Shown here: positions 1 through 64,000 of the stretch, in pieces
Position numbering within the stretch: position 1 is the first letter of the stretch
How the letters are laid out: every line of letters starts with the position of its first letter
NCBI GenBank assembly: GCA_900473685.1
Contig: UCNE01000014.1
Coordinates: forward strand, 62,001-126,000
From: Hyphomicrobiales bacterium
GTDB taxonomy: Bacteria; Pseudomonadota; Alphaproteobacteria; Rhizobiales; Rhizobiaceae
DNA: 64,000 nt
Direction: 5' to 3'
Position numbers and translations under genes: made by a program
The notes under the pieces: model-generated
Seen by the model: only the letters and a program-made list of their open reading frames with translations
What the model was told of the DNA's origin: nothing
Database searches by the model: none

Positions 1-606
1 GTCATGTCGCCGCCGTTCCGCAACAAGCAGCATCAGGACTCACTCTGGGCTGGGCTTGCCGCCGGTTCCCTGCAGGTGGTCGCGACCGACCACTGCGCCT
101 TCACGACTGCACAAAAACGCTTCGGCGTCGGCGATTTCACCAAGATCCCCAATGGCACCGGTGGCCTTGAAGACCGTATGCCGATGCTCTGGACAAACGG
201 CGTCGCCACCGGCCGCATCACCATGAACGAATTCGTGGCCGTGACCTCGACCAATATCGCCAAGATCCTCAACATGTACCCGAAAAAGGGCGCGATCCTT
301 GTCGGCGCCGATGCCGATCTCGTCGTCTGGGATCCGAAACGCTCGAAGACCATCTCGGCCTCAAGCCAGCAATCGGCGATCGACTATAACGTCTTCGAAG
401 GCAAGCAGGTGACCGGCCTGCCGCGCTATACGCTGACCGGCGGCGTGGTCGCCATCGAGGAATCGACGGTCAAGACGCGCGAAGGCCAGGGCAAGTTCGT
501 CAAGCGCGAGCCCTTCACTGCCGTCAACAAGGCGCTCTCAACGTGGAAGGACATCACCGCACCGCGCAAGGTCCAGCGCACCGGCATCCCGGCCAGCGGG
601 GTGTGA
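1..606 (+). CDS. hydA: Dihydropyrimidinase / D-hydantoinase, C-terminal part (5' end outside window)
   Basis: This is the C-terminal 200 or so residues of a cyclic amidohydrolase; the frame is open to the left window edge. The segment carries the metal-site ATDHC motif, where the Asp of the TIM-barrel amidohydrolases lies. It also has the family-typical block from GTGGLEDRMP to the ADADLVVWDP turn that starts the C-terminal beta-sandwich. The enzyme opens the ring of dihydrouracil, dihydrothymine or hydantoins in the reductive pyrimidine pathway. An NMT1-type ABC operon follows on the same strand, matching the usual linkage of this enzyme with a pyrimidine transporter. Dihydropyrimidinase is favoured over allantoinase because of the overall motif pattern. 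Substrate is inferred. Confidence 0.9.
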   Translation, partial: VMSPPFRNKQHQDSLWAGLAAGSLQVVATDHCAFTTAQKRFGVGDFTKIPNGTGGLEDRMPMLWTNGVATGRITMNEFVAVTSTNIAKILNMYPKKGAILVGADADLVVWDPKRSKTISASSQQSAIDYNVFEGKQVTGLPRYTLTGGVVAIEESTVKTREGQGKFVKREPFTAVNKALSTWKDITAPRKVQRTGIPASGV

Positions 607-801
607 TGGTGAGAGCGGCAAGACAGACGAGTACGTGGAAAGACTGCGAGCCGGCGCGGATCATATCGTCGTGTTCAAGGGCGGCATACGCTGGGGGCTT
701 TTGAAGAGATGCAAATGGGCCGCCCCAAATTCAGCATATCGCTCTGTCGCCGGCCGGCGGGCCAAGGGCGGCGCGACGGGCCGCCTCACGCAACACCAAA
801 A

Positions 802-1221
802 TTACAACGGCACGAGGGCCTCCAGTTCAGGCAACAGAACGACGCTTTCCTGCTCGTTCGGATCCGTTCTGGCAATCACCGCCGAACAGGGCTGATCCGA
901 CAGATTGGCCGGCAGATGCGGCACACCGGCCGGAATGTAAAACATCTCGCCCGCCCGTACGATCACATACTCCTCCAGCCTCTCGCCAAACCACGTATGT
1001 GCCTCACCCGACAGCATGTAGATAGCCGTTTCATGGGTCTCATGTTTGTGGGCCTTGGCGCGGCCGCCCGGCGGCATGATCAGAAGATGCATGCAGATAC
1101 CCGTCGATCCGACAGCTTGTGCCGAAATCCCCTCGAAATAGCTGAGCCCTTGCTTACCGTTATAGGTCTGGCCGGGACGGACGAGCCGGCAGGTGGGTTT
1201 CGATGATTGCAACATTTTCAT
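802..1221 (-). CDS. Cupin domain protein
   Basis: This 139-residue protein is essentially one cupin_2 barrel. Motif 1 is seen around AHKHETHETAIY (His, His, Glu type metal ligands) and motif 2 around AGEMFYIPAGVPHLP (final His). The start was set at the ATG at 1221 because a strong GGAGGA ribosome site lies just upstream on the minus strand; a longer in-frame extension would run across the divergent promoter region and lacks cupin character. It is transcribed away from the neighbouring ABC transporter. Cupins of this size are found as small metalloenzymes or sensor domains; the substrate cannot be read from sequence. A role with pyrimidine or ureido compounds is only suggested by position. 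Confidence 0.8.
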   Translation of the reverse strand: MKMLQSSKPTCRLVRPGQTYNGKQGLSYFEGISAQAVGSTGICMHLLIMPPGGRAKAHKHETHETAIYMLSGEAHTWFGERLEEYVIVRAGEMFYIPAGVPHLPANLSDQPCSAVIARTDPNEQESVVLLPELEALVPL

Positions 1222-1300
1222 GTCTCCTCCGCAGGAACGCCGCAGGCAGCATACCTCATTGGAAAAATATGAAGTACGACTATCGGAGGCAGAAAGCCGA

Positions 1301-2149
1301 ATGACCTCACACCAATCTTCCAGCCAATGGCATTCAGGGCGGAGCGCACCGGACACAATGACAGGCACAGCAACATCCGTCGTTTCGGCGCGCGATCTCG
1401 GCCTCACGTTCGAGACCAATGACGGCCCGGTCAATGCGTTGACGGGCGTCAATCTCGACGTCAACAAGGGCGATTTCGTCTCCTTCATCGGCCCCTCCGG
1501 CTGCGGCAAGACCACTTTCCTGCGCGTCATCGCCGATCTGGAAAAGCCAACATCCGGCGTGATTACCGTCAATGGCACGACACCCGAGAACGCCCGGAAG
1601 AACCGCTCCTACGGTTACGTCTTCCAGGCCGCCGCCCTCTACCCGTGGCGCACCATCGAAAAGAACATCGCCCTGCCGCTCGAAATCATGGGCTACAGCG
1701 CCGCTGACCAGAAAGCCCGGATCGAGCGTACCCTGGAGCTGGTCAATCTCACCGGCTTCGGCAAGAAGTTCCCCTGGCAGCTTTCAGGCGGCATGCAGCA
1801 GCGCGCCTCGATCGCCCGTGCGCTGGCCTTCGATGCCGATCTCCTCCTGATGGACGAACCGTTCGGTGCTCTCGATGAAATCGTCCGCGATCACCTGAAC
1901 GAGCAGCTCTTGAAACTCTGGGACCGCACCAACAAGACGATCTGCTTCGTTACCCACTCGATCCCGGAAGCCGTCTATCTCTCCACCAAGATCGTCGTCA
2001 TGAGCCCCCGCCCCGGCCGGGTCACCGATATCATCGAATCCACCCTGCCAAGGGAACGCCCGCTCGGCATCCGCGAAACCCCGGAATTCCTCGCGATCGC
2101 ACATCGCGTGCGCGAGGGGCTGAGAGCGGGGCATAGTTATGATGAGTAG
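1301..2149 (+). CDS. ABC transporter ATP-binding protein (SsuB/TauB class, probable pyrimidine import)
   Basis: This 282-residue ATPase has Walker A GPSGCGKTT (about 64-72), Q-loop YVFQ, signature LSGGMQQ (about 161-167), Walker B LLLMDEP and the H-loop in FVTHSIPEA. It is the nitrate/sulfonate/taurine class that serves two permeases and an NMT1-type binding protein, all present downstream. The ATG at 1301 is preceded by GGAGG at a slightly long spacing; an ATG at 1358 is an alternative. The linked dihydropyrimidinase suggests import of pyrimidines or their reduced forms. A DUF559 gene and palindromic repeats separate it from the rest of the operon, which is odd for an otherwise tightly coupled set. 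Confidence 0.9.
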   Translation: MTSHQSSSQWHSGRSAPDTMTGTATSVVSARDLGLTFETNDGPVNALTGVNLDVNKGDFVSFIGPSGCGKTTFLRVIADLEKPTSGVITVNGTTPENARKNRSYGYVFQAAALYPWRTIEKNIALPLEIMGYSAADQKARIERTLELVNLTGFGKKFPWQLSGGMQQRASIARALAFDADLLLMDEPFGALDEIVRDHLNEQLLKLWDRTNKTICFVTHSIPEAVYLSTKIVVMSPRPGRVTDIIESTLPRERPLGIRETPEFLAIAHRVREGLRAGHSYDE

Positions 2150-2181
2150 GGCGACCGAGATTGCGGCGAAGGCCCCTCCCC

Positions 2182-2400
2182 AACCCCTCCCCACAAGGGG
2201 GAGGGGTTCGACCGCTCGGCCTCTCGCTTTTTCAGACTTCCAACAAGTCAAAATTGCTGCACATACGACGCGCAGAAATTCTAACTCGAGTTTTGAGGGA
2301 TCGCCGCAGGCGATGCATTTTCAGTTTGGCGATGCAGGCGCCGCGGGTTACTCCCTCCCCCTTGTGGGGAGGGTGGTGAGCGCAGCGAACCGGGAGGGGT
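2182..2400. repeat. Pair of intergenic palindromic repeats (rhizobial mosaic type)
   Basis: A perfect 11-bp inverted repeat lies at 2182-2208 (AACCCCTCCCC, 5-nt loop, GGGGAGGGGTT). A second palindrome lies at 2353-2373 (CCCTCCCC, 5-nt loop, GGGGAGGG), trailed by a CGGGAGGGGT tail at 2391-2400. The two are roughly inverted copies, as in bacterial interspersed mosaic elements. They sit between the ABC ATPase stop and the DUF559 gene, inside an operon. The reading frame stays open through them, so a longer DUF559 ORF exists on paper, but the repeat part is unlikely to be coding. Confidence 0.75.
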
Positions 2401-2405
2401 CTTTC

Positions 2406-2789
2406 TTGCCGCACTCAAATATCGACCCAAAAACCAGAACGAGGGCCAAGAAACTACGGACCGAACTGACCAAAGCGGAAGCCAGAATGTGGAATATGCT
2501 GCGTGACTTCCGTACACGCGGCGCCCGGTTCCGCCGCGAGACTCCGATTGGTCCCTACATAGCTGACTTTGCCTGGCTATCGGCGCGCATTGTGATTGAA
2601 GTCGATGGGGATAGCCATGAAACTTCGGAAGGAAGGAAACACGATAGCCAACGGGATCGGTTTCTCCAGGCCCAGGGCTTCACTGTCCTGCGCTTCGACA
2701 ATGCCCAGGTGATCGATGGTCCGGATTATGTCTTTCTCGCCATAGAACATGCCATTTCACCCTTTCTAAAAGTCGAGCCAACTCAATGA
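2406..2789 (+). CDS. DUF559 / Vsr-like endonuclease-domain protein
   Basis: This 127-residue protein matches the compact DUF559 family, which has the very-short-patch-repair endonuclease fold. It shows a charged N-terminal helix (RTRAKKLRTELTKAEARMW), then RRETPIGPYIADFAW, then the core acidic strand VIEVDGDSHE and RFLQAQGFTVLRFDN. D54, E65 and D67 are the likely metal-binding acidic positions. The TTG at 2406 was chosen because AGGGG lies 8-9 bases upstream and the protein then has the family's usual length. It overlaps the next gene by ATGA. No function in transport is known. Its place inside an ABC operon, beside palindromic repeats, suggests insertion as a unit with them. Start codon uncertain. 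Confidence 0.75.
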   Translation: MPHSNIDPKTRTRAKKLRTELTKAEARMWNMLRDFRTRGARFRRETPIGPYIADFAWLSARIVIEVDGDSHETSEGRKHDSQRDRFLQAQGFTVLRFDNAQVIDGPDYVFLAIEHAISPFLKVEPTQ

Positions 2790-3121
2790 ACCTCTCCTTC
2801 ATCCTCTGGCTCGCCGCCTCCATGGCGATCTTCCTCGGCGGCGCCACGGCGTCGCGTTATTATGTTTCCACCAACAACATCCTGATCCTCCTGTTCTCTC
2901 TCGGCCTCTATTGCCTCGGCAACCTGATGATGGTGCGATTGATGCGCGAGGGTGGGCTCGGACTTGCCATTTCAGCCTCGGCCATCGCCCAGTTGCTGCT
3001 GGTCAATTTCATCGCCTTTGCCGTCTTCGGCGAGCGGATGACCTTACCGCAGCTGGCAGGCGTGGCACTTGGCGTCGTCTCGATGGCGCTGATGCTGATG
3101 CCAGCTGGAGGAAAGGCTTGA
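2786..3121 (+). CDS. Small four-helix membrane protein, SMR/EamA-like
   Basis: This 111-residue protein is almost entirely hydrophobic with four predicted membrane spans, the size and topology of small multidrug resistance (SMR) and half-EamA proteins. The C-terminal part (FGERMTLPQLAGVALGVVSM) resembles the last two helices of drug/metabolite transporters. It lacks the Glu in the first helix that SMR pumps use for proton coupling (AIFLGGATASRYYV instead), so drug export is doubtful. It overlaps DUF559 by 4 bases and is followed 2 bases later by the first ABC permease, so it is translated as part of the transporter operon. It may be an accessory subunit of the importer; function unknown. Confidence 0.75.
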   Translation: MNLSFILWLAASMAIFLGGATASRYYVSTNNILILLFSLGLYCLGNLMMVRLMREGGLGLAISASAIAQLLLVNFIAFAVFGERMTLPQLAGVALGVVSMALMLMPAGGKA

Positions 3122-3123
3122 GC

Positions 3124-4008
3124 ATGGAAAAGCCGAACCTTTTCAAAGACAGTATCATGCCAGTCGGCGTCATCCTGCTTACCGTCCTGGTCATCTGGTA
3201 TGTCTCGGCGGTCTTCCTCAATGCGCCGTTCGAACGCGACACTGCGGCGCGCGCCGGAACGGAAATCACCTTCTCGGAAATCCTGCCGAAAACCATGTTC
3301 CAGCAACGGCCGGTGCTCCCTGCCCCGCATCAGGTGATCGCCGAAATCTGGAACACGACGGTCCTGATGCCGATCACCTCGAAGCGCAGTCTCGTCTATC
3401 ACGCCTGGATCACGCTCTCGGCTACACTGCTCGGGTTCGGCATCGGCACCGTGCTCGGCATTCTGCTGGCCGTCGGCATCGTCCACAACCGCGCGATGGA
3501 CCGCTCGCTGATGCCGTGGGTCATTGCCAGCCAGACCATCCCGATCCTCGCCATCGCGCCGATGATCATTGTCGTCCTCAATGCCGTCGGCATATCGGGC
3601 CTGCTGCCAAAGGCGCTGATTTCCACCTATCTCAGCTTCTTCCCGATCGTCGTCGGCATGGTGAAAGGGCTGCGCGCGCCTGAACAGATCCAGCTCGACC
3701 TGATGCACACCTATTATGCCAGCCCGTCGCAGACTTTCTGGAAGCTGCGCTGGCCGTCGTCCATGCCCTATCTCTTCGCCTCGTTGAAAGTCGCCATCGC
3801 CATTTCGCTGGTCGGCGCCATCGTCGGCGAATTGCCGACCGGTGCCGTGTCCGGTCTCGGTGCCCGGCTGCTCGCCGGCTCCTATTACGGCCAGACCGTG
3901 CAGATCTGGTCGGCTCTGTTCATGGCGGCCGCCCTTGCTGCGACCCTGGTGATTATCGTCGGCCTTGCCCACACCGCCGTCCTCAAGCGCATGGGGATGA
4001 AACCATGA
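3124..4008 (+). CDS. ABC transporter permease 1 (NMT1-type system)
   Basis: This 294-residue membrane protein of the SsuC/TauC/BPD_transp_1 type has an N-terminal hydrophobic anchor, a long periplasmic stretch (about 30-85) and then six or so transmembrane helices. The cytoplasmic EAA-like loop reads around LDLMHTYYASPSQTFWKLRWPSSMPYLF, which docks the ATPase. The ATG at 3124 follows the SMR-like gene by 2 bases; upstream in-frame extension would overlap that gene and is rejected. It overlaps permease 2 by ATGA. With permease 2 it would form the heterodimeric channel. Confidence 0.9.
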   Translation: MEKPNLFKDSIMPVGVILLTVLVIWYVSAVFLNAPFERDTAARAGTEITFSEILPKTMFQQRPVLPAPHQVIAEIWNTTVLMPITSKRSLVYHAWITLSATLLGFGIGTVLGILLAVGIVHNRAMDRSLMPWVIASQTIPILAIAPMIIVVLNAVGISGLLPKALISTYLSFFPIVVGMVKGLRAPEQIQLDLMHTYYASPSQTFWKLRWPSSMPYLFASLKVAIAISLVGAIVGELPTGAVSGLGARLLAGSYYGQTVQIWSALFMAAALAATLVIIVGLAHTAVLKRMGMKP

Positions 4009-4877
4009 ACTACGGTCTTCTGTTCGGTGCCATCGCCTTCTGGCTTGCGGCCTGGGCAACCAACGAATGGCTGGTGCGCAGGAAATTCCGCACCCCGTCA
4101 GCAAACGGCGTTGTTCGTCTGGCAGTTCCCCTGCTGTTCGGCGTCAGCATCCTGGTTCTCTGGGAAGGGCTGGTGCGCGGTCTCCACGTTCCTTCCGTTC
4201 TTTTACCGCCACCGTCGATGATCTGGACGCGGCTGATCAACTCGGTGCCGACGCTCTGGGCTGATTTCCAGCAGACATTCCTGAAAGCGGTGATCACCGG
4301 CTATGCGCTCGGCTGCGGGCTCGGCTTCCTCGTTGCGATTGCCATCGACCGTTCGCCCTTCCTGCAGAAGGGCCTTCTGCCGCTCGGCAATTTCGTTTCC
4401 GCCCTGCCCGTCATCGGTGTCGCGCCGATCATGGTCATGTGGTTCGGCTTCGACTGGCAGTCGAAGGTCGCGGTCGTGGTCATCATGACCTTCTTCCCAA
4501 TGCTGGTGAACACGGTGTCGGGGCTTGCCGCGGCAAGCGCGATGGAACGCGACCTGATGCACACCTATGCCGCCAGCTGGTTCCAGACACTTGTCAAACT
4601 GCGCCTCCCGGCAGCATGGCCTTTCATCTTCAATGCGCTCAAGATCAACTCCACTCTGGCGTTGATCGGCGCCATCGTCGCCGAGTTCTTCGGCACCCCG
4701 ATCGTTGGCATGGGGTTCCGGATTTCCACCGAGGTGGGGCGCATGAATGTCGATATGGTTTGGGCCGAAATCGCCGTCGCGGCGGTCGCAGGCTCCGCAT
4801 TTTACGGGATAGTCGCGCTCATCGAGCGGGCTGTCACGTTTTGGCATCCGTCCGTGCGAAACGCGCGGACGGCTTAA
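4005..4877 (+). CDS. ABC transporter permease 2 (NMT1-type system)
   Basis: This 290-residue protein has about six membrane helices. Its EAA loop is close to that of permease 1 (DLMHTYAASWFQTLVKLRLPAAWPFIF), showing the two are paralogues from duplication. It starts within the stop of permease 1 (ATGA overlap) and ends 48 bases before the binding-protein gene. Together with the ATPase at 1301 and the binding protein at 4926 it completes the importer. The pair of unequal permeases is characteristic of pyrimidine/HMP-type systems rather than taurine or sulfonate systems, which usually have one permease gene. Confidence 0.9.
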   Translation: MNYGLLFGAIAFWLAAWATNEWLVRRKFRTPSANGVVRLAVPLLFGVSILVLWEGLVRGLHVPSVLLPPPSMIWTRLINSVPTLWADFQQTFLKAVITGYALGCGLGFLVAIAIDRSPFLQKGLLPLGNFVSALPVIGVAPIMVMWFGFDWQSKVAVVVIMTFFPMLVNTVSGLAAASAMERDLMHTYAASWFQTLVKLRLPAAWPFIFNALKINSTLALIGAIVAEFFGTPIVGMGFRISTEVGRMNVDMVWAEIAVAAVAGSAFYGIVALIERAVTFWHPSVRNARTA

Positions 4878-4925
4878 AAAATGCCTGCCCGTGGTGGGCG
4901 GGTACAACAAAAAAAGGGAACTGAC

Positions 4926-5918
4926 ATGAAGACAAGACTTGCATTATTGCTGCTGGCAAGCGCTTTTTCGCTGTCCGCATTCCATGCCATGGCCGCCGAC
5001 AAGGTGGTGCTGCAGTTGAAATGGGTCACGCAGGCCCAGTTCGCCGGCTATTATGTCGCCAAGGACAAGGGCTTTTATGAAGCCGAAGGCCTCGATGTCG
5101 AGATCAAGCCGGGCGGCCCGGACATCGCACCTCCGCAGGTCATCGCTGGTGGCGGCGCCGATGTCGTCGTCGACTGGATGCCGTCTGCCCTTGCGACCCG
5201 CGAAAAGGGCGTGGCGCTCGTCAACATCGCCCAGCCCTTCAAGTCCTCCGGCATGATGCTGACCTGCCTGAAGGAATCCGGCGTCGCCTCGCCTGCCGAT
5301 TTCAAGGGCAAGACGCTCGGTGTCTGGTTCTTCGGCAATGAATATCCGTTTCTGTCCTGGATGAGCCAGCTCGGCCTCAAGACCGACGGCGGGCCGGATG
5401 GCGTCACGGTCCTGAAGCAAGGTTTTAACGTCGATCCGCTGATCCAGAAGCAGGCAGCCTGCATCTCCACTATGACCTATAACGAATATTGGCAGGTCAT
5501 CGACGCCGGTATCAAGCCGGATGACCTGGTCGTCTTCAAGTATCAGGACCAGGGCGTCGCGACCTTGGAAGACGGCCTCTATGTGCTTGAAGACAAGCTC
5601 AAGGACCCGGCCTTCAAGGAAAAGATGGTCAAGTTCGTGCGTGCCTCGATGAAGGGCTGGAAATACGCCGAGCAAAACACCGACGAAGCCGCCGGCATCG
5701 TGCTCGAGAACGACGCCACCGGCGCCCAGACGGAAGAACACCAGAAGCGCATGATGAGTGAAGTTGCCAAATTGACGGCAGGCTCGAATGGCGCGCTGGA
5801 TGACGCCGACTATAAACGCACCGTTGCTTCGCTGCTGAAGGGTGGCTCCGACCCGGTCATCAGCAAGGAACCATCAGGCGCCTTCACGCATGAGATTACT
5901 GACGCCGCTCTCAAGTAG
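4926..5918 (+). CDS. NMT1/THI5-type periplasmic substrate-binding protein, probable pyrimidine
   Basis: This 330-residue protein has a clear signal peptide (hydrophobic LALLLLASAFSLSAFHAMA, cleavage near ADK). The mature part begins VVLQLKWVTQAQFAGYYVA, the signature of NMT1-like pyrimidine/thiamine-precursor binding proteins. The CCCFC-type cysteine motif of thiamine-precursor synthases is absent, so a ThiY/THI5 assignment is not supported; a pyrimidine-related ligand is inferred from the neighbouring dihydropyrimidinase. The start at 4926 is preceded by AGGGAACTG and gives a normal signal peptide; the 15-codon upstream extension has no such feature. A strong terminator follows at 5944. Confidence 0.88.
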   Translation: MKTRLALLLLASAFSLSAFHAMAADKVVLQLKWVTQAQFAGYYVAKDKGFYEAEGLDVEIKPGGPDIAPPQVIAGGGADVVVDWMPSALATREKGVALVNIAQPFKSSGMMLTCLKESGVASPADFKGKTLGVWFFGNEYPFLSWMSQLGLKTDGGPDGVTVLKQGFNVDPLIQKQAACISTMTYNEYWQVIDAGIKPDDLVVFKYQDQGVATLEDGLYVLEDKLKDPAFKEKMVKFVRASMKGWKYAEQNTDEAAGIVLENDATGAQTEEHQKRMMSEVAKLTAGSNGALDDADYKRTVASLLKGGSDPVISKEPSGAFTHEITDAALK

Positions 5919-5943
5919 GCGTTTTTATAATACTTTTGACAGA

Positions 5944-5975
5944 AGAAACGCGCGGGGCCAGCTCCGCGCGTTTCT
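5944..5975 (+). terminator. Intrinsic terminator after pyrimidine ABC operon
   Basis: Perfect 12-bp stem AGAAACGCGCGG / CCGCGCGTTTCT with an 8-base loop, 25 bases after the binding-protein stop. A short T-rich tail (TTTCTCATTT) follows. Confidence 0.8.
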
Positions 5976-6028
5976 CATTTGCAACACTTGAAAATACGCT
6001 TGCGCAACAAAAAGACATAAAACAGAAG

Positions 6029-6057
6029 TTGCATTGATGGCACTCAACAAATAAAAT
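6029..6057 (+). promoter_or_regulatory. Candidate sigma-70 promoter for RND operon
   Basis: TTGCAT (6029-6034), a 17-base spacer, then TAAAAT (6052-6057). It lies about 225 bases upstream of the adaptor gene, in the AT-rich part of the gap. Pattern match only. Confidence 0.35.
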
Positions 6058-6282
6058 AATGAGGCACCATTCTTTATTGCTATGTTCTTGCATAGCCGAA
6101 AGGGCCTAACTAAATACAGCCCGTGGCATTTTGAGGAGGATGCGGAGGAGAATTTACGCGTCATGTAATTGCAATCGACGCGCTGTTTCCTTCCCTTCCA
6201 GCAGACGACGGCGAAAATCCTTTTCGAAAGGGCTTTCCGCGTCAGTGAACTGATTTATCCGGAATTCTAGGAAAGTGAGCCG

Positions 6283-7476
6283 ATGGCCCGTAACACGACG
6301 TTTGCGTTTGGAATTTCCACTGCCCTGGTGCTGACTTTGCTGTCGGGCACCGCATTCGCACAGGAAGCCGCCGCGCCGAAAACCGAACAGGCATTGCCGT
6401 CCATCGTCGTCAGCCAGGTCGAGTCCAAGCTGATTGTAGACCGGGTCCTGGCCACCGGCGCCGTCAAAGCCGTTGACGAGACCTACGTCTCCCCTCTGGT
6501 CGATGGACTTTCCATCCGCACGCTGAACGCCGATGTCGGCGACCGGGTCGAGGCTGAAAGCACGCTTGCGACGTTGAACCAGGACATGCTGGTGCTTCAG
6601 AAAAGCCAGTACGCCGCAAGCCTTGCCAAGGCTGAGGCCGCCCTTGCCCAATATCAGGCACAGCTCGCGGAAGCGCAGGCCAATGCGGACGAAGCCGTCC
6701 GGGTCAGCGAACGGTCGAAGAAGCTCGCCGAGGCGGGCTCGATGTCGACAGCCCAGCGTGACCAGGAAAAAGCCGCTGCCACCGCAGCGCTTGCGCGCGT
6801 CCGGTCGGCTGACCAGCTGGTCTCCGTCGCCAAGGCGGATATCAAGGTCGTCGATGCGCAGATTTCCGATGTCGATCTGCGGCTTGCCCGCACGGATGTG
6901 AAAACGCCGGTGACCGGCGTGGTCTCGGCACGCACCGCGAAGGTCGGCGCCATTGCAAACGGCACCGGCGAACCATTGTTCACCATCATCCGCGACGGCG
7001 CCGTAGAGATGAAGGCAGACATTATCGAAACCGACCTGCCGAAACTTCAGATCGGCCAGAAGGCAAAGGTGACGCTTGCCGACGGAAAGACGCAGATCGA
7101 TGGGAAAATCCGCCTGATCTCGCCGGTTGTCGATACTCAGACCCGCCTTGGCAACGTCTATATCAGTCTGCTGGAACCCGAAAAAGCCAGAGTCGGCATG
7201 TATGCACGGGCGCAGATCATCGTCACGGAAAAGCAGGCGCTGGTCCTGCCGCTTTCGGCCGTGACCAATACGAGGGACGGCATGGTCGCCCGCAAGGTCG
7301 AGGGCGACGTGGCGCATGTTGCGCGAGTTGAAACCGGCATTCAGGACAACGGATATGTCGAAATCCGCAGCGGGCTGAAGCAGGGCGACCGCGTGATCAT
7401 GAAAGCCGGCGCCTTCGTGCGCGATGGTGATCGCATCAAGCCGGTGCTTGCGGCCGCCGAAACCGTATCGAACTGA
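6283..7476 (+). CDS. RND efflux periplasmic adaptor subunit (MFP)
   Basis: This 397-residue membrane-fusion protein has a signal peptide ending at TAFAQ. A lipoyl-like half (SPLVDGLSIRTLNADVGDRV) is followed by an alpha-helical hairpin rich in Ala, Glu and Gln (about 100-190), a second lipoyl half (LARTDVKTPVTGVVSARTAKVG) and beta-barrel/membrane-proximal domains. It bridges an inner-membrane pump to an outer-membrane channel. It is followed 14 bases later by the pump gene, so the two form an operon. No TolC-type channel or regulator gene is adjacent. Substrates cannot be read from the sequence. Confidence 0.92.
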   Translation: MARNTTFAFGISTALVLTLLSGTAFAQEAAAPKTEQALPSIVVSQVESKLIVDRVLATGAVKAVDETYVSPLVDGLSIRTLNADVGDRVEAESTLATLNQDMLVLQKSQYAASLAKAEAALAQYQAQLAEAQANADEAVRVSERSKKLAEAGSMSTAQRDQEKAAATAALARVRSADQLVSVAKADIKVVDAQISDVDLRLARTDVKTPVTGVVSARTAKVGAIANGTGEPLFTIIRDGAVEMKADIIETDLPKLQIGQKAKVTLADGKTQIDGKIRLISPVVDTQTRLGNVYISLLEPEKARVGMYARAQIIVTEKQALVLPLSAVTNTRDGMVARKVEGDVAHVARVETGIQDNGYVEIRSGLKQGDRVIMKAGAFVRDGDRIKPVLAAAETVSN

Positions 7477-7490
7477 TCGAGGTCAAAGAG

Positions 7491-10400
7491 ATGAACTTTT
7501 CCGCCTGGTCCATCCGCAACCCGATCGCGCCGATCCTGGGCTTTGCGCTTCTGCTCTACTTGGGAATTCAATCGTTCTACGCATTGCCGATCACCCGGTT
7601 CCCGAACATCGATGTTCCGGTGGTCGCGATCACCGTGACCCAGAACGGCGCCTCGCCGTCGGAACTGGAAATGCAGGTGACCAAGGAGGTCGAGGACGCT
7701 GTCGCCTCGATCGCCGGCGTCGATGAAATCCAGTCGACCGTCACTGACGGGCAATCGGTCACATCTGTCGTTTTCCGGATCGAAAAGCCGACAGAAGAAG
7801 CCGTCCAGGATACCAAGGACGCCATCGACCGCATCCGCAGCGATCTGCCTGCCGACGTTGAAGAACCGGTCGTCACCAAGATCGATGTTGAAGGTCAGGC
7901 CATCCAGACCTTCTCAGTGACATCGCCGGACATGACGCTGGAGGAGCTGTCCTGGTTCGTCGACGACACCATCAAGCGCGCCCTGCAGGGCCAGGTCGGC
8001 GTTGGCCGGATCGACCGCTACGGCGGCTCCGACCGGGAGATCAAGGTCGAACTCGACCCGAGCAAGCTTGATTCCTTCGGCATCACCGCACCGGATGTCA
8101 ACAATCAGCTGCGCAGCACCAACGTCGACCTCGGCTCCGGCCGCGGCCAGATCGGTGGCAACGAACAGACCATCCGCACACTCGGCGATGCCCGCAACGT
8201 GGCCCAGCTCGCCAATACGACGATCGCGCTGCCCAATGGCCGGTTCGTAAAACTCTCCGATCTCGGCACCGTCACCGATACCTATGAAGAGCAAAAATCC
8301 TTCTCGCGTTTCAATGGCGACGCATCGGTCACCTTCGCAGTGTTCCGGTCCAAGGGCGCCAGCGAGGTCTCGGTCGCCGAAACCGTGGCGAAAAGCCTCG
8401 ATACGGTTCGTGTCGCCCATCCCGAAGTCAACATCGCGATGGTCGATGACTCTGTCTATTTCACCTACGGCAATTATGAAGCTGCATTGCACACGCTGCT
8501 GGAAGGCTCGATCCTTGCCGTCATCGTCGTGCTCCTCTTCCTGAGAAACTGGCGGGCGACGCTTATCGCCGCAGTTGCCCTGCCTCTGTCCGCGATCCCG
8601 ACATTCTGGATCATGGATCTGATGGGCTTCTCGCTCAATCTCGTCAGTTTCCTGGCGCTAACGCTGGCAACGGGTATTCTCGTCGACGACGCAATCGTCG
8701 AGATCGAGAACATCGCCCGGCATATCAAGATGGGCAAGACGCCCTATCGAGCCTCGCTCGACGCCGCCGACGAGATCGGGCTTGCGGTCATTGCCACCAG
8801 TTTCACCATTATCGCCGTCTTCGTGCCGGTCTCGTTCATGCCCGGTATTGCCGGACAATATTTCATCCAGTTCGGCCTGACAGTCGCGTTCTCCGTCTTT
8901 TTCTCATTGATGGTGGCGCGCCTGATCACCCCGCTGATGGCGGCCTATCTGATGAAGCCCGAAGACGGCGTTGACGATCATCACGACAATGATGGCCGCC
9001 TGATGAAGGGCTATACCTGGCTGGTCAGTGCCACGACCCGCCGCTGGTACATGCGTTACGCCACCATGCTTGTCGCTTTCGCATTCCTGGCAGGCTCGCT
9101 GGCCCTAATGGCACAGGTGCCCGGCAGCTTCATGCCGCCGGACGATTCGTCGCGCGTCGTGCTGTCAGTCGAATTGCCGCCAAACGCAACTCTTGCCGAA
9201 ACCGACGCCACGACCGAACAGATATATGAAGCCGTACGCAGTATCGATGGGGTCGAGAGCGTCTTCGTACTCGGCGGCGCATCGCCGAAGGGCGACCTGG
9301 AACTGCGCCGTGCAACGGTTCGCATCATTCTCGGAACGATCGACCATTCGCTTGTCAAAACCCTGGTCAACAAGGGCCTCGGCGGCCTTCCCGTCATTGG
9401 GCAATATATGCCGAAGATGAAGATGGATGGCCGGACACGCCCGCAATGGGACGTCGAAAAAGACATCTTCGCCAACCTGCGCGGCATTCCGGATGTGCGC
9501 ATCAGCAAGCTGAATGACCGCGGCGAGCGTGAGCTAACCTTCAACTTCCTGTCGTCCAACGAAGACGACCTGAATGCGGCGGTCAGCCTGCTGGAAGGCA
9601 AGCTGCGCGCGTCCCCTATCCTGTCCAACGTCAGCTCGGAAGGAGCCCTGCCCCGGCCGGAACTTCAGATTCATCCCCGCAAGGATGAAATCGCGCGTCT
9701 CGGCATCACGCCGCAGCAGATTTCCCAGACGATCCGCGTCGCCACGACCGGTGACGTCGATGCGGCGCTGACCAAGATCTCGCTTGATAACCGGCTGATT
9801 CCGATCCGGGTACAAACGTCGCTCGACGTGCGCCGTGACCTCGCTGCAATCGGTGCCTTGAAGGTGAAGACCGCATCAGGCTCGACGGTTCCGATCGATA
9901 GCGTCGCCGATATCAGCTACTCCGAAGGACCAAGCTCGATCCTACGCAACGCCCGCAACAAGGTTGCCTCGATCGGCTCCGATGTACCGCAGGGGACCGC
10001 GCTCGACACCTCGACCGCAGAGTTCAAGCGGATCGTCGACGAAACGAAGCTGCCATCGACAGTGCGGCTTGCCGAGAGCGGCGACACCAAGATCCAGAGC
10101 GAAATGATGCAGAGCTTCGGCAATGCCATGCTGCTCGGGTTGCTGATGGTTCTGGTGGTGCTCATCCTATTGTTCAAGGATGTGATCCAGCCGTTCACCA
10201 TCCTGTTGTCGCTGCCTTTGGCAATCGGCGGTGTCGCGGTAGCCTTGATCCTGACACGCAATGCCTTCTCGATGCCTGTCATGATCGGGGTGCTGATGCT
10301 GATGGGTATCGTCACCAAGAACGCCATCCTGCTGGTCGATTTCGCCGTCGAGATGAAGCGACAGGGCATGGAGCGGGTGCAGGCCATGATCGAGGCCGGC

Positions 10401-10796
10401 CGCAAGCGCGCCCAGCCGATCATCATGACCTCGATCGCCATGTCGGCAGGCATGATCCCCTCGGCGCTCGGCATCGGAGAAGGTGGCTCGTTCCGGGCAC
10501 CGATGGCGATTGCCGTTATCGGCGGCATCATCGTCTCCACCGTGCTGTCACTTCTCGTCGTGCCATCGTTCTTCCTGATCATGGACGACGTATCGCGCCT
10601 GATGGGCTGGTTGTTCGGCCGCATGGTTGGCAAGAAGGACGAGGAACTGGAAGTGCTTGAAAACGAAGCGCTCACCGGCATCGTCACCGATCAAAGCAAG
10701 GCGATCGACGAGTTGGAGAAGCGGTTGGACAAGTTGGAAGGGCCAAAGCGCCCCAACAACGTCATCAACCATCCGGCAGCACTCGCAGCTGAATAG
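7491..10796 (+). CDS. RND efflux transporter permease (AcrB/HAE1-like)
   Basis: This 1101-residue proton-driven pump has the N-terminal IRNPIAPILGFALL anchor helix, two large periplasmic loops and 12 membrane spans in two repeats. The proton-relay DD pair lies in TM4 (GILVDDAIVEIENIARH, about residue 400). The second repeat contains LMLMGIVTKNAILLVDFA. The protein carries an extra hydrophilic, coiled-coil-prone C-terminal tail of about 60 residues after the last helix (KKDEELEVLENEA... DELEKRLDKLEG), longer than in AcrB. The start follows the adaptor by 14 bases with an AGAG site. The operon is closed by a bidirectional terminator at 10811. Confidence 0.93.
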   Translation: MNFSAWSIRNPIAPILGFALLLYLGIQSFYALPITRFPNIDVPVVAITVTQNGASPSELEMQVTKEVEDAVASIAGVDEIQSTVTDGQSVTSVVFRIEKPTEEAVQDTKDAIDRIRSDLPADVEEPVVTKIDVEGQAIQTFSVTSPDMTLEELSWFVDDTIKRALQGQVGVGRIDRYGGSDREIKVELDPSKLDSFGITAPDVNNQLRSTNVDLGSGRGQIGGNEQTIRTLGDARNVAQLANTTIALPNGRFVKLSDLGTVTDTYEEQKSFSRFNGDASVTFAVFRSKGASEVSVAETVAKSLDTVRVAHPEVNIAMVDDSVYFTYGNYEAALHTLLEGSILAVIVVLLFLRNWRATLIAAVALPLSAIPTFWIMDLMGFSLNLVSFLALTLATGILVDDAIVEIENIARHIKMGKTPYRASLDAADEIGLAVIATSFTIIAVFVPVSFMPGIAGQYFIQFGLTVAFSVFFSLMVARLITPLMAAYLMKPEDGVDDHHDNDGRLMKGYTWLVSATTRRWYMRYATMLVAFAFLAGSLALMAQVPGSFMPPDDSSRVVLSVELPPNATLAETDATTEQIYEAVRSIDGVESVFVLGGASPKGDLELRRATVRIILGTIDHSLVKTLVNKGLGGLPVIGQYMPKMKMDGRTRPQWDVEKDIFANLRGIPDVRISKLNDRGERELTFNFLSSNEDDLNAAVSLLEGKLRASPILSNVSSEGALPRPELQIHPRKDEIARLGITPQQISQTIRVATTGDVDAALTKISLDNRLIPIRVQTSLDVRRDLAAIGALKVKTASGSTVPIDSVADISYSEGPSSILRNARNKVASIGSDVPQGTALDTSTAEFKRIVDETKLPSTVRLAESGDTKIQSEMMQSFGNAMLLGLLMVLVVLILLFKDVIQPFTILLSLPLAIGGVAVALILTRNAFSMPVMIGVLMLMGIVTKNAILLVDFAVEMKRQGMERVQAMIEAGRKRAQPIIMTSIAMSAGMIPSALGIGEGGSFRAPMAIAVIGGIIVSTVLSLLVVPSFFLIMDDVSRLMGWLFGRMVGKKDEELEVLENEALTGIVTDQSKAIDELEKRLDKLEGPKRPNNVINHPAALAAE

Positions 10797-10810
10797 GTTT
10801 CCGAAAACAA

Positions 10811-10845
10811 AAAGCCCGGCCGCATCGCAATGCGGCCGGGCCTTT
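10811..10845. terminator. Bidirectional intrinsic terminator between RND permease and ureG
   Basis: GC-rich stem GCCCGGCCGCA / TGCGGCCGGGC flanked by A-run on the left and CTTT on the right. It lies between two convergent genes, so it can end transcription of both strands. Confidence 0.85.
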
Positions 10846-10862
10846 CCGTTTAGGAGTGTAGA

Positions 10863-11474
<612 letters not shown>

Positions 11475-11509
11475 CGCAATATTCCTTTCAAGAAGCGGGC
11501 TCTAAACCG

Positions 11510-12181
11510 TCAGGACCGGAAGAGCCGCGAATGCAAAGTCTCGTGGCGCAGCGCTGAAATATCAGCGGTAATGGTCGCGGAACCAAGATCATCCAGCGTG
11601 CTCGTCGCAGCCCGTGCCGCTGTTTCAGCGATCACCGGTTCCAGCCCGGCAAGCACACCAACGCCATGCGTCTGCCCCATCACCCCGCAACGGATTGCCA
11701 CCGAGACCAGATTGGATGCCGTCGAATGCAGGTAGGCAGCCAGCGCCGGTTCCAGCCCGGCACGATGCGCACCCGCAACCACGCCGACTGCAACAGGATA
11801 GGCAACCGCACCGGTCAGCGCTTCCAAAACCGGATGCGGCCAATGGGCGGCGGCTGTCAGAAACGCCTCCCCCTGCAGCATCGTTTCCATATGTCGCTCG
11901 CGCGATCCTGCCAGGGCTTCCGCCAGTTCCCGCACCGCTACAAGCCGGGGCGGATCGCCACACGCCTGATAGCTCTCGGCCAGCAACACCACGTCATTCC
12001 AACTCGAACCGTGCTCGATCAGCGCTTGCAACCATCGGGCAAGTTCGGGCGCATCGGTCACCAGGCCATCGTGCACTGCCTGCTCAAGCCCACCGGAATA
12101 GGAAAATGCCCCGACCGGAAAGGCCGGCGACAACCATGTCACCAGCCGCAGCAGCGCTTTGGTGCCAAGATGGTCAGTCAT
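11510..12181 (-). CDS. ureF: Urease accessory protein UreF
   Basis: This 223-residue, mostly helical protein has the UreF signature [20 protein letters not shown]. UreF acts as a GTPase-gating partner linking UreG to the UreD-apo-urease complex. The ATG at 12181 was chosen because it gives the typical N-terminus and overlaps the ureE stop by 8 bases, implying translational coupling; an in-frame start at 12229 would add 16 residues read from inside ureE. The sequence is otherwise normal for the family. Confidence 0.95.
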
Positions 12182-12656
12182 GGGCGTGATGGTGGCTGCC
12201 ATGTCCATGCGAATGCCCACCAGAGCCATGATAGGCGCCGCGCATCGGCTGGAACGGTTCCGTCACCTCGCCGACCGCCGCTCCCAAACCTTCCAGCATC
12301 GCCTTGATGACCGGATCGCGCAGGATCAGGACCCGGTCCAGCCGGATTTCGGCGGCAAGATGCCGGTTGCCGAGATGCCAGGCGAGTTCGATCAGGTGAA
12401 GCGGGTCACGTGGCCGGATATCGTAGAGTGGCTCATTGATGGCAGCGATACGAACGTACTCCCCGGTGTCCAGAACCAGCAGATCGCCATCGGCCAGCAT
12501 GACGGGCTCCTTCAGGTCGAGCATCACCACGTCGTCATTGTCGAGATGCAGCAATTTCCGGCGCACATGGCGCTGGTCATGAGCAAGCGCGATGGTGTGA
12601 AGCGGCGCCTTGTCTGCCGGGCCGGGAGACAGGATCTGGGTGGAGCGATAGGGCAT
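12174..12656 (-). CDS. ureE: Urease accessory nickel metallochaperone UreE
   Basis: This 160-residue protein has an N-terminal peptide-binding domain and a central metal-binding domain with the conserved [17 protein letters not shown] stretch, which holds the interface His. The C-terminal tail ends [16 protein letters not shown], a histidine-rich nickel store. It hands nickel to UreG. It overlaps ureF. Upstream lies a strong terminator (12698-12740) that ends the peroxiredoxin transcript, so ureEFG either depend on read-through or on a promoter in the roughly 40 bases in front of ureE. Confidence 0.97.
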
Positions 12657-12697
12657 TCAGCGAGCCTTCAAATTCATTCATGCCACTGTAACAACAA

Positions 12698-12740
12698 AAA
12701 AATCCGGCGCCAGACCAAACAGGCCCGGCGCCGGATTTGA
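12698..12740 (-). terminator. Intrinsic terminator downstream of peroxiredoxin gene
   Basis: Stem AAATCCGGCGCC / GGCGCCGGATTT with a 15-base loop, followed on the minus strand by a run of T (seven A on the plus strand at 12696-12702). It lies between the peroxiredoxin stop and ureE. Confidence 0.8.
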
Positions 12741-12762
12741 CGAAAATCACCCGTGCCTGAAA

Positions 12763-13305
12763 TCAGGCAGCGATCTTGTCCGACCGCAGCGCGCCGAGAA
12801 TGTTCTGCGGCGACGAGACGCCATACGGGTCGCTGTCGGCATTGTCGCAATAGCCTTCTTCTTCGAACCACTGCTCGACGACACCGTCATTGATGACGGC
12901 GGCATAGCGCCAGGAGCGCATGCCGAAGCCAAGATTGTCCTTGGAAACGAGCATGCCCATCTTGCGGGTGAACTCGCCGGAGCCATCCGGGATCAGCTTG
13001 ACGTTTTCGAGGTTCTGCGACTTGCCCCAGGCATTCATGACGAAGGCGTCGTTGACGGAGATGCAATAGATCGCGTCGATGCCCTCGGCATTGAAGTCGG
13101 CAGCCAGCTTTTCAAAGTCAGGAAGCTGGAAAGTCGAGCAGGTCGGCGTAAATGCACCCGGCAGCGAGAACAGGATGACGCGCTTGCCGGCAAAATAATC
13201 AGCGGACGAAACGTCCTGCCAGCGGAACGGATTGGCACCGCCAACGGCTTCGTCGCGAACACGCGTGCGGAAGGTAACGGACGGCACTTTTCTGCCAATG
13301 ATCAT
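12763..13305 (-). CDS. Peroxiredoxin, Prx5-like
   Basis: This 180-residue thioredoxin-fold peroxidase has the Prx5-type active site LPGAFTPTCS with the peroxidatic Cys. WGKSQ, ENVKLIPDGSGEFTRKMGM and the RSWRYAAVINDGVVEQWFEE core follow. It reduces hydrogen peroxide and alkyl hydroperoxides using a thiol donor. The ATG at 13305 has an AAGGAG site; the upstream in-frame extension crosses non-coding sequence. It has its own upstream gap (185 bases) and terminator, so it is probably an independent unit placed between the DUF2459 gene and ureE. It is not part of the standard urease gene set. Confidence 0.93.
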   Translation of the reverse strand: MIIGRKVPSVTFRTRVRDEAVGGANPFRWQDVSSADYFAGKRVILFSLPGAFTPTCSTFQLPDFEKLAADFNAEGIDAIYCISVNDAFVMNAWGKSQNLENVKLIPDGSGEFTRKMGMLVSKDNLGFGMRSWRYAAVINDGVVEQWFEEEGYCDNADSDPYGVSSPQNILGALRSDKIAA

Positions 13306-13489
13306 GATGGATACTCCTTGAAAGGTAAACGCCCCGCGCGGCAGGTCTTGGGAGGAGCCCGGCACAGGAGGTGAACCGTTTTTACAACATCTCGTGCTGC
13401 CCTGCAGCATAAACCGGACGAAAAAGGCGCCCCGCATGGCTGACCTGCGCCGGGCGCATGACTGTGCCTGCGACAAAAAGTCAATAATT

Positions 13490-14170
13490 TCAATTATACA
13501 GCGCCAGCGATGCCGACAGGGAAACCGGCAACGGGTTCCACCAGCCAGTCCGTAAACCCGCCTCGCGAAGCGCCTTGGCCGTCCAGGTATTGCAGCCGGC
13601 GACGGCGCTGAACCAGCCATGCGCTTCGAAAAACCGGTCGTTGGGACCATAGGCAGTATCCGGGATCGCCTCGATCCTGCCATCGATGCGAGCAAAGCTG
13701 GCCTCGATGAAGGACAGCAGCCGTTCATATCCATCCGGCCCGATCTCGAAGCCCGCTACATGATCCGCCGGCTCGATAACATCACCAGCGATATCGGCGT
13801 GGATGACGGAACGATCAAGCGTCAGCCCCTTGAACAATGGCACCGGCTTCAACTCCGACCATGTGGGCGTCTCGATATAAAACGCCCTGCCACCCCAGCC
13901 GAAAACCAGCCAGCGTGCGTCCGGATGCATTACCGGCATGCCGCTTTCGGCGAGAAACGGAAAGCGGGCCAGCGTTTCCGCATCGATGGGAATGGCAATG
14001 TCCGTATGGATGGGATTGGCGAGCACCAGGATACGATGCGTCTCCGCCTTATCTGTCTTTTCTGCCGGCCACAAAGGCCGAGGCACCAACGTTCCGGCAA
14101 CCACGACAAAAGCGGCCGCAAAAACAATGGCAGCCAGCCAGCGCAAGGGCCGTCTCCACAACATCAGCAT
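13490..14170 (-). CDS. DUF2459 / TIGR02117 family protein
   Basis: This 226-residue protein has an N-terminal membrane anchor (LRWLAAIVFAAAFVVVAGTLV). The family's conserved pattern is visible in VLANPIHTDIAIPI, LVFGWGGRAFYIETPTW and the Cys in GWFSAVAGCNTWTAKALREAGL. The conserved His, Asp and Cys suggest a papain-like or NlpC-like hydrolase fold, but this is inference; no activity is established. It lies 17 bases after ureC in the same direction and so is probably co-transcribed with urease structural genes, as in related rhizobia. Confidence 0.85.
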   Translation of the reverse strand: MLMLWRRPLRWLAAIVFAAAFVVVAGTLVPRPLWPAEKTDKAETHRILVLANPIHTDIAIPIDAETLARFPFLAESGMPVMHPDARWLVFGWGGRAFYIETPTWSELKPVPLFKGLTLDRSVIHADIAGDVIEPADHVAGFEIGPDGYERLLSFIEASFARIDGRIEAIPDTAYGPNDRFFEAHGWFSAVAGCNTWTAKALREAGLRTGWWNPLPVSLSASLALYN

Positions 14171-14187
14171 TTCTCGATCTACACCGG

Positions 14188-15897
14188 CTAGAACATGAAG
14201 TAGCGCTGCGCCATCGGCAAGACGGTTGCGGGTTCGCAGGTCAGAAGTTCACCATCGGCCCGCACCTCGTAGGTTTCCGGATCGACTTCGATATGCGGCG
14301 TCAGGCTGTTGTGGATCATCGAGGCCTTGCTGATGCCGCCACGCGTGTTCTTCACCGCAATCAGTTGCTTTTCCACACCAAGGCGCGCCTGCAACCCGCC
14401 ATCGAGTGACGCCTGCGACACGAAGGTGACCGACGAGCTTGTCCTTGCCTTGCCAAAGGCGCCGAACATATGCCGGTAATGCACCGGCTGCGGCGTCGGG
14501 ATCGAGGCATTGGGATCGCCCATCGGCGCGGCCGCGATCATGCCGCCGAGCAGGACCATATCGGGTTTGACGCCAAAGAAAGCGGGGTTCCAGATCACCA
14601 GATCGGCACGCTTTCCGGGTTCGATCGAGCCGATTTCGTGGGAAAGGCCCTGCGCGATCGCCGGGTTGATGGTGTATTTGGCAATATAGCGCCGGACGCG
14701 GAAATTGTCGTTGTCGCCGGTTTCCTGCGCCAACCGGCCCCGCTGCCGCTTCATCTTGTCGGCCGTCTGCCAGGTACGGATCGACACCTCGCCGACGCGG
14801 CCCATGGCCTGGCTATCGGACGAAATGATCGAGAAGGCGCCGATGTCGTGGAGAATATCTTCGGCCGCAATGGTTTCCTTGCGGATCCGGCTTTCGGCAA
14901 ACGCAATATCTTCCGGGATGGACGGCGACAGGTGATGGCAGACCATGAGCATGTCGAGATGCTCGGCCAGTGTATTGACCGTGTAGGGCCGTGTCGGGTT
15001 GGTCGAGGACGGAATGACGTTCGACTGGCCGCAGATCTTGATGATGTCGGGAGCATGGCCGCCGCCGGCGCCTTCCGTATGAAACGCATGGATCGTGCGG
15101 CCCTTGATGGCGCCGATCGTATCCTCGACGAAACCGCTTTCGTTCAACGTATCGGTATGGATCATCACCTGCACGTCAAAGGCATCGGCAACAGACAGGC
15201 AATTGTCGATGGCGGCCGGCGTCGTGCCCCAGTCCTCGTGCAGCTTCAGGCTGGACGCTCCGGCAAGGATCATCTCTTCGATCGGTGCCGGAAGGGAAGC
15301 GTTGCCCTTGCCGGCCAGCGCCAGGTTCATCGGAAAGCCATCAAAGCTCTCGATCATCCGCTCGATATGCCAGGCGCCGGTGCAGGTCGTCGCCAGCGTC
15401 CCGTGCGCCGGACCGGAGCCACCGCCGAGCATGGTGGTAATGCCCGACATCAGGGCTTCCTCGATCTGTTGCGGGCAGATGAAATGGATATGGGCGTCCA
15501 TGCCGCCTGCCGTGACGATCTTGCCCTCCCCGGCGATCACCTCCGTCGAAGGGCCGACGATGATGGTCACACCCGGCTGGGTATCCGGATTTCCGGCTTT
15601 GCCGATCGCGGCAATGCGGCCGTTCTTCAGGCCGATATCGGCCTTGACGATGCCGGTATGATCAACAATCAGCGCATTGGTGATGACGGTATCGACCGCC
15701 CCTTGCGCCCGCGTGGCCTGGCTCTGGCCCATGCCGTCGCGAATGACCTTGCCGCCGCCGAACTTCACCTCGTTGCCATAGGTGGTAAAGTCTTTTTCCA
15801 CCTCGATGAACAGCTCGGTATCGGCCAGCCGAACCTTATCGCCGGTGGTGGGGCCGAACATGCTGGCATAGGCCGCGCGCGACATTTTGTAGGACAT
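14188..15897 (-). CDS. ureC: Urease alpha (catalytic) subunit UreC
   Basis: This 569-residue protein is full length for bacterial UreC. The di-nickel ligands are all present: H136 and H138 in DAHIHF, the carbamylated lysine K218 in [11 protein letters not shown]247, H273 and D361 in [12 protein letters not shown]. The mobile-flap pair C320-H321 is in MVCHHLSP. It hydrolyses urea to ammonia and carbamate in the cytoplasm with UreA and UreB. It starts 5 bases after the GT29-like gene stop. No key residue is missing. Confidence 0.99.
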
Positions 15898-15902
15898 GGT
15901 GA

Positions 15903-16559
15903 TCAGGCTCCCTGAGCAAAAGCGGGTAAATTCGTCTGGTCGAGGCGCGAGAGCTGCCCCTTGGAAATCAGGTCATCGACATAACGCCGTTCGGCCGCGA
16001 ACGGGTGCCATTCCCAGCCGGCATGGCCGAAACCGGCAAGCACCACGCGGTCGCCCGGCCGCTGCCAATGTGCCAACACTTCGGCAATCACAATCAGGCC
16101 GCTGCTCGGCACGACATAGACGCCCGTATCGAACTGTTTCAGCCCGGCATCGACACGCTCATGCGTGGAGGCCGGAACCGTGTGGAAGGTGCGGCCAGTC
16201 GCCTTGGCAAAGGCTAAAAAACCATCTGTATAGTCGTCGCAGAGATCATCGAGATCCGGGTGCGTGACGGCCAGCTGCGGCCGCAGCGTCTCGAATTTTC
16301 CAGCGTTACGGACACACCAGATGGCACGCGCCCGTCGCACCGCCGCACTCGTCTTCCATGCGCCACCACCCAGCATTGCCAGCGCCGGGCGTCCGGTGTT
16401 GCAGACGGCGACGATATCCGTCCTGTCTCCACCCGCACCGCAGGAGCGGCAATCGTTGAAGCGGATGACCAGATCGGCAGCATCGATCACCATAGCCGCG
16501 CCGTCCGGCACCGGGCCATTGCCAACGATCATGATGGTCCGGCTCGCGGTCACGGACAC
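15903..16559 (-). CDS. GT29 sialyltransferase-like protein of the urease operon ('urease operon accessory protein')
   Basis: This 218-residue protein carries patterns matching all diagnostic sialyltransferase motifs. An L-motif-like start is [12 protein letters not shown]...[10 protein letters not shown] (9-35). The S motif is [15 protein letters not shown]...VVLAGFG (151-178). A VS-type His-x4-Glu is H185-P-F-A-A-E190. There is no signal peptide or anchor, so it is likely cytoplasmic, unlike eukaryotic Golgi enzymes. Rhizobial homologues are usually named only for their position in the urease operon. It lies 1 base after the LprI-like gene and 5 bases before ureC, so it is tightly co-expressed. 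A nucleotide-sugar or related transferase role is inferred, not shown. Confidence 0.75.
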
Positions 16560-16560
16560 C

Positions 16561-16992
16561 TCAGTTTCCGGCCCCTTGCGTCAGGCCCTTCAGTTCTTCG
16601 GTGCGCTTCTTCGTCAGATCGGCAAGGCAACCGGAAACCAGCATCGGCTCCATCGATCCGCCGCGCGCCTCAAACCCGGCAAGCTCGCACTGGCCATCGC
16701 GATAATCGATCCATGCGCGCTGGGCTTTCTTCAGGGCATCGACCGCACCGACATAATTGGCATCGATCTCGCCGAGTTCCTTGTCGGTATCCTTCACCGC
16801 CGCCATGGCCTTCTTATAGACCGCGTTCAGCTCGGTATCGGCCGCTTCATAATCCTTGTTGGCACAAATGTTCATGTCCGCCTGGGTTTCGGCTTTAGCG
16901 CAATCGACCTGCGGTTCTCCCTGCGCCTGCGCGAAAGTGACCTGAAGGAGAGTTGCGGCAAGAAAACCTGAAACGAAGAGATACCGCCTCAT
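16561..16992 (-). CDS. LprI/DUF1311 family secreted protein
   Basis: This 143-residue protein has a signal peptide (cleavage near AQAQG). Its mature domain has conserved cysteines: [16 protein letters not shown], the central DGQCELAGF and [11 protein letters not shown]. This is the DUF1311/LprI pattern known from lysozyme-inhibitor-like periplasmic proteins. It overlaps the ureB stop by ATGA and precedes the GT29-like gene by 1 base, so it is translated as part of the urease operon. A secreted protein within a cytoplasmic enzyme operon is unusual; its job there is unknown. Confidence 0.85.
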
Positions 16993-17294
16993 AGCTTGCC
17001 CATCACTTTTTGCCGAAACCCATAGACCTCGCGCTTGCCGGCAAACGGAATGAGCGTGACGCTGCGGGTTTGTCCCGGCTCGAACCGGACGGCCGTCCCA
17101 GCCGGAATATCGAGGCGCCGTCCGTGCGCCACGGCGCGATCGAACAACAGGGCGGCGTTGGTTTCGGCAAAATGATAGTGGCTGCCGACCTGCACCGGGC
17201 GGTCGCCGCTATTGGAAACGTCGAGCGACACCGTTTCCAGTCCGGCATTCAGTTCGATATCACCATCTGCCGCAAGGATTTCACCGGGGATCAT
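16989..17294 (-). CDS. ureB: Urease beta subunit UreB
   Basis: This 101-residue beta subunit starts with the typical MIPGEIL and contains [19 protein letters not shown] and [17 protein letters not shown]. It is a structural subunit that packs around UreC. Size matches the separate three-gene (UreA, UreB, UreC) architecture. It begins 17 bases after DUF1272 and ends overlapping the LprI-like start by 4 bases. Confidence 0.98.
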
Positions 17295-17311
17295 CGTATC
17301 GTCTCTCCTGT

Positions 17312-17566
17312 TCAGGCAGCTTTGATCGGCGCGCAGCCATCCGCTTTCAAGACACGCTCGGTGGATGCCGGAAACTTGCCAAGCTTGGCGGCGGGGCGAA
17401 CCGGGCGGCGAACAAGTTCGCCGCTACAGTTCGGGCATTGCCCATAGAGAACATCAGTGACGCACTGCGTGCAGAAGGTGCATTCGAAACTGCAGATCAT
17501 GGCTTCGCGGCTACCCGGCGGCAGGTCCTTGTCGCAGCATTCGCAATTGGGTCTCAGTTGCAGCAT
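17312..17566 (-). CDS. DUF1272 cysteine-rich small protein
   Basis: This 84-residue protein opens with [19 protein letters not shown] and continues [14 protein letters not shown] and [12 protein letters not shown]. It has cysteine pairs expected to bind one or two zinc ions. This is the DUF1272 family, found between ureA and ureB in rhizobia. It lies 9 bases after ureA and 17 before ureB. A zinc-ribbon protein in a nickel-enzyme operon could be a metal-handling or assembly factor, but no function is established. Confidence 0.88.
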
Positions 17567-17575
17567 GGTCTTTCC

Positions 17576-17878
17576 TCAGCGAATAGGTTCGTGGACGGTG
17601 ACGAGCTTGGTCCCGTCCGGAAAGGTCGCCTCGATCTGGATGTCGTGGATCATCTCCGGAATGCCCTCCATCACCTGGGCGCGGGTGATGACGTGGGCGC
17701 CGGCCTCCATCAGGTCCGGCACCGAGCGGCCATCACGAGCGCCCTCGACAACAAAATCGGTGATCAGCGCGATCGCTTCGGGATGATTGAGCTTCACCCC
17801 CCGCTCCAGCCGCCGGCGGGCAACCATGGCCGCCATCGAAATCAGCAGTTTGTCTTTTTCACGGGGTGTCAGGTTCAT
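17576..17878 (-). CDS. ureA: Urease gamma subunit UreA
   Basis: This 100-residue subunit begins [20 protein letters not shown] and contains [22 protein letters not shown], both highly conserved in UreA. It is a small structural subunit of the UreABC trimer. It lies 26 bases after ureD. Confidence 0.98.
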
Positions 17879-17904
17879 GCTTGGTCACCAGGATTGCGTG
17901 TCAA

Positions 17905-18741
17905 TTAGAGGTTCCAGACTTTCGGCACAGAGGCGCCGTTGCGCAAGTGCGAAATGATCGGGATGAGGATTTTTCTCAGGGCAAAACCATCGGCCGCAAC
18001 GACACGGGCAACCAGCTTATCCTCACCCGCAACCCGGTAGTGGCTGACCCCGCCACCGATACCGCCAATCAGGCCGCGCAGTTTTTCCACATGCAGTTCG
18101 CAATGTGCGCCGGTGTAGAAGAGTGTCGCGAACGCAACCTGTCCGCCGAGCACCGCCAATTCCTGCGTCAAGCCGGCGACGTCACCGGAGAGCCGCAGGT
18201 TTTCCGCATGCAGAAGCACACCATTGCTGTGGATGCGCCAGCGATCCTGAAACAGCCCTTCCCGCATCGCCTCGCCCATTGCCTTGCGGCCGAGAAGCAC
18301 CGCCTCGACAGCCAGGAATTCCGCCCCTTCAGCAAGATCGACCTCCAGCTTCCGAGACAGCGAGGCACGATCGAACAGGATGGTTTCCTGCGGCAGCCAG
18401 TGCACCGTGGCACCCGCGCCAACCGAAATCTGCGCTGTCACGTCGGCCGTCCCGGTGCTCGCTTTGTAGATTTTCTCGCAGGCCTGCGTGGTCAGCGTCA
18501 GATGTGTGCCCTCGCCAGCCACAAACGACCATTCCATGTGATCGCCGCCGGTCAGGCCTCCGGAGCTGTTGATCAGCACGGCTTCCATCGTGGTGTCAAA
18601 TGTATCCGGCAGCCTGATCTTGGCGCAGCCTTCCTGATAAAACTCGGCCAGCCGGCTACGCCCCGCAAACGGCTTTGCCACCAGCCGTCCCTTGCCCCAT
18701 GCCCTTTGCGGCGCGATTCCTGCTGCCTCAATCATTCCCAT
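17905..18741 (-). CDS. ureD: Urease accessory scaffold UreD
   Basis: This 278-residue protein has the UreD pattern: [33 protein letters not shown] and the [18 protein letters not shown] block. UreD binds apo-urease and channels nickel from UreG/UreF. It begins 6 bases after urtE, joining urea transport and urease into one probable transcription unit. The start could be at 18741 or at the ATG two codons later. Confidence 0.96.
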
Positions 18742-18747
18742 CCGCCG

Positions 18748-19443
18748 TCAAACTGTCAGGTGGCGGCGCGCTTCCGGCGTATCCAGCGTTTCGGCCGGGC
18801 CTTCATGCACGATCTCGCCCCTATCCATGATATAGACATGGTCGGCAAGCTCGCGGCAGAAGTCAAGATATTGTTCCACAAGCAGAATTGCCATCCCGGT
18901 GGAATCGCGCAGATACTGGATCGCGCGGCCAATATCCTTGATGATCGACGGCTGGATGCCCTCCGTCGGCTCGTCGAGCACGAGGATTTTCGGCCGCGTC
19001 ACCAAAGCCCGGCCGATGGCGAGCTGCTGCTGCTGCCCACCTGAGAGATCACCGCCCCGGCGGCCAAGCATCGAGCGCAGGATCGGGAACAGATTGAAGA
19101 TATCCTCGGGAATGAACCGGTCCTTGCGCGCCACCGGCGCATAGCCCGATTCCAGGTTTTCCTTGACCGTCAGCAGCGGAAAGACCTCACGCCCCTGCGG
19201 CACAAATCCGATGCCGTGCTTGGCGCGGTTGTAAGGCGCCATACCGTTCAGCACCGTGTCGTTGAAGGTAATCGTTCCGGCGCTCGGCCCATGCTGGCCG
19301 GTGATCGCCCGGAGCAGGCTCGTCTTGCCGACGCCATTGCGGCCGAGAACGCAGGTGATCTTGCCCATGGGAGCGGTGATGGAGACGCCGCGAAGGGCTT
19401 GCGCTGCGCCATAGTGCAGGTTGATGTTGTCGACGGTCAGCAT
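18748..19443 (-). CDS. urtE: Urea ABC transporter ATP-binding protein UrtE
   Basis: This 231-residue LivF-type ATPase has MLTVDNINLHYGAAQALRG, Walker A GRNGVGKTSLL, signature LSGGQQQQLAIGRAL, Walker B ILVLDEPTEGIQP and the H-loop region. The TEGIQPSI motif is typical of UrtE over LivF. The ATG at 19443 was chosen because longer in-frame sequence is read through palindromic repeats (19472-19603). It is the last gene of urtABCDE and lies 6 bases before ureD. Confidence 0.96.
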   Translation of the reverse strand: MLTVDNINLHYGAAQALRGVSITAPMGKITCVLGRNGVGKTSLLRAITGQHGPSAGTITFNDTVLNGMAPYNRAKHGIGFVPQGREVFPLLTVKENLESGYAPVARKDRFIPEDIFNLFPILRSMLGRRGGDLSGGQQQQLAIGRALVTRPKILVLDEPTEGIQPSIIKDIGRAIQYLRDSTGMAILLVEQYLDFCRELADHVYIMDRGEIVHEGPAETLDTPEARRHLTV

Positions 19444-19471
19444 GCGGCACCCACATTCGATGAGAACAGCC

Positions 19472-19603
19472 CACCCCCCTCTGTCGGCGACGCCGACATC
19501 TCCCCCACAAGGGGGGAGATCATCAAGGGCATTTGAGCGTATAAAAGAAAAGGACAATCTCCCCCCTTGTGGGGGAGATATCGCGAAGCGACAGAGGGGG
19601 GTG
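19472..19603. repeat. Composite palindromic repeat inside the urt operon
   Basis: Two inverted copies of a palindromic unit (around ATCTCCCCCACAAGGGGGGA at 19498-19520 and its reverse at 19555-19580) are enclosed by an outer inverted repeat, CACCCCCCTCTGTCG at 19472 and GACAGAGGGGGGTG ending at 19603. The core is the CTCCCCC-ACAAGG-type sequence common between genes in rhizobia. It fills most of the urtD-urtE gap and could form a very stable transcript structure. Confidence 0.85.
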
Positions 19604-19651
19604 AAAGCGGCATCCACCGGCCGTCGAACATTGAAACATTGTAATGCATCG

Positions 19652-20404
19652 TCACCGCCCCAGATAATTCTCGATCACCTTCGGATCGTTGCTGACGAAA
19701 TCGATGGAGCCTTCGGCGAGCACCGAGCCCTCGGCAAGGCAGGTCACCTTGACCCCGAGATCCCGGATGAAGCCCATGTCGTGCTCGACCACAACCACCG
19801 AGCGGGTCTTGGCGATTTCCTTGAGCAGGATGGCGGTTTCGGCCGTTTCCGCGTCGGTCATGCCGGCGACCGGTTCGTCGACCAGAAGCAGTTTCGGCTC
19901 CTGCGCCAGAAGCATGCCGATTTCCAGCCATTGCTTCTGCCCGTGCGAGAGATTGGCTGCCAGATCGTCCTTGCGGGCGGCCATGCGCACCGTTTCGAGA
20001 ATGTCCTCGATACGCACTTTGTCCTCGGCTGTCAGGCGGTAGAATAGTGTCGAGAACACGCCGCGTTTCCGGTTGAGCGCCAGTTCGATATTGTCCCAGA
20101 CCGTGTGGCTTTCGAACACTGTCGGCTTCTGGAATTTGCGGCCGATGCCGAGCTGGGCGATTTCGGCTTCGTCCCGCTTGGTGAGGTCGATATCGCCGTT
20201 GAAGAAAACCTGGCCGCTGTCGGGCCGGGTCTTGCCGGTGATGATGTCCATCATCGTCGTCTTGCCCGCACCGTTCGGGCCGATGATGGCCCGGAGTTCA
20301 CCGGGTTCGACCACGAAGGAGAGCGAGTTCAGCGCCTTGAAGCCATCGAACGAGACCGAAACACCATCGAGATACAGAAGGCTGCGGGAGGTTTTTTCGT
20401 CCAT
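19652..20404 (-). CDS. urtD: Urea ABC transporter ATP-binding protein UrtD
   Basis: This 250-residue LivG-type ATPase has Walker A IGPNGAGKTT, a Q-loop in GIGRKFQKPTVFE, the signature-region variant LSHGQKQWLEIGMLL and Walker B LLLVDEPVAGMTD. The LSHGQ signature and the EIGMLL sequence are characteristic of UrtD. It powers urea import with UrtE. It starts 5 bases after urtC; a repeat-filled gap of about 200 bases separates it from urtE. Confidence 0.97.
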   Translation of the reverse strand: MDEKTSRSLLYLDGVSVSFDGFKALNSLSFVVEPGELRAIIGPNGAGKTTMMDIITGKTRPDSGQVFFNGDIDLTKRDEAEIAQLGIGRKFQKPTVFESHTVWDNIELALNRKRGVFSTLFYRLTAEDKVRIEDILETVRMAARKDDLAANLSHGQKQWLEIGMLLAQEPKLLLVDEPVAGMTDAETAETAILLKEIAKTRSVVVVEHDMGFIRDLGVKVTCLAEGSVLAEGSIDFVSNDPKVIENYLGR

Positions 20405-20409
20405 CGATT

Positions 20410-21603
20410 TTACTCCGCAGCCTGGGGTTCAAGGATTGCAAGCTGGCTCTCGGCCTTAGCCGTTGCCTTGTCCTGATAGGCCTTTTCAACCACATCAGCT
20501 TGTCTCTGTTCCTTGCGCCGGGCCAGGAACTGCTGGACCGTGCCGACCACGCCCTTGGGCAGGAACAGCGTCGTTGCGACGAATAGCGCGCCGAGCGCAA
20601 ACAGCCAGAATTCCGGGAAAGCGGCGGTAAAAATGCTCTTGCCGAAATTGACGAGAATGGCGCCGATGATCGGGCCGATCAGCGTTCCGCGCCCGCCGAC
20701 GGCCGTCCAGATCACCACTTCGATCGAGTTCGCCGGTGCGAATTCGCCGGGATTGATGATGCCGACCTGCGGCACGTAGAGCGCGCCAGCCACACCGGCC
20801 ATCATCGCCGAGACGGTGAAGATGAACAGCTTCATGTTCTCGACGCGGTACCCGAGAAACCGGGTCCGGCTTTCGGCATCGCGCACGCCGACCAGCACCT
20901 TGCCGTATTTCGAGCGGACGACGGCGGAACTGAGGAGCAGCGCCAGCGCCAACGCTACTGCAGTTGCCGCGAACAAAGCCGCCCGCGTGCCGCCAGCCTG
21001 AACGTTGAAACCAAGGATTTCCTTGAAATCGGTCAGGCCATTATTGCCGCCAAAACCCATCTCGTTGCGGAAGAAGGCAAGCAGCAGCGCGTAGGTCATC
21101 GCCTGGGTGATGATCGACAGATAGACGCCGGTAACGCGCGAGCGGAAGGCAAACCAGCCGAAGACGAAGGCTAGCAATCCGGGCACCAGGAGCACCATCA
21201 GAGCCGCAAAGGCGAAATGGTTGAAGCCGTACCAATACCAGGGCAGTTCCTGCCAGTTGAGGAAGACCATGAAATCCGGCAGCAGCGGATTGGCATAGAC
21301 GCCGCGATCGCCGATCTGGCGCATCAGGTACATGCCCATGGCATACCCGCCAAGTGCGAAGAACGCGCCATGGCCGAGCGAGAGAATGCCGCAATAGCCC
21401 CAGACCAGATCAAGCGCCAAGGCCAGAAGCGCATAGCAGAGATACTTGCCAAGCAGCGGCACCAGATAGCCGGGGACATGAAAGACGCTGTCTTCCGGGA
21501 TCAGCAGATTGGCGAGCGGCACGAGGGCGGCGGCAAGCAGGATCAGGAAAACAGCCCAGATCGTCTTCTTTTCGTGCCGGCTGAAAAGCATTTGCGTGAT
21601 CAT
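20410..21603 (-). CDS. urtC: Urea ABC transporter permease UrtC
   Basis: This 397-residue LivM-type permease has about ten membrane helices. It contains LVWGYCGILSLGHGAFFALGGYAMGMYLMR (best-conserved core CGILSLGHGAFFALGGYA) and a C-terminal cytoplasmic tail rich in Glu, Lys and Ala. The start at 21603 overlaps the urtB stop by ATGA; a longer in-frame extension overlaps urtB entirely and is not real. It forms the channel with UrtB. Confidence 0.96.
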   Translation of the reverse strand: MITQMLFSRHEKKTIWAVFLILLAAALVPLANLLIPEDSVFHVPGYLVPLLGKYLCYALLALALDLVWGYCGILSLGHGAFFALGGYAMGMYLMRQIGDRGVYANPLLPDFMVFLNWQELPWYWYGFNHFAFAALMVLLVPGLLAFVFGWFAFRSRVTGVYLSIITQAMTYALLLAFFRNEMGFGGNNGLTDFKEILGFNVQAGGTRAALFAATAVALALALLLSSAVVRSKYGKVLVGVRDAESRTRFLGYRVENMKLFIFTVSAMMAGVAGALYVPQVGIINPGEFAPANSIEVVIWTAVGGRGTLIGPIIGAILVNFGKSIFTAAFPEFWLFALGALFVATTLFLPKGVVGTVQQFLARRKEQRQADVVEKAYQDKATAKAESQLAILEPQAAE

Positions 21604-23207
21604 TGTTCGACCGCCCTTCCCTTGAGCGCGAACAGGCCGCGTGGCCGCCGCTGGATGAAAAGAATGATGAAGACGAGGATAAGGATCTTGCCGAGCACCG
21701 CGCCGGCATAGGGTTCCAGAAACTTGTTGGCGATGCCAAGCGTCAGCGCGCCGACCAGTGTTCCCCAGAGATTGCCGACACCGCCAAAGACCACGACCAT
21801 GAAACTGTCGATGATGTAGTTCTGACCGAGATTGGGCGAGACATTGTCGATCTGGCTGAGCGCCACGCCGGCCATGCCGGCAATGCCGGAGCCGAGCCCG
21901 AATGTCAGCGCATCGACCCAGGGCGTGCGGATGCCCATCGAGGACGCCATGCGCCGGTTCTGCGTGACGGCGCGCATCTGCAGGCCGAACTTGGAACGTT
22001 TCAGCAGCAGCAGCAAGGCGACGAAGACACCGAGCGAAAAGACGATGATCCACATGCGGTTATAGGTGATGGCAAGGCCACCAGCCTCGAAGACGCCAGA
22101 CATCCAGCTTGGATTATCCACCTGGCGATTGGTCGGGCCAAAGATGGTGCGGATCGCCTGCTGCAGGATCAGCGAGATACCCCAGGTGGCGAGCAGCGTT
22201 TCGAGTGGCCGTCCGTAGAGCCATCGGATGACGCTGCGCTCGATGCAGACACCGACGAGACCGGTAAAGAGGAAGGCCGCAGGCACCGCAAAGGCCAGCG
22301 AAAAATCGGCCATGCCCGGGGCAACGGCGGCAATCGTCTGCTGCACGACATAGGTGGTGTAGGCGCCGAGCATGACCATTTCGCCATGCGCCATGTTGAT
22401 AATGCCCATGACGCCGAAGGTGATCGCCAGGCCGATGCCGGCAAGCAAAAGGACCGAGCCCAGCGACAGGCCATACCAGACATTTTGCGCGACATCCCAG
22501 GCGGCAAGACTGCGCTCGATCGCATTGATATGCGTCTGGATAGACGGCTTCAGGTCATCCGGCGCGTTGTTCATGGCTGCCGTCAGGATCGTCAGCGCAT
22601 CGCGATTACCGCGCGCAGCGATGGTATCGATGGCGGCTTTTTTGTCTTCGGCGCTGGCTTCGGTCTTGAGCAGGATGACGGCGCGGGCCGCTTCCATCGT
22701 CGCCTTGATCTCGGCATCTTTTTCCTGCGCCAGCGCTGAGTTCAACAGGTCGAGATTATCCGGATTGGCATCCTTGAGCAGATCCCGCGATGCCGCCAAC
22801 CGGGCGGCGCGGTCTGGGCTCAAAAGCATCAACTGGCTAAGCGCCGTACCGATTGCGCCGCGCAGGCCGTTGTTCAAGCGGATCTTGGCAAGATTTCCCG
22901 GCACCTCGGCCACCGCGGCCCCCGTCAGCACGTCAAGATAGGTGCCGCCGGACGGGCCTTCGAGATAAACCGCACCACCAGTCTTCGGCGCATAAAGCTT
23001 GCCGTCGCTGAGATTTTGCAGGATGTCGCCAACTTTGGGATCGCCCGATACAGCAAGCGCCTTGACCGCCTCGATCTTCTGGGGGAAGGCCGTCGCGCCC
23101 AGCGCATCGACCAGCGGCCGGATATTCTCCTCAGCGCGGAGGCCCGTCGCAAGGCAACCGGCCAGCAGGCAGAGAGCAACAACGAAGGTCTGGATGGCGC
23201 GATACAT
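21600..23207 (-). CDS. urtB: Urea ABC transporter permease UrtB with N-terminal periplasmic domain
   Basis: This 535-residue LivH-type permease is almost twice the size of LivH. It has a signal peptide (LCLLAGCLATGLRAEEN), then a helical periplasmic domain of about 210 residues (PLVDALGATAFPQKIEAVKAL, RAARLAASRDLLKDANPDNLD and so on). The permease domain starts near VWYGLSLGSVLLLAGIGLAITFG. The N-terminal extension is a UrtB hallmark of unknown role. The start at 23207 has an AAGAAGAG site. A gap of about 215 bases with a strong hairpin separates it from urtA. Confidence 0.96.
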   Translation of the reverse strand: MYRAIQTFVVALCLLAGCLATGLRAEENIRPLVDALGATAFPQKIEAVKALAVSGDPKVGDILQNLSDGKLYAPKTGGAVYLEGPSGGTYLDVLTGAAVAEVPGNLAKIRLNNGLRGAIGTALSQLMLLSPDRAARLAASRDLLKDANPDNLDLLNSALAQEKDAEIKATMEAARAVILLKTEASAEDKKAAIDTIAARGNRDALTILTAAMNNAPDDLKPSIQTHINAIERSLAAWDVAQNVWYGLSLGSVLLLAGIGLAITFGVMGIINMAHGEMVMLGAYTTYVVQQTIAAVAPGMADFSLAFAVPAAFLFTGLVGVCIERSVIRWLYGRPLETLLATWGISLILQQAIRTIFGPTNRQVDNPSWMSGVFEAGGLAITYNRMWIIVFSLGVFVALLLLLKRSKFGLQMRAVTQNRRMASSMGIRTPWVDALTFGLGSGIAGMAGVALSQIDNVSPNLGQNYIIDSFMVVVFGGVGNLWGTLVGALTLGIANKFLEPYAGAVLGKILILVFIILFIQRRPRGLFALKGRAVEQ

Positions 23208-23285
23208 GAGCTCTTCTTGTTCCGTTGGCTTGGGCAGCCGCGCATTGACGGGAAACACGTCATGCCAGGCGTGGGGATAAAGGTT

Positions 23286-23314
23286 CCTCCGCCCAGACGG
23301 GGTCTGGACGGAGG
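23286..23314. other. Strong hairpin between urtA and urtB
   Basis: A 13-bp stem with one mismatch and a 3-base loop (CCTCCGCCCAGAC / GTCTGGACGGAGG). No T-run follows on the minus strand, so it is not a classic terminator; it may protect the urtA message or attenuate read-through to urtB. Confidence 0.65.
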
Positions 23315-23422
23315 GTATTGGCATTTCAATCAGCACGTCATGAGAATGAACTTTGGGAAACGGCCGTCAGGCCGTTGCCGGAATATGCTGAGCTTGATGA
23401 AATCAGCTTGTATTCGGTAGGA

Positions 23423-24712
23423 TCAGGAACCCTTGCCACCGCACTTGCCCGTTGCAACGTTGAAGTTGCCGCAGGACATCGGCTTACGCCAATCGGAGAT
23501 CAGATCCTTCGAGTCCGGCAGGAAGTCCGACCATTCGTCGCCGACAACCTGTGGGGTCTGCTGGACGATTTCGAACTGGCCGTCGGCCTGGATTTCACCG
23601 ATCAGCACCGGCTTGGTGATGTGGTGGTTCGGCATCACGGTGGAGTAGCCGCCCGAAAGGTTGGGGACGCTGGTACCGATGATCGTGTCGAGAACAGCAT
23701 CGGTTTCGGTGGTTCCGGCAGCTTCGACGGCTTTTACCCAGGCGTTGAAGCCGATATAGGCAGCTTCCATTGGGTCATTGGTGACGCGCTTGTCGTTCTT
23801 GGTGAAGGCATGCCACTGCTTGATGAATTCGGCATTGGCAGGGGCATCGACGGACTGGAAATAGTTCCAGGCGGCGAGATGGCCGACCAGCGGCTTGGTG
23901 TCGAGACCGGCAAGCTCTTCTTCGCCAACCGAGAAGGCGACGACCGGGATATCGGTTGCCTTGATGCCCTTGTTGCCGAGTTCCTTGTAGAACGGCACGT
24001 TGGCATCACCGTTGATGGTCGAAACGACGGCGGTCTTCTTGCCCGCCGAACCGAATTCCTTGATCTTGGCCACTTCCGTCTGCCAGTCGGAGAAACCGAA
24101 CGGCGTGTAGTTGATCAGGATGTCTTCCTTCGGAATGCCCTTGGCAATCAGATAGGCTTCGAGAATCTTGTTGGTCGTGCGCGGATAGACATAGTCGGTG
24201 CCTTCAAGCACGAAACGCTCGACACCTTCGGTGTTCATCAGATAATCGACGGCCGGGATAGCCTGCTGGTTCGGAGCCGCACCGGTGTAGAAGATGTTGC
24301 GCGAGGATTCTTCACCCTCGTACTGCACAGGATAGAACAGGATCGAATTCAGCTCTTCGAAAACCGGCAGGACCGACTTGCGCGAGGACGAGGTCCAGCA
24401 ACCGAAGACAGCAGCGACCTTATCGACGGAAATCAGCTCGCGGGCTTTTTCGGCAAACAGCGGCCAGTCGGAGGCCGGATCGACGACGACGGCCTCGAGC
24501 TTCTTGCCGAGGAGACCACCCTTCTTGTTCTGCTCTTCGATGAGCATCAGCATGGCATCCTTGAGCGTCGTCTCGGAGATCGCCATGGTGCCGGAGAGCG
24601 AATGCAGCACGCCGACCTTGATCGTGTCTTCGGCAGCCTGGACGCTGGAAAACGCTGTCGTGGCGAGCGCGCTGGCCAGAAACGCGCCCAGAATCTGGGA
24701 TTTGAATTTCAT
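23423..24712 (-). CDS. urtA: Urea ABC transporter periplasmic binding protein UrtA
   Basis: This 429-residue type I periplasmic binding protein has a signal peptide ending near SVQAAED. The mature start IKVGVLHSLSGTMAISET, then FGCWTSSSRKSVLPVFE, LFYPVQYEGEESSRNIFYTGAAPNQQ and LEGTDYVYPRTTN are the family signature shared with FmdD/UrtA. The start has a GAGAGGGG site. It is the first gene of the urt-ure block and diverges from the permease-kinase gene. High expression relative to the permeases is expected. Confidence 0.97.
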   Translation of the reverse strand: MKFKSQILGAFLASALATTAFSSVQAAEDTIKVGVLHSLSGTMAISETTLKDAMLMLIEEQNKKGGLLGKKLEAVVVDPASDWPLFAEKARELISVDKVAAVFGCWTSSSRKSVLPVFEELNSILFYPVQYEGEESSRNIFYTGAAPNQQAIPAVDYLMNTEGVERFVLEGTDYVYPRTTNKILEAYLIAKGIPKEDILINYTPFGFSDWQTEVAKIKEFGSAGKKTAVVSTINGDANVPFYKELGNKGIKATDIPVVAFSVGEEELAGLDTKPLVGHLAAWNYFQSVDAPANAEFIKQWHAFTKNDKRVTNDPMEAAYIGFNAWVKAVEAAGTTETDAVLDTIIGTSVPNLSGGYSTVMPNHHITKPVLIGEIQADGQFEIVQQTPQVVGDEWSDFLPDSKDLISDWRKPMSCGNFNVATGKCGGKGS

Positions 24713-25027
24713 GATGTGAACCCCTCTCGTTCTTTTGACGACGGCGCTTGGAGACCTTTGCCGTTCGTAAGGAAACTATCCGCCGGAGTTTCGGAATTCT
24801 GTATACGTCAATTAACGTAGTTGCCGGGGCGAAGTGTGCACCGCAGCACACGCGGACACGCTTTACCCGGAATGCCGGTCTTGCCCGGGCGGCATAGCTG
24901 CGGCCGCCGTTTGAAAAACAAATCCGCCGGTCCCCAATCAATCCCAATCTCGCACTTGCAAAAGACCGCGGACCGGAGGACATTGCCTAATCATTGATCA
25001 TATACCGAGTGGGAATATAAATTAGGC
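24713..25027. promoter_or_regulatory. Divergent control region urtA / permease-histidine kinase
   Basis: This 315-base gap holds no gene. Two dyads with the same 6-base spacer are seen: TACGT-N6-ACGTA (24804-24819) and GTGTGC-N6-GCACAC (24834-24851), centres 31 bases apart, about 90-140 bases upstream of urtA. A further inverted repeat TGCCTAAT...ATTAGGCA spans 24984-25028, touching the kinase start codon. No clear NtrC site or sigma-54 promoter was recognised by eye. Confidence 0.55.
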
Positions 25028-28000
25028 ATGACGGCACGCCAGCGCATCATCCCGGTCCGCCGCGAATACAATCGCTGGGTCGCCAACCAGACGCTGGAAG
25101 ACTACGCGCTGCGGTTCACCGCCAAGAGCGCCCGGCAGTTCTCCTCGCAACGCATTTCGCAGACGGCGATCGGGGCGATCTCGTTTCTAGCGCTGGAGGC
25201 GATCGGCGGCGCAATCACCCTCTCCTATGGCACTACCAATGCCATCATCGCCATTCTCGCAGCCAGCCTCGTCATGCTCGGCGTCGGCCTGCCGATCAGC
25301 CGCTATGCCATCCGCCACGGCGTCGATATCGACCTTTTGACGCGCGGCGCCAGTTTTGGCTATATCGGCTCGACCATCACGTCGCTGATCTATGCCTCGT
25401 TCACCTTCATGCTATTTGCCATCGAGGCCTCGATCATGTCGGCGGCGCTGGAACTGGCGCTCGGCATCCCCGTCTGGATCGGCTATATCATCAGCGCCGT
25501 CATGGTCATCCCGCTGGTGACCCATGGTGTCCGGCTGATCAGCAAATTTCAGCTTTTGACCCAGCCGTTCTGGATCATCCTCAATATCGCACCCTTTATC
25601 TTCATCGCGCTGGCCGACTGGAGCAAGTTCGACCTCTGGCTTGCCTTTCCCGGCACCAGCAAGCCATTCGGCGAACCCGGTACGCTCGCACCGTTTTCGC
25701 TGCTGGAATTCGGCGCAGCCTCCGCCGTCATCCTCGCCCTGATGGCGCAAATCGGCGAGCAGGTGGATTTTCTCCGCTTCCTGCCGCCGGAGGGCCAGCG
25801 CAAGCTGCATCACCGGTTTGCCGTGTTCCTCGCCGGTGCCGGCTGGGTCATCGTCGGCGCGCCAAAGCTTTTGGCCGGCTCGTTCCTGGTCGTCCTGTGC
25901 CTCAGTGCCGGCGTGCCGCTTGAGGATGCCGCCGACCCCGCGCATATGTACCTGACCGCGTTCGGCTACATGATCCCGTGGCACAATGCGGCGCTGTTGC
26001 TGATGGCCGCCTTCGTCGTCGTGTCGCAGTTGAAGATCAACGTCATGAACGCCTATGCAGGCTCGCTCGCCTGGTCGAATTTCTTCTCCCGCCTGACCCA
26101 TAGCCATCCCGGCCGCGTCGTTTGGCTGATGTTCAATGTGGCCATCGCGCTGCTGTTGATGGAACTCGGCATCTACAAACTGCTCGAAGAGACGCTTGGC
26201 ATTTTCTCGATCATCGCCATGGCCTGGCTGTGCACGATCTCCGCCGATCTGTTCATCAACAAGCCGCTGGGGCTGGCACCACTCAACATCGAGTTCAAGC
26301 GCGCCCATCTCTACGATATCAACCCGGTCGGCACCGGCGCCATGACGGCATCGGCGCTGATCGCGTTGACGGCGCATTTCGGCGTGTTTGGCGCCATGGC
26401 CGCGTCGCTAGCGCCCTATATCGCGCTGATCACAGCCCTCATCGTCTCGCCCGCCATCGCCTGGGCGACAAAGGGAAAATACTATCTCGCGCGCAAGCCG
26501 CGCCAAAGCTGGAAGAAACTCTCGACCGTTACCTGCTCGATCTGCGAACATCCGTTCGAGCCCGAGGACATGGCCTGGTGCCCGGCCTATTCCGCGCCGA
26601 TCTGCTCGCTCTGCTGCTCGCTCGACAGCCGCTGCCATGACATGTGCAAGCCCCATGCGAGCTTCAACGCGCAGACAGCGGTGGTGGCCAAGGCCCTGCT
26701 GCCGCAAAAGGTGATGGAAACGCTGTCCACCCGGCTCGGCCGCTATGGCATCGCCGTCGTCCTATCGGTCGCCTGCATCGGCATCATTCTGGCGATGATC
26801 GCCCATCAGACCGGCACGGCTTCGCCGGAAACGGCATCGGTGATCAACCGGACGGTCGGCGTGGTCTTCTTCGTCTTCGCCGTCGTCACCGGCGTCGTCT
26901 GCTGGTTTTACGTGCTTGCCCATGACAGCCGGCTGGTGGCCGAAGAAGAATCCTCGCGGCAGAACACCCTGCTTTTGAAAGAAATCGCCGCGCACAAGAA
27001 AACCGACGCCGCCCTGCAATATGCCAAGGAAACGGCCGAGGCTGCCAACCGGGCAAAGAGCCGCTATGTGGTCGGCCTCAGTCATGAACTGCGCACGCCG
27101 CTCAACGCCGTTCTCGGCTATGCCCAGATCCTCGAGCGTGACGAGACGATCCCAGCACCGCGCCAGTCGGCGATCAAGGTCATCAAGCGCAGCGCCGATC
27201 ATCTCTCCGGCCTGATCGACGGTCTGCTCGATATTTCCAAGATCGAGGCGGGGCGCCTGCAGGTCTATTCCAATGAAATCAACATTCAGGACTTCCTCGA
27301 TCAGATCACCGACATGTTCCGCCCGCAAGCGCAGGCTAAGGGCCTGTTCTTCGAGCACGATCGGGCAAGCGCCCTGCCGCAATATGTCCGCACCGACGAG
27401 AAGCGCCTGCGCCAAATCCTCGTCAATCTGCTCTCCAATGCCATCAAGTTCACCGATACCGGCACCATCCGCTTCGACGTCGCCTATCGCAGCCAGGTGG
27501 CGGCCTTCACGGTCTCCGACACCGGCCGCGGCATATCACAGGCCGACCTGCCGCGGATCTTCGAACCCTTCCAGCGCGGCGAGGCCGAGCATATCCGGCC
27601 GATGCCTGGCCTTGGCCTTGGTCTGACGATCACCCGGCTTCTGACCCAGACACTTGGCGGCGAGATCGTCGTTGATAGCGAGCGCGACAAGGGTTCGACC
27701 TTTCGGGTGCGGCTGATGTTGTCAGCAATCGATCGCCCGACGGCCACCCTTCCCTCGATCCGCAAGATCGCCGGCTACGCCGGGCCACGTCGCACCATCG
27801 TCGTGGTCGATGACAACGAGGATCATCGCGACCTGATGCGCGAAGTGTTGATGCCGCTCGATTTCGTCGTGCTGACGGCTGCTGGTGGCATGGAATGCCT
27901 GACCCTGATCGAGGGCATCAAGCCCGACCTTTTCCTCATCGACATCTCGATGCCCGGCATGAACGGCTGGCAGCTGGCAACCCGCCTGCGCGATCATGGA

Positions 28001-28417
28001 CAGACGGCGCCGGTCATCATGGTGTCGGCCAATATCGGCGATGGCACGGCGGCCGATACCCATACGGGCCACAACGATACGTTGGCAAAACCCTTCGATA
28101 TCCGCCAGCTGCAGGACAAGCTGGCGGTGCATCTGACCCTCGAATGGATCTATCGCGACACGGTGCAACCGGCGCTCAAGGCCAAGCCCAAACGCACCAT
28201 GACGACCCCCGGCGCTGCCCATGTCGAAGAACTGATCCGGCTCGGCGAGATCGGCTATGTCCGGGGAATCGAGGCCAAACTCACCGATCTCGCCCGGCAG
28301 GAGGAAAACCAGCCGTTTACCGATGCGGTCAAGACCTATGTCCAGGCTTTCGACCTTGCCGGCTATGCCGACTTCCTGCAGAACATCAACAAACAGGGGG
28401 GACCGGCCGGTGAATGA
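25028..28417 (+). CDS. Hybrid sensor histidine kinase with N-terminal NCS1-type permease domain
   Basis: This 1129-residue protein begins RREYNRWVANQTLEDYALRF, the N-terminal signature of NCS1 nucleobase/hydantoin/allantoin permeases, and continues with about 12 membrane helices to around residue 480. A cysteine cluster follows (C503, C506, C518, C526, C529, C530, C536, C540), probably zinc-binding. Then come two more membrane spans (about 575-635), a kinase core with H686 in SHELRTPLN, the N-box near N804 (NLLSNAIKFTD), G-boxes (DTGRGIS, GLGLGLT) and a receiver with D972 in LIDISMPGMNG. A short helical C-terminus may be a phosphotransfer-like region. It diverges from urtA and overlaps the LuxR regulator gene. 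Sensing of urea, purine or ureide nitrogen is inferred. Confidence 0.88.
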   Translation: MTARQRIIPVRREYNRWVANQTLEDYALRFTAKSARQFSSQRISQTAIGAISFLALEAIGGAITLSYGTTNAIIAILAASLVMLGVGLPISRYAIRHGVDIDLLTRGASFGYIGSTITSLIYASFTFMLFAIEASIMSAALELALGIPVWIGYIISAVMVIPLVTHGVRLISKFQLLTQPFWIILNIAPFIFIALADWSKFDLWLAFPGTSKPFGEPGTLAPFSLLEFGAASAVILALMAQIGEQVDFLRFLPPEGQRKLHHRFAVFLAGAGWVIVGAPKLLAGSFLVVLCLSAGVPLEDAADPAHMYLTAFGYMIPWHNAALLLMAAFVVVSQLKINVMNAYAGSLAWSNFFSRLTHSHPGRVVWLMFNVAIALLLMELGIYKLLEETLGIFSIIAMAWLCTISADLFINKPLGLAPLNIEFKRAHLYDINPVGTGAMTASALIALTAHFGVFGAMAASLAPYIALITALIVSPAIAWATKGKYYLARKPRQSWKKLSTVTCSICEHPFEPEDMAWCPAYSAPICSLCCSLDSRCHDMCKPHASFNAQTAVVAKALLPQKVMETLSTRLGRYGIAVVLSVACIGIILAMIAHQTGTASPETASVINRTVGVVFFVFAVVTGVVCWFYVLAHDSRLVAEEESSRQNTLLLKEIAAHKKTDAALQYAKETAEAANRAKSRYVVGLSHELRTPLNAVLGYAQILERDETIPAPRQSAIKVIKRSADHLSGLIDGLLDISKIEAGRLQVYSNEINIQDFLDQITDMFRPQAQAKGLFFEHDRASALPQYVRTDEKRLRQILVNLLSNAIKFTDTGTIRFDVAYRSQVAAFTVSDTGRGISQADLPRIFEPFQRGEAEHIRPMPGLGLGLTITRLLTQTLGGEIVVDSERDKGSTFRVRLMLSAIDRPTATLPSIRKIAGYAGPRRTIVVVDDNEDHRDLMREVLMPLDFVVLTAAGGMECLTLIEGIKPDLFLIDISMPGMNGWQLATRLRDHGQTAPVIMVSANIGDGTAADTHTGHNDTLAKPFDIRQLQDKLAVHLTLEWIYRDTVQPALKAKPKRTMTTPGAAHVEELIRLGEIGYVRGIEAKLTDLARQEENQPFTDAVKTYVQAFDLAGYADFLQNINKQGGPAGE

Positions 28418-29333
28418 AGAAGTGCATCCGCGCGATATCGTGCTCATCGTCGACGATTCCCCGGAAACACTGGGTTTTCTCACCGACGCACTGGAGCAAT
28501 CCGGCTTCTCCGTCCTGATCGCCACCTCTGGAAATGCGGCCATCAACGTCGTCGACCGCATCACGCCGGACGTCATCCTGATGGATGCCGTCATGCCGGG
28601 CATGAATGGCTTTGAAACCTGCCGGATGCTGAAGACCAATCCTGCCGTGGCGCAGGTGCCGGTGATCTTCATGACGGGGCTGACCGAGACCGAGCACATC
28701 GTCCACGCACTCGAATCCGGCGGCGTCGATTACCTCTCAAAGCCGATCAATATCGACGAACTGCGCGCCCGCATCCGCGTTCACCTCGCCAATGCGCGCT
28801 CGGCGCAAAGCGCCCGGGTGGCACTGGACGCAGCAGGGCGGCATCTGCTTGCCGTGCGCAGCAATGGCACCATTCAGTGGTCGACCCCGCAGGCAACCCG
28901 GCTGGTCAATGCGGCGACAGGCCGCGACGATGGGCTGGACACGCTTGCAGTTCATGTTCGCGATTGGCTGCAGGAGCGGCAGAAATACGGCGTCTCAAAG
29001 GACGGCCCGCTGATGATCCATCAGAACGGCCAGCCGGTGCTACAGCTCGCCTATCTCGGCGCCATCGGCGGTGACGAATTCCTGTTCCGGCTGACCGGCG
29101 TCAGCCAGACCAGCGACGACGAAATTCTCCGTCAGAATTTTTCGCTGACGGTGCGCGAGGGGCAGGTTTTGCTCTGGATCGCCAAGGGCAAATCCAATCG
29201 CGACATCGGCGAAATCCTCGGCCTCAGCGCCCGCACGGTCAACAAGCATCTGGAGCAGATTTATGTGAAGCTCGGCGTCGAGAACCGCGCCTCCGCCGCC
29301 GTCAAGGCGGCGAATGCGCTGCGTCAGGAATAG
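28410..29333 (+). CDS. LuxR/NarL-family response regulator
   Basis: This 307-residue protein has a receiver domain (VLIVDDSPETLGF; phosphoacceptor D59 in ILMDAVMPGMNGF; Lys in YLSKPINID). A middle region of about 100 residues follows (PAS-like appearance, NGTIQWSTPQATRLVNA), then a C-terminal LuxR helix-turn-helix (VREGQVLLWIAKGKSNRDI...SARTVNKHLEQIYVKLGV). The GTG at 28410 was chosen because GGGGGG lies just upstream and it overlaps the kinase stop by 8 bases, showing translational coupling. It is the likely output partner of the permease-kinase and the natural candidate regulator of the urt-ure operon. Confidence 0.9.
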   Translation: MNEEVHPRDIVLIVDDSPETLGFLTDALEQSGFSVLIATSGNAAINVVDRITPDVILMDAVMPGMNGFETCRMLKTNPAVAQVPVIFMTGLTETEHIVHALESGGVDYLSKPINIDELRARIRVHLANARSAQSARVALDAAGRHLLAVRSNGTIQWSTPQATRLVNAATGRDDGLDTLAVHVRDWLQERQKYGVSKDGPLMIHQNGQPVLQLAYLGAIGGDEFLFRLTGVSQTSDDEILRQNFSLTVREGQVLLWIAKGKSNRDIGEILGLSARTVNKHLEQIYVKLGVENRASAAVKAANALRQE

Positions 29334-30308
29334 TTACGCCACCCTGTCAGGCGGCTCGCGGCCCTCGAAGAAAGCGGTGATGTTGTCCACCACTTTCATG
29401 CCCATGGCAGTCCGCGTTTCTTCGGTCGCACTGCCAAGATGCGGCAGAAGCACAACATTCTCCAACGCCCGCAGGCGCTCCGGAACATTCGGTTCCGCCT
29501 CGAAGACATCCAGTCCCGCGCCCCGGATGATGCCGGTTTCGAGTGCGTGGATCAGCGCTGCTTCATCGACGACATCGCCGCGGGCAGTGTTGATCAGATA
29601 TGCGCCCGGCTTCATCACCGCCAGCCGCTGGGCATTGATGAGGTGCCGGTTTTCGCCGCCACCTGGGCAGTGCAGTGAGACGAAATCGGCCGCGGCCAGC
29701 ACGTCCTCGACGGTCTCGAGCTGCCGTGCGCCATAACGCGCCGCTTCCACCGGGTCGATCTTCGATCTGTTGTAGAAAACCACGTCCATGTCGAAACCGA
29801 AATGGCAGCGCTTGGCCATCGCCTTGCCGATGCGGCCGAAGCCGATGATGCCCAGCGTCTTTCCGGTCACCTTGGTACCGATCATGTGTGTCGGCCGCCA
29901 GCCTGTCCATTGTCCGGCACGCACCTCCCGCTCCCCCTCGCCCGTTCGACGAGCGACCGAAAGCAGCAGCGCCATGGCGATATCGGCGGTGCAATCGGTC
30001 AGCACACCCGGCGTGTTGGTAACGGTGATCCCGTAATGCTCGGCCGCCGCAATATCGATGTGATTGTACCCGACGCCAAAATTCCCCAGGATCCGGGTGC
30101 GCAGATCACCCTCTTCGAACAGCGAGGCAGGCAGGCGGTCGGACACTGTCGGCAATACGGCATCGAACGACTGGAGTGCCTCGGCTAGAGTTTTGGCATC
30201 CATGGCAACATCCGACGTGTTGAAAGACGCGTCGAACCGCTCGGCAAGCACGCGCTCGACGGCATCAGGCCAGCGACGGGTCACAAGAATGCGTGGTTTC
30301 TCGGTCAT
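29334..30308 (-). CDS. D-2-hydroxyacid dehydrogenase (glyoxylate/hydroxypyruvate reductase type)
   Basis: This 324-residue NAD(P)-dependent enzyme has the nucleotide-binding GIIGFGRIGKAMA motif and the NFGVGYNHIDIAAA block. The catalytic Arg is in NTARGDVVDE, with Glu near GLDVFEAEPNVP and His in LLPHLGSAT. It resembles GyaR/GhrB-type glyoxylate and hydroxypyruvate reductases. The ATG at 30308 has a GGAG site. It is convergent with the response regulator with no gap. Whether it handles glyoxylate from purine/ureide breakdown here is a guess. Confidence 0.9.
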   Translation of the reverse strand: MTEKPRILVTRRWPDAVERVLAERFDASFNTSDVAMDAKTLAEALQSFDAVLPTVSDRLPASLFEEGDLRTRILGNFGVGYNHIDIAAAEHYGITVTNTPGVLTDCTADIAMALLLSVARRTGEGEREVRAGQWTGWRPTHMIGTKVTGKTLGIIGFGRIGKAMAKRCHFGFDMDVVFYNRSKIDPVEAARYGARQLETVEDVLAAADFVSLHCPGGGENRHLINAQRLAVMKPGAYLINTARGDVVDEAALIHALETGIIRGAGLDVFEAEPNVPERLRALENVVLLPHLGSATEETRTAMGMKVVDNITAFFEGREPPDRVA

Positions 30309-30430
30309 CAGGTGCTCCGGTTCAAAACGACAGATCTGACGTTTAGCACAGGAAAGGCCGCGATCCAGCCGCTGGTTTGTTGAAACATTCTTGCCAAAAA
30401 CGGTAACCGGCGACGGCGCAGGCAGAACGC

Positions 30431-30457
30431 AAAAAGGCCCGGCAATGCCGGGCCTTT
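30431..30457 (-). terminator. Intrinsic terminator after livJ-like gene
   Basis: Stem AAAGGCCCGGCA / TGCCGGGCCTTT with a tiny loop, followed on the minus strand by a T-run (five A at 30431-30435). It lies 41 bases beyond the binding-protein stop. Confidence 0.85.
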
Positions 30458-30497
30458 CGCGATCCAGATGGACCAATCGGTGCTCAACCGAAAACGA

Positions 30498-31619
30498 TTA
30501 TTTTTCGTTTTCGAAGTAGCTGAACTTGCCGTCGTCACCCTTCTTCCAGGTGTACATGACGTAGTCCGGGCGGGTGATGTCGCCCTTTTCGTCATAGCCG
30601 AACTCGCCGATAACGGTCTTGAACGGACCCTTGCCCTTGATGTTCTCGGCAACAGCCTGCGGGTCGTTGCCGCCGGTGGTCTTGGCAGCTTCAGCGATAA
30701 CCTGCAGAGCGGAATAGGAGTACAGCGTGTAGGCTTCCGGCTCGAAGCCGTTGGCGCGGAACTTCTCGACGAGTTCCTTGGCAGCCGGGTTCTTGCGCGG
30801 ATCCGGAGCGAACGTCATCAGCGTGCCGTTGACTGCGTCGCCAGCGATCGAAGCAAGTTCGTTCGAGACGATACCGTCGCCGGACATCAGAGTAGCCTTG
30901 AGGCCCTGGTCAGCCATCTGGCGCATGATCAGGCCGGCTTCCGTGTGCAGGCCGCCGTAGTAAACCAGCGAAACGCCGGCTTCCTTCATCTTGGCGATCA
31001 GAGCCGAGAAGTCCTTGTCGCCAGCGGTGATGCCTTCGTAGACGGCTTCCTTGACGCCGGCTTCGTTCATGGCAGCCTTGGTCAGGTCAGCGAGGCCCTG
31101 GCCGTAAGGTGTCTTGTCATGAACGACAGCAACCTTGGCATCCTTGAAGTTTGCAGCAATGTAGGCACCGGCAACGGCGCCCTGCTGGTCGTCACGGCCG
31201 CAGGTACGGAAAGTGTTCCACAGGCCACGCTCGGTGAAGACCGGGTTGGTGGAGGCAGGAGTGATCTGCAAGATGCCGTTTTCAGCGTAGACTTCCGAAG
31301 CCGGGATCGAAACGCCGGAGTTGAAGTGGCCGATCACGAACTTGACGCCGTCAGCAACGAACTTGTTGGCAACGGAAACGCCCTGCTTCGGATCGGAAAC
31401 ATCGTCGCCGAGCACGATCTTGATCTGTTCGCCGTTGATACCGCCGGCAGCATTGATGTCAGCTGCGGCCTGCTCAGCACCCTTCTGGAGCTGCGCGCCG
31501 AAGGCTGCATTCGGACCTGTCAGCGGGCCAGCAACACCAACCAGCAGATCAGCCCATGCATTGCCGCTGAAGGCGACCATTGCAGTCAGCGCAACAGCTG
31601 ACAAAAGTGACTTTTTCAT
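30498..31619 (-). CDS. livJ: Branched-chain amino acid ABC transporter substrate-binding protein
   Basis: This 373-residue LivJ/BraC-like type I binding protein has the signal peptide [23 protein letters not shown]. The mature start [18 protein letters not shown] is followed by [32 protein letters not shown] and [11 protein letters not shown]. The start at 31619 has a GGGAG site. It ends the liv cluster on the minus strand with its own terminator. In rhizobia the equivalent Bra system has a broad amino acid range, so specificity is not settled. Confidence 0.93.
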
Positions 31620-31741
31620 CTTGTTACTCCCAAAAAAATTGAGCGGGTGCCTTTTAAAACCAGTCACGATACCCACCATAATCGCGCCGGTATTCTTATC
31701 TCCGCGCCAGCATCAAAGGCTCTGACACGGGGTTCCCTCTG

Positions 31742-32086
31742 TCATTTTGACTTCCACGAAAAAGGCGAGACCTTTTCGTAAAGCCAGTAGTAATTGTTGG
31801 TCATCTGCTTCGTGCGGTAGTAGCGATAACCTGCAGTAGCAAACAGCAAAAGAATGATCGTGTCCACGGCATAGTACTGCAAAGTCAACATGCTGCCGTT
31901 GAAAAGCGCATGATGGATAAAGCGGATCGCCACACCCAGAAGTAGCGTATAGAACACCAGAACCCTGAAGCCGCTCCAGCCTTCGGCAGCACTCTTTCCC
32001 GTGCGCCATGCCGTCCATCCGCCCATCACAACAGTGATCAGCAGAAAGTACAGAACCGAGGGTTCTTCGTAGAGAATGCCTTGCAT
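31742..32086 (-). CDS. DUF6867-type small membrane protein in liv operon
   Basis: This 114-residue protein has three or so membrane helices (SVLYFLLITVVMGGWTAW, FRVLVFYTLLLGVAIRF, QYYAVDTIILLLFATAGY) and a cytosolic end MTNNYYWLYEKVSPFSWKSK. It corresponds to the DUF6867 type seen between livF and livJ in Rhizobiales. The ATG at 32086 is preceded by GGGGAG; a start 6 codons earlier would contain that site. Function unknown; a role with the Liv transporter is suggested only by position. Confidence 0.8.
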   Translation of the reverse strand: MQGILYEEPSVLYFLLITVVMGGWTAWRTGKSAAEGWSGFRVLVFYTLLLGVAIRFIHHALFNGSMLTLQYYAVDTIILLLFATAGYRYYRTKQMTNNYYWLYEKVSPFSWKSK

Positions 32087-32204
32087 TCCGTTTCTCCCCT
32101 TCAAAGCGCCGGGCGGTTTTCAAACCGCACGCGAACGCCCCAGTATATCGGATAGGCAAACCGGCCCGGGTCGAAAGACCCCTCTGACGCGGGCCGGAAA
32201 GCCA

Positions 32205-32930
32205 TCAATGATGACCGCCTTCGAGATAGGCGGCACGCACTTCCGGGTTGGCCAGCAATTCCTTGCCGCTGCCGCTCATCGTCACCTTGCCGTTGACCAT
32301 GACGTAGCCACGGTGCGAGAGCTTCAGAGCCGCAAAGGCGTTCTGCTCGACCAGGAAAACCGTCAGGCCTTCTTCTTCGTTGAGCTTCTTGATCGCGGCA
32401 AAGATACCCTTGACGATCAGCGGCGCGAGACCGAGCGACGGTTCGTCGAGGAGCAGCAATTTCGGACGCGCCATCAGCGCACGGCCGATCGACAGCATCT
32501 GCTGCTCGCCGCCCGACAGCGTGCCGCCACGCTGCGCCTGACGCTCCTTGAGACGCGGGAACAGCGTAAAAATCTTCTCCACGTCCTCGTTGAAATATTT
32601 CAGATTGTCGAGGCTTGCGCCCATCTGAAGATTTTCAAACACCGTCATGCGCGGAAAGATCCGGCGGCCTTCCGGCGACTGGGCGATCCGCAGCCGCGCG
32701 ATCTCATGCGTCGGCATCCGGGTGATGTCCTGCCCCTCGAAGGTCACAGAACCGGCCCTTGCCTGCGGGCTACCGCAGATCGTCATCATCAGCGTCGACT
32801 TGCCGGCACCATTGGCGCCGATCATGCAGACGATTTCACCACGTTTGACTTCGACCTCGACGCCGCCGAGCGCCCGGATATTGCCGTAATAGGTCTCGAC
32901 GTCTCTTACATGCAGAAGGTTATCGCTCAT
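32205..32930 (-). CDS. livF: Branched-chain amino acid ABC transporter ATP-binding protein LivF
   Basis: This 241-residue ATPase has LLHVRDVETYYGNIRALGGV, Walker A GANGAGKSTLMM, signature LSGGEQQMLSIGRALMA, Walker B LLLLDEPSLGLAP and the H-loop equivalent LVEQNAFAAL. It starts inside the livG stop (ATGA). It powers the transporter with LivG. Confidence 0.96.
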   Translation of the reverse strand: MSDNLLHVRDVETYYGNIRALGGVEVEVKRGEIVCMIGANGAGKSTLMMTICGSPQARAGSVTFEGQDITRMPTHEIARLRIAQSPEGRRIFPRMTVFENLQMGASLDNLKYFNEDVEKIFTLFPRLKERQAQRGGTLSGGEQQMLSIGRALMARPKLLLLDEPSLGLAPLIVKGIFAAIKKLNEEEGLTVFLVEQNAFAALKLSHRGYVMVNGKVTMSGSGKELLANPEVRAAYLEGGHH

Positions 32931-33814
32931 TTGGGCGTATCTCCTGGCGCAGTAACGGCGATTACCTCAATCTGTTCGATCACCTCTTCGACCTCATCAT
33001 CCTCAACACCGAGATAGGCCGCAATAACCTTCGGATCATTCTTCACATGGTCCGGATTGCCATCCGAAATCTTCTGGCCGTATTCCAGGACGACGACATG
33101 GTCGGAAATTTCCATGACCACGGACATGTCGTGCTCGATCAGCAGGATCGAGGTCCCGGTATCCTTGCGGATTGAGCGCAGCAATTCGTTGAGCGCCAGC
33201 GATTCACGCGGATTGAGACCGGCCGCCGGTTCGTCGAGGCAAAGGAACTCCGGCCCCGTACACATGGCGCGGGCGATTTCCAGACGGCGCTGAGCACCAT
33301 AAGGCAGATCGCCGGCCGGATCGTCGGCACGGTCGATCAGGTTTGCCTTTTCGAGCCAGTATTTTGCCTGTTCGATCGACTGCGCCGCTGCCCGCTTGTA
33401 GGCAGGGAAGCCAAGAAGGCCGAGAACCGTATAGCCAGATGCCAGCATCAGCTTGTTGTGCTGCGCGACCAGGAGGTTTTCCAGCACCGTCAGGCCGGAA
33501 AAAAGCCGGATATTCTGGAAGGTACGAGCCACCTTGGCATCGCGGTTGACCTCGAAGTCCGACATGCGTTCGAGCAGATATTCCTTGCCCGCCTTCTGCC
33601 GCATCGTGATCATGCCCATCGTCGGCTTATAGAAGCCGGTGATGCAGTTGAACACCGTGGTCTTGCCGGCCCCGTTCGGGCCGATCAGGGCGGTGATGTC
33701 GCCGCGATAGGCTTCGAACGACAGGTCGTTGATGGCCATCAGGCCGCCGAAGCGCATCGACAGGTGGTCGACTTTGAGGATTGGATCTTTCGTCATCGTA
33801 TTCGTTCCGGCCAT
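32927..33814 (-). CDS. livG: Branched-chain amino acid ABC transporter ATP-binding protein LivG
   Basis: This 295-residue ATPase has Walker A IGPNGAGKTTVF, the ARTFQNIRLFSGLTVLEN block, signature LPYGAQRRLEIARAM, Walker B FLCLDEPAAGLNP and H-loop IEHDMSVVM. It has a long acidic C-terminal tail of about 30 residues (EDDEVEEVIEQIEVIAV) beyond the usual LivG end. The start at 33814 is 2 bases after the livM stop, with AAGGAAGG upstream inside livM. Confidence 0.95.
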   Translation of the reverse strand: MAGTNTMTKDPILKVDHLSMRFGGLMAINDLSFEAYRGDITALIGPNGAGKTTVFNCITGFYKPTMGMITMRQKAGKEYLLERMSDFEVNRDAKVARTFQNIRLFSGLTVLENLLVAQHNKLMLASGYTVLGLLGFPAYKRAAAQSIEQAKYWLEKANLIDRADDPAGDLPYGAQRRLEIARAMCTGPEFLCLDEPAAGLNPRESLALNELLRSIRKDTGTSILLIEHDMSVVMEISDHVVVLEYGQKISDGNPDHVKNDPKVIAAYLGVEDDEVEEVIEQIEVIAVTAPGDTPK

Positions 33815-33816
33815 GA

Positions 33817-35202
33817 TCAACCGTGACCTTCCTTGGTAAAGCTGCCGGAGACACTCTTGCGTTCGCGCAGGAATGCTGTGGGTTCGCGCGAGCCGACAAA
33901 GCCGCGTGGTTTCCACACCATGACAATGATCATGGCCAGACCGAAGATCAGCATGCGGTACAGTTCCGGGGTAAAATCAGGCCCGAAGATATGCTTCAGG
34001 AATTCCATCTCACGCAGCAGTTCGGTGCCGCCGATCATCAATGTCGCCGCGACAGCGATACCGATCAGCGATCCCATGCCGCCCAGAACCACGATGGCAA
34101 GGATGATGGCCGATTCCAGGAAGACGAAGGATTCCGGCGAGACGAAGCCCTGGCGGACGGCGAAGAAGGAGCCCGCAAAACCGCCGAACATGGCGCCCGT
34201 GGCAAAGGCGGTCAGCTTGGTCGTCACCGTATTGATGCCGAGCGAGCGGCAGGCAATCTCGTCTTCGCGCAGCGCTTCCCAGGCACGGCCGATCGGCATG
34301 CGGCGCAGACGGATGGTCACGAAGGCCGTCACCAGGCAGAGCGCCAGGATCAGGTAGAACAGGAAGATCTTGTAGTAGGCCGACGACATCGGCAGCCCGA
34401 AGACCTTGGCAAAATTGTTCGATGCACTGACATCGAACGACCAGATGCCGAACACGGATGCCTTGGCGATGCCGGAGATACCGAACGTACCCTTGGTGAC
34501 GGCCGTCCAGTTGATCAGCACCAGCCGGATGATTTCCCCGAAGGCGAGCGTCACGATCGCTAGGTAGTCGCCCTTGAGGCGCAGCACCGGAAAACCGAGG
34601 ATCATGCCCCAAAGTGCGGCAAAGATGCCGGCCATCGGCAGCAGGACCCAGAACGACAGGCCAAAATAGGACGACAGCAATGCGTAGGAATAGGCGCCGA
34701 CCGCATAGAAGGCGACATAGCCGAGATCGAGCAGGCCGGCGAGACCGACAACGATATTCAAGCCCCAGGCCAGCATCACATAGATGAGGATCTGGATGCC
34801 GAAGTTATCGACCCATTTCAACGAGCCCTGGAAACCGAACAGTGCCACCATGATCGGCGGATAGACAAGCAGGACCGCGACCGCGATCATGCTGAAGTTA
34901 CGCGTCACGAAGCCGGGTTCCTTCACGCCTGTACTGGCTTTTGAAGCCTTGCGCTCGGCGAGATAGGGCCGGATGAAGGCCACCGACAGGAAGCGCCCAA
35001 CCGCGGCGATGGCGACGAAAACCGCCAGCAATCCCCAGCGTTGAACGAGGACCAACTCGTTCAGGATGTTCTGGTCGGTCTTGAGGCCGACGAACAGAAC
35101 GAACAGGCCAAGGGCGACGAGGCCGGCATAAAACGCCTCACGCAGAGCCCGCGCCATCAGATTGCTGCCGGCGCTCTCAGGTGTATTGGTAATGTTTGCC
35201 AT
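33817..35202 (-). CDS. livM: Branched-chain amino acid ABC transporter permease LivM
   Basis: This 461-residue permease has about ten or more membrane helices, including an N-terminal pair not found in short LivM proteins. The conserved core has GLNIVVGLAGLLDLGYVAFYAVGAYS, the EAA-like RAWEALREDEIACRSLGIN and GMGSLIGIAVAA. It ends in a basic tail near FLRERKSVSGSFTKEG. It starts 4 bases after livH. It forms the channel with LivH. Confidence 0.95.
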   Translation of the reverse strand: MANITNTPESAGSNLMARALREAFYAGLVALGLFVLFVGLKTDQNILNELVLVQRWGLLAVFVAIAAVGRFLSVAFIRPYLAERKASKASTGVKEPGFVTRNFSMIAVAVLLVYPPIMVALFGFQGSLKWVDNFGIQILIYVMLAWGLNIVVGLAGLLDLGYVAFYAVGAYSYALLSSYFGLSFWVLLPMAGIFAALWGMILGFPVLRLKGDYLAIVTLAFGEIIRLVLINWTAVTKGTFGISGIAKASVFGIWSFDVSASNNFAKVFGLPMSSAYYKIFLFYLILALCLVTAFVTIRLRRMPIGRAWEALREDEIACRSLGINTVTTKLTAFATGAMFGGFAGSFFAVRQGFVSPESFVFLESAIILAIVVLGGMGSLIGIAVAATLMIGGTELLREMEFLKHIFGPDFTPELYRMLIFGLAMIIVMVWKPRGFVGSREPTAFLRERKSVSGSFTKEGHG

Positions 35203-35206
35203 TGAA

Positions 35207-36112
35207 TTATACCTTCTCGACTTCCGGCCGACCCAGAATACCAGACGGCTTGAAAATCAGCACGATGGCGAGGATCGAGAATGTCGCAACATCCTTGTAG
35301 TCGATGGTGAAATAGGCGGACCAGAGGGATTCGATGAGACCGATCATCAGCCCACCCAGCACGGCGCCCGGCAGCGAGCCGATGCCTCCGAGAACGGCGG
35401 CCGTGAAGGCCTTGACGCCCGGCGTAAAGCCGTCGGTAAAGACGATGACGCCGTAATACATCAGGTACATTGTCCCGGCGACGGCAGCCAGTGCCGCCCC
35501 CATGATGAAGGTGATCGAGATGGTCTTGTCGACGTCGATACCCAGCAGCGCCGCCATCTTGCGGTCCTGCTCGGTGGCGCGCTGAGCGCGGCCAAGCGGC
35601 GTGTGATTGACGATATACCAGAAGATCGTCAGCAGAACCGCCGTCACCACGACGATGATGATCTGCTTCAGCGAAATCGAGATGCCGAAAACATTGTAGA
35701 CCGACGAAACAAGCGGCGGGATTGGCTTGTTACGCGGGCCCTGCGTCACCTGAATGAAGTTGGACAGAGCGATGGACATGCCGATCGCGGTAATCAGCGG
35801 TGCGAGACGAAACGAGCCGCGCAAGGGCCGGTAGGCCATCTTTTCAATGACCCAGTTCCACAACCCGGTCATCAGCATCGCGACGATGATCATGATGAAC
35901 AGGGCAAGCGCGATCGGAATACCGCCGAACAGCCCAACAAGAACCAGGTAAACAATGAGTGCCGCGAAACCGCCAAGCATGAAGATATCGCCGTGGGCGA
36001 AGTTTACCATGCCGATAATGCCGTAAACCATTGTATAACCAATGGCAATCAAACCGTAAATCGAGCCAAGAGTCAGCCCATTGACGAGCTGCTGGACAAA
36101 ATACTCCATCAA
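35207..36112 (-). CDS. livH: Branched-chain amino acid ABC transporter permease LivH
   Basis: This 301-residue permease begins MEYFVQQLVNGLTLGSIYGLIAIGYTMVYG after the initiator Met, continues GMVNFAHGDIFMLGGF and has the EAA loop RATEQDRKMAALLGIDV. About eight membrane helices. The start has a GGGGGA site. It is the first gene of livHMGF; the promoter should be in the gap upstream (36113-36418). Confidence 0.95.
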   Translation of the reverse strand: MMEYFVQQLVNGLTLGSIYGLIAIGYTMVYGIIGMVNFAHGDIFMLGGFAALIVYLVLVGLFGGIPIALALFIMIIVAMLMTGLWNWVIEKMAYRPLRGSFRLAPLITAIGMSIALSNFIQVTQGPRNKPIPPLVSSVYNVFGISISLKQIIIVVVTAVLLTIFWYIVNHTPLGRAQRATEQDRKMAALLGIDVDKTISITFIMGAALAAVAGTMYLMYYGVIVFTDGFTPGVKAFTAAVLGGIGSLPGAVLGGLMIGLIESLWSAYFTIDYKDVATFSILAIVLIFKPSGILGRPEVEKV

Positions 36113-36418
36113 TATCCCCCGGGTCTGATCCTAGTAGGTCAGACCTCTTCTTTTCGTGGCTCTTTCTGAGCCTTTTCGATAGAGGATTCCATAATGCTTT
36201 CAGACCAAAAGTGAAGCGTAAAATGATGCTTTCCTGATTTTCTTTCCCATTTTAGTGATATTGACGCTTAAACGGTCGGAAAATCAAAAATAGTGCAGTT
36301 CAGGCCCTGTTTTTGGGCATCAGACCGTGATTTCTACGGTTAACCTCACACGAGGATCCGGCGGTCTCGTTGACCGCCGGCCGGGTCCGCAAAGGGTTCG
36401 TTCCTGCAATCGAACCGG
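36113..36418. other. Intergenic region upstream of livH
   Basis: This 306-base gap separates the FAD-dehydrogenase stop from livH, both on the minus strand. No coding sequence is convincing. It is AT-richer than its surroundings between 36180 and 36300, as expected for a promoter. A perfect 9-bp inverted repeat with a 5-base loop (CCGGCGGTC / GACCGCCGG, 36358-36380) lies near the upstream gene end and may act as its transcript end, although no T-run follows. Confidence 0.55.
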
Positions 36419-38845
36419 TCAGGATCGCATACGCGAACCATTGGCATCGAAAAGCGGCTGCGCCTGCAGGCGGGCGGGTAGCATCTCGCCCAGCAATTCA
36501 ACTTGCCATCCCTCGACCTCGTCCGCAACCTCCTTTGGAACATAGCCGATCGCCACGGAAACGCCGGAAGCGTGGGCGTAGCCGCCCGATGTCACCCAGC
36601 CACAGACCTTGCCGTTCAGCGAGATCGGCTCGTCGCCGATAACATCGGCATCCTTGGCATCGATGATAAAGGTTCGCAATCTCAAGTTGCCGCCTTTGGC
36701 CTTTTCCTTGGCCGCCGCCTGTTTGCCGATGAAGTCAGCATCCTTCTTCAGCGCAACGAATCGCCCGAGCCCGGCTTCGAACGGCCCGTAAAGCGGACGG
36801 TATTCGCGCGACCAGCTGCCGAAGGATTTTTCGACGCGCAGCGCGTTGAGCGCACGCAGGCCAAACGGCTTGATAGAAAATTCGGCACCGGCTTCCATGA
36901 TCAGGTCATAGAGATAGCGCTGATATTCCGGCTTCATCCAGATCTCGTAGCCGAGATCACCGGTATAGCTGACACGGCCGACGATCGCCGGTGCCATGCC
37001 GAGATCCATCCGGCGGATATCCATAAAGGCAAAAGCCTCGTCGGACATGTCGAGATGTGTCAGCTTGGAAATCAGCGCACGGGAGTTGGGGCCGGCAATC
37101 GACAGGCCGACCAGCTGCAGGTTCAGCGCCTTAAGTGTGACCGAGCCGTCCTTCGGCAGGTGGCCTTCGAACCAACGCATGTGATAGTCTTCGGCGATAC
37201 CGGAACCGATCAGCAGGAAATCCCCCTCGCCAAGCTTTGCCAGCGTGAAATCGCCGATCAGCTTGCCGTCGTCCTTCAGCATCGGCGCCAGCGACATACG
37301 GCCGGTCGCCGGGATGCGGCAGGTCAGCATTCGGTCGAGCCAGGCTTCCGCACCCGTGCCGGTAATCGTGTATTTGGCAAAGCCGGATGTTTCCATCACA
37401 CCGACGCTGTCGCGCACGGCCCTGGCTTCGGCGCCGACGACATCAAAATCGTTGGAACGGCGCCAGGAGAATTTGTCCTCCTCGCCCTTCGGCGCAAACC
37501 AGAGCGGTGATTCGAGACCATAGGAAGCGCCGAAGACAGCACCGGCATCCTTCAGCTTGTCGTAGATCGGCGTCGTCAGGAATGGACGGGCACCCGGCAA
37601 TTCCTCGTTGGGATAACGGATCGAGAAGCGGCGGGAATAGTTTTCGCGCACCTTGGCATTGGTGAAGCCGAGCGTGGCGAAATCGCCGTAACGCGACACG
37701 TCCATGGCAAATACGTCGAAACCTGGATCGCCATAGATGATCCAGTTGGCAAGCGCGAGGCCGACGCCACCGCCCTGGCTGAAGCCGGCCATGACGGCGC
37801 AGGCCGACCAGTAATTGGTCAGGCCGCGCACCGGGCCGACGAGCGGATTGCCGTCCGGGGAGAAGGTGAAGGGGCCGTTGATGATCTTCTTGATGCCGGC
37901 GTTGTTGAAGGCTGGGAAGTGGCGGAAGCCGACTTCGAGTTCGGGCGTGATGCGCTCGATGTCTTCGGCGAGCAGTTCATGGCCAAAATCCCATGGGGTG
38001 GTGATCGGTGACCACGGGCGGCAGGCCTTTTCATAGGTGCCCATCAGCATGCCGTTGCGTTCCTGCCGCAGATAGATCTCACCATCGAAATCGACGCAGT
38101 GCATCAGCTCCTTGCCACGCGTCTGGTTGAATTCGATGACCTCAGGCATATCCTCGGTGATGAGATACATATGCTCCATGGCCAGCACCGGCAGCTCCAA
38201 CCCTGTCATGCGGCCAACTTCGCGCGCCCACAGACCGGCCGCGTTGACGACATGCTCGGCGATGATCTCGCCCTTGTTGGTGATGACCCGCCAGGAGCCA
38301 TCTTCCCGCTGGACAAGATCTTCCACCTTGGTGTGCAGGTAGATATCGGCACCGTTCTTCTTGGCGGATTTGGCATAGGCATGGGTGGTGCCATAGGGAT
38401 CGAGATGGCCCTCGACCGGATCGAACACGGCACCGACGAACTGCGACGGGTCAAGCAGCGGCATCAACTCATGCGCTTCCTTCGGCGTCAGAAGTTCGGC
38501 TTCGAGCCCCATGTAGCGGCCCTTGGCGAGGATCGACTTCATCCAGTCGAACCGTTCCTTGGTCGCCGCCAGCATCATGCCGGAGGTCATGTGAAGGCCG
38601 ATATCCTGGCCGGAATATTCCTGGATTTCCTTGTAGAGTTCGACCGTATATTTCTGCAGCTTGGCGACGTTGGGATCACCATTGATGGTGTGCATGCCGC
38701 CGGCCGCATGCCAGGTCGAGCCGGAGGTCAGTTCCGAGCGTTCCAGAAGAACAACATCGGTCCAGCCGAATTTCGTCAGGTGATAAAGGATCGAACAACC
38801 GACGACGCCGCCGCCGATAACGACGACCCTGGCATGGCTTTTCAT
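36419..38845 (-). CDS. Sarcosine/dimethylglycine dehydrogenase-like FAD oxidoreductase with GcvT domain
   Basis: This 808-residue protein has an N-terminal DAO-type FAD domain (VVVIGGGVVGCSILYHLT) with SGSTWHAAGG. H46 matches the covalent flavin His of mammalian DMGDH/SARDH. An FAO_M-like linker follows, then a GcvT-type folate-binding half (GAEAWLDRMLTCRIPATG, VSYTGDLGYEIWMKPEYQRYLYD, GLRALNALRVEKSFGSW) and a GcvT C-terminal barrel (GKVCGWVTSGGYAHASG). It oxidatively demethylates N-methyl glycines, passing the one-carbon unit to tetrahydrofolate. The start has a GGAG site. It lies 181 bases after soxG in the same direction. Exact substrate uncertain. Confidence 0.9.
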   Translation of the reverse strand: MKSHARVVVIGGGVVGCSILYHLTKFGWTDVVLLERSELTSGSTWHAAGGMHTINGDPNVAKLQKYTVELYKEIQEYSGQDIGLHMTSGMMLAATKERFDWMKSILAKGRYMGLEAELLTPKEAHELMPLLDPSQFVGAVFDPVEGHLDPYGTTHAYAKSAKKNGADIYLHTKVEDLVQREDGSWRVITNKGEIIAEHVVNAAGLWAREVGRMTGLELPVLAMEHMYLITEDMPEVIEFNQTRGKELMHCVDFDGEIYLRQERNGMLMGTYEKACRPWSPITTPWDFGHELLAEDIERITPELEVGFRHFPAFNNAGIKKIINGPFTFSPDGNPLVGPVRGLTNYWSACAVMAGFSQGGGVGLALANWIIYGDPGFDVFAMDVSRYGDFATLGFTNAKVRENYSRRFSIRYPNEELPGARPFLTTPIYDKLKDAGAVFGASYGLESPLWFAPKGEEDKFSWRRSNDFDVVGAEARAVRDSVGVMETSGFAKYTITGTGAEAWLDRMLTCRIPATGRMSLAPMLKDDGKLIGDFTLAKLGEGDFLLIGSGIAEDYHMRWFEGHLPKDGSVTLKALNLQLVGLSIAGPNSRALISKLTHLDMSDEAFAFMDIRRMDLGMAPAIVGRVSYTGDLGYEIWMKPEYQRYLYDLIMEAGAEFSIKPFGLRALNALRVEKSFGSWSREYRPLYGPFEAGLGRFVALKKDADFIGKQAAAKEKAKGGNLRLRTFIIDAKDADVIGDEPISLNGKVCGWVTSGGYAHASGVSVAIGYVPKEVADEVEGWQVELLGEMLPARLQAQPLFDANGSRMRS

Positions 38846-39026
38846 GGATATTCTCCGGTTTCGGGACTGCCTGCAAAAAGCATCCCGCTCAGTTAAGCAA
38901 AATCTTGGCTATCGAAACCGTACCGGCAAAGTCGCGCGGGTTAAAGATATCCCTGCGAACAGGTCTTGCCCATTCCCGCCATCGGCTACTTCAGGAGCGC
39001 CGTAAAAACGTCACGCGATGCCGCAT

Positions 39027-39587
39027 TTATACCCGGACGGAGAAACCGGCGGAGAGATCGAACTCCCGGCCCATCACCTTCAGATCATCGAAAAGTGCAA
39101 CAGCAAAACTGCGCATGACGATCAACTCGAACTCATTTTCGCCGGTGCGGGCCAGATTGACGCTGATATGACCGCAGAGAACGTTGGATGACGCGCCAAT
39201 TTCAAACATCGCCGGATGCAGGTCCGTGGCAATACCCTTGGCAAGAAGGCGACGGACGTTGGGGCCGGACAGCCTGAAAACGACGCGGCCATCGCTCTGG
39301 TCGACAATGTAGGCCGTCTCTGCCAGCAGCAAGGATAAATTGCGATGCAGGCTTTCCGGCGTTTCCGATTGCGACACGGCCAGCAACTCGCCGGGTCCGG
39401 TAAAGCGGATTGAGACAACGCCGGATGCCGCCAGCCCCGCGGTAACGGAAGCCTCTTCGCCATCCATCGCCATCACTGAGACGATCGCAGAGGAGCGCGG
39501 AATATCGAGATGATCGACGGCGCGAATGCCCGGTTCCAGCGGCAGCAGATCATCCAGGGGATGCCGGGAAATATAGGTTCTGCTCAT
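39027..39587 (-). CDS. soxG: Sarcosine oxidase gamma subunit SoxG
   Basis: This 186-residue protein has weak overall conservation but a recognisable SoxG pattern: TAYIVDQSDGRVVFRLSGPNVRRLLAKGI, then DLHPAMFEIGASSNVLCGHISVNLARTGENEFELIVMRSFA (central part ending MRSFAVALFDDL). It is a structural subunit of the heterotetramer, with a YgfZ/GcvT-like fold. It starts 7 bases after soxA with a GAGGCGG site. It is the last gene of soxBDAG. Confidence 0.92.
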   Translation of the reverse strand: MSRTYISRHPLDDLLPLEPGIRAVDHLDIPRSSAIVSVMAMDGEEASVTAGLAASGVVSIRFTGPGELLAVSQSETPESLHRNLSLLLAETAYIVDQSDGRVVFRLSGPNVRRLLAKGIATDLHPAMFEIGASSNVLCGHISVNLARTGENEFELIVMRSFAVALFDDLKVMGREFDLSAGFSVRV

Positions 39588-39594
39588 GTCCGCC

Positions 39595-42552
39595 TCAGGA
39601 ATTCAGTTTCGTGTTGCCGGGATCAACGAAGACAGGATTGCAGATTTCCGCCACCGTTTCGGCACCTGCCAGCTTGTCCCAGACGACGACACGTTCGCCA
39701 TAGCGCTCGCGGCCCGATTTGAGGAAGGCCAGCGCAATGTCGTGTCCAAGCGTCGGGGAGAAACAGGCGGAGCTGACATAACCCTGATCGTTCAGTGTCG
39801 AGGGCTTTGCCCCCTCGCGCAACAGATGCGCTCCGGCGCGGATATGCTGGTCCGTTTCCACCGGCTTTAACCCAACCATCTGCATCCGGTCAGCAGCCGT
39901 CAGTCCGTAACGGGTCGAAAGCCGCTTGCCGATGAAGTCCGGTTTCTGCGCCGAGACCATGCGCCCGAAGCCGGCATCATCAGGCGTGACCCGGCCATCG
40001 AATTCGGCATGGGTGACATGGCCCTTTTCGATGCGCAGAACGTTCAGGGCTTCCAGCCCGTAAGCGCAAATCCCATGCGCCCTGCCCTCTTCCATGATGG
40101 CATCCGCAACCGCTTCGCCAAGCCCGGCAGGAACGGCCAGCTCATAGGCCAGTTCACCGGAAAACGAGATCCGGAACAGCCTCGCCTTCAATCCACCCTT
40201 CAGAGTAACCGCACCGGCAGCAAGGAACGGGAAGGCCGCGTCGGAAATATCATCCTCGACCAAAGCCTGTAGGATCAGCCGTGCCTTCGGCCCGGCGATC
40301 GCCATCTGCGCCCATTGATCCGTCGAGGAGCAGAAGCGGACCTTGAGGTCCGGCCAATGCACCTGCGCACAATATTCCATATGGGACATGACGCCACTGG
40401 CCAGCGCCGTGGTCGTGGTCATGACAAAATGCTCGTGCGACAACCGGCTGGTCGTGCCATCGTCATAGACCATCCCATCTTCGCGCAGCATCAACCCGTA
40501 ACGCGCCTTTCCAACCGGCAGTTTCAGGAACGGATTGCAATAGAGGCGATTGAGAAATTCGGCCGCATCCGGCCCGAAAATTTCGATCTTGCCGAGCGTC
40601 GAGACATCGCAGAGACCGGCATTTTCCCGGACATTACGGACTTCCCGGTCCGTGCTTTCGCGCCAGGTCTTTTCGCCACCACGCGAGAAATAGGCGGGGC
40701 GGAACCAGAGGCCGGAATCGACGAACACGGCACCGTGTCTCTGCGCCCAGCCATGCAGCGGCGATTTGCGCACCGGAGCCGCATGTTCGTCACGCGATGT
40801 CCCGGCCAAAGCGCCAAAGGCGACCGGCGTGTAGAACGGCCGAAAGGTGGTGGTGCCGACATCGGCAGGACTGATGCCCTGCATCGCGGCCAGAAGGCCC
40901 GTGGCGTTGATGCCGGAGAGCTTGCCCTGATCGGTCGCCATGCCGTTTGTCGTGTAGCGCTTGGCATGTTCGACATGACCAAAGCCTTCGCGCAGGGCAA
41001 GGCCGATATCCTTGACATGGACATCGTTCTGAAAATCGACAAAGGCCTTTGCCTTGGCACCCGGCGAATACCACAGCGCCGTGAACGAGGGATCGATTTC
41101 GCCCTCGACGGCTGGCGCGGTGTGGGAGACTGCCGAAAATCCGAGATCGGCAACGAGAGCCGCCGCCTTCTCGGCACCATCCTTCAGACAGCCAGCCAAA
41201 GTGTAGCGTCCCGCCGCAGCCCCGGCGACAACAAGCCCATTGCCGACGTCCGGCGCAAGAAACGTCTTCAAATCCTCGGACCAGACGGCCTTGGCCCCGC
41301 GCTGGCAGGCAAGATGGATAATCGGGTTCCAGCCGCCGGACATGCCGATCGCATCGCAGGCAATCGTCTGCTCGAAGCCCGAGCGCTCTACCACGACACC
41401 GGCTACGCGCTGACGCCCCTTGGTGTCGATGACCGACGCCGATCGAATGACCCGAACGCCGTCCGGCGCACGATCAGAACCATCAGCGCGGCTGTCGATG
41501 ATCGCAGCAATGTCAACACCATGCGCCGCGAGGTCGGCGGCGGTGCGGTAACCGGCGCTGCCATTGCTGAAAATTGCCACCGATTTTCCGGCCGCCACGC
41601 CGAAGCGGTTGGCATAGGTACGCATGGCGCCGGCCATCATCACACCCGGCTTGTCATTGCCGCCGAAGACCAGCGGCCGTTCCTCGGCACCTGTCGCCAG
41701 CAACGCCCGCTTTGCGATGATCCGCCAAAGCCGTTCGACCGGCAGTTTCGCCTGCGGCAGCGCCACATGCTTCTGCATCCGCTCGACCGCGCCAAACACA
41801 TTGTCATCGTACCAACCGAAAACAGTGGTGCGCGGCATCATCGTCACATTTGGCAAGGACCGGAGTTCCGCGAGGCCCCTCTCGGCAAAATCCTGCGCAG
41901 AAGCGTCGCCGATCCGCGCCGTTTCGCCAAGCAGCGAACCGCCCAGCCTGAAATCCTCGTCGGCAAGGATAACCCGCAAGCCTGCACGGCCCGCCGTCAA
42001 TGCCGCCATCAATCCCGTCGGACCGGACCCCACCACCAGCAGATCGCAATGGGCCCAGCATTTTTCATAGGCCTGCGGATCGCGTTCCAGCACTGCGCGT
42101 CCAAGCCCTGCCGCCTTGCGGATGATGGGCTCATAGACCTTCTCCCAGAAGGCCGCCGGCCACATGAACGTCTTGTAGTAGAAACCGGCTCCAAGAAACG
42201 GCGACAACAGGCCGTTGAGGGCGCCGATATCGTATTTCAGCGATGGGAAGCGGTTCTGGCTGCGGGCGTCGAGACCGGAATAAAGTTCGGCAACCGTTGC
42301 CTTGGTGTTCGGGTCGCTATCGGCGCCCTTGCCGATGGTGACGAGCGCATTCGGTTCGGACGGCCCGGCGGTGACAATGCCGCGCGGCCGGTGATATTTG
42401 AAGCTGCGGCCGACCAGAAGCTGATCATTGGCAAGCAGCGCGGAGGCAAGCGTATCGCCCGAAAATCCGGTGAGGTTCCGGCCGTCAAACCGGAAATCGA
42501 GCGGCGCGCTGCGATCGGTCAGACCGCCGGAGGCAAGACGATAGGCAGTCAT
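39595..42552 (-). CDS. soxA: Sarcosine oxidase alpha subunit SoxA
   Basis: This 985-residue subunit has the N-terminal Fer2-like segment (GDTLASALLANDQ, VGRSFKYHRPRGIVTAGP) and an NAD-binding FAD/NAD domain (LLVVGSGPTGLMAALTAGRAG). The C-terminal GcvT-like tetrahydrofolate domain has CDVSTLGKIEIFGPDAAEFL and FSGELAYELAVPAGLG. It oxidises sarcosine with SoxB, D and G to glycine, hydrogen peroxide and methylene-tetrahydrofolate. It overlaps soxD by 4 bases. Length is normal for the family. Confidence 0.97.
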   Translation of the reverse strand: MTAYRLASGGLTDRSAPLDFRFDGRNLTGFSGDTLASALLANDQLLVGRSFKYHRPRGIVTAGPSEPNALVTIGKGADSDPNTKATVAELYSGLDARSQNRFPSLKYDIGALNGLLSPFLGAGFYYKTFMWPAAFWEKVYEPIIRKAAGLGRAVLERDPQAYEKCWAHCDLLVVGSGPTGLMAALTAGRAGLRVILADEDFRLGGSLLGETARIGDASAQDFAERGLAELRSLPNVTMMPRTTVFGWYDDNVFGAVERMQKHVALPQAKLPVERLWRIIAKRALLATGAEERPLVFGGNDKPGVMMAGAMRTYANRFGVAAGKSVAIFSNGSAGYRTAADLAAHGVDIAAIIDSRADGSDRAPDGVRVIRSASVIDTKGRQRVAGVVVERSGFEQTIACDAIGMSGGWNPIIHLACQRGAKAVWSEDLKTFLAPDVGNGLVVAGAAAGRYTLAGCLKDGAEKAAALVADLGFSAVSHTAPAVEGEIDPSFTALWYSPGAKAKAFVDFQNDVHVKDIGLALREGFGHVEHAKRYTTNGMATDQGKLSGINATGLLAAMQGISPADVGTTTFRPFYTPVAFGALAGTSRDEHAAPVRKSPLHGWAQRHGAVFVDSGLWFRPAYFSRGGEKTWRESTDREVRNVRENAGLCDVSTLGKIEIFGPDAAEFLNRLYCNPFLKLPVGKARYGLMLREDGMVYDDGTTSRLSHEHFVMTTTTALASGVMSHMEYCAQVHWPDLKVRFCSSTDQWAQMAIAGPKARLILQALVEDDISDAAFPFLAAGAVTLKGGLKARLFRISFSGELAYELAVPAGLGEAVADAIMEEGRAHGICAYGLEALNVLRIEKGHVTHAEFDGRVTPDDAGFGRMVSAQKPDFIGKRLSTRYGLTAADRMQMVGLKPVETDQHIRAGAHLLREGAKPSTLNDQGYVSSACFSPTLGHDIALAFLKSGRERYGERVVVWDKLAGAETVAEICNPVFVDPGNTKLNS

Positions 42553-42827
42553 CGGCTCCCCTCCCGCTTAACAATGGCAGCATCGGTGACGGAAAACACC
42601 TCATGCGTGAACGTATCGCGCTCGACCACCAGCCAGCGGCGGCAACCGGCCCCATGCTGCCAATGTTCGCGGTAGCGTCCGCGTGGATTGCTGCGGATAT
42701 GGACATAATCGTTCCAGGCCTCGTCGGACGCTTCCGGATCGGGGCGGACCAGCGACGCGTCGCCGCGGATCGAAAACTCTTCCTTCGGCCGGACGCCGCA
42801 ATGCGGGCAGTGAATGAGGCTCGCCAT
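42549..42827 (-). CDS. soxD: Sarcosine oxidase delta subunit SoxD
   Basis: This 92-residue subunit has the zinc-site HCPHCG near the N-terminus and the paired REHWQHGAGCRRW in the middle, the ligands of the SoxD zinc. VVERDTFTHEV follows. It starts 12 bases after soxB and overlaps soxA by ATGA. Confidence 0.96.
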   Translation of the reverse strand: MASLIHCPHCGVRPKEEFSIRGDASLVRPDPEASDEAWNDYVHIRSNPRGRYREHWQHGAGCRRWLVVERDTFTHEVFSVTDAAIVKREGSR

Positions 42828-42839
42828 TCTTTTAAGATC

Positions 42840-44090
42840 TCAATGCAGGTTGGGCTGTGGGCCAGCGCCGTGTTCATCAATGGGATAGCCGCGCTCGAAG
42901 CGGTCGAGGCGCAGAAAGCGGGCGACGGGATGGGTTTCATTCTTGGCGATCAGATGCGCGAAACACCAGCCAGACGCCGGCGTCGCCTTGAAGCCGCCGT
43001 AGCACCAGCCGCAGTTCAGATAGAGATTGTCGATCGGCGTATGGCTGATGATCGGCGAGCCGTCCATGCTCATGTCCATCACCCCGCCCCAGGAGCGCAG
43101 CACGCGTACCCGCGACAGGCCGGGGATCATCGTCACCCCCTCCTCCATCACATGCTCGACCGTCGCCAGATTGCCGCGCTGGGCATAGGAATTGTAGCCG
43201 TCGATCTCGGCGCCGAAAACAAGGCCGCCCTTGTCCGACTGGGAAATATAAAAATGCCCGGCGCCATAGGTAATGACGTGATCGATGGCAGGCTTTAGCC
43301 CTTCGGTAACGAAGGCCTGCAGGACGTGACTTTCGATCGGCAGCTTCAAGTCCGCCATCTGCCCGACACGGGAGGTATTGCCGGCTGCGGCGAGCCCAAG
43401 TTTGCCGCAGCCGATGAAGCCTCTGGATGTCTCGACGCCGGTGACGACGCCGTTCTCGCGGCGGATGCCAGTGACTTCGCAATTCTGGATCAGATCGACG
43501 CCAAGCCGGTCGGCGGCGCGGGCGTAACCCCAGGCCACGGCATCATGACGCGCCGTACCGCCACGCTTCTGCAGCAGACCGCCCATGATCGGAAAGCGGG
43601 CATGTTCGAAATTCAGGAAAGGCAGCATCTTCTTCAAGGCGGCGCGGTCCAGCAACTCGGCCGGAACGCCCTCCATCCACATGGCGTTGCCGCGGCGGAT
43701 ATAGGCGTCGCGCTGGCTGTCATTGTGGTAGAGATTGATGACGCCGCGCTGCGACAGCATGGCGTTATAGTTGAGGTCCTGCTCCATGCCTTCCCAGAGC
43801 TTCATCGAAAACTCGTAGAAAGGCTCATTGCCGGGCAGCATGTAGTTGGAGCGCACGATCGTGGTATTGCGGCCGACATTGCCGGAGCCGAGATAGCCCT
43901 TTTCCAGCACCGCGATGTTCTTGAGGTCGAATTCCTTGGCAAGATAATAGGCCGTTGCCAGCCCATGGCCGCCGCCGCCGACAATGATCACATCGTAAAA
44001 CGGTTTTGGCTCCGGCTGGCGCCAGGCCGGCGTCCAGTTGACGTTGCCCGTCAGCGCTTGTCTGATGATGGAAAATGCCGAATAACGCAT
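42840..44090 (-). CDS. soxB: Sarcosine oxidase beta subunit SoxB
   Basis: This 416-residue FAD/FMN protein has the dinucleotide motif VIIVGGGGHGLATAYYLA and NVGRNTTIVRSNY. H182 in TARHDAVAWGYA is the likely covalent FMN site by comparison with the family. The C-terminus WCYGGFKATPASGWCFAHL is typical. It contains the sarcosine oxidation site. It is the first gene of soxBDAG; the promoter should lie in the 270-base gap shared with the cysQ-like gene. Confidence 0.97.
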   Translation of the reverse strand: MRYSAFSIIRQALTGNVNWTPAWRQPEPKPFYDVIIVGGGGHGLATAYYLAKEFDLKNIAVLEKGYLGSGNVGRNTTIVRSNYMLPGNEPFYEFSMKLWEGMEQDLNYNAMLSQRGVINLYHNDSQRDAYIRRGNAMWMEGVPAELLDRAALKKMLPFLNFEHARFPIMGGLLQKRGGTARHDAVAWGYARAADRLGVDLIQNCEVTGIRRENGVVTGVETSRGFIGCGKLGLAAAGNTSRVGQMADLKLPIESHVLQAFVTEGLKPAIDHVITYGAGHFYISQSDKGGLVFGAEIDGYNSYAQRGNLATVEHVMEEGVTMIPGLSRVRVLRSWGGVMDMSMDGSPIISHTPIDNLYLNCGWCYGGFKATPASGWCFAHLIAKNETHPVARFLRLDRFERGYPIDEHGAGPQPNLH

Positions 44091-44272
44091 GCCAGTCCCA
44101 ACTCACCCCAACCATGTTGCAACGCACATTTGCATATGCGGGGAGCGGCGCAAAGGCTACCCCGGCAAAGACCGGCGTAATGCGCCGCGCCGTGCTGTCG
44201 CACCTCTATCCGAACAGAACCCGGGGCGCAGTGCCAAATGCGGCACAGTCGGCAAAATTTCACGCGCAAATC

Positions 44273-44306
44273 TTGAAAAGACCGGTAAGGAATGCGGATG
44301 TATAAT
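44273..44306 (+). promoter_or_regulatory. Candidate promoter for the cysQ-like gene
   Basis: A perfect TATAAT lies at 44301-44306, 55 bases before the GTG start. The nearest -35-like TTGAAA (44273-44278) is 22 bases upstream, which is too far for a normal spacer, so only the -10 is suggestive. Confidence 0.3.
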
Positions 44307-44360
44307 CCCTGGTAGAGATGTTGGAACTCAACGTCCTCACGCAATTTGGAGAGCAAGGCC

Positions 44361-45167
44361 GTGGACGGCGGGAAGACACTGGAAGCACAGATGCTCGACA
44401 TTCTGGAAAGAGCGGCGGTGGTTGCGGGGAAAGCGATCCTCGACATCTATCATGCCGGACCGGAAGTCAGCTACAAGCCTGACTGTTCCCCCGTCACCGA
44501 TGCCGACGAGAGCGCCGAGAAGATCATTCTCGACATCCTGGCTGCAGCTTTCCCTGATATCCCGGTTGTGGCCGAAGAAGCGGTTGCCGCCGGTCACATC
44601 CCGGATATTGACGGCAAGTCGTTCTTCCTGGTTGACCCGCTCGACGGCACGAAGGAATTCGTCGGCCGCAACGACGATTTCACCGTCAACATTGCGCTGA
44701 TCGAAAAGGGTGAACCGATCGCGGGCGTCGTCTACGCCCCGGCACTCGGCATTCTCTACGCAGCCACCCGCAACAAGGCAAAAAAGTCCGTCGTTTCCGC
44801 CCATCACGACGTCGGTCCACCGGTCATCATTGGCTGTCGAAGCCGCGGCGACAGGCTGGTGGCCTTGGCCAGCCGCTCGCATAACAGCCAGGAAACCATC
44901 GCCTATCTCGCAGAGCATGGCATTACCGACTATGAAGCGATCGGCTCGTCGCTGAAATTCTGTCTCCTGGCCGAAGGGCTGGCCGACATCTATCCGCGGC
45001 TGAGCCGGACCATGGAATGGGATACCGCCGCGGGAGACGCGGTTCTGCGCGCAGCCGGCGGCGAGACCGTAACCATGGACGGCAATCCGCTCATCTATGG
45101 CAAGCGCAACCAGACATCCGACGTCGATTTCGCCAACCCGCATTTCGTCTCGCGCGGCAAGGACTGA
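44361..45167 (+). CDS. cysQ: 3'(2'),5'-bisphosphate nucleotidase CysQ-like / inositol-monophosphatase family
   Basis: This 268-residue phosphatase has the metal sites of the Li-sensitive family: the VTDADESAE region, VAEEA, VDPLDGTKEFVGR and the C-terminal MEWDTAAGDAVLRAAGG. TKEF after DPLDG is characteristic of CysQ. It removes 3'-phosphate from PAP and related nucleotides in sulfur assimilation. The GTG at 44361 was chosen because GGAG lies 9 bases before it; TTG at 44346 and ATG at 44391 are alternatives. It is divergent from soxB. Confidence 0.9.
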   Translation: MDGGKTLEAQMLDILERAAVVAGKAILDIYHAGPEVSYKPDCSPVTDADESAEKIILDILAAAFPDIPVVAEEAVAAGHIPDIDGKSFFLVDPLDGTKEFVGRNDDFTVNIALIEKGEPIAGVVYAPALGILYAATRNKAKKSVVSAHHDVGPPVIIGCRSRGDRLVALASRSHNSQETIAYLAEHGITDYEAIGSSLKFCLLAEGLADIYPRLSRTMEWDTAAGDAVLRAAGGETVTMDGNPLIYGKRNQTSDVDFANPHFVSRGKD

Positions 45168-45309
45168 TAGAAATCCTCGCGAGATGCGGGGATGAACGGG
45201 CATGCGCAGCCCCAATCTGCCTTTTGAAACAAGGCCACGGCGGCCTCCGTGTCCCCGGCGTTCTCTCCTCAGGTACCCTTCTCCTCACCCGCAAAGGAGA
45301 ATGGACCCG

Positions 45310-46341
45310 ATGAGCGAAACAACCGTCAACCTGGAACTGCCCTACATCCTGCCGTCGCAGGCGCAAAAACACGTCACCCACAATGAAGCCCTGCAGCGTC
45401 TCGACGCCCTGACACAGTTGACGATCACCGCTTCATTGTCGGTCCCGCCATCCGATCCGCAGGAGGGCACCTGTTTCAATATCACGGCGTCACCGGCGGC
45501 GGCCTGGGCCGGAAAGAGCGGCAAGCTTGCCTTCCGCCAGGACGGCGACTGGATCTTCATCACCCCGAAGGACGGCTGGCGTGGCTGGTTTGCGGCCGAG
45601 GACAAGTTGAAAATTCACAACGGCAGCGACTGGGCCACCTTCGACGCGATCGGCATACCGGCATTTATCGGCATCAACACCACCGCCGACGCTACCAACC
45701 GGCTCGCGGTGGCCGCCGCTGCCACGCTGCTGACCCACGAGGGCAACGGCCATCAGATCAAGATCAACAAGGCAGCGGCAGGCGATACGGCAAGCCTGCT
45801 GTTCCAGACGGGCTGGTCTGGCCGTGCGGAAATGGGGCTGACCGGCTCGAACGAATTCGCCGTCAAGGTCAGCGCCAACGGCACCACCTGGAAATCGGCG
45901 TTGAGCATCACCGAGCAAGGCCAGGTCAGCATGCCGCAGCGGCCCTTGGTGCGGGCCACGCGTGGCGGAGGCGTGCTGACACCGGCCTCCGGTTCGCAAA
46001 CCGGCTTTTCGACGCTCAGCGTCAATCAGGGCGGCTTCACCCTCGGCACAACTGTTGCCGGTGGGGGCAGCCGATTGATCGTGCCAGTCGCTGGCCCCTA
46101 TCTGATCTGCCTTGGCGTCGAGGCCAATCCCGCCGGCGCCTTTTCCGTTACCGTCAAGGTCAATGGAACAACGGTCGTCGCCAGCATCAACGACAATGAT
46201 CCGGCCTCCGCATCCTACGGCAATTGCACCATCGGCATGGCGATCCTCAACGCCGGCGACTGGCTGGTGCTGGAACATACGGGAACCACGCCGCTCGATT
46301 TTGCCTATGACAAGACCGAGTTGACGGTGGTGATGCTGTAA
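45310..46341 (+). CDS. DUF2793 protein with C-terminal jelly-roll-like domain (tail-fibre-like)
   Basis: This 343-residue protein begins MSETTVNLELPYILPSQAQK, the start of DUF2793 (LPYILPSQAQKHVTHNEALQ, then RQDGDWIFITPKDGWRGW). The C-terminal 130 residues are beta-rich and Gly/Thr-rich (GSQTGFSTLSVNQGGFTLG to AILNAGDWLVLEHTG), resembling C1q/TNF-like trimeric caps of phage fibres. No secretion signal is seen. The ATG at 45310 has AAGGAG at good spacing; one at 45301 is too close to it. DUF2793 proteins are found with phage-derived particles, including gene transfer agents. No other phage gene is nearby. It is convergent with the RND pump. Confidence 0.8.
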   Translation: MSETTVNLELPYILPSQAQKHVTHNEALQRLDALTQLTITASLSVPPSDPQEGTCFNITASPAAAWAGKSGKLAFRQDGDWIFITPKDGWRGWFAAEDKLKIHNGSDWATFDAIGIPAFIGINTTADATNRLAVAAAATLLTHEGNGHQIKINKAAAGDTASLLFQTGWSGRAEMGLTGSNEFAVKVSANGTTWKSALSITEQGQVSMPQRPLVRATRGGGVLTPASGSQTGFSTLSVNQGGFTLGTTVAGGGSRLIVPVAGPYLICLGVEANPAGAFSVTVKVNGTTVVASINDNDPASASYGNCTIGMAILNAGDWLVLEHTGTTPLDFAYDKTELTVVML

Positions 46342-46346
46342 AATTC

Positions 46347-49300
46347 CTAAACCGGAACAGCATCATCCGTGGTCGCGACCGCCGATCCTTCCAGCGTGAC
46401 TTCCTCGGTCTTTTCCGGCGGCTTAATGCGGAACCAGGTAAGGTACAGCGCTGGCAGGAAGAGCAGCGTCAGGACGGTACCGACGATGATGCCGCCCATC
46501 ATGGCGTAAGCCATCGGCCCCCAGAAGATTTCCCGGGCAATCGGGATCAGCGCCAGGCTGGCGGCAGCCGCCGTCAGCATGATCGGCCGCATCCGGTGCT
46601 CGGTCGCCTCCTGCACCGCCTGCCAGGGCGCAACGCCCTCGGTGCGCAGATGTTCGATCTGCACCACCAGGATCACCGAGTTTCGAATGAGGATGCCGAT
46701 CAGCGCCAGAATGCCGAGAATGGCGACAAAACCCATCGGCGAATTGCTGGACAGCAAGGCCGCCACGACCCCGATCAGCGCCAGCGGCGCCACGGCAAAG
46801 ACCAGGAACAGCCGCGAAAAACTTTGCAGCTGGATCATCAGGATCGTCGCCATCACGAACAGCATCAAGGGCACGACGGCGGCGATCGGCGCCTGGCTCT
46901 TACCGCTCTCCTCGACGCTGCCGCCGACATCGATCTTGTATCCGGGCGGCAGTTTTTCCGCAAAAGCGTTCACGTCCTTGGAGAGTTGCGCGACGATCGT
47001 CGCCGGCTGTGTCGCGTCGAGAATACCCGCCTTGACGGTGAGCGTCGGCAAGCGCGAGCGGCGCCAGACAACCGGTTGCTCCATCTCGTAGCGGAAGCTT
47101 GCAACGGCGGCGAGCGGCACGGAATTGCCATTGGTGCCAGGCAGCTGCAAGTCGCGCAGCAACTCGATCGACTGCCGCTCCGACGCCTTGGCGCGGGCAA
47201 CGACATTGATCAGGTAGATATCGTCGCGGACCTGCGTCACGGTCGTTCCACCAACAATGCCATTCAGAGCCGAAGCGATATCCTGCGAGGTGACGCCAAG
47301 CTGGCGCGCCTTGTCCTGCAGCACATCCACCTTGATGACGCGGGCCGGCTCGTTCCAGTCACAGACGACATCGCCAAGCAGCGGATTGCGGCCGAGAACG
47401 CTGCCAAGTTCGAGCGCGTGCTCGCGAACCTTGCCGATATCCGGACCACTCAGCCTGTACTGCACCGGCCGCCCGACCGGTGGACCAATATCCAGGAGCT
47501 TCACATAGGCATCGGTGCCGACGAAGGTCTCCTTCAGATATTTCTGCAGGTCGGCGCGCAGTCTGTCGCGCACCTCCAGGCTCTTGGTGACGATGATCGT
47601 CTGGCCGAACGACGTATCTGGCGGCTGGACATCGAACGACAGAACGAAGCGCACGGCACCCTGCCCGACATAGGTCGACCAGCGCTCTACATCGGGATTG
47701 CCGGCAAGCTTGTCCTTTTCGAATTTTGCCATCTGCGCATTGGTCTCGGTAATCGAAGAATTTTGCGGCAGCGACCAGTCGACGATCAGCTCGAGACGGT
47801 CGGAGGACGGGAAGAACTGCTGCTGGACCTTGGTCATGCCGAACAGCGACAGGCCAAAGACCAGCATCGTCAAGGCAATCGTCGTCCATTTCCAGCGCAT
47901 GCACCAGCCAAGCAGGCTGGAGAAAGACCGTGCAAGACGGCCCTTTTGCTCATGATGCTGCTTCATGGTTTTCGGCAGGATGGTAACGCCGAGCAACGGC
48001 GCGAACACCACCGCGACGATCCACGACACCACCAGCGAAACGGCGATGACGACGAACAGGGTGAAGGTAAATTCACCGGCGGCGCTGTTGTTGAGGCCAA
48101 CCGGAATGAAGCTGGCGACAGTGACCAGCGTGCCCGTCAGCATCGGAAACGCCGTCGACGTATAGACATAGGTCGCCGCATTGCGCAGTGAATCGCCGGC
48201 CTCTAGCCGCGCCACCATCATCTCCACCGCAATCATCGCGTCATCGACGAGAAGCCCCAGTGCGATGATCAATGCACCGAGCGAAATGCGTTGCAGCGAA
48301 ATGTCGAAATAGGACATGACGACGAAGGTGATGGCCAGCGTCAGCGGGATCGACAAGGCAACCACAAGGCCCGCCCGGACACCGAGACTGACGAAGCTGA
48401 CGAGAAGAACGATGATGACGGCCTCTGCGAGGCCACGAGTGAAGCCCGACACTGCCTCCTCGACGATCAGCGGCTGATCGGAAACCAGATGAACGCCAAC
48501 GCCGACCGGCAGTTCCGCCTCGACCTGCTTGATCTTTTCCTCGACGTGATCGCCGAATTCCAGAAGATTGGCGCCCTGCTTCATGCCGATGGCAAGGCCG
48601 ATCGCCGGCTGGCCGTTGTAGCGGAAAAGCGCCGACGGCGGGTCGGTATAGCCTCTTGTAATCGTGGCAATATCGGTGAGGCGGAAGAAACGGTTGTTGA
48701 CCTGCAGATTGACCGCACGCAGGCTGTCTTCCGACGAAAACTGGCCGTTGACGCGAACGCTGACACGCTCTCCCTTTGCCTGCACGACACCCGAAGGCGC
48801 AATCGCGTTCTGTGCCTGCAGCGTGGCAACCACATCGTTCTGGTTGATGCCGAGTGCTGCCAACTGCCGTGTCGAGAACTCAAGATAGATCACCTCGTCC
48901 TGCGCACCGACGATATCGACCTTGCCGATATTCGGAACCGTCAGAATTTCCCGCCGCGCAGTCTCGACATAGTCACGCAATTGCCGTTGGGTCAGCCCAT
49001 CGGAGGTGAACGCATAGATATTGCCGAACACGTCGCCGAAGCGGTCGTTGAAGCTCGGCCCGACGACGCCGGACGGAAACTGGCCGTGAATATCGGCGAT
49101 CATGTTGCGCACGGTCACCCAGATGGACGCAACATCTCGCGCCTTCGTCGTATCCTTGAGATTGACGAAGACCAGCGTCTGGCCCGGTGTCGTCATGCTG
49201 CGCGTGTAGTCGAGCGATTCCAGTTCCTCGAGCTTGCGCTCGATCCGTTCCGTCACCTGGCGGGTCGTTTCCTCCACCGAGGCGCCCGGCCATTGCGCCG

Positions 49301-49451
49301 AAATCGTCATCGTCTTGATGGTAAAGGAAGGATCTTCCTCGCGGCCGAGGCTCAGGTAGGAGAAGAAACCGAGCAGGCCGAAGACGATCATGAAATACCA
49401 GACCATCGATGCGTGATCGAGCGCCCAGTCCGACAGATTGAACTTCTTCAT
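46347..49451 (-). CDS. RND efflux transporter permease (TriC-like)
   Basis: This 1034-residue RND pump has the N-terminal ALDHASMVWYFMIVFGLLGF anchor, the SLGREEDPSFTIKTM block, two periplasmic loops and 12 membrane spans. The DD pair is in ALGLLVDDAMIAVEMMVARLE of TM4. It belongs to the branch whose pumps work with two adaptors, here encoded immediately upstream with 4-base overlaps. Substrate unknown; TriABC of Pseudomonas exports triclosan. No outer-membrane channel gene is nearby. Confidence 0.93.
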   Translation of the reverse strand: MKKFNLSDWALDHASMVWYFMIVFGLLGFFSYLSLGREEDPSFTIKTMTISAQWPGASVEETTRQVTERIERKLEELESLDYTRSMTTPGQTLVFVNLKDTTKARDVASIWVTVRNMIADIHGQFPSGVVGPSFNDRFGDVFGNIYAFTSDGLTQRQLRDYVETARREILTVPNIGKVDIVGAQDEVIYLEFSTRQLAALGINQNDVVATLQAQNAIAPSGVVQAKGERVSVRVNGQFSSEDSLRAVNLQVNNRFFRLTDIATITRGYTDPPSALFRYNGQPAIGLAIGMKQGANLLEFGDHVEEKIKQVEAELPVGVGVHLVSDQPLIVEEAVSGFTRGLAEAVIIVLLVSFVSLGVRAGLVVALSIPLTLAITFVVMSYFDISLQRISLGALIIALGLLVDDAMIAVEMMVARLEAGDSLRNAATYVYTSTAFPMLTGTLVTVASFIPVGLNNSAAGEFTFTLFVVIAVSLVVSWIVAVVFAPLLGVTILPKTMKQHHEQKGRLARSFSSLLGWCMRWKWTTIALTMLVFGLSLFGMTKVQQQFFPSSDRLELIVDWSLPQNSSITETNAQMAKFEKDKLAGNPDVERWSTYVGQGAVRFVLSFDVQPPDTSFGQTIIVTKSLEVRDRLRADLQKYLKETFVGTDAYVKLLDIGPPVGRPVQYRLSGPDIGKVREHALELGSVLGRNPLLGDVVCDWNEPARVIKVDVLQDKARQLGVTSQDIASALNGIVGGTTVTQVRDDIYLINVVARAKASERQSIELLRDLQLPGTNGNSVPLAAVASFRYEMEQPVVWRRSRLPTLTVKAGILDATQPATIVAQLSKDVNAFAEKLPPGYKIDVGGSVEESGKSQAPIAAVVPLMLFVMATILMIQLQSFSRLFLVFAVAPLALIGVVAALLSSNSPMGFVAILGILALIGILIRNSVILVVQIEHLRTEGVAPWQAVQEATEHRMRPIMLTAAAASLALIPIAREIFWGPMAYAMMGGIIVGTVLTLLFLPALYLTWFRIKPPEKTEEVTLEGSAVATTDDAVPV

Positions 49452-50527
49452 GACTGCGCCCCGTCTGCAACGTTGACCTTCTGGCCTTCTTCCAGGCTGT
49501 GGACACCGGCCGTTATGACACGCATGCCGACATCGATGCCTGACGTGATGACGATCCCGTTGCCCGCCTGCTGCCCGGTGACCACTTCGCGTGACTTGAC
49601 CGTGCCGCCACTCTCATCGACCACCCAGACAAAGGATTTGCCGTCACGCACAAGGATGGCCGTCGCCGGCAATACCAGCTGTTCGACCAGTGCTTCCTTG
49701 AGAGTGGCGGTGATCGTGGTTCCCAGCCGGAAGGCCGATGGCGGGTTTTCAAGCGCAATCTTGACCCGGCGTGTCCGGGTCGCCGGATCCGCAGCCGGTG
49801 CAACCTCCCGGACCTTGCCGGTGACCGTCATGGCAGGATCGATCTGCAGCGAGACCAGAAATGGCGTGCCGAGCGGCAAAAGCGCGTTGCCGTCGGGAAC
49901 GTCCACCACGGCATCGCGGGCATCGGGCCGGGCAACCGTCACGACGGCGGCACCGGCGGCGACAACCTGGCCGACTTCTGCCCCGGTCTGCGTGACCACA
50001 CCGTCGAAGGCCGCCTTGACCTGCGCATAGGAAAGCTGCTCCTCGGCCTTCGACAGCGCCGCGCGCGACTGGACGACCGACGCTTCTGCCGCCGCACTCG
50101 CCTGTTCGGTGCTTTCCACGGACGCCTGCGTTTCGGTGCCGATCTTGAACAGTGCCCGCGTGCGCCGTTCGACCGAAACGGCATTGGCAAACGTCGCCTC
50201 CGCATTTGCCAGATCGGCCCGCGCCGACCCGACGGCCAGTTCCAGCGCTGTCGGGTCGAGTGCGGCCAGCAACTGGCCGCTGGTCACCGTGTCGCCGGTA
50301 TCGACATCCCGGGCAACCAGCAGGCCGGTGACACGAGGCCCGAAGACAGTCTGGACCTTTGGCTGCACGGTGCCGGCGAAGCTTGGCGCGGGCAGACTCT
50401 GTGACACGACGATTTGCGAGAGCACCGGCCGGATTGCCGGCTGGCTCTCCTCTTCCTTGCCCTGGCAACCGGCCAGCACCGCAAGCAGGAAGGGTGCAAC
50501 GAGCAGACCTCGCGATATCCGGTTCAT
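49448..50527 (-). CDS. RND efflux adaptor lipoprotein (second, TriB-like)
   Basis: This 359-residue membrane-fusion protein has a lipoprotein signal (LLVAPFLLAVLAGCQG; Cys after LAG). The lipoyl half VFGPRVTGLLVARDVDTGDTV, an alpha-hairpin (about 95-160), the second lipoyl half KAAFDGVVTQTGAEVGQVV and barrel domains follow. It overlaps the pump start and the preceding adaptor stop by ATGA each, so the three are translationally coupled. The start at 50527 gives a clean lipobox. Confidence 0.92.
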   Translation of the reverse strand: MNRISRGLLVAPFLLAVLAGCQGKEEESQPAIRPVLSQIVVSQSLPAPSFAGTVQPKVQTVFGPRVTGLLVARDVDTGDTVTSGQLLAALDPTALELAVGSARADLANAEATFANAVSVERRTRALFKIGTETQASVESTEQASAAAEASVVQSRAALSKAEEQLSYAQVKAAFDGVVTQTGAEVGQVVAAGAAVVTVARPDARDAVVDVPDGNALLPLGTPFLVSLQIDPAMTVTGKVREVAPAADPATRTRRVKIALENPPSAFRLGTTITATLKEALVEQLVLPATAILVRDGKSFVWVVDESGGTVKSREVVTGQQAGNGIVITSGIDVGMRVITAGVHSLEEGQKVNVADGAQS

Positions 50528-51621
50528 TTCGCCTGTTCCTTGATGACGTCGACAACCTGGCCGGGGCGCAGCATCTTCCCCCCCTCGGTGACCACGGCTT
50601 CGCCCTTGGCAATCCCATCGGACACAAGAACGCTGCCCGTCTCGTAGGCGGCGATCGTCACCGGCTTGCGGTTGACCGTGCTGTCGGTGCTGTTGACCAC
50701 CCAGACCGCCGGCTTTCCGTCCTGCGCCGACAAGGATGTCCATGGCAGGACGATCAGCTTGGACGGTACCGAACTGGCAAACCCGATGACCGGAGCGCCG
50801 AGCGTCATGCGCTCCGGCGTCGTATCCATGGCGATCTTGACGCGCACGGTTCCCGTAGCCGTGTCGATCGTCGGCGAAATCTCGCCGATCCTTCCTTCTG
50901 TCTTGACCGAGGGATCGCTGACCAGTGCCAGTTGGATTTTCGGCTCTGCCGGTTTTTCGAACAGCAGAGATTCATAGACATCGAAGATCGCATCGCGGGG
51001 ACCATCCCGTGCGACGGAAAACATGGTTTGTGCGGCCTGGACCACCTGCCCCGTCTCGGCATTGCGCACGGTGACAATTCCGTCGGCATCAGCCTTGAGT
51101 TCTGTGTAGGACAACGCATCGCGGGATGTGCCGAGCAGCGCCTTTGCAGAATCCAGCGATCCTTGGGCAGTCTGCAAAGCCGTCTGTGCCTGATCAAAGG
51201 TCTCCTGTGTCGTCGAGTTCTTAGCCAGCAGCGATTTCTGCCGCTCGAAACCGGATGAGGCCTGGGTTACCTGCGCCTGTGCGGCCCGCACGGCGGCTTC
51301 GGCAGCCTCGACATCCGCCTTCTGTTCACTCGGATCGATACGGGCCAGAACCTCGCCAGCGGCGACATGCGATCCGACGTCCGCCAGCCATTCGGTTATC
51401 TGGCCGCTGACACGAAAGGAAAGATTGGTCTGGACATGGGCGACGACCTCGCCGGTCAGCGTCACCGTCTGCCGGTGATCGACGAATTCCGCATTCTGCG
51501 TCCGCACAGTCGTTCTTGCGGTTTCCGGGGGCTTCGTTTCGCCCTCGCAGGATGTCAGGGCCAAGGCCGCGAACGGTGCCAACCACCATCCGGACCGGAG
51601 GAGTTTCGGTCTTTCACTCAT
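50524..51621 (-). CDS. RND efflux adaptor lipoprotein (first, TriA-like)
   Basis: This 365-residue membrane-fusion protein has a lipobox-like LALTSCEG near residue 25, the lipoyl half LSFRVSGQITEWLADVGSHV, a long Ala/Gln-rich hairpin (about 90-165) and the second half DADGIVTVRNAETGQVV. It heads the three-gene efflux operon on the minus strand. The start at 51621 was preferred over one 12 codons earlier because it gives a normal lipoprotein signal; the ribosome site is weak in both cases. Confidence 0.9.
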   Translation of the reverse strand: MSERPKLLRSGWWLAPFAALALTSCEGETKPPETARTTVRTQNAEFVDHRQTVTLTGEVVAHVQTNLSFRVSGQITEWLADVGSHVAAGEVLARIDPSEQKADVEAAEAAVRAAQAQVTQASSGFERQKSLLAKNSTTQETFDQAQTALQTAQGSLDSAKALLGTSRDALSYTELKADADGIVTVRNAETGQVVQAAQTMFSVARDGPRDAIFDVYESLLFEKPAEPKIQLALVSDPSVKTEGRIGEISPTIDTATGTVRVKIAMDTTPERMTLGAPVIGFASSVPSKLIVLPWTSLSAQDGKPAVWVVNSTDSTVNRKPVTIAAYETGSVLVSDGIAKGEAVVTEGGKMLRPGQVVDVIKEQAK

Positions 51622-51873
51622 CTGCGCCCGCTCATTCCGATATTTAAGCCGAACCATTTAATGTGGCCCCTCAATATACGCGACCCACATCAATGACAAG
51701 CCGATGGGATCGACGGAAATCATTCGTTACACGATGAGCAAATTGCCCCTCGCCGCGCTCGCGGTCAGGGAGAGGCTATGCGGATTTTTTATGGAAGCAT
51801 AGTGAAAACCGTTGGTTGAGCCATAGTAGCGCAGCGGAACGGTCGAGCTGGAGAATGCCCGCAGAGAAATGAC

Positions 51874-52236
51874 TTACGCCGGATTGATCGATGCCGTAGC
51901 CAGAAGACCAGCCAGCGCACCTTGATCGAAGGGTTTGGTGATCCGGGGTATGTTGCGCAACGCGGGAGGGAAGACGAAATCGTCGGCATAACCGCTGACG
52001 AAACCGAAGGCCAGGCCACGTTCCATCAGAGTTCCAGCAAAATCGAAGCTCGTCTGTGAACCCAGATTGACGTCGAGAAGGGCAAAGTCGAAGCATTGCG
52101 CCGCCAGCAAAAGCTGAGCATCATCGACATTACAGGCAATCTCGACGTGATCGATACCGATCGATTTCAGAATATCCTCGGCTTCAAGGGCGATAATGAA
52201 ACTGTCTTCCAGCACCAGCACACGCTTGATTGACAC
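51874..52236 (-). CDS. Single-domain response regulator
   Basis: This protein of about 120 residues is a receiver domain alone: VLVLEDSFIIALEAEDIL (acidic pair E10-D11), phosphoacceptor in FALLDVNLGS (D55), FVSGYADDF with the Ser/Thr switch region and the Lys in ITKPFDQ (K101). There is no output domain; such proteins act as phosphorelay intermediates or on partner proteins. The GTG at 52236 gives a standard N-terminus just before the first strand; an earlier GTG at 52317 would add 27 residues. No kinase gene is adjacent, so its partner is unknown. Confidence 0.8.
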   Translation of the reverse strand: MSIKRVLVLEDSFIIALEAEDILKSIGIDHVEIACNVDDAQLLLAAQCFDFALLDVNLGSQTSFDFAGTLMERGLAFGFVSGYADDFVFPPALRNIPRITKPFDQGALAGLLATASINPA

Positions 52237-52392
52237 TGGAATTTCCGTAAGCGCCACCGATTGGGATCCTGTCTGCAAATCATCCGGCACTGCTCGAGCG
52301 CAGGCTTGCAAAGACACCTAGGACAAGACAGGGGCCGCGGCATTTAAATAAGACATGCCCCGGCGCGATATATCTTCCATGCGGCTGGTACT

Positions 52393-53148
52393 TCAGATGA
52401 AGGGCCGGTTCTTTTCGTGGTAACCGTCCCAGCCCGAAATCTTCATCAAGCCCTCGTCATCCAGAATATCGCAGCCGCGATCTGCCCAGCGAATGAGTTT
52501 GCGCTCGCCCAGCTTTTTCAACGTTTTGTTGGTGTGGACTATGGAAAGGCCAAGCGTGTCAGCCACATGCTGCTGCGTGATCGGGATCGACACACGCTCG
52601 CCCTTGAACAGATTGGTGGCCTTGGCCCGCTGATAGAGGAAAGCCAGCAGATAGGCCGCCCGCTCCAGGGCCGAGCGCCGCCCGATGCTCAGGAGGTTTT
52701 CATCGAGGATGCGTTCCTCCTGCGCCGCAATCCAGGTAAGATCATAGGCAAGATCGGGATAGCTGCGGTAGAGCATACCGAGTTTGTCGCGCTCGAAAAC
52801 ACAGAGCGTCACCGGCGACAGCGCCTCGACAGAATGCTGCATCTCGCCCATCAGGGTGCCCTGCAAACCGATCAAATCTCCGGGCATCATGTAGTTGAGG
52901 ATCTGGCGGCGGCCATCGTCGAGTGTCTTATAGCGAAAGCCCCAGCCGGACAGAACCGTGAACAGGTGGGCGCTGTGCGATCCCTCCACCAGGATCGTCG
53001 TCCCCGCATCGACGGCCAGCTCGCCGGATTTGAAATTTGACACGAACTCCAGTTCGTCCGGCTTGAACTCCCGGAAATGCGGCAGCGCCCTCAAGGGACA
53101 TTGTTCGCATGGCGTCTGCCGGTTGTTGCGGGTTTTTGGTGCGGCCAT
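52393..53148 (-). CDS. Crp/Fnr-family transcriptional regulator
   Basis: This 251-residue protein has an N-terminal TPCEQCPLRALPHF with a CxxC pair, a cyclic-nucleotide-binding-type barrel (about 35-140; VLSGWGFRYKTLDDGRRQIL, MMPGDLIGLQGTLMG) and a C-terminal winged helix-turn-helix (ITQQHVADTLGLSIVHTNKTLKKLGE). Only two N-terminal cysteines are present, so an oxygen-sensing 4Fe-4S cluster as in FNR is not supported. The ATG at 53148 has a GAGGA site. It diverges from the SDR gene, which it may regulate. Confidence 0.9.
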   Translation of the reverse strand: MAAPKTRNNRQTPCEQCPLRALPHFREFKPDELEFVSNFKSGELAVDAGTTILVEGSHSAHLFTVLSGWGFRYKTLDDGRRQILNYMMPGDLIGLQGTLMGEMQHSVEALSPVTLCVFERDKLGMLYRSYPDLAYDLTWIAAQEERILDENLLSIGRRSALERAAYLLAFLYQRAKATNLFKGERVSIPITQQHVADTLGLSIVHTNKTLKKLGERKLIRWADRGCDILDDEGLMKISGWDGYHEKNRPFI

Positions 53149-53310
53149 TGATGTCCTCTGCGGCAATATCTGGATCAGAAATCGGGAGTGCGTATTTCCT
53201 TGAAAATTAGGGCCGGATATTTTCTCGGCAAGAGGAACGCCGGCGGCATGGTGGACTTCTCCGCCCGGCTTACCTAGTTTTCAATCCAGAACCACGCCCT
53301 CGAAAATGAG

Positions 53311-54186
53311 ATGGAAGCCATGAATCATCCAGCCTTTGCCAGCAACCATGTTGCCGTTGTGACCGGAGCAGCATCCGGTATCGGCCTTGCCGCTGCCCGG
53401 CGCTTTGCCGGACTTGGCATGAATGTCGTTCTGGCCGACCTGCCGGGCGAGCGGTTGGACAAGGCGGCGGAGCAAACGGCAGCCCTCTCCCCGCATGGTC
53501 CCGGCAGCGTCGCGGCGATCGCAACCGACGTATCAGACATCGCTTCTCTGAAGGCCCTGGAAGCGGGGGCAATCGCCCGGTTTGGCCGCGTGCACGTGCT
53601 GATGAACAACGCCGGCATCCAGCCTGGCAGTGCAATTCTCAGCGGAACCGATACCTGGGAAAAGGTCTTTGCCGTCAATCTCTGGGGCGTCATCAACGGC
53701 TCACGCATCTTTGCGCCTGCGATGATCGCCCACGGCCAGACAGGCCTGATCATCAATACCGGCTCCAAGCAGGGGATCACCACCCCGCCCGGCGATCCCG
53801 CCTATAATGTCGCCAAGGCCGGCGTCAAAGCCTTTACCGAAGCGCTTGAGCACGAGTTGCGCAACACGGGCGATTGCAAGATCTCGGCCCATCTGCTGAT
53901 CCCCGGTTTTGTCTATACCGGCCTGACCGCCAACGGCCGCACAGAAAAGCCGGACGCGGCCTGGACCTCGCAGGAAACCGTCGATTTCATGATGCAAAGC
54001 CTGGAAAACGGCGATTTCTACATTCTCTGCCCGGACAACGATGTTGACCGGGCGACCGATGAGAAGCGCATTCTCTGGGCTGCGGGTGATATTGTCGAAA
54101 ACCGTCCGCCGCTGTCGCGCTGGCATCCAGACCATGCCGATGCGTTCAAGGCCTTTCTCACCAAGGCTCGCCCGAAGATCGATTGA
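53311..54186 (+). CDS. Short-chain dehydrogenase/reductase
   Basis: This 291-residue SDR has the cofactor motif TGAASGIG (18-25), NNAG (99-102) and N123. The catalytic Tyr165 and Lys169 are in DPAYNVAKAG, with a Ser at about 152 in NTGSKQG. Residues 194-230 after LLIPGFVYTGLT are lid-like. It oxidises or reduces an alcohol/carbonyl with NAD(P); the substrate is unknown. The start could also be at the ATG at 53320. It diverges from the Crp/Fnr gene and precedes the VOC-hydrolase fusion by about 110 bases. Confidence 0.9.
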   Translation: MEAMNHPAFASNHVAVVTGAASGIGLAAARRFAGLGMNVVLADLPGERLDKAAEQTAALSPHGPGSVAAIATDVSDIASLKALEAGAIARFGRVHVLMNNAGIQPGSAILSGTDTWEKVFAVNLWGVINGSRIFAPAMIAHGQTGLIINTGSKQGITTPPGDPAYNVAKAGVKAFTEALEHELRNTGDCKISAHLLIPGFVYTGLTANGRTEKPDAAWTSQETVDFMMQSLENGDFYILCPDNDVDRATDEKRILWAAGDIVENRPPLSRWHPDHADAFKAFLTKARPKID

Positions 54187-54298
54187 TGCCGCATCAACCG
54201 GCGCAGTCCCATAAAGTGGACGATGTGTTCACGCCGCAAGGCTGGCGCAAATCTCCGTTTGCTGCTTTTGTGCGGCCAGATTCAAGAGGTTTCATCCC

Positions 54299-55855
54299 AT
54301 GACAAGCGGCATCCACCACATCACCCTGATCACGCGAAAAGTACAGGCAAATGTCGACTTCTATGCCGGCTTCCTGGGGCTGCGTCTCGTCAAGCGCACA
54401 GCCGGATTCGAGGACGCAGCACAGCTTCATCTGCTCTACGGTGACGAGACCGGCTCGCCGGGATCACTGGTCACGTTTCTCGTCTGGGAGGACGGCGCGC
54501 CCGGCCGCGTCGGCTATGGCCAGTCGAGCGAGATCGCCTTTGCCATTGCGCCGGAAAGCCTCGGCTTCTGGCTCACCCGGGCGCTTCGCTACAATGTGAC
54601 GGCAACCGGCCCGGCGCATGAATTCGGCGAGCCGGTCATCCGGCTGAAGGATCCCGACGGCGTCATCGTCAAGCTGGTCGGCAGCAATGCCGTGACCAGC
54701 CCTTCCCCGCATGTGACGGCCGATATTCCGCAGGAAGACGCCATCCGGCGGGTGCGCGGCGCAACCATCCTGACAGCCACACCCGATGGCACCGCCGCTT
54801 TCGTCACGCGACATTTCGGCTATGCCGAGGCGGACAGGACGGACGCGATCCGGCGCCTCGTCTCGGATTCCGGCGATATTATCGACGTCCGCGATGCCGG
54901 CGGCTTCTGGACGGCAGCACCCGGCACCGGCACCATCGACCACATTGCCTTCCGCGCCCCAAGCGTGGCGGCTGTCAAAGATCTGCGCACGCAGCTTGAG
55001 GCGGAAGACGCGGGCGAAATCAACGCCCATAACCGCAAGTATTTCTATTCGCTCTACGTCCGCGAACCCGGCGGCACGCTGTTCGAATTTGCCACCGACA
55101 CGCCCGGCATGGCGATTGACGAGAGCCTGGAAACGCTCGGAACGAAACTGTTCGTGCCCGAACACTTTGGCGGCAACCTGCAGGACAATCTCGTCATGCT
55201 GCCGCAATTCGGGCTGCCGGGCGAGGAACGTTTCACGGAACGCGATCTGCCGTTCATTCACCGCCTGCACCAGGCGGACAGTCCCGATGGCACGACATTG
55301 GTCCTGTTGCACGGCAGCGGCGCCAACGAAACCAGCCTCCTGCCGCTCGGCCGCCAGATCGCTCCGAATGCGCTGCTCCTCAGTCTGCGGGGCCGTAGCA
55401 CGGAAGAAGGTCACCCCCGGTTCTTCCGCCGGATCACACCCTTCACCTTCGACCAGCAAGATATCGCTTCGGAAGCCGAAGCCTTCGTGGCCATGGTCGA
55501 GGGGGCTGTGTCAGGCTATGGTCTTGACCGCAACAAGCTGGTTTTCGTCGGCTACTCCAACGGCGCCAACATGCTGATCGCCACCATGCTGCTGCATCCC
55601 GGACTGATCCGCAAGGCAGCGCTGCTGCGAATGATGAACCCCTTGGACACGGTACCGGAAGTGAATCTTTCCGGCACCCAAATCCTGACGGTAACGGGAA
55701 AGACGGATGGCTACTCCCGCTACGCCCCGCCGCTGGAAACCGCACTGCGCAACGCGGGTGCCGCGCTTACCACCGTCACGGTCAATGCCGGTCACGAGAT
55801 CGGCGCGATGGACGCGGAAGCAGTTCGCGAATGGCTGAAAACGATCGGGGATTGA
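54299..55855 (+). CDS. Fusion of VOC ring-cleaving dioxygenase (MhqO-like) and alpha/beta hydrolase (MhqD-like)
   Basis: This 518-residue two-part protein begins SGIHHITLITRKVQANVDFY, the start of MhqO-like glyoxalase/dioxygenases, with a second module GTIDHIAFRAP and E in GGTLFEFATD as likely metal ligands. After about residue 320 (DGTTLVLLHGSGANE) an alpha/beta hydrolase of the phospholipase/carboxylesterase type follows, with nucleophile S420 in VGYSNGAN, D470 and H499. In Bacillus the separate MhqO and MhqD proteins defend against methylhydroquinone; here they are one chain. A second, unfused MhqO-like gene and an FMN reductase are close by. Confidence 0.88.
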   Translation: MTSGIHHITLITRKVQANVDFYAGFLGLRLVKRTAGFEDAAQLHLLYGDETGSPGSLVTFLVWEDGAPGRVGYGQSSEIAFAIAPESLGFWLTRALRYNVTATGPAHEFGEPVIRLKDPDGVIVKLVGSNAVTSPSPHVTADIPQEDAIRRVRGATILTATPDGTAAFVTRHFGYAEADRTDAIRRLVSDSGDIIDVRDAGGFWTAAPGTGTIDHIAFRAPSVAAVKDLRTQLEAEDAGEINAHNRKYFYSLYVREPGGTLFEFATDTPGMAIDESLETLGTKLFVPEHFGGNLQDNLVMLPQFGLPGEERFTERDLPFIHRLHQADSPDGTTLVLLHGSGANETSLLPLGRQIAPNALLLSLRGRSTEEGHPRFFRRITPFTFDQQDIASEAEAFVAMVEGAVSGYGLDRNKLVFVGYSNGANMLIATMLLHPGLIRKAALLRMMNPLDTVPEVNLSGTQILTVTGKTDGYSRYAPPLETALRNAGAALTTVTVNAGHEIGAMDAEAVREWLKTIGD

Positions 55856-55919
55856 TGCCCCGCTCAGGCGATTGACGAACTGTAAGCTTTATACGATTTG
55901 GGCTCTGCTGATAATTTCG

Positions 55920-56060
55920 GCACCCCACTCTCCCCGTCATGCTCGCCTTGTGGCGGGCATCCAGCCAGCTCAAGTCCTTGAGCTGAAATAGTCTCTTGAC
56001 CCGGCAGACGCCGGGTCGCTGGATCCCCACCACAAGGGTGAGGATGACGGAGCTTGAGGT
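55920..56060. repeat. Intergenic palindromic repeat, rhizobial RPE/mosaic type
   Basis: Nested palindromes include AGCTCAAGTCCTTGAGCT (55968-55985) and GACCCGGCAGACGCCGGGTC (55998-56017), with ATCCAGC and GCTGGAT as outer arms. The flanks read CCCGTCATGCTCGCC on the left and GTGAGGATGACGG on the right. This is the common 'CCGTCATCCTCGCC' intergenic element of Agrobacterium/Rhizobium genomes. It fills the gap between two convergent genes. Confidence 0.85.
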
Positions 56061-56132
56061 CGTTATTCCCCCAAAGCGGACGCCACAAAATTGGTCAGCC
56101 CTTGGAGCGAGGACTGATATCCCCATAAAATT

Positions 56133-56690
56133 TCACGCCCGCTTTGCAGCCACATAGGCTGCGAAAGCCTCGACAAAGGCCTTCAGCCTCGCCTTCGCCT
56201 CATCATCGGCCAGATGGCCTTCCTTGTCGAACAGCGACGCCGCCTTCGGCAGTATCAATCGCTTGCCGGACCAGAGATCGGCGCCAAGCGTGCGCAGGAC
56301 AGACAGCCAGGCATTCTGGCTGAGCAGCGTGCCGAATGGTCCAGGCGACGTCCCGGCAATGGCAAAGGCGCGCCCGGCAAAGACGTTCGGCGCGCCGGTC
56401 ATCGACGAACTGACCCAGTCGATGGCGTTCTTGAACACGCCGGGCATCGAATTGTTGTATTCCGGCGTGAACAGGATCACGCCATCTGAAGCGGCGATCT
56501 GGTCCTTGAGCAGTTGCACCGCCTCCGGCACACCCTCGCGCTCGACATCGGCATTGTAGAGCGGAATGCCTTCGATGGTCCCGGATGTGAACGTCACACC
56601 ATCCGGCGCAAGTGTCAGGGCCGTTTTCAAAAGCGCTGTGTTGAACGACGCCTTTCGCAGGCTTCCGGAAATGCCGATCAGTTTTGTCAT
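56133..56690 (-). CDS. NADPH-dependent FMN reductase / quinone reductase
   Basis: This 185-residue flavodoxin-like protein has the phosphate-binding loop GISGSLRKASFNTALLK and the flavin-contact motif TPEYNNSMPGVFKNAIDW. This is the ChrR/ArsH-like NAD(P)H-dependent FMN reductase family, which reduces quinones, chromate or azo compounds. The ATG at 56690 has AAAGGA upstream; a TTG two codons earlier is less likely. It lies between two MhqO-type genes, supporting a quinone-detoxification role. An intrinsic terminator and a 95-base gap separate it from the dioxygenase gene. Confidence 0.92.
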   Translation of the reverse strand: MTKLIGISGSLRKASFNTALLKTALTLAPDGVTFTSGTIEGIPLYNADVEREGVPEAVQLLKDQIAASDGVILFTPEYNNSMPGVFKNAIDWVSSSMTGAPNVFAGRAFAIAGTSPGPFGTLLSQNAWLSVLRTLGADLWSGKRLILPKAASLFDKEGHLADDEAKARLKAFVEAFAAYVAAKRA

Positions 56691-56747
56691 ATGCAAGAAT
56701 CCTTTTTCTTTGCCGAAGCATGCGGCGAAATGCGGAAAAGTACAGAC

Positions 56748-56778
56748 AAAAAAGCCGGGAGTTTTGCTCCCGGCTTTT
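56748..56778 (-). terminator. Intrinsic terminator after ring-cleaving dioxygenase gene
   Basis: Perfect 12-bp stem AAAAGCCGGGAG / CTCCCGGCTTTT with a 5-base loop, followed by a T-run on the minus strand (six A at 56748-56753). It lies 8 bases beyond the stop at 56786. Confidence 0.88.
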
Positions 56779-56785
56779 GTTGACG

Positions 56786-57739
56786 TTAGACTAGCGGCTT
56801 CAGCCGGGCCTCGATCTGGACGCGCTTGTGCTCCAGGAACGGCGGCAGCGACAGGCCTTCGCCGAGCGTTTCCATCGGCTCATCCACGGCGAAGCCGGGA
56901 CCGTCGGTGGCGATCTCGAACAGGATGCCGTTCGGCTCGCGGAAATAGAGCGAGCGGAAGTAGAACCGCTCGACCTCGCCGCTCGATGGCAGGCGAAAAC
57001 CCTCCAGCCGTTCGGTCCATGCGTGCAGGGCAGCCTCATCGGGTGCGCGGAACGCGACGTGGTGAACGGCACCTGCTCCTTGGCGGGCCGTCGGCAGGCC
57101 GGGCTGAACAGCAACATGCAGTTCGGCGGTCGGGCCACCCTCACCCATCGAAAACACATGCACCTCGCCATTGCCATCCGGCGATGGATACTGGCGCTGC
57201 TTCGTCATGTTCATCACCTGCTCCAGCACCAGTTGCGTATTGGTGATATCCGGAACGCTCATCGTGATCGGGCCGAGACCCTTGATCTGGTGTTCGGACG
57301 GAACCGGGCTGCGGTCCCACGGATGCGACGGCGCAAGCCCGCCATCGTCGATCAACCGGAAACGCTGGCCTTCGCCATCTTCGAAATCAAGCGACAGGCG
57401 GCCGTCGATCTCGATGACATCGCCGGACGCGATGCTCAGTTCGCCGAAGCGGGCCTTCCACCATTCGATGCTCTCCGGGCTGCCGACACGAAGGCCGGTG
57501 CGCGACACACTATGCGTGCCGCGGGTCTCCCGGTTGACGGGCCAGTCGAAGAAGGTCAGGTCCGTGCCCGGCGTTGCCTCGCCATCAGCATAGAACAGGT
57601 GGTAGGCGGTGGTATCGTCCTGGTTCACGGTCTTCTTGACCAGCCGCATGCCGAGAACCTGCGTATAGAAACGCAGGTTTTCCTTGGCGTTCGCGGTGAT
57701 CGCTGTGAGGTGATGAATTCCTGTCAGTTGCAAGCTCAT
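56786..57739 (-). CDS. Ring-cleaving dioxygenase, VOC family (MhqO-like)
   Basis: This 317-residue protein starts [20 protein letters not shown] and has a second module with [16 protein letters not shown] and E in [13 protein letters not shown]. Together with GIHH these are the metal ligands of extradiol-type VOC dioxygenases. The [18 protein letters not shown] end is typical of MhqO. It would open hydroquinone or catechol rings. The start at 57739 has a GGAGG site. An operator-like palindrome (57819-57835) lies about 80 bases upstream, and a terminator closes the single-gene unit. Confidence 0.92.
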
Positions 57740-57818
57740 GGCTGCCTCCATTCGTTATATCTGGAGCGAATATCGGCTGCATGAGACGGTTTATAAAGAT
57801 GCCCTGCACGGACAGAAT

Positions 57819-57835
57819 GTTCACAATATGTGAAC
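57819..57835. promoter_or_regulatory. Operator-like palindrome upstream of the MhqO-like gene
   Basis: Perfect dyad GTTCAC-N5-GTGAAC centred about 88 bases upstream of the start at 57739. Size and symmetry fit a dimeric winged-helix repressor site; no cognate regulator gene is adjacent. Confidence 0.45.
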
Positions 57836-57915
57836 GATGATTTGAGCCTTGCCGCGTCAAGCCGGTTTGGACTTGCGGCAGGCTTTCGAGCCCACCCAAA
57901 ACGGGAGCTACTGGA

Positions 57916-58698
57916 TCAGGCGCGAGGCCCGAGGTCGGTCAGATAGGTATTCTCGGTTTTCGAGACCTGGAAATCGGCCGGGTTGATGCTGACGATCATC
58001 AATGCTTCGCCGTGGGGAAGCGCATTGGCCAGAAAGCTGCCATCGGGCGCTGCGATCCGCGACGATCCGGCAAAGGTGAAACGCTCATCGGCGCCATGAT
58101 GGTTGATGTAAGCGACGAAAACCTGATTTTCGAAGGCGCGCGTCTGGATCATGTGATCGGCAATGAAGGTACCGGAATAACCGGCCGGTAGCGCCGTCGG
58201 CACCAGCACCACATCCGCCCCCGCCAAGGCAAGGCGGCGGACATTTTCCGGGAACTCGACATCGTAGCAGATCAACATGCCGCATTTGACACCGCGGTGA
58301 TCGAACAGGACTGTGCCCGGTTCGGGAGCTGAAAACAGCCCGCGCTCGTAATCGCCGTAAAGATGGGACTTGCGGTAGATGACGGGCTCAGCCAGGCCAT
58401 CCACATAAACGGCACTGTTGAAGACCGTGCCTTCCGCCTTCTCAGCGAAACCTGCAATGATCGCAATGCCAAGCTCCGTCGAGATTGCCTGCAGCCGACG
58501 CACCAGAGGTCCGTCCACCGGCTCTGCCAGTTCACGAATAACATCACCAGCGCCGTAGCCGGTCAGCCCGAGTTCAGGCGTGATCAAAAGGCTTGCACCT
58601 TTGGCCTGAGCGTCCCGCGCCGCCTGTTCGATGCGGGCGAGGTTGGCAGCGGTGTCGCCGCTTTCCGATTTCATCTGCAAAGCGGCGATCGTGATCAT
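57916..58698 (-). CDS. Carbon-nitrogen hydrolase (nitrilase superfamily)
   Basis: This 260-residue hydrolase has the intact catalytic triad of the nitrilase superfamily: E42 in ITPELGLTGYG, K110 in YRKSHLYGDYE and C144 in MLICYDVEFPE. It cleaves an amide or N-carbamoyl bond. It overlaps the upstream permease gene by ATGA, so it is the last gene of the polyamine-type ABC operon, suggesting its substrate is imported by that transporter (for example a carbamoyl or acyl amine); this is inference. Confidence 0.92.
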   Translation of the reverse strand: MITIAALQMKSESGDTAANLARIEQAARDAQAKGASLLITPELGLTGYGAGDVIRELAEPVDGPLVRRLQAISTELGIAIIAGFAEKAEGTVFNSAVYVDGLAEPVIYRKSHLYGDYERGLFSAPEPGTVLFDHRGVKCGMLICYDVEFPENVRRLALAGADVVLVPTALPAGYSGTFIADHMIQTRAFENQVFVAYINHHGADERFTFAGSSRIAAPDGSFLANALPHGEALMIVSINPADFQVSKTENTYLTDLGPRA

Positions 58699-59495
58699 GT
58701 GTCGTCCGATGACATAGCGCCGAGCAGTTTCGGCAGATCGCCGAACCGCGCAACAAGGGAGAAGATGATGGCGGCGGTCGCCACGAACAGGATCGTCACG
58801 GATGCCATGGTCGGCGTATAGCCGTAGCGCAACGCGTTGAAGATCTTGATCGGCAGCGTTTCCATGGTGAAGCCGACGGTCATGTAGGCAACGATATATT
58901 CGTTGAGCGACAGCACGAAGGCAAAGGCATAACCCGACACGATATAAGGCAGGATCAGCGGCAGCACGACGGTGCGGAAGATCGTCTTGTCATCGGCGCC
59001 CATGGTTGCGGCTGCTTCGACAAGCGAGCGGTCGATCGCGGTAAAACCGAGCGACAGGGTCACCAGCGGCAACGTCACGAAGAAGATCGCGTGGCTGACG
59101 ACGGCGGTCCACGGCTGGCCGTAAAAACCGGTGGTTGCCCAGAAGGTGAGCAGCCCGAGCGCAGTGATAACCGGCGGCAGCGTGAACGGCGCGATGCCGA
59201 GAAGCTGGAAGATATTGGCCCATGGCGCAATCCGCCGCCAGAGGAACCAGGCGAGCGGCAAGGCGATGGCAACGGCCAGTGCTGCCGACAGGATAGCGAG
59301 CGTCAGCGAGGCAAACAGGGCGTTGCGCCATTCCGGATTGAGGAAGATTTCACCGTACCAGGACAGCGAAAACCCCTTAGGCGGAAAGGCCAGCGTCTGC
59401 TTGGCATTCACCGAAACGCCCGCAACGACGATCATAGGTGCCGCCAGAAACAGGCCGATCAGGAAGAAATAGACTTTGCTGAGCGCGCCGGTCAT
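58695..59495 (-). CDS. ABC transporter permease, PotC-like
   Basis: This 266-residue permease has six membrane helices, beginning MTGALSKVYFFLIGLFLAAP. The EAA loop is SLVEAAATMGADDKTIFRTVVLPLILPYI, in which EAAATMGADD is best conserved. It is the PotC/YdcV class. The start at 59495 overlaps the PotB-like stop by ATGA; upstream in-frame sequence lies inside that gene. It pairs with the 59492 gene. Confidence 0.92.
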   Translation of the reverse strand: MTGALSKVYFFLIGLFLAAPMIVVAGVSVNAKQTLAFPPKGFSLSWYGEIFLNPEWRNALFASLTLAILSAALAVAIALPLAWFLWRRIAPWANIFQLLGIAPFTLPPVITALGLLTFWATTGFYGQPWTAVVSHAIFFVTLPLVTLSLGFTAIDRSLVEAAATMGADDKTIFRTVVLPLILPYIVSGYAFAFVLSLNEYIVAYMTVGFTMETLPIKIFNALRYGYTPTMASVTILFVATAAIIFSLVARFGDLPKLLGAMSSDDT

Positions 59496-60346
59496 GCCGC
59501 TTCTCCCTTGCGTCCTGCCAGAACGGTCAGCGCCACGAGGCCGAGCGTTACCAGTACGAGGAACACTGCCATCGCGGCTGCAAACGGCATGTTCGACTGG
59601 TAGATCGCCTGATCGGTGATCAGCACCGACAGCGTCCAATGCTGCGGACGGCCAAGAAGCTGCGGCAAGAGGTAGGATCCGAGCGCGAAGATGAAGACCA
59701 TGATCAGTGTTGCGGTAATGGTATTGCGCAGCGCCGGAACGACGACCGTGAAAAAGGCCTTGATGGGCGAAGCGCCCAGCGTTCGCGCCGCTTCCGTCAG
59801 TGTCGGGTCAAGCCGGACAAGCGCCGGATACAGCACAAGCACAGTATACGGAAATGCCTGATAGACCATGCCGGTCAAAACCGCGCCAAAACTTGGCAAC
59901 AGCGCCTTGGCTTCGCTCATGATACCCGCCATCACCAGAAGATTGGTGATCCCCGCCGTGCGCGAAAACAGCGTCGACCAGGCAAAGCCGATGATGACCT
60001 CCGACAGCGACAGGACGGACAAAAGCGCCACCAGCCAGACGATCTGCACCTTTCGCCTCATCCGCGTCAAAAGATAGGTGAAGGGAACGGCAAGCACCAC
60101 GCAGCAGATTGCCACCGTCACCGCCAGCATCAGCGAGAAGCCGAGCACATTGGCAAAGAACAGGCTGAGAAAGCGCTCATAATTGGCGAATTGGAAGGCG
60201 GGCACATAGAAGCCGCCTTGCTGGCGCTGGAAGAACGAGACGGCAATCATCGTCGCAAACGGTACGACGAAGAAGACAATGAGCATCGTCGCCGGGAAGA
60301 ACAGCGGGCCGTAATCGCTAAGTTTTTGCGGAGCTTCGCGTCTCAT
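59492..60346 (-). CDS. ABC transporter permease, PotB-like
   Basis: This 284-residue permease has six or so membrane helices and the EAA loop PTLTEAARTLGASPIKAFFTVV. It is the PotB/YdcU class partner of the PotC-like permease. It overlaps the ATPase stop and the PotC-like start by 4 bases each. Confidence 0.92.
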   Translation of the reverse strand: MRREAPQKLSDYGPLFFPATMLIVFFVVPFATMIAVSFFQRQQGGFYVPAFQFANYERFLSLFFANVLGFSLMLAVTVAICCVVLAVPFTYLLTRMRRKVQIVWLVALLSVLSLSEVIIGFAWSTLFSRTAGITNLLVMAGIMSEAKALLPSFGAVLTGMVYQAFPYTVLVLYPALVRLDPTLTEAARTLGASPIKAFFTVVVPALRNTITATLIMVFIFALGSYLLPQLLGRPQHWTLSVLITDQAIYQSNMPFAAAMAVFLVLVTLGLVALTVLAGRKGEAA

Positions 60347-61380
60347 TTGGCCAGCACCACGCAGACGTCGGGCAAAAGCACCACGCCGACCGGCTGACCG
60401 ACGGTGACATCGGGGCGGGCGCGCGGCGTTGACACGGCAACGAGCTGACGGCCGGCAATATCGACAAAGGTTTCGATCGTGCCGCCAAGATCGCGCACGA
60501 AGGTGACGGTGCCGGACAGCGCCCCATTGCCGGGTGCCGTCAGGTGCACGTCTTCCGGCCGGATCGACAGCGTCGCCTTGCGCACACCTGCCCCGAGAGA
60601 CACGCCGGACACCGGCTGGCCGAGCACGGCGACGGCCCCGGTGCCGTCGGCTTCGGCCTCGAGAAGATTGGTCGAGCCGATGAAGTCGGCAACGAAGGTA
60701 TCGGCCGGACGGCGATAGATTTCGATCGGCGATGCGGCCTGGCGGATTTCGCCGCCCTTCATGACGACGACCGTATCGGCCATGGTCATCGCCTCACGCT
60801 GGTCATGGGTGACGACGATGGTGGTGATGCCGAGCTTCTGCTGCAGTTGGCGCAATTCTACCTGCATCGCCTCGCGTAGCTTGGCGTCGAGCGCCGACAG
60901 CGGCTCGTCGAGCAGGAAGAGTTTGGGCGAGATCGACAGTGCCCGGGCGATCGCGACGCGCTGGCGCTGACCGCCGGACAACTTTGCTACCGGCCGGTCG
61001 GCATAGCCGGAAAGGTGGATCATCGACAGAAGCTCATCGACACGCTTCTTCTGATCTTCCTTCGGCACGCCGCGAATGCGCAAAGGGTAAGCGATGTTCT
61101 CGCCGACGGTCAGATGCGGAAACAACGCCAGCGACTGGAACACCATGCCGAGATTGCGCTTGTGCGTTGGAACATGGGTGATGTCTTCGCCGTCAAGCCG
61201 GATCGCGCCGCCGGTCGGCAGGTCGAGGCCGGCGATCATCCGCAAAAGCGTGGTCTTGCCGCATCCGGACGGTCCGAGCATGCAGACGAACGTGCCATGC
61301 GGCACCATCAGCTCGACATTGTTGACCGCGGTGAAAGTCCCGAATTCCTTCGTGACATTGTTGAGGGCGAGGCCTGACAT
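60343..61380 (-). CDS. ABC transporter ATP-binding protein, PotA-like
   Basis: This 345-residue ATPase has Walker A GPSGCGKTTLL, Q-loop MVFQSLALFPH, signature LSGGQRQRVAIARAL, Walker B LFLLDEPLSALD and H-loop VVTHDQREA. A C-terminal TOBE regulatory domain (SIRPEDVHLTAPGNGALSGT) follows. This is the PotA/FbpC class. The ATG at 61380 was preferred over one 7 codons upstream, which lacks a ribosome site and abuts the repeat at 61411. Confidence 0.94.
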   Translation of the reverse strand: MSGLALNNVTKEFGTFTAVNNVELMVPHGTFVCMLGPSGCGKTTLLRMIAGLDLPTGGAIRLDGEDITHVPTHKRNLGMVFQSLALFPHLTVGENIAYPLRIRGVPKEDQKKRVDELLSMIHLSGYADRPVAKLSGGQRQRVAIARALSISPKLFLLDEPLSALDAKLREAMQVELRQLQQKLGITTIVVTHDQREAMTMADTVVVMKGGEIRQAASPIEIYRRPADTFVADFIGSTNLLEAEADGTGAVAVLGQPVSGVSLGAGVRKATLSIRPEDVHLTAPGNGALSGTVTFVRDLGGTIETFVDIAGRQLVAVSTPRARPDVTVGQPVGVVLLPDVCVVLAK

Positions 61381-61410
61381 TGTTTTTTGCTTCTCAAACA
61401 TGGTGGTTAG

Positions 61411-61530
61411 AAAAGCCCCTCACCCTAACCCTCTCCCCGCAAGCGGGGAGAGGGGATGACGGAGCGTGCCGCATATCTCTTCTCCCCGTAAACGGGGAGA
61501 AGGTGGCCGAAGGCCGGATGAGGGGCTTTC
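61411..61530. repeat. Composite palindromic repeat within the polyamine-type ABC operon
   Basis: Two inner hairpins, CTCTCCCCGCAAGCGGGGAG(AG) at 61431-61452 and TTCTCCCCGTAAACGGGGAG(AA) at 61480-61501, are enclosed by outer arms AAAGCCCCTCA and TGAGGGGCTTT. It lies between the binding-protein stop and the ATPase gene. The CGGGGAG-type core and 'GCCGAAGGCCGGATGAGGGG' tail are typical of rhizobial mosaic repeats. Confidence 0.85.
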
Positions 61531-61534
61531 CCCC

Positions 61535-62623
61535 TCAACCGACGATCAGTTCGGTCCACTTCTGGTTCAGCCAATCCGACTTCGTCTGATAGAGATCGTA
61601 GCGTGGAATGATCGGCTCGATGTCGGACGAAACGGCGGCGAATTCCGCATCCGTCAGGTCCATCAGCTCGCGCTTGACCGTCGGCGACGTACCGACCTTG
61701 CGCGACAGCAGCGCCTGGATCGACGGCTGGCTCATGTAGTCGATGAACACATGGGCTTCCTCAACCTTGGTGGAAGCGCGCGACAGCGCCCAGCAACCAG
61801 AGTCCTGAATGCCGCCTTCCTTCGGGAAGGTCGAGCGAACAGGATTGCCATCGGCAGCGGCAAGACCGGTGACGTCATGGTAATACTGGCCCATCGGGAT
61901 TTCGCCCGACTTCAGTGCCTGCTCGAACTGGGCTTCGTCGCGATACCAAAGGCGCACGTTCGGCTTGACCTCGGCCAGCTTGTCGAACGCCTTCTGGATG
62001 CCCTCTTCGGTATCCAGCGCATTGGTGCCGCCGAGAAAAGTCTTGGCCGTCACTTCCAGCAGGAAGGAGTTGGAGACGAGTGCCAAGAGGCCGAGCTTGT
62101 CGGCATTTGCCGGATCCCAGAATGCCTGCCAGGAGGTCGGCGCTTCCTTGTAGACGTCGGTATTGGTGACCAGCGTGATATACCAGGAAACAGCGCCGAT
62201 ACCGGCGACACGGCCGTCCGGATACTTGTTGACGAAGCGATCGATAAGGTTCGAACCGTTCTTGATCTTGGCCATGTCCAGCGGCGCCCAGAGTTCGGTC
62301 GCCTGACCCTTCAGCATCGCCACCTGCGACATCATCGAGACGTCGGCCGGAGCCTGGCCTGCCTTGGCGGCCTGGTCGAGCTGTACCAGCCATGCTTCGC
62401 CGGTCGGCTCGGCAATCGCTTCAACGGCGATACCGGTCGCCTTGGTGAAGTCCGGGAAAATGTTCTTGTCGAACGAATCCTTGAAGTAACCACCATAGAC
62501 GCCGACCTTCAGCGACTTGTCCTGGGCGCGCAGGATCGACGGCATGGCCAGCATCGATGCACCGGCAAGGCCGGCACCGAGCACGGCGCGGCGGCCGATA
62601 TTCTGTTTCAGAAAGTCTGTCAT
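61535..62623 (-). CDS. ABC transporter substrate-binding protein, PotD-like, Tat signal
   Basis: This 362-residue periplasmic protein has a twin-arginine-type leader (NIGRRAVLGAGLAGASML, cleavage near LRAQD). The mature part LKVGVYGGYFKDSFDKNIF, VAGIGAVSWYITLVTNTDVY and a PotD/YdcS-like type II fold follow. It should bind a polyamine-like or related small cationic ligand; specificity is inferred from class only. The start at 62623 has an AGGAG site. It begins the operon that ends with the nitrilase-family gene. Confidence 0.92.
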   Translation of the reverse strand: MTDFLKQNIGRRAVLGAGLAGASMLAMPSILRAQDKSLKVGVYGGYFKDSFDKNIFPDFTKATGIAVEAIAEPTGEAWLVQLDQAAKAGQAPADVSMMSQVAMLKGQATELWAPLDMAKIKNGSNLIDRFVNKYPDGRVAGIGAVSWYITLVTNTDVYKEAPTSWQAFWDPANADKLGLLALVSNSFLLEVTAKTFLGGTNALDTEEGIQKAFDKLAEVKPNVRLWYRDEAQFEQALKSGEIPMGQYYHDVTGLAAADGNPVRSTFPKEGGIQDSGCWALSRASTKVEEAHVFIDYMSQPSIQALLSRKVGTSPTVKRELMDLTDAEFAAVSSDIEPIIPRYDLYQTKSDWLNQKWTELIVG

Positions 62624-62718
62624 GATGGTTCTCCTGTTTATGCCGGTGCCGCTTTTTTTGAGCTCCCGGTCTGTTCCCAAGTTTTGGTGCGGCTTGCAAG
62701 CCCCGCACCATGATTTGA

Positions 62719-63366
62719 TCAGTGTTTTAGAGCCCGAAGCTCCAGTATCTTGGCGTATCGCGTCAGCGGAAAACACAAGGCGAAATAGATCAGCGCAACA
62801 AAGCCATAGACCTTGAACGGCTCGAAGGTTGCATTGTTGATCGCATTCGAGGTTCTGACCAGTTCCTCAAATCCGATGATCGATGTCAAGGCCGTGCTCT
62901 TGATCAGCTGCACCAGAAAACCGACCGTCGGCGCCCGCGTCATCGCAAAGGCCTGCGGCAGGATGATCAGCCGCAACTGCTTCAGATAATGCAGCCCCAG
63001 ACTACTGCCCGCGTCCCATTGCCCGACCGGCACCGCCTGCACGCCACCACGCCAGATTTCCGCCAGGAACGCGCTTGCGCAGAGTGTCAGGCCCAGCACC
63101 GCCGCCGTCCAGGGCTCGATACGCAAGCCCAGCAGCGGCAAGCCAAAAAACAGGAGAAACAGCTGCATCAGAAGCGGCGTGCCTTGAAACAGGCCGATGT
63201 AATATTCGGCAAACCGCTGCACCCAGCGCCGCTTTGAAATGCGCATGAAAAGGATCAGCAGACCGACGGCGGTGCCGCCGACGAAAGCGACAGCAGACAA
63301 GAGGATCGTCCAGCGTGCTGCCAGAAGCAGATTGCGGATGATGTCCCAGAGGGTGAATTCGATCAC
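62719..63366 (-). CDS. Polar amino acid ABC transporter permease (HisM/GlnP type)
   Basis: This 215-residue permease has about five membrane helices and the family-typical end MTRAPTVGFLVQLIKSTALTSIIGFEELVRT. GTPLLMQLFLLFFGLPLLGL and WRGGVQAVPVGQWDAGSSLGL are hallmark stretches. It overlaps the next permease by 4 bases and lies 95 bases before the PotD-like gene. The binding protein and ATPase of this system are probably outside the window. Confidence 0.93.
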   Translation of the reverse strand: MIEFTLWDIIRNLLLAARWTILLSAVAFVGGTAVGLLILFMRISKRRWVQRFAEYYIGLFQGTPLLMQLFLLFFGLPLLGLRIEPWTAAVLGLTLCASAFLAEIWRGGVQAVPVGQWDAGSSLGLHYLKQLRLIILPQAFAMTRAPTVGFLVQLIKSTALTSIIGFEELVRTSNAINNATFEPFKVYGFVALIYFALCFPLTRYAKILELRALKH

Positions 63367-64000
63367 GACACGCCTCCGGAGAGGAACCGGTTACCACTGG
63401 CGACAAGCAGGCGACGAAGGCCGATGCTCATGGCGAGATAGACAAGCGTGATGATAAAATAGGTCTCGAATGCGCGGAATGTCCGGGCCTGCAGGAGATC
63501 CGCTTCATAGGTCAGTTCGCGCACGGCGATCTGCGAGACGACGGCCGATTCCAGCATCATGATGACGATCTGGCTGGTCAGCGCCGGATAAATCACCTTC
63601 AGCGCCTGCGGCAGCACGATCTTGATGAACACCAGGCGGGGCCGCAGACCGAGCGCAAGTGCTGCCTCGCGCTGCCCTTTCGGCACCGCGTCAAGACCGG
63701 CACCGACGATCTCCGTTGTATAGGCGGTCATGTTCAAAGTCATCGCCAGAATGGCGGCGGCAACCGGATCAAGGCGAATGCCGAGGCTGGGCAGCCCGAA
63801 GAAGATGAAGAACAACTGCACCAGAAACGGCGTGTTGCGGATGAGCTCGACGTAACTGGCGATCGCATGGCGCAGCCAGGCATGGCGGCTGCGCCGCCCT
63901 GCGGCACCCAAAACGCTGAGCACGATGCCGGCAACAGCCGACACCGCGATCAGGAAGAGCGTCATGGCCGCACCGCTGGCGATCAGCGAAACCGCATCGC
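63363..64000 (-). CDS. Polar amino acid ABC transporter permease, 5' end outside window
   Basis: The frame is open to the right window edge, so the gene is cut. The visible 212 residues or so contain RNTPFLVQLFFIFFGLPSLGI, EIVGAGLDAVPKGQREAALALGLRP and IVLPQALKVIYPALTSQIVIMM. They resemble the neighbouring permease, so the two form a heterodimer of a PAAT-type transporter. An ATG at 63965 is internal, since hydrophobic coding continues upstream. Confidence 0.9.
   Translation of the reverse strand, partial: DAVSLIASGAAMTLFLIAVSAVAGIVLSVLGAAGRRSRHAWLRHAIASYVELIRNTPFLVQLFFIFFGLPSLGIRLDPVAAAILAMTLNMTAYTTEIVGAGLDAVPKGQREAALALGLRPRLVFIKIVLPQALKVIYPALTSQIVIMMLESAVVSQIAVRELTYEADLLQARTFRAFETYFIITLVYLAMSIGLRRLLVASGNRFLSGGVS

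Follow-up and report, generated by a model that had tools for sequence, protein, structure and literature searches.

The NCS1-headed hybrid histidine kinase is a protein of 1129 residues encoded by a single open reading frame (25028-28417, plus strand) in the window, the whole 64,000-nucleotide stretch of Hyphomicrobiales DNA that was analysed, and was characterised by Pfam, AlphaFold2, fold comparison and hhalign. It consists of an NCS1-type sensor domain (residues 1-490; 25028-26497), a cysteine-rich ribbon (residues 503-540; 26534-26647), two extra transmembrane helices predicted by hydropathy ahead of the kinase core (residues 574-592 and 612-630; 26747-26917) and, by Pfam, a HisKA dimerisation domain with the phospho-acceptor H686 (residues 677-742; 27056-27253), a HATPase_c domain (residues 789-898; 27392-27721) and a receiver (REC) with D972 (residues 924-1032; 27797-28123), all on the plus strand. 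An earlier note on this DNA had described a permease-like head fused to a kinase and receiver, and the HisKA, HATPase and REC domains do lie in this one reading frame; the ribbon and the two extra helices are additional to that description. The next gene (28410-29333, plus strand, GTG start) overlaps the kinase gene by 8 bp and encodes a LuxR-type response regulator of 307 residues, as had also been noted, with a REC domain (residues 11-123, D59) and a GerE helix-turn-helix (residues 245-300) detected by Pfam. The catalytic motifs of HisKA, HATPase and REC are present and the REC-HTH gene is adjacent, as expected of a two-component system.

The pair was said to diverge from a urtABCDE-ure cluster, and this holds: UrtA, UrtB, UrtC, UrtD, UrtE, UreC, UreE and UreG all pass their NCBIfam cut-offs and are all encoded on the minus strand. 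The first gene of the divergent cluster, urtA (23423-24712), encodes the binding protein of the urea ABC transporter (TIGR03407, 550 bits against a cut-off of 493), its start lying 315 bp from that of the kinase, and is followed by urtB (21600-23336; TIGR03409), urtC (20410-21606, start approximate; TIGR03408), urtD (19652-20404; TIGR03411) and urtE (18748-19617, true start probably internal; TIGR03410). A ureD-ureA-ureB-ureC block with three other ORFs in between spans 14188-18741 on the same strand, in which ureC (14188-15897) exceeds its profile cut-off, 17576-17878 and 16989-17294 are taken from their translations to be ureA and ureB, and 17905-18741, for which no profile matched at E 1e-30, is presumably ureD. 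The genes ureE, ureF and ureG occupy 10863-12656 (minus strand), ureE and ureG by their cut-offs and ureF, again with no profile match at E 1e-30, by assumption.

The head search matches 49 of 199 genomes of the order, and in 45 of these, at 47 places, the copy is fused to a kinase, which shows that the fusion is no assembly artefact; one of the 47 places (G002) is on a 5.9-kb contig. The alignment of head domains (A1) holds 45 of the 47, L058 and L086 being incomplete; L039 matched the head search but resembles another symporter family and was excluded. From a further listing of places, 40 were extracted with their flanks, and residue counts took in 169 of 173 loci, the other four having a coverage below 85% or lacking the domain. 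None of the 45 head domains exceeds the gathering score of Pfam PF02133 (Transp_cyt_pur), a single-sequence phmmer search of the head against the PDB returned chance matches only, and a profile of the 45 domains gave a single weak zinc-ribbon match (E 2.3) and no NCS1 protein. Because these sequence-only searches gave no NCS1 protein, its NCS1 nature is demonstrated by profile-profile and fold comparison: hhalign matches the head to a CodB-containing alignment (98.6%, E 8e-16), and the AlphaFold2 model of residues ~15-490 (pLDDT 80.9, pTM 0.81) has an NCS1 fold when compared with the PDB. SLC5 chains rank below NCS1 chains in the same comparison and the control alignment of PutP and ActP reached only 0.1% in hhalign, which rules out an SLC5 origin, in agreement with the earlier note. 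Its assignment of the head to the NCS1 permeases thus stands for the fold but not for the Pfam family and, since PF02133 is unmatched, the head is filed as an NCS1-derived domain rather than as a canonical NCS1 permease.

Like CodB and Mhp1, with which it shares the fold, the head retains the D-x-x-R-F motif after TM6 and the TM8 tyrosine. Unlike CodB it is fused to a kinase and has no Pfam match, and by alignment (16% identity) the Na2 residue Thr278 of CodB is replaced by Lys336 while the aromatic sandwich is replaced or reduced, Trp108 corresponding to L/F129 and Phe204 to L238. The aligned pocket residues T126, E133, L238, Q241, E244, Q245, K336, N338 and N341 are identical in 168/168 kinases, and the same nine positions are identical in nine tabulated stand-alone permeases. 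The head had been likened to a nucleobase/hydantoin/allantoin permease, and a ligand of the ureide or nucleobase kind, such as allantoin, hydantoin or uracil, that signals upcoming urea would suit the NCS1 ancestry, the labels of allantoin or cytosine permease given to the sister permeases in database records, and a hydantoinase-like ORF at the window's left edge. Such a ligand is nevertheless decidedly unlikely, because both sandwich aromatics of CodB are changed and the neighbouring genes whose annotations were read are those for urease, formamidase and aliphatic amidase. Residues 129 and 340 (M/T) separate the urea-linked loci from a second group well, residue 129 being leucine in 82 of 93 of the former and phenylalanine in 64 of 66 of the latter. 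All 12 deviating urea-linked loci come from the phylum sample L203-L242, so this pattern more likely reflects phylogeny than specificity and the two residues were rejected as ligand determinants.

The stand-alone sister permeases lack a kinase. The one from Klebsiella is 38.6% identical to the head of the window kinase and is the only one of seven scanned to pass PF02133 (38.1 bits versus 23.5); a urea or amide neighbour is absent in four of 14 stand-alone records. The eight cysteines of the ribbon are invariant in 168/168 kinases, and among nine stand-alone permeases seven keep at most four and one keeps five, which would fit a redox or metal sensor in which the ribbon is the true sensory site and the NCS1 part a mere anchor. 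Urease requires nickel, which also speaks for a metal sensor, but amide operons are not known to require it. A 549-residue stand-alone permease of Methylovirgula (P0004) carries all eight cysteines without a kinase, which rules out that the module is exclusive to kinases, and the NCS1 pocket is equally invariant, so that sensing by the ribbon is improbable. The sensors differ from the stand-alone permeases in TM1, where position 56 is L in 163 of 168 kinases (M in three, C in two) and position 57 is E in all 168, as opposed to D56 and F or Q57 in 9/9 stand-alone permeases, two of which are nearly identical.

This difference bears on the tentative and somewhat doubtful reading that the head is a true transceptor, the term used in the earlier note: it would transport urea or amides as well, and its transport cycle would be read out by the kinase, as has been proposed for CbrA and histidine. 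The pocket shared by kinases and stand-alone permeases argues for transport, as does the report, in excerpts of PMC7918813, that CbrA carries histidine despite unconserved Na2 residues. Against it, the change to L56/E57 possibly removes a coupling acid, and a dedicated ABC importer or permease is often next door. With sensors and stand-alone permeases differing at these two positions, a pure receptor is an equally plausible reading.

The pair adjoins urea or simple-amide genes at nearly every place checked, in named Alpha- and Gammaproteobacteria and at urea or amide loci of several kinds. Conservation beside urea genes therefore agrees with what had been claimed, but the partner is not always urt-ure: in a survey of 170 homologous pairs, 66 adjoin a second urt type and/or formamidase/amidase genes and five adjoin fmdA-amiS. 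The distinction between urea and amide urt types is soft, since the second-type UrtA also clears the curated UrtA cut-off (538.8 versus 492.75). The kinase L129 has no urea or amide neighbour within 10 kb on either side and retains the palindrome described below. Among the matches listed (at least 107), the kinase is absent from 71 of 107 genomes whose UrtA is at least 60% identical, so the kinase system is optional. These 71 genomes would suit a pair that has some other target and merely travels along with urt, a very remote prospect in view of the linkage across both classes and several locus types and of the distribution of the palindrome.

The palindrome TACGTCAATTAACGTA (24804-24819, unstranded), a candidate operator, is centred ~100 bp upstream of urtA. 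Where urtA and the kinase are separated, it stays with urtA in 35/37 cases and with the kinase in 1/37, and it is found in none of 20 urtA genomes without the kinase; these counts exclude two loci that have urtA downstream of the kinase. As a conserved operator candidate precedes urtA, control of urt by the kinase-regulator pair is very likely. The rarity of the motif in itself proves nothing, because TACGT-N6-ACGTA and a reversed control pattern each occur once in 5.5 Mb. At the second urt type the strict palindrome is absent from 35 of 65 loci, of which 25 carry a half-site variant (at most two mismatches) and eight have neither this variant nor TACG-N8-CGTA, and it is absent within 600 bp of the kinase at all five fmdA-amiS loci. 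Residue 278 of the regulator was rejected as the half-site determinant: the 15 loci of class T are split between the two outcomes, and class N comprises three TACGCA loci and eight without a site. Around six extra strict sites (G188, G050, G023, G068, G037, G135) tblastn with urea and amide genes detected no ureC, urtA, fmdA or amiE, just weak ABC-ATPase matches (23-32%). A loose, unvalidated sigma-54 pattern occurs upstream of urtA at 0/47, 0/37 and 0/64 loci (the last being the second urt type) against shuffled expectations, calculated on this side alone, of 0.7, 0.55 and 0.95, and upstream of the kinase at 0/47, 1/37 and 9/64.

Computation shows the architecture, the NCS1 fold, the linkage and a palindrome that occurs together with the kinase, and, with linkage nearly everywhere checked, the pair probably senses urea or small amides and switches on the adjoining genes. 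Quite probably we are dealing with a receptor kinase that has a divergent NCS1-type head tuned to urea or short-chain amides and that activates urt-ure via the LuxR-type regulator; the ligand, the direction of control, the signal path, phosphotransfer and DNA binding are what we infer. A ligand in the central pocket would change the conformation of the NCS1 domain, and this shift would pass through the ribbon and the two extra helices to the kinase dimer and alter phosphorylation of H686. The phosphate would then reach D59 of the adjacent regulator, either directly or under modulation by the receiver of the kinase itself, and the regulator would bind the palindrome and activate urtABCDE-ure. 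In relatives the same logic may apply to the second urt type and formamidase/amidase genes, or to a stand-alone sister permease. It is rather probable, though less so, that sensors and permeases form one NCS1-type clade handling urea and short-chain amides that is undescribed in the papers found. This would comprise stand-alone urea/amide permeases at urease, formamidase or amidase loci (Acinetobacter, Klebsiella, Moraxella, Actinobacteria) and a kinase-fused branch of single origin, the receptor of a widespread two-component system that reaches from Rhizobiales to plasmids of Klebsiella and has a conserved operator of its own, in which the receptors would have exchanged D56/F57 of TM1 for L56/E57 and rely on the eight-cysteine relay.

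In S. meliloti the orthologous pair, recognised by synteny with urt and dct genes, is presumably SMb20609/SMb20610. PhaR binds the promoter of a pair with these tags, which is called functionally uncharacterized and whose transporter head, ligand and target are not described in the excerpts of the report (PMC12542648); PhaR may be the shared cause of the co-change in S. meliloti. The SLC5/STAC kinases CbrA, CrbS/MxtR and RpuS likewise join a transporter-derived membrane head to a histidine kinase. RpuS works with a regulator of the LuxR type, CrbS/MxtR carries a receiver at its C-terminus (PMC9100948, PMC7918813), and a hybrid kinase with a LuxR-type regulator, as in the CrbS/RpuS kind, is also found here by Pfam. 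Their heads are SLC5 as opposed to NCS1, the window kinase has the ribbon and two helices between head and kinase core (where Pfam at E<=1 gave no STAC or PAS match, from a library that may hold no STAC model), and the SLC5/STAC kinases are linked to histidine, acetate or pyruvate rather than urea and amides. In Ks-Amt5, similarly a nitrogen-source transporter turned kinase sensor, a histidine kinase is joined to the domain of an ammonium transporter (PMC5764959, PMC8534201); its fold is Amt as opposed to NCS1/LeuT, and its ligand is ammonium. Short-chain-amide genes are also controlled by AmiC/AmiR, in which AmiC senses the ligand and negatively regulates an antiterminator (PMC13209695), in contrast to a membrane receptor kinase with a predicted DNA-binding regulator. 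The metformin transporter MetT also belongs to NCS1 and takes a substrate that is acyclic and urea-like, but stands alone (PMC13390362).

Neither such a system nor a urea receptor kinase was found in the open-access PMC literature, which is weak evidence given that scope; there, only urea chemotaxis of H. pylori was found for bacterial urea sensing, and neither NCS1 nor similar words were found in PMC11109136. If true, the explanation would make NCS1 another transporter family, in addition to SLC5 and Amt, that has been turned into a kinase sensor, and stand-alone permeases and sensors with a shared pocket would offer a direct system for the question of how transporters become receptors. The palindrome would serve as a ready reporter. 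A urea/amide role is proposed for permeases that neighbour urease genes and carry the label of cytosine or allantoin permease, as is a function for SMb20609/SMb20610 of S. meliloti and for genes annotated as 'hybrid sensor histidine kinase' beside urt or fmdA.

The kinase ORF (25028-28417, plus strand), 1129 residues long, overlaps by 8 bp that of the regulator (28410-29333, plus strand, GTG start), which consists of a receiver and a GerE HTH (Pfam) and thus bears out the overlapping LuxR-type gene described in the earlier note. The kinase contains HisKA (677-742), HATPase_c (789-898) and receiver (924-1032) domains in Pfam, and the catalytic residues H686 and D972 of the kinase and D59 of the regulator were all found. 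On the minus strand urtA (start 24712) lies to the left of the kinase and is followed leftwards by urtB, urtC, urtD, urtE, ureD, ureA, ureB, ureC, ureE, ureF and ureG. UrtA-E, UreC, UreE and UreG pass their curated profile cut-offs, which confirms the proposed divergence of the pair from an urt-ure cluster; ureD, ureA, ureB and ureF are presumed from their position. Further minus-strand ORFs lie between ureB and ureC (15903-16559, 218 aa, with no NCBIfam match at E 1e-30, and 16561-16992, 143 aa, secreted-looking) and between ureA and ureB (17312-17566, 84 aa, Cys-rich). Left of the urease genes (1-5918) are what we take to be the end of a hydantoinase/dihydropyrimidinase-like ORF, a cupin-like ORF and an ABC transporter whose binding protein resembles ThiY, possibly a pyrimidine-degradation locus. 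Beyond the regulator (30498-36112, minus strand) there is presumably a second branched-chain-amino-acid-type ABC set comprising a binding protein, two permeases and two ATPases.

The earlier note saw in the head of the kinase an intact nucleobase/hydantoin/allantoin permease. The head is indeed NCS1-derived by fold and homology, but it is not a canonical NCS1 permease. Its pocket was mapped with the residue list reported for CodB (PMC9379551) on a 16%-identity alignment anchored at FG-x2-GS, D-x2-R-F and the TM8 tyrosine, so that the correspondence of positions is one of sequence. In this alignment Lys336 stands in place of the Na2 ligand Thr278 of CodB, Leu or Phe129 in place of Trp108, Leu238 in place of Phe204, Thr126 in place of Gln105 and Gln241 in place of Ala207, while E57, T126, E133, L238, Q241, E244, Q245, K336, N338 and N341 are identical in all 168 aligned kinases. 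Given the replacement of Trp108 and Phe204 and the invariance of the polar residues, the aromatic sandwich suited to a flat base would be reduced and the pocket would fit a small amide-like ligand. NCS1 proteins are able to accept a substrate that is acyclic and urea-like, as metformin is carried by MetT (PMC13390362).

The kinase would work in much the same way as the SLC5/STAC kinases CbrA and CrbS (PMC9100948, PMC7918813, PMC13022988) and Ks-Amt5 (PMC5764959, PMC8534201). The SLC5 feature is missing from the window's kinase, which is therefore not classed with the SLC5/STAC kinases. Residues 503-540 hold eight cysteines that are invariant in 168/168 kinases, and two predicted TM helices (574-592, 612-630) separate this stretch from HisKA; this Cys segment and helix pair may stand in for the role of STAC in CbrA. 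Among nine stand-alone permeases, seven have four or fewer of these cysteines, one has five and the Methylovirgula permease P0004 has all eight.

The sensor domain is matched in 49 of the 199 genomes of the order and is fused to a kinase in 45, at 47 places. The 173 loci compared, which are not dereplicated and include the window itself (L040), comprise these 47, 80 from named genomes (the best of 591, a choice biased to close relatives), six plasmid records and 40 from a phylum sample of 398 genomes. Without L237, which lacks the domain, and the stand-alone permeases L168 and L236, 170 kinases remain. In tblastn, 93 have true urtA and/or ureC as neighbours (seven of them, L208, L210, L221, L226, L227, L233 and L234, ureC without true urtA in the available stretch), 66 adjoin the second urtA type and/or fmdA, amiE or amiF, and five adjoin fmdA and an amiS/UreI-type channel. 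"Second type" is our own label for amide-associated loci whose UrtA is only 36-42% identical to that of the window and which have formamidase or amidase neighbours. The remaining six are at contig ends (L086, L125, L135, L235), have urtABCDE annotated downstream (L172) or, solely in L129, show no urea or amide neighbour genes by tblastn. On the earlier note's question, the pair is often but not always next to urt-ure. The reverse link does not hold, because among the genomes of the order sample at least 107 have a UrtA of 60% identity or more, and of those listed the kinase is present in 36 and absent from 71. The kinase half of the window's protein is unmatched in six of the 170 (L083-L086, L169, L225), of which L085, the one scanned, has HisKA and HATPase by profile. 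L083-L085, L169 and L225 make up a branch of shorter kinases that share the head but differ in the kinase half and lie next to fmdA-amiS; the regulator of L085, the only one scanned among them, is OmpR-like. A loose sigma-54-like pattern occurs upstream of the kinase in 9/64 second-type loci.

The candidate operator (24804-24819) emerged from an unbiased dyad search upstream of urtA with five mononucleotide shuffles as background. TACG-N8-CGTA occurs in 67/71 urea-type loci after dereplication (any dyad in the shuffles, at most eight), in 32/34 loci where urtA is at least 600 bp from the kinase and in 31/46 second-type loci. With up to two mismatches, TACGTC-N4-GACGTA is present in 46/47 adjacent, 35/37 distant and 30/65 second-type loci, compared with 2/470, 3/370 and 7/650 shuffled stretches, respectively. 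Where urtA is distant, the site lies ahead of urtA (median 102 bp) and is found before the kinase in only 1/37. The 35 second-type loci without it include 25 with a half-site variant and eight with neither variant nor core. As a control, 20 of the 71 urtA genomes without the kinase were chosen from close to the list's top; their best matches show 3 to 5 mismatches (two or fewer in 0/20). Genome-wide, the strict motif is found in 26/45 kinase genomes (24 at the locus) versus 7/154 others, and a reversed control pattern in 5/45 versus 21/154. The palindrome type also lies between kinase and permease in A. baumannii, between kinase and fmdA in Methylovirgula, and between kinase and urtA on the Klebsiella plasmid; in the 600 bp preceding the kinase it is found in 0/5 fmdA-amiS loci. 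Half-site and regulator residue 278 vary together. Where the residue is N (104 loci), TACGTC is best in 74, tied in 19, TACGCA is best in three and eight lack a site; with D, found mostly in Bradyrhizobium, a TACGCA-like site occurs in 20/24 (0.25 expected by shuffling), with K at ureC-linked loci TACGCC in 4/5, and with T the half-site goes either way. The link is suggestive only, because the residue groups track lineage.

By synteny the orthologous pair in S. meliloti is SMb20609/SMb20610, and SMb20602-SMb20605 are urt genes. The SMb20609 promoter is reported to be bound by PhaR, and a phbC phaR mutant exceeds phbC by log2 3.38 in TY for SMb20609, which is called uncharacterized there, 0.85 for SMb20610, 0.93 for UreA and 0.63 for UreB (PMC12542648). 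In a tolC mutant SMb20602-SMb20605 are reported to be down 12- to 25-fold (PMC2912261).

Of 14 records examined for stand-alone sister permeases (50-100% identity to one from Acinetobacter), nine have urea or amide genes next to the permease. The permease precedes ureEFGJDABC in three Acinetobacter records, follows ure genes in two from Klebsiella (one with an IS110-type transposase at the expected place of ureC), faces fmdA in Moraxella, is near fmdB-fmdA in Tsukamurella, precedes amiE in Arthrobacter U41 and follows the kinase pair in Methylovirgula, flanked by fmdA and amiE. In one unannotated A. baumannii record the permease and a kinase-regulator pair are divergent, with no other urea or amide genes beside them, and such neighbours are absent from four records (Streptomyces angustmyceticus, Arthrobacter NicSoilB11, and unannotated S. 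chartreusis and Arthrobacter StoSoilB13). In a tree built with FastTree from 49 selected sequences, all kinase domains group in one clade; a second clade, for which a support value (0.998) is given, holds eight stand-alone permeases, and P0004 is placed beside the kinases. Urea and second-type contexts are intermixed across the tree. A more distant stand-alone NCS1 permease (L236, 8156-12580) is followed by what we take to be a nitrilase-like hydrolase and an AmiC/UrtA-like binding protein.

Klebsiella provides 342 of the 541 plasmid records matching the sensor domain, and in the plasmid examined (L167, 13879) urtABCDE-amiF and the kinase pair are divergent and the palindrome is present. For an urt set beside fmdA, formamide uptake has been suggested as possible (PMC13209695). 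The second-type UrtA of L063 exceeds the cut-off of the curated urea UrtA profile (538.8 versus 492.75 bits) and the records name second-type genes urt; because of this, urea may be a ligand common to the urea-type and second-type groups. In the urease clusters of Klebsiella and Acinetobacter (L288, L298, L168, L293, L299) there are permeases annotated as cytosine or allantoin permease or as hypothetical protein. Those of them that were aligned share the pocket residues of the sensor, and these permeases are candidate urea permeases.
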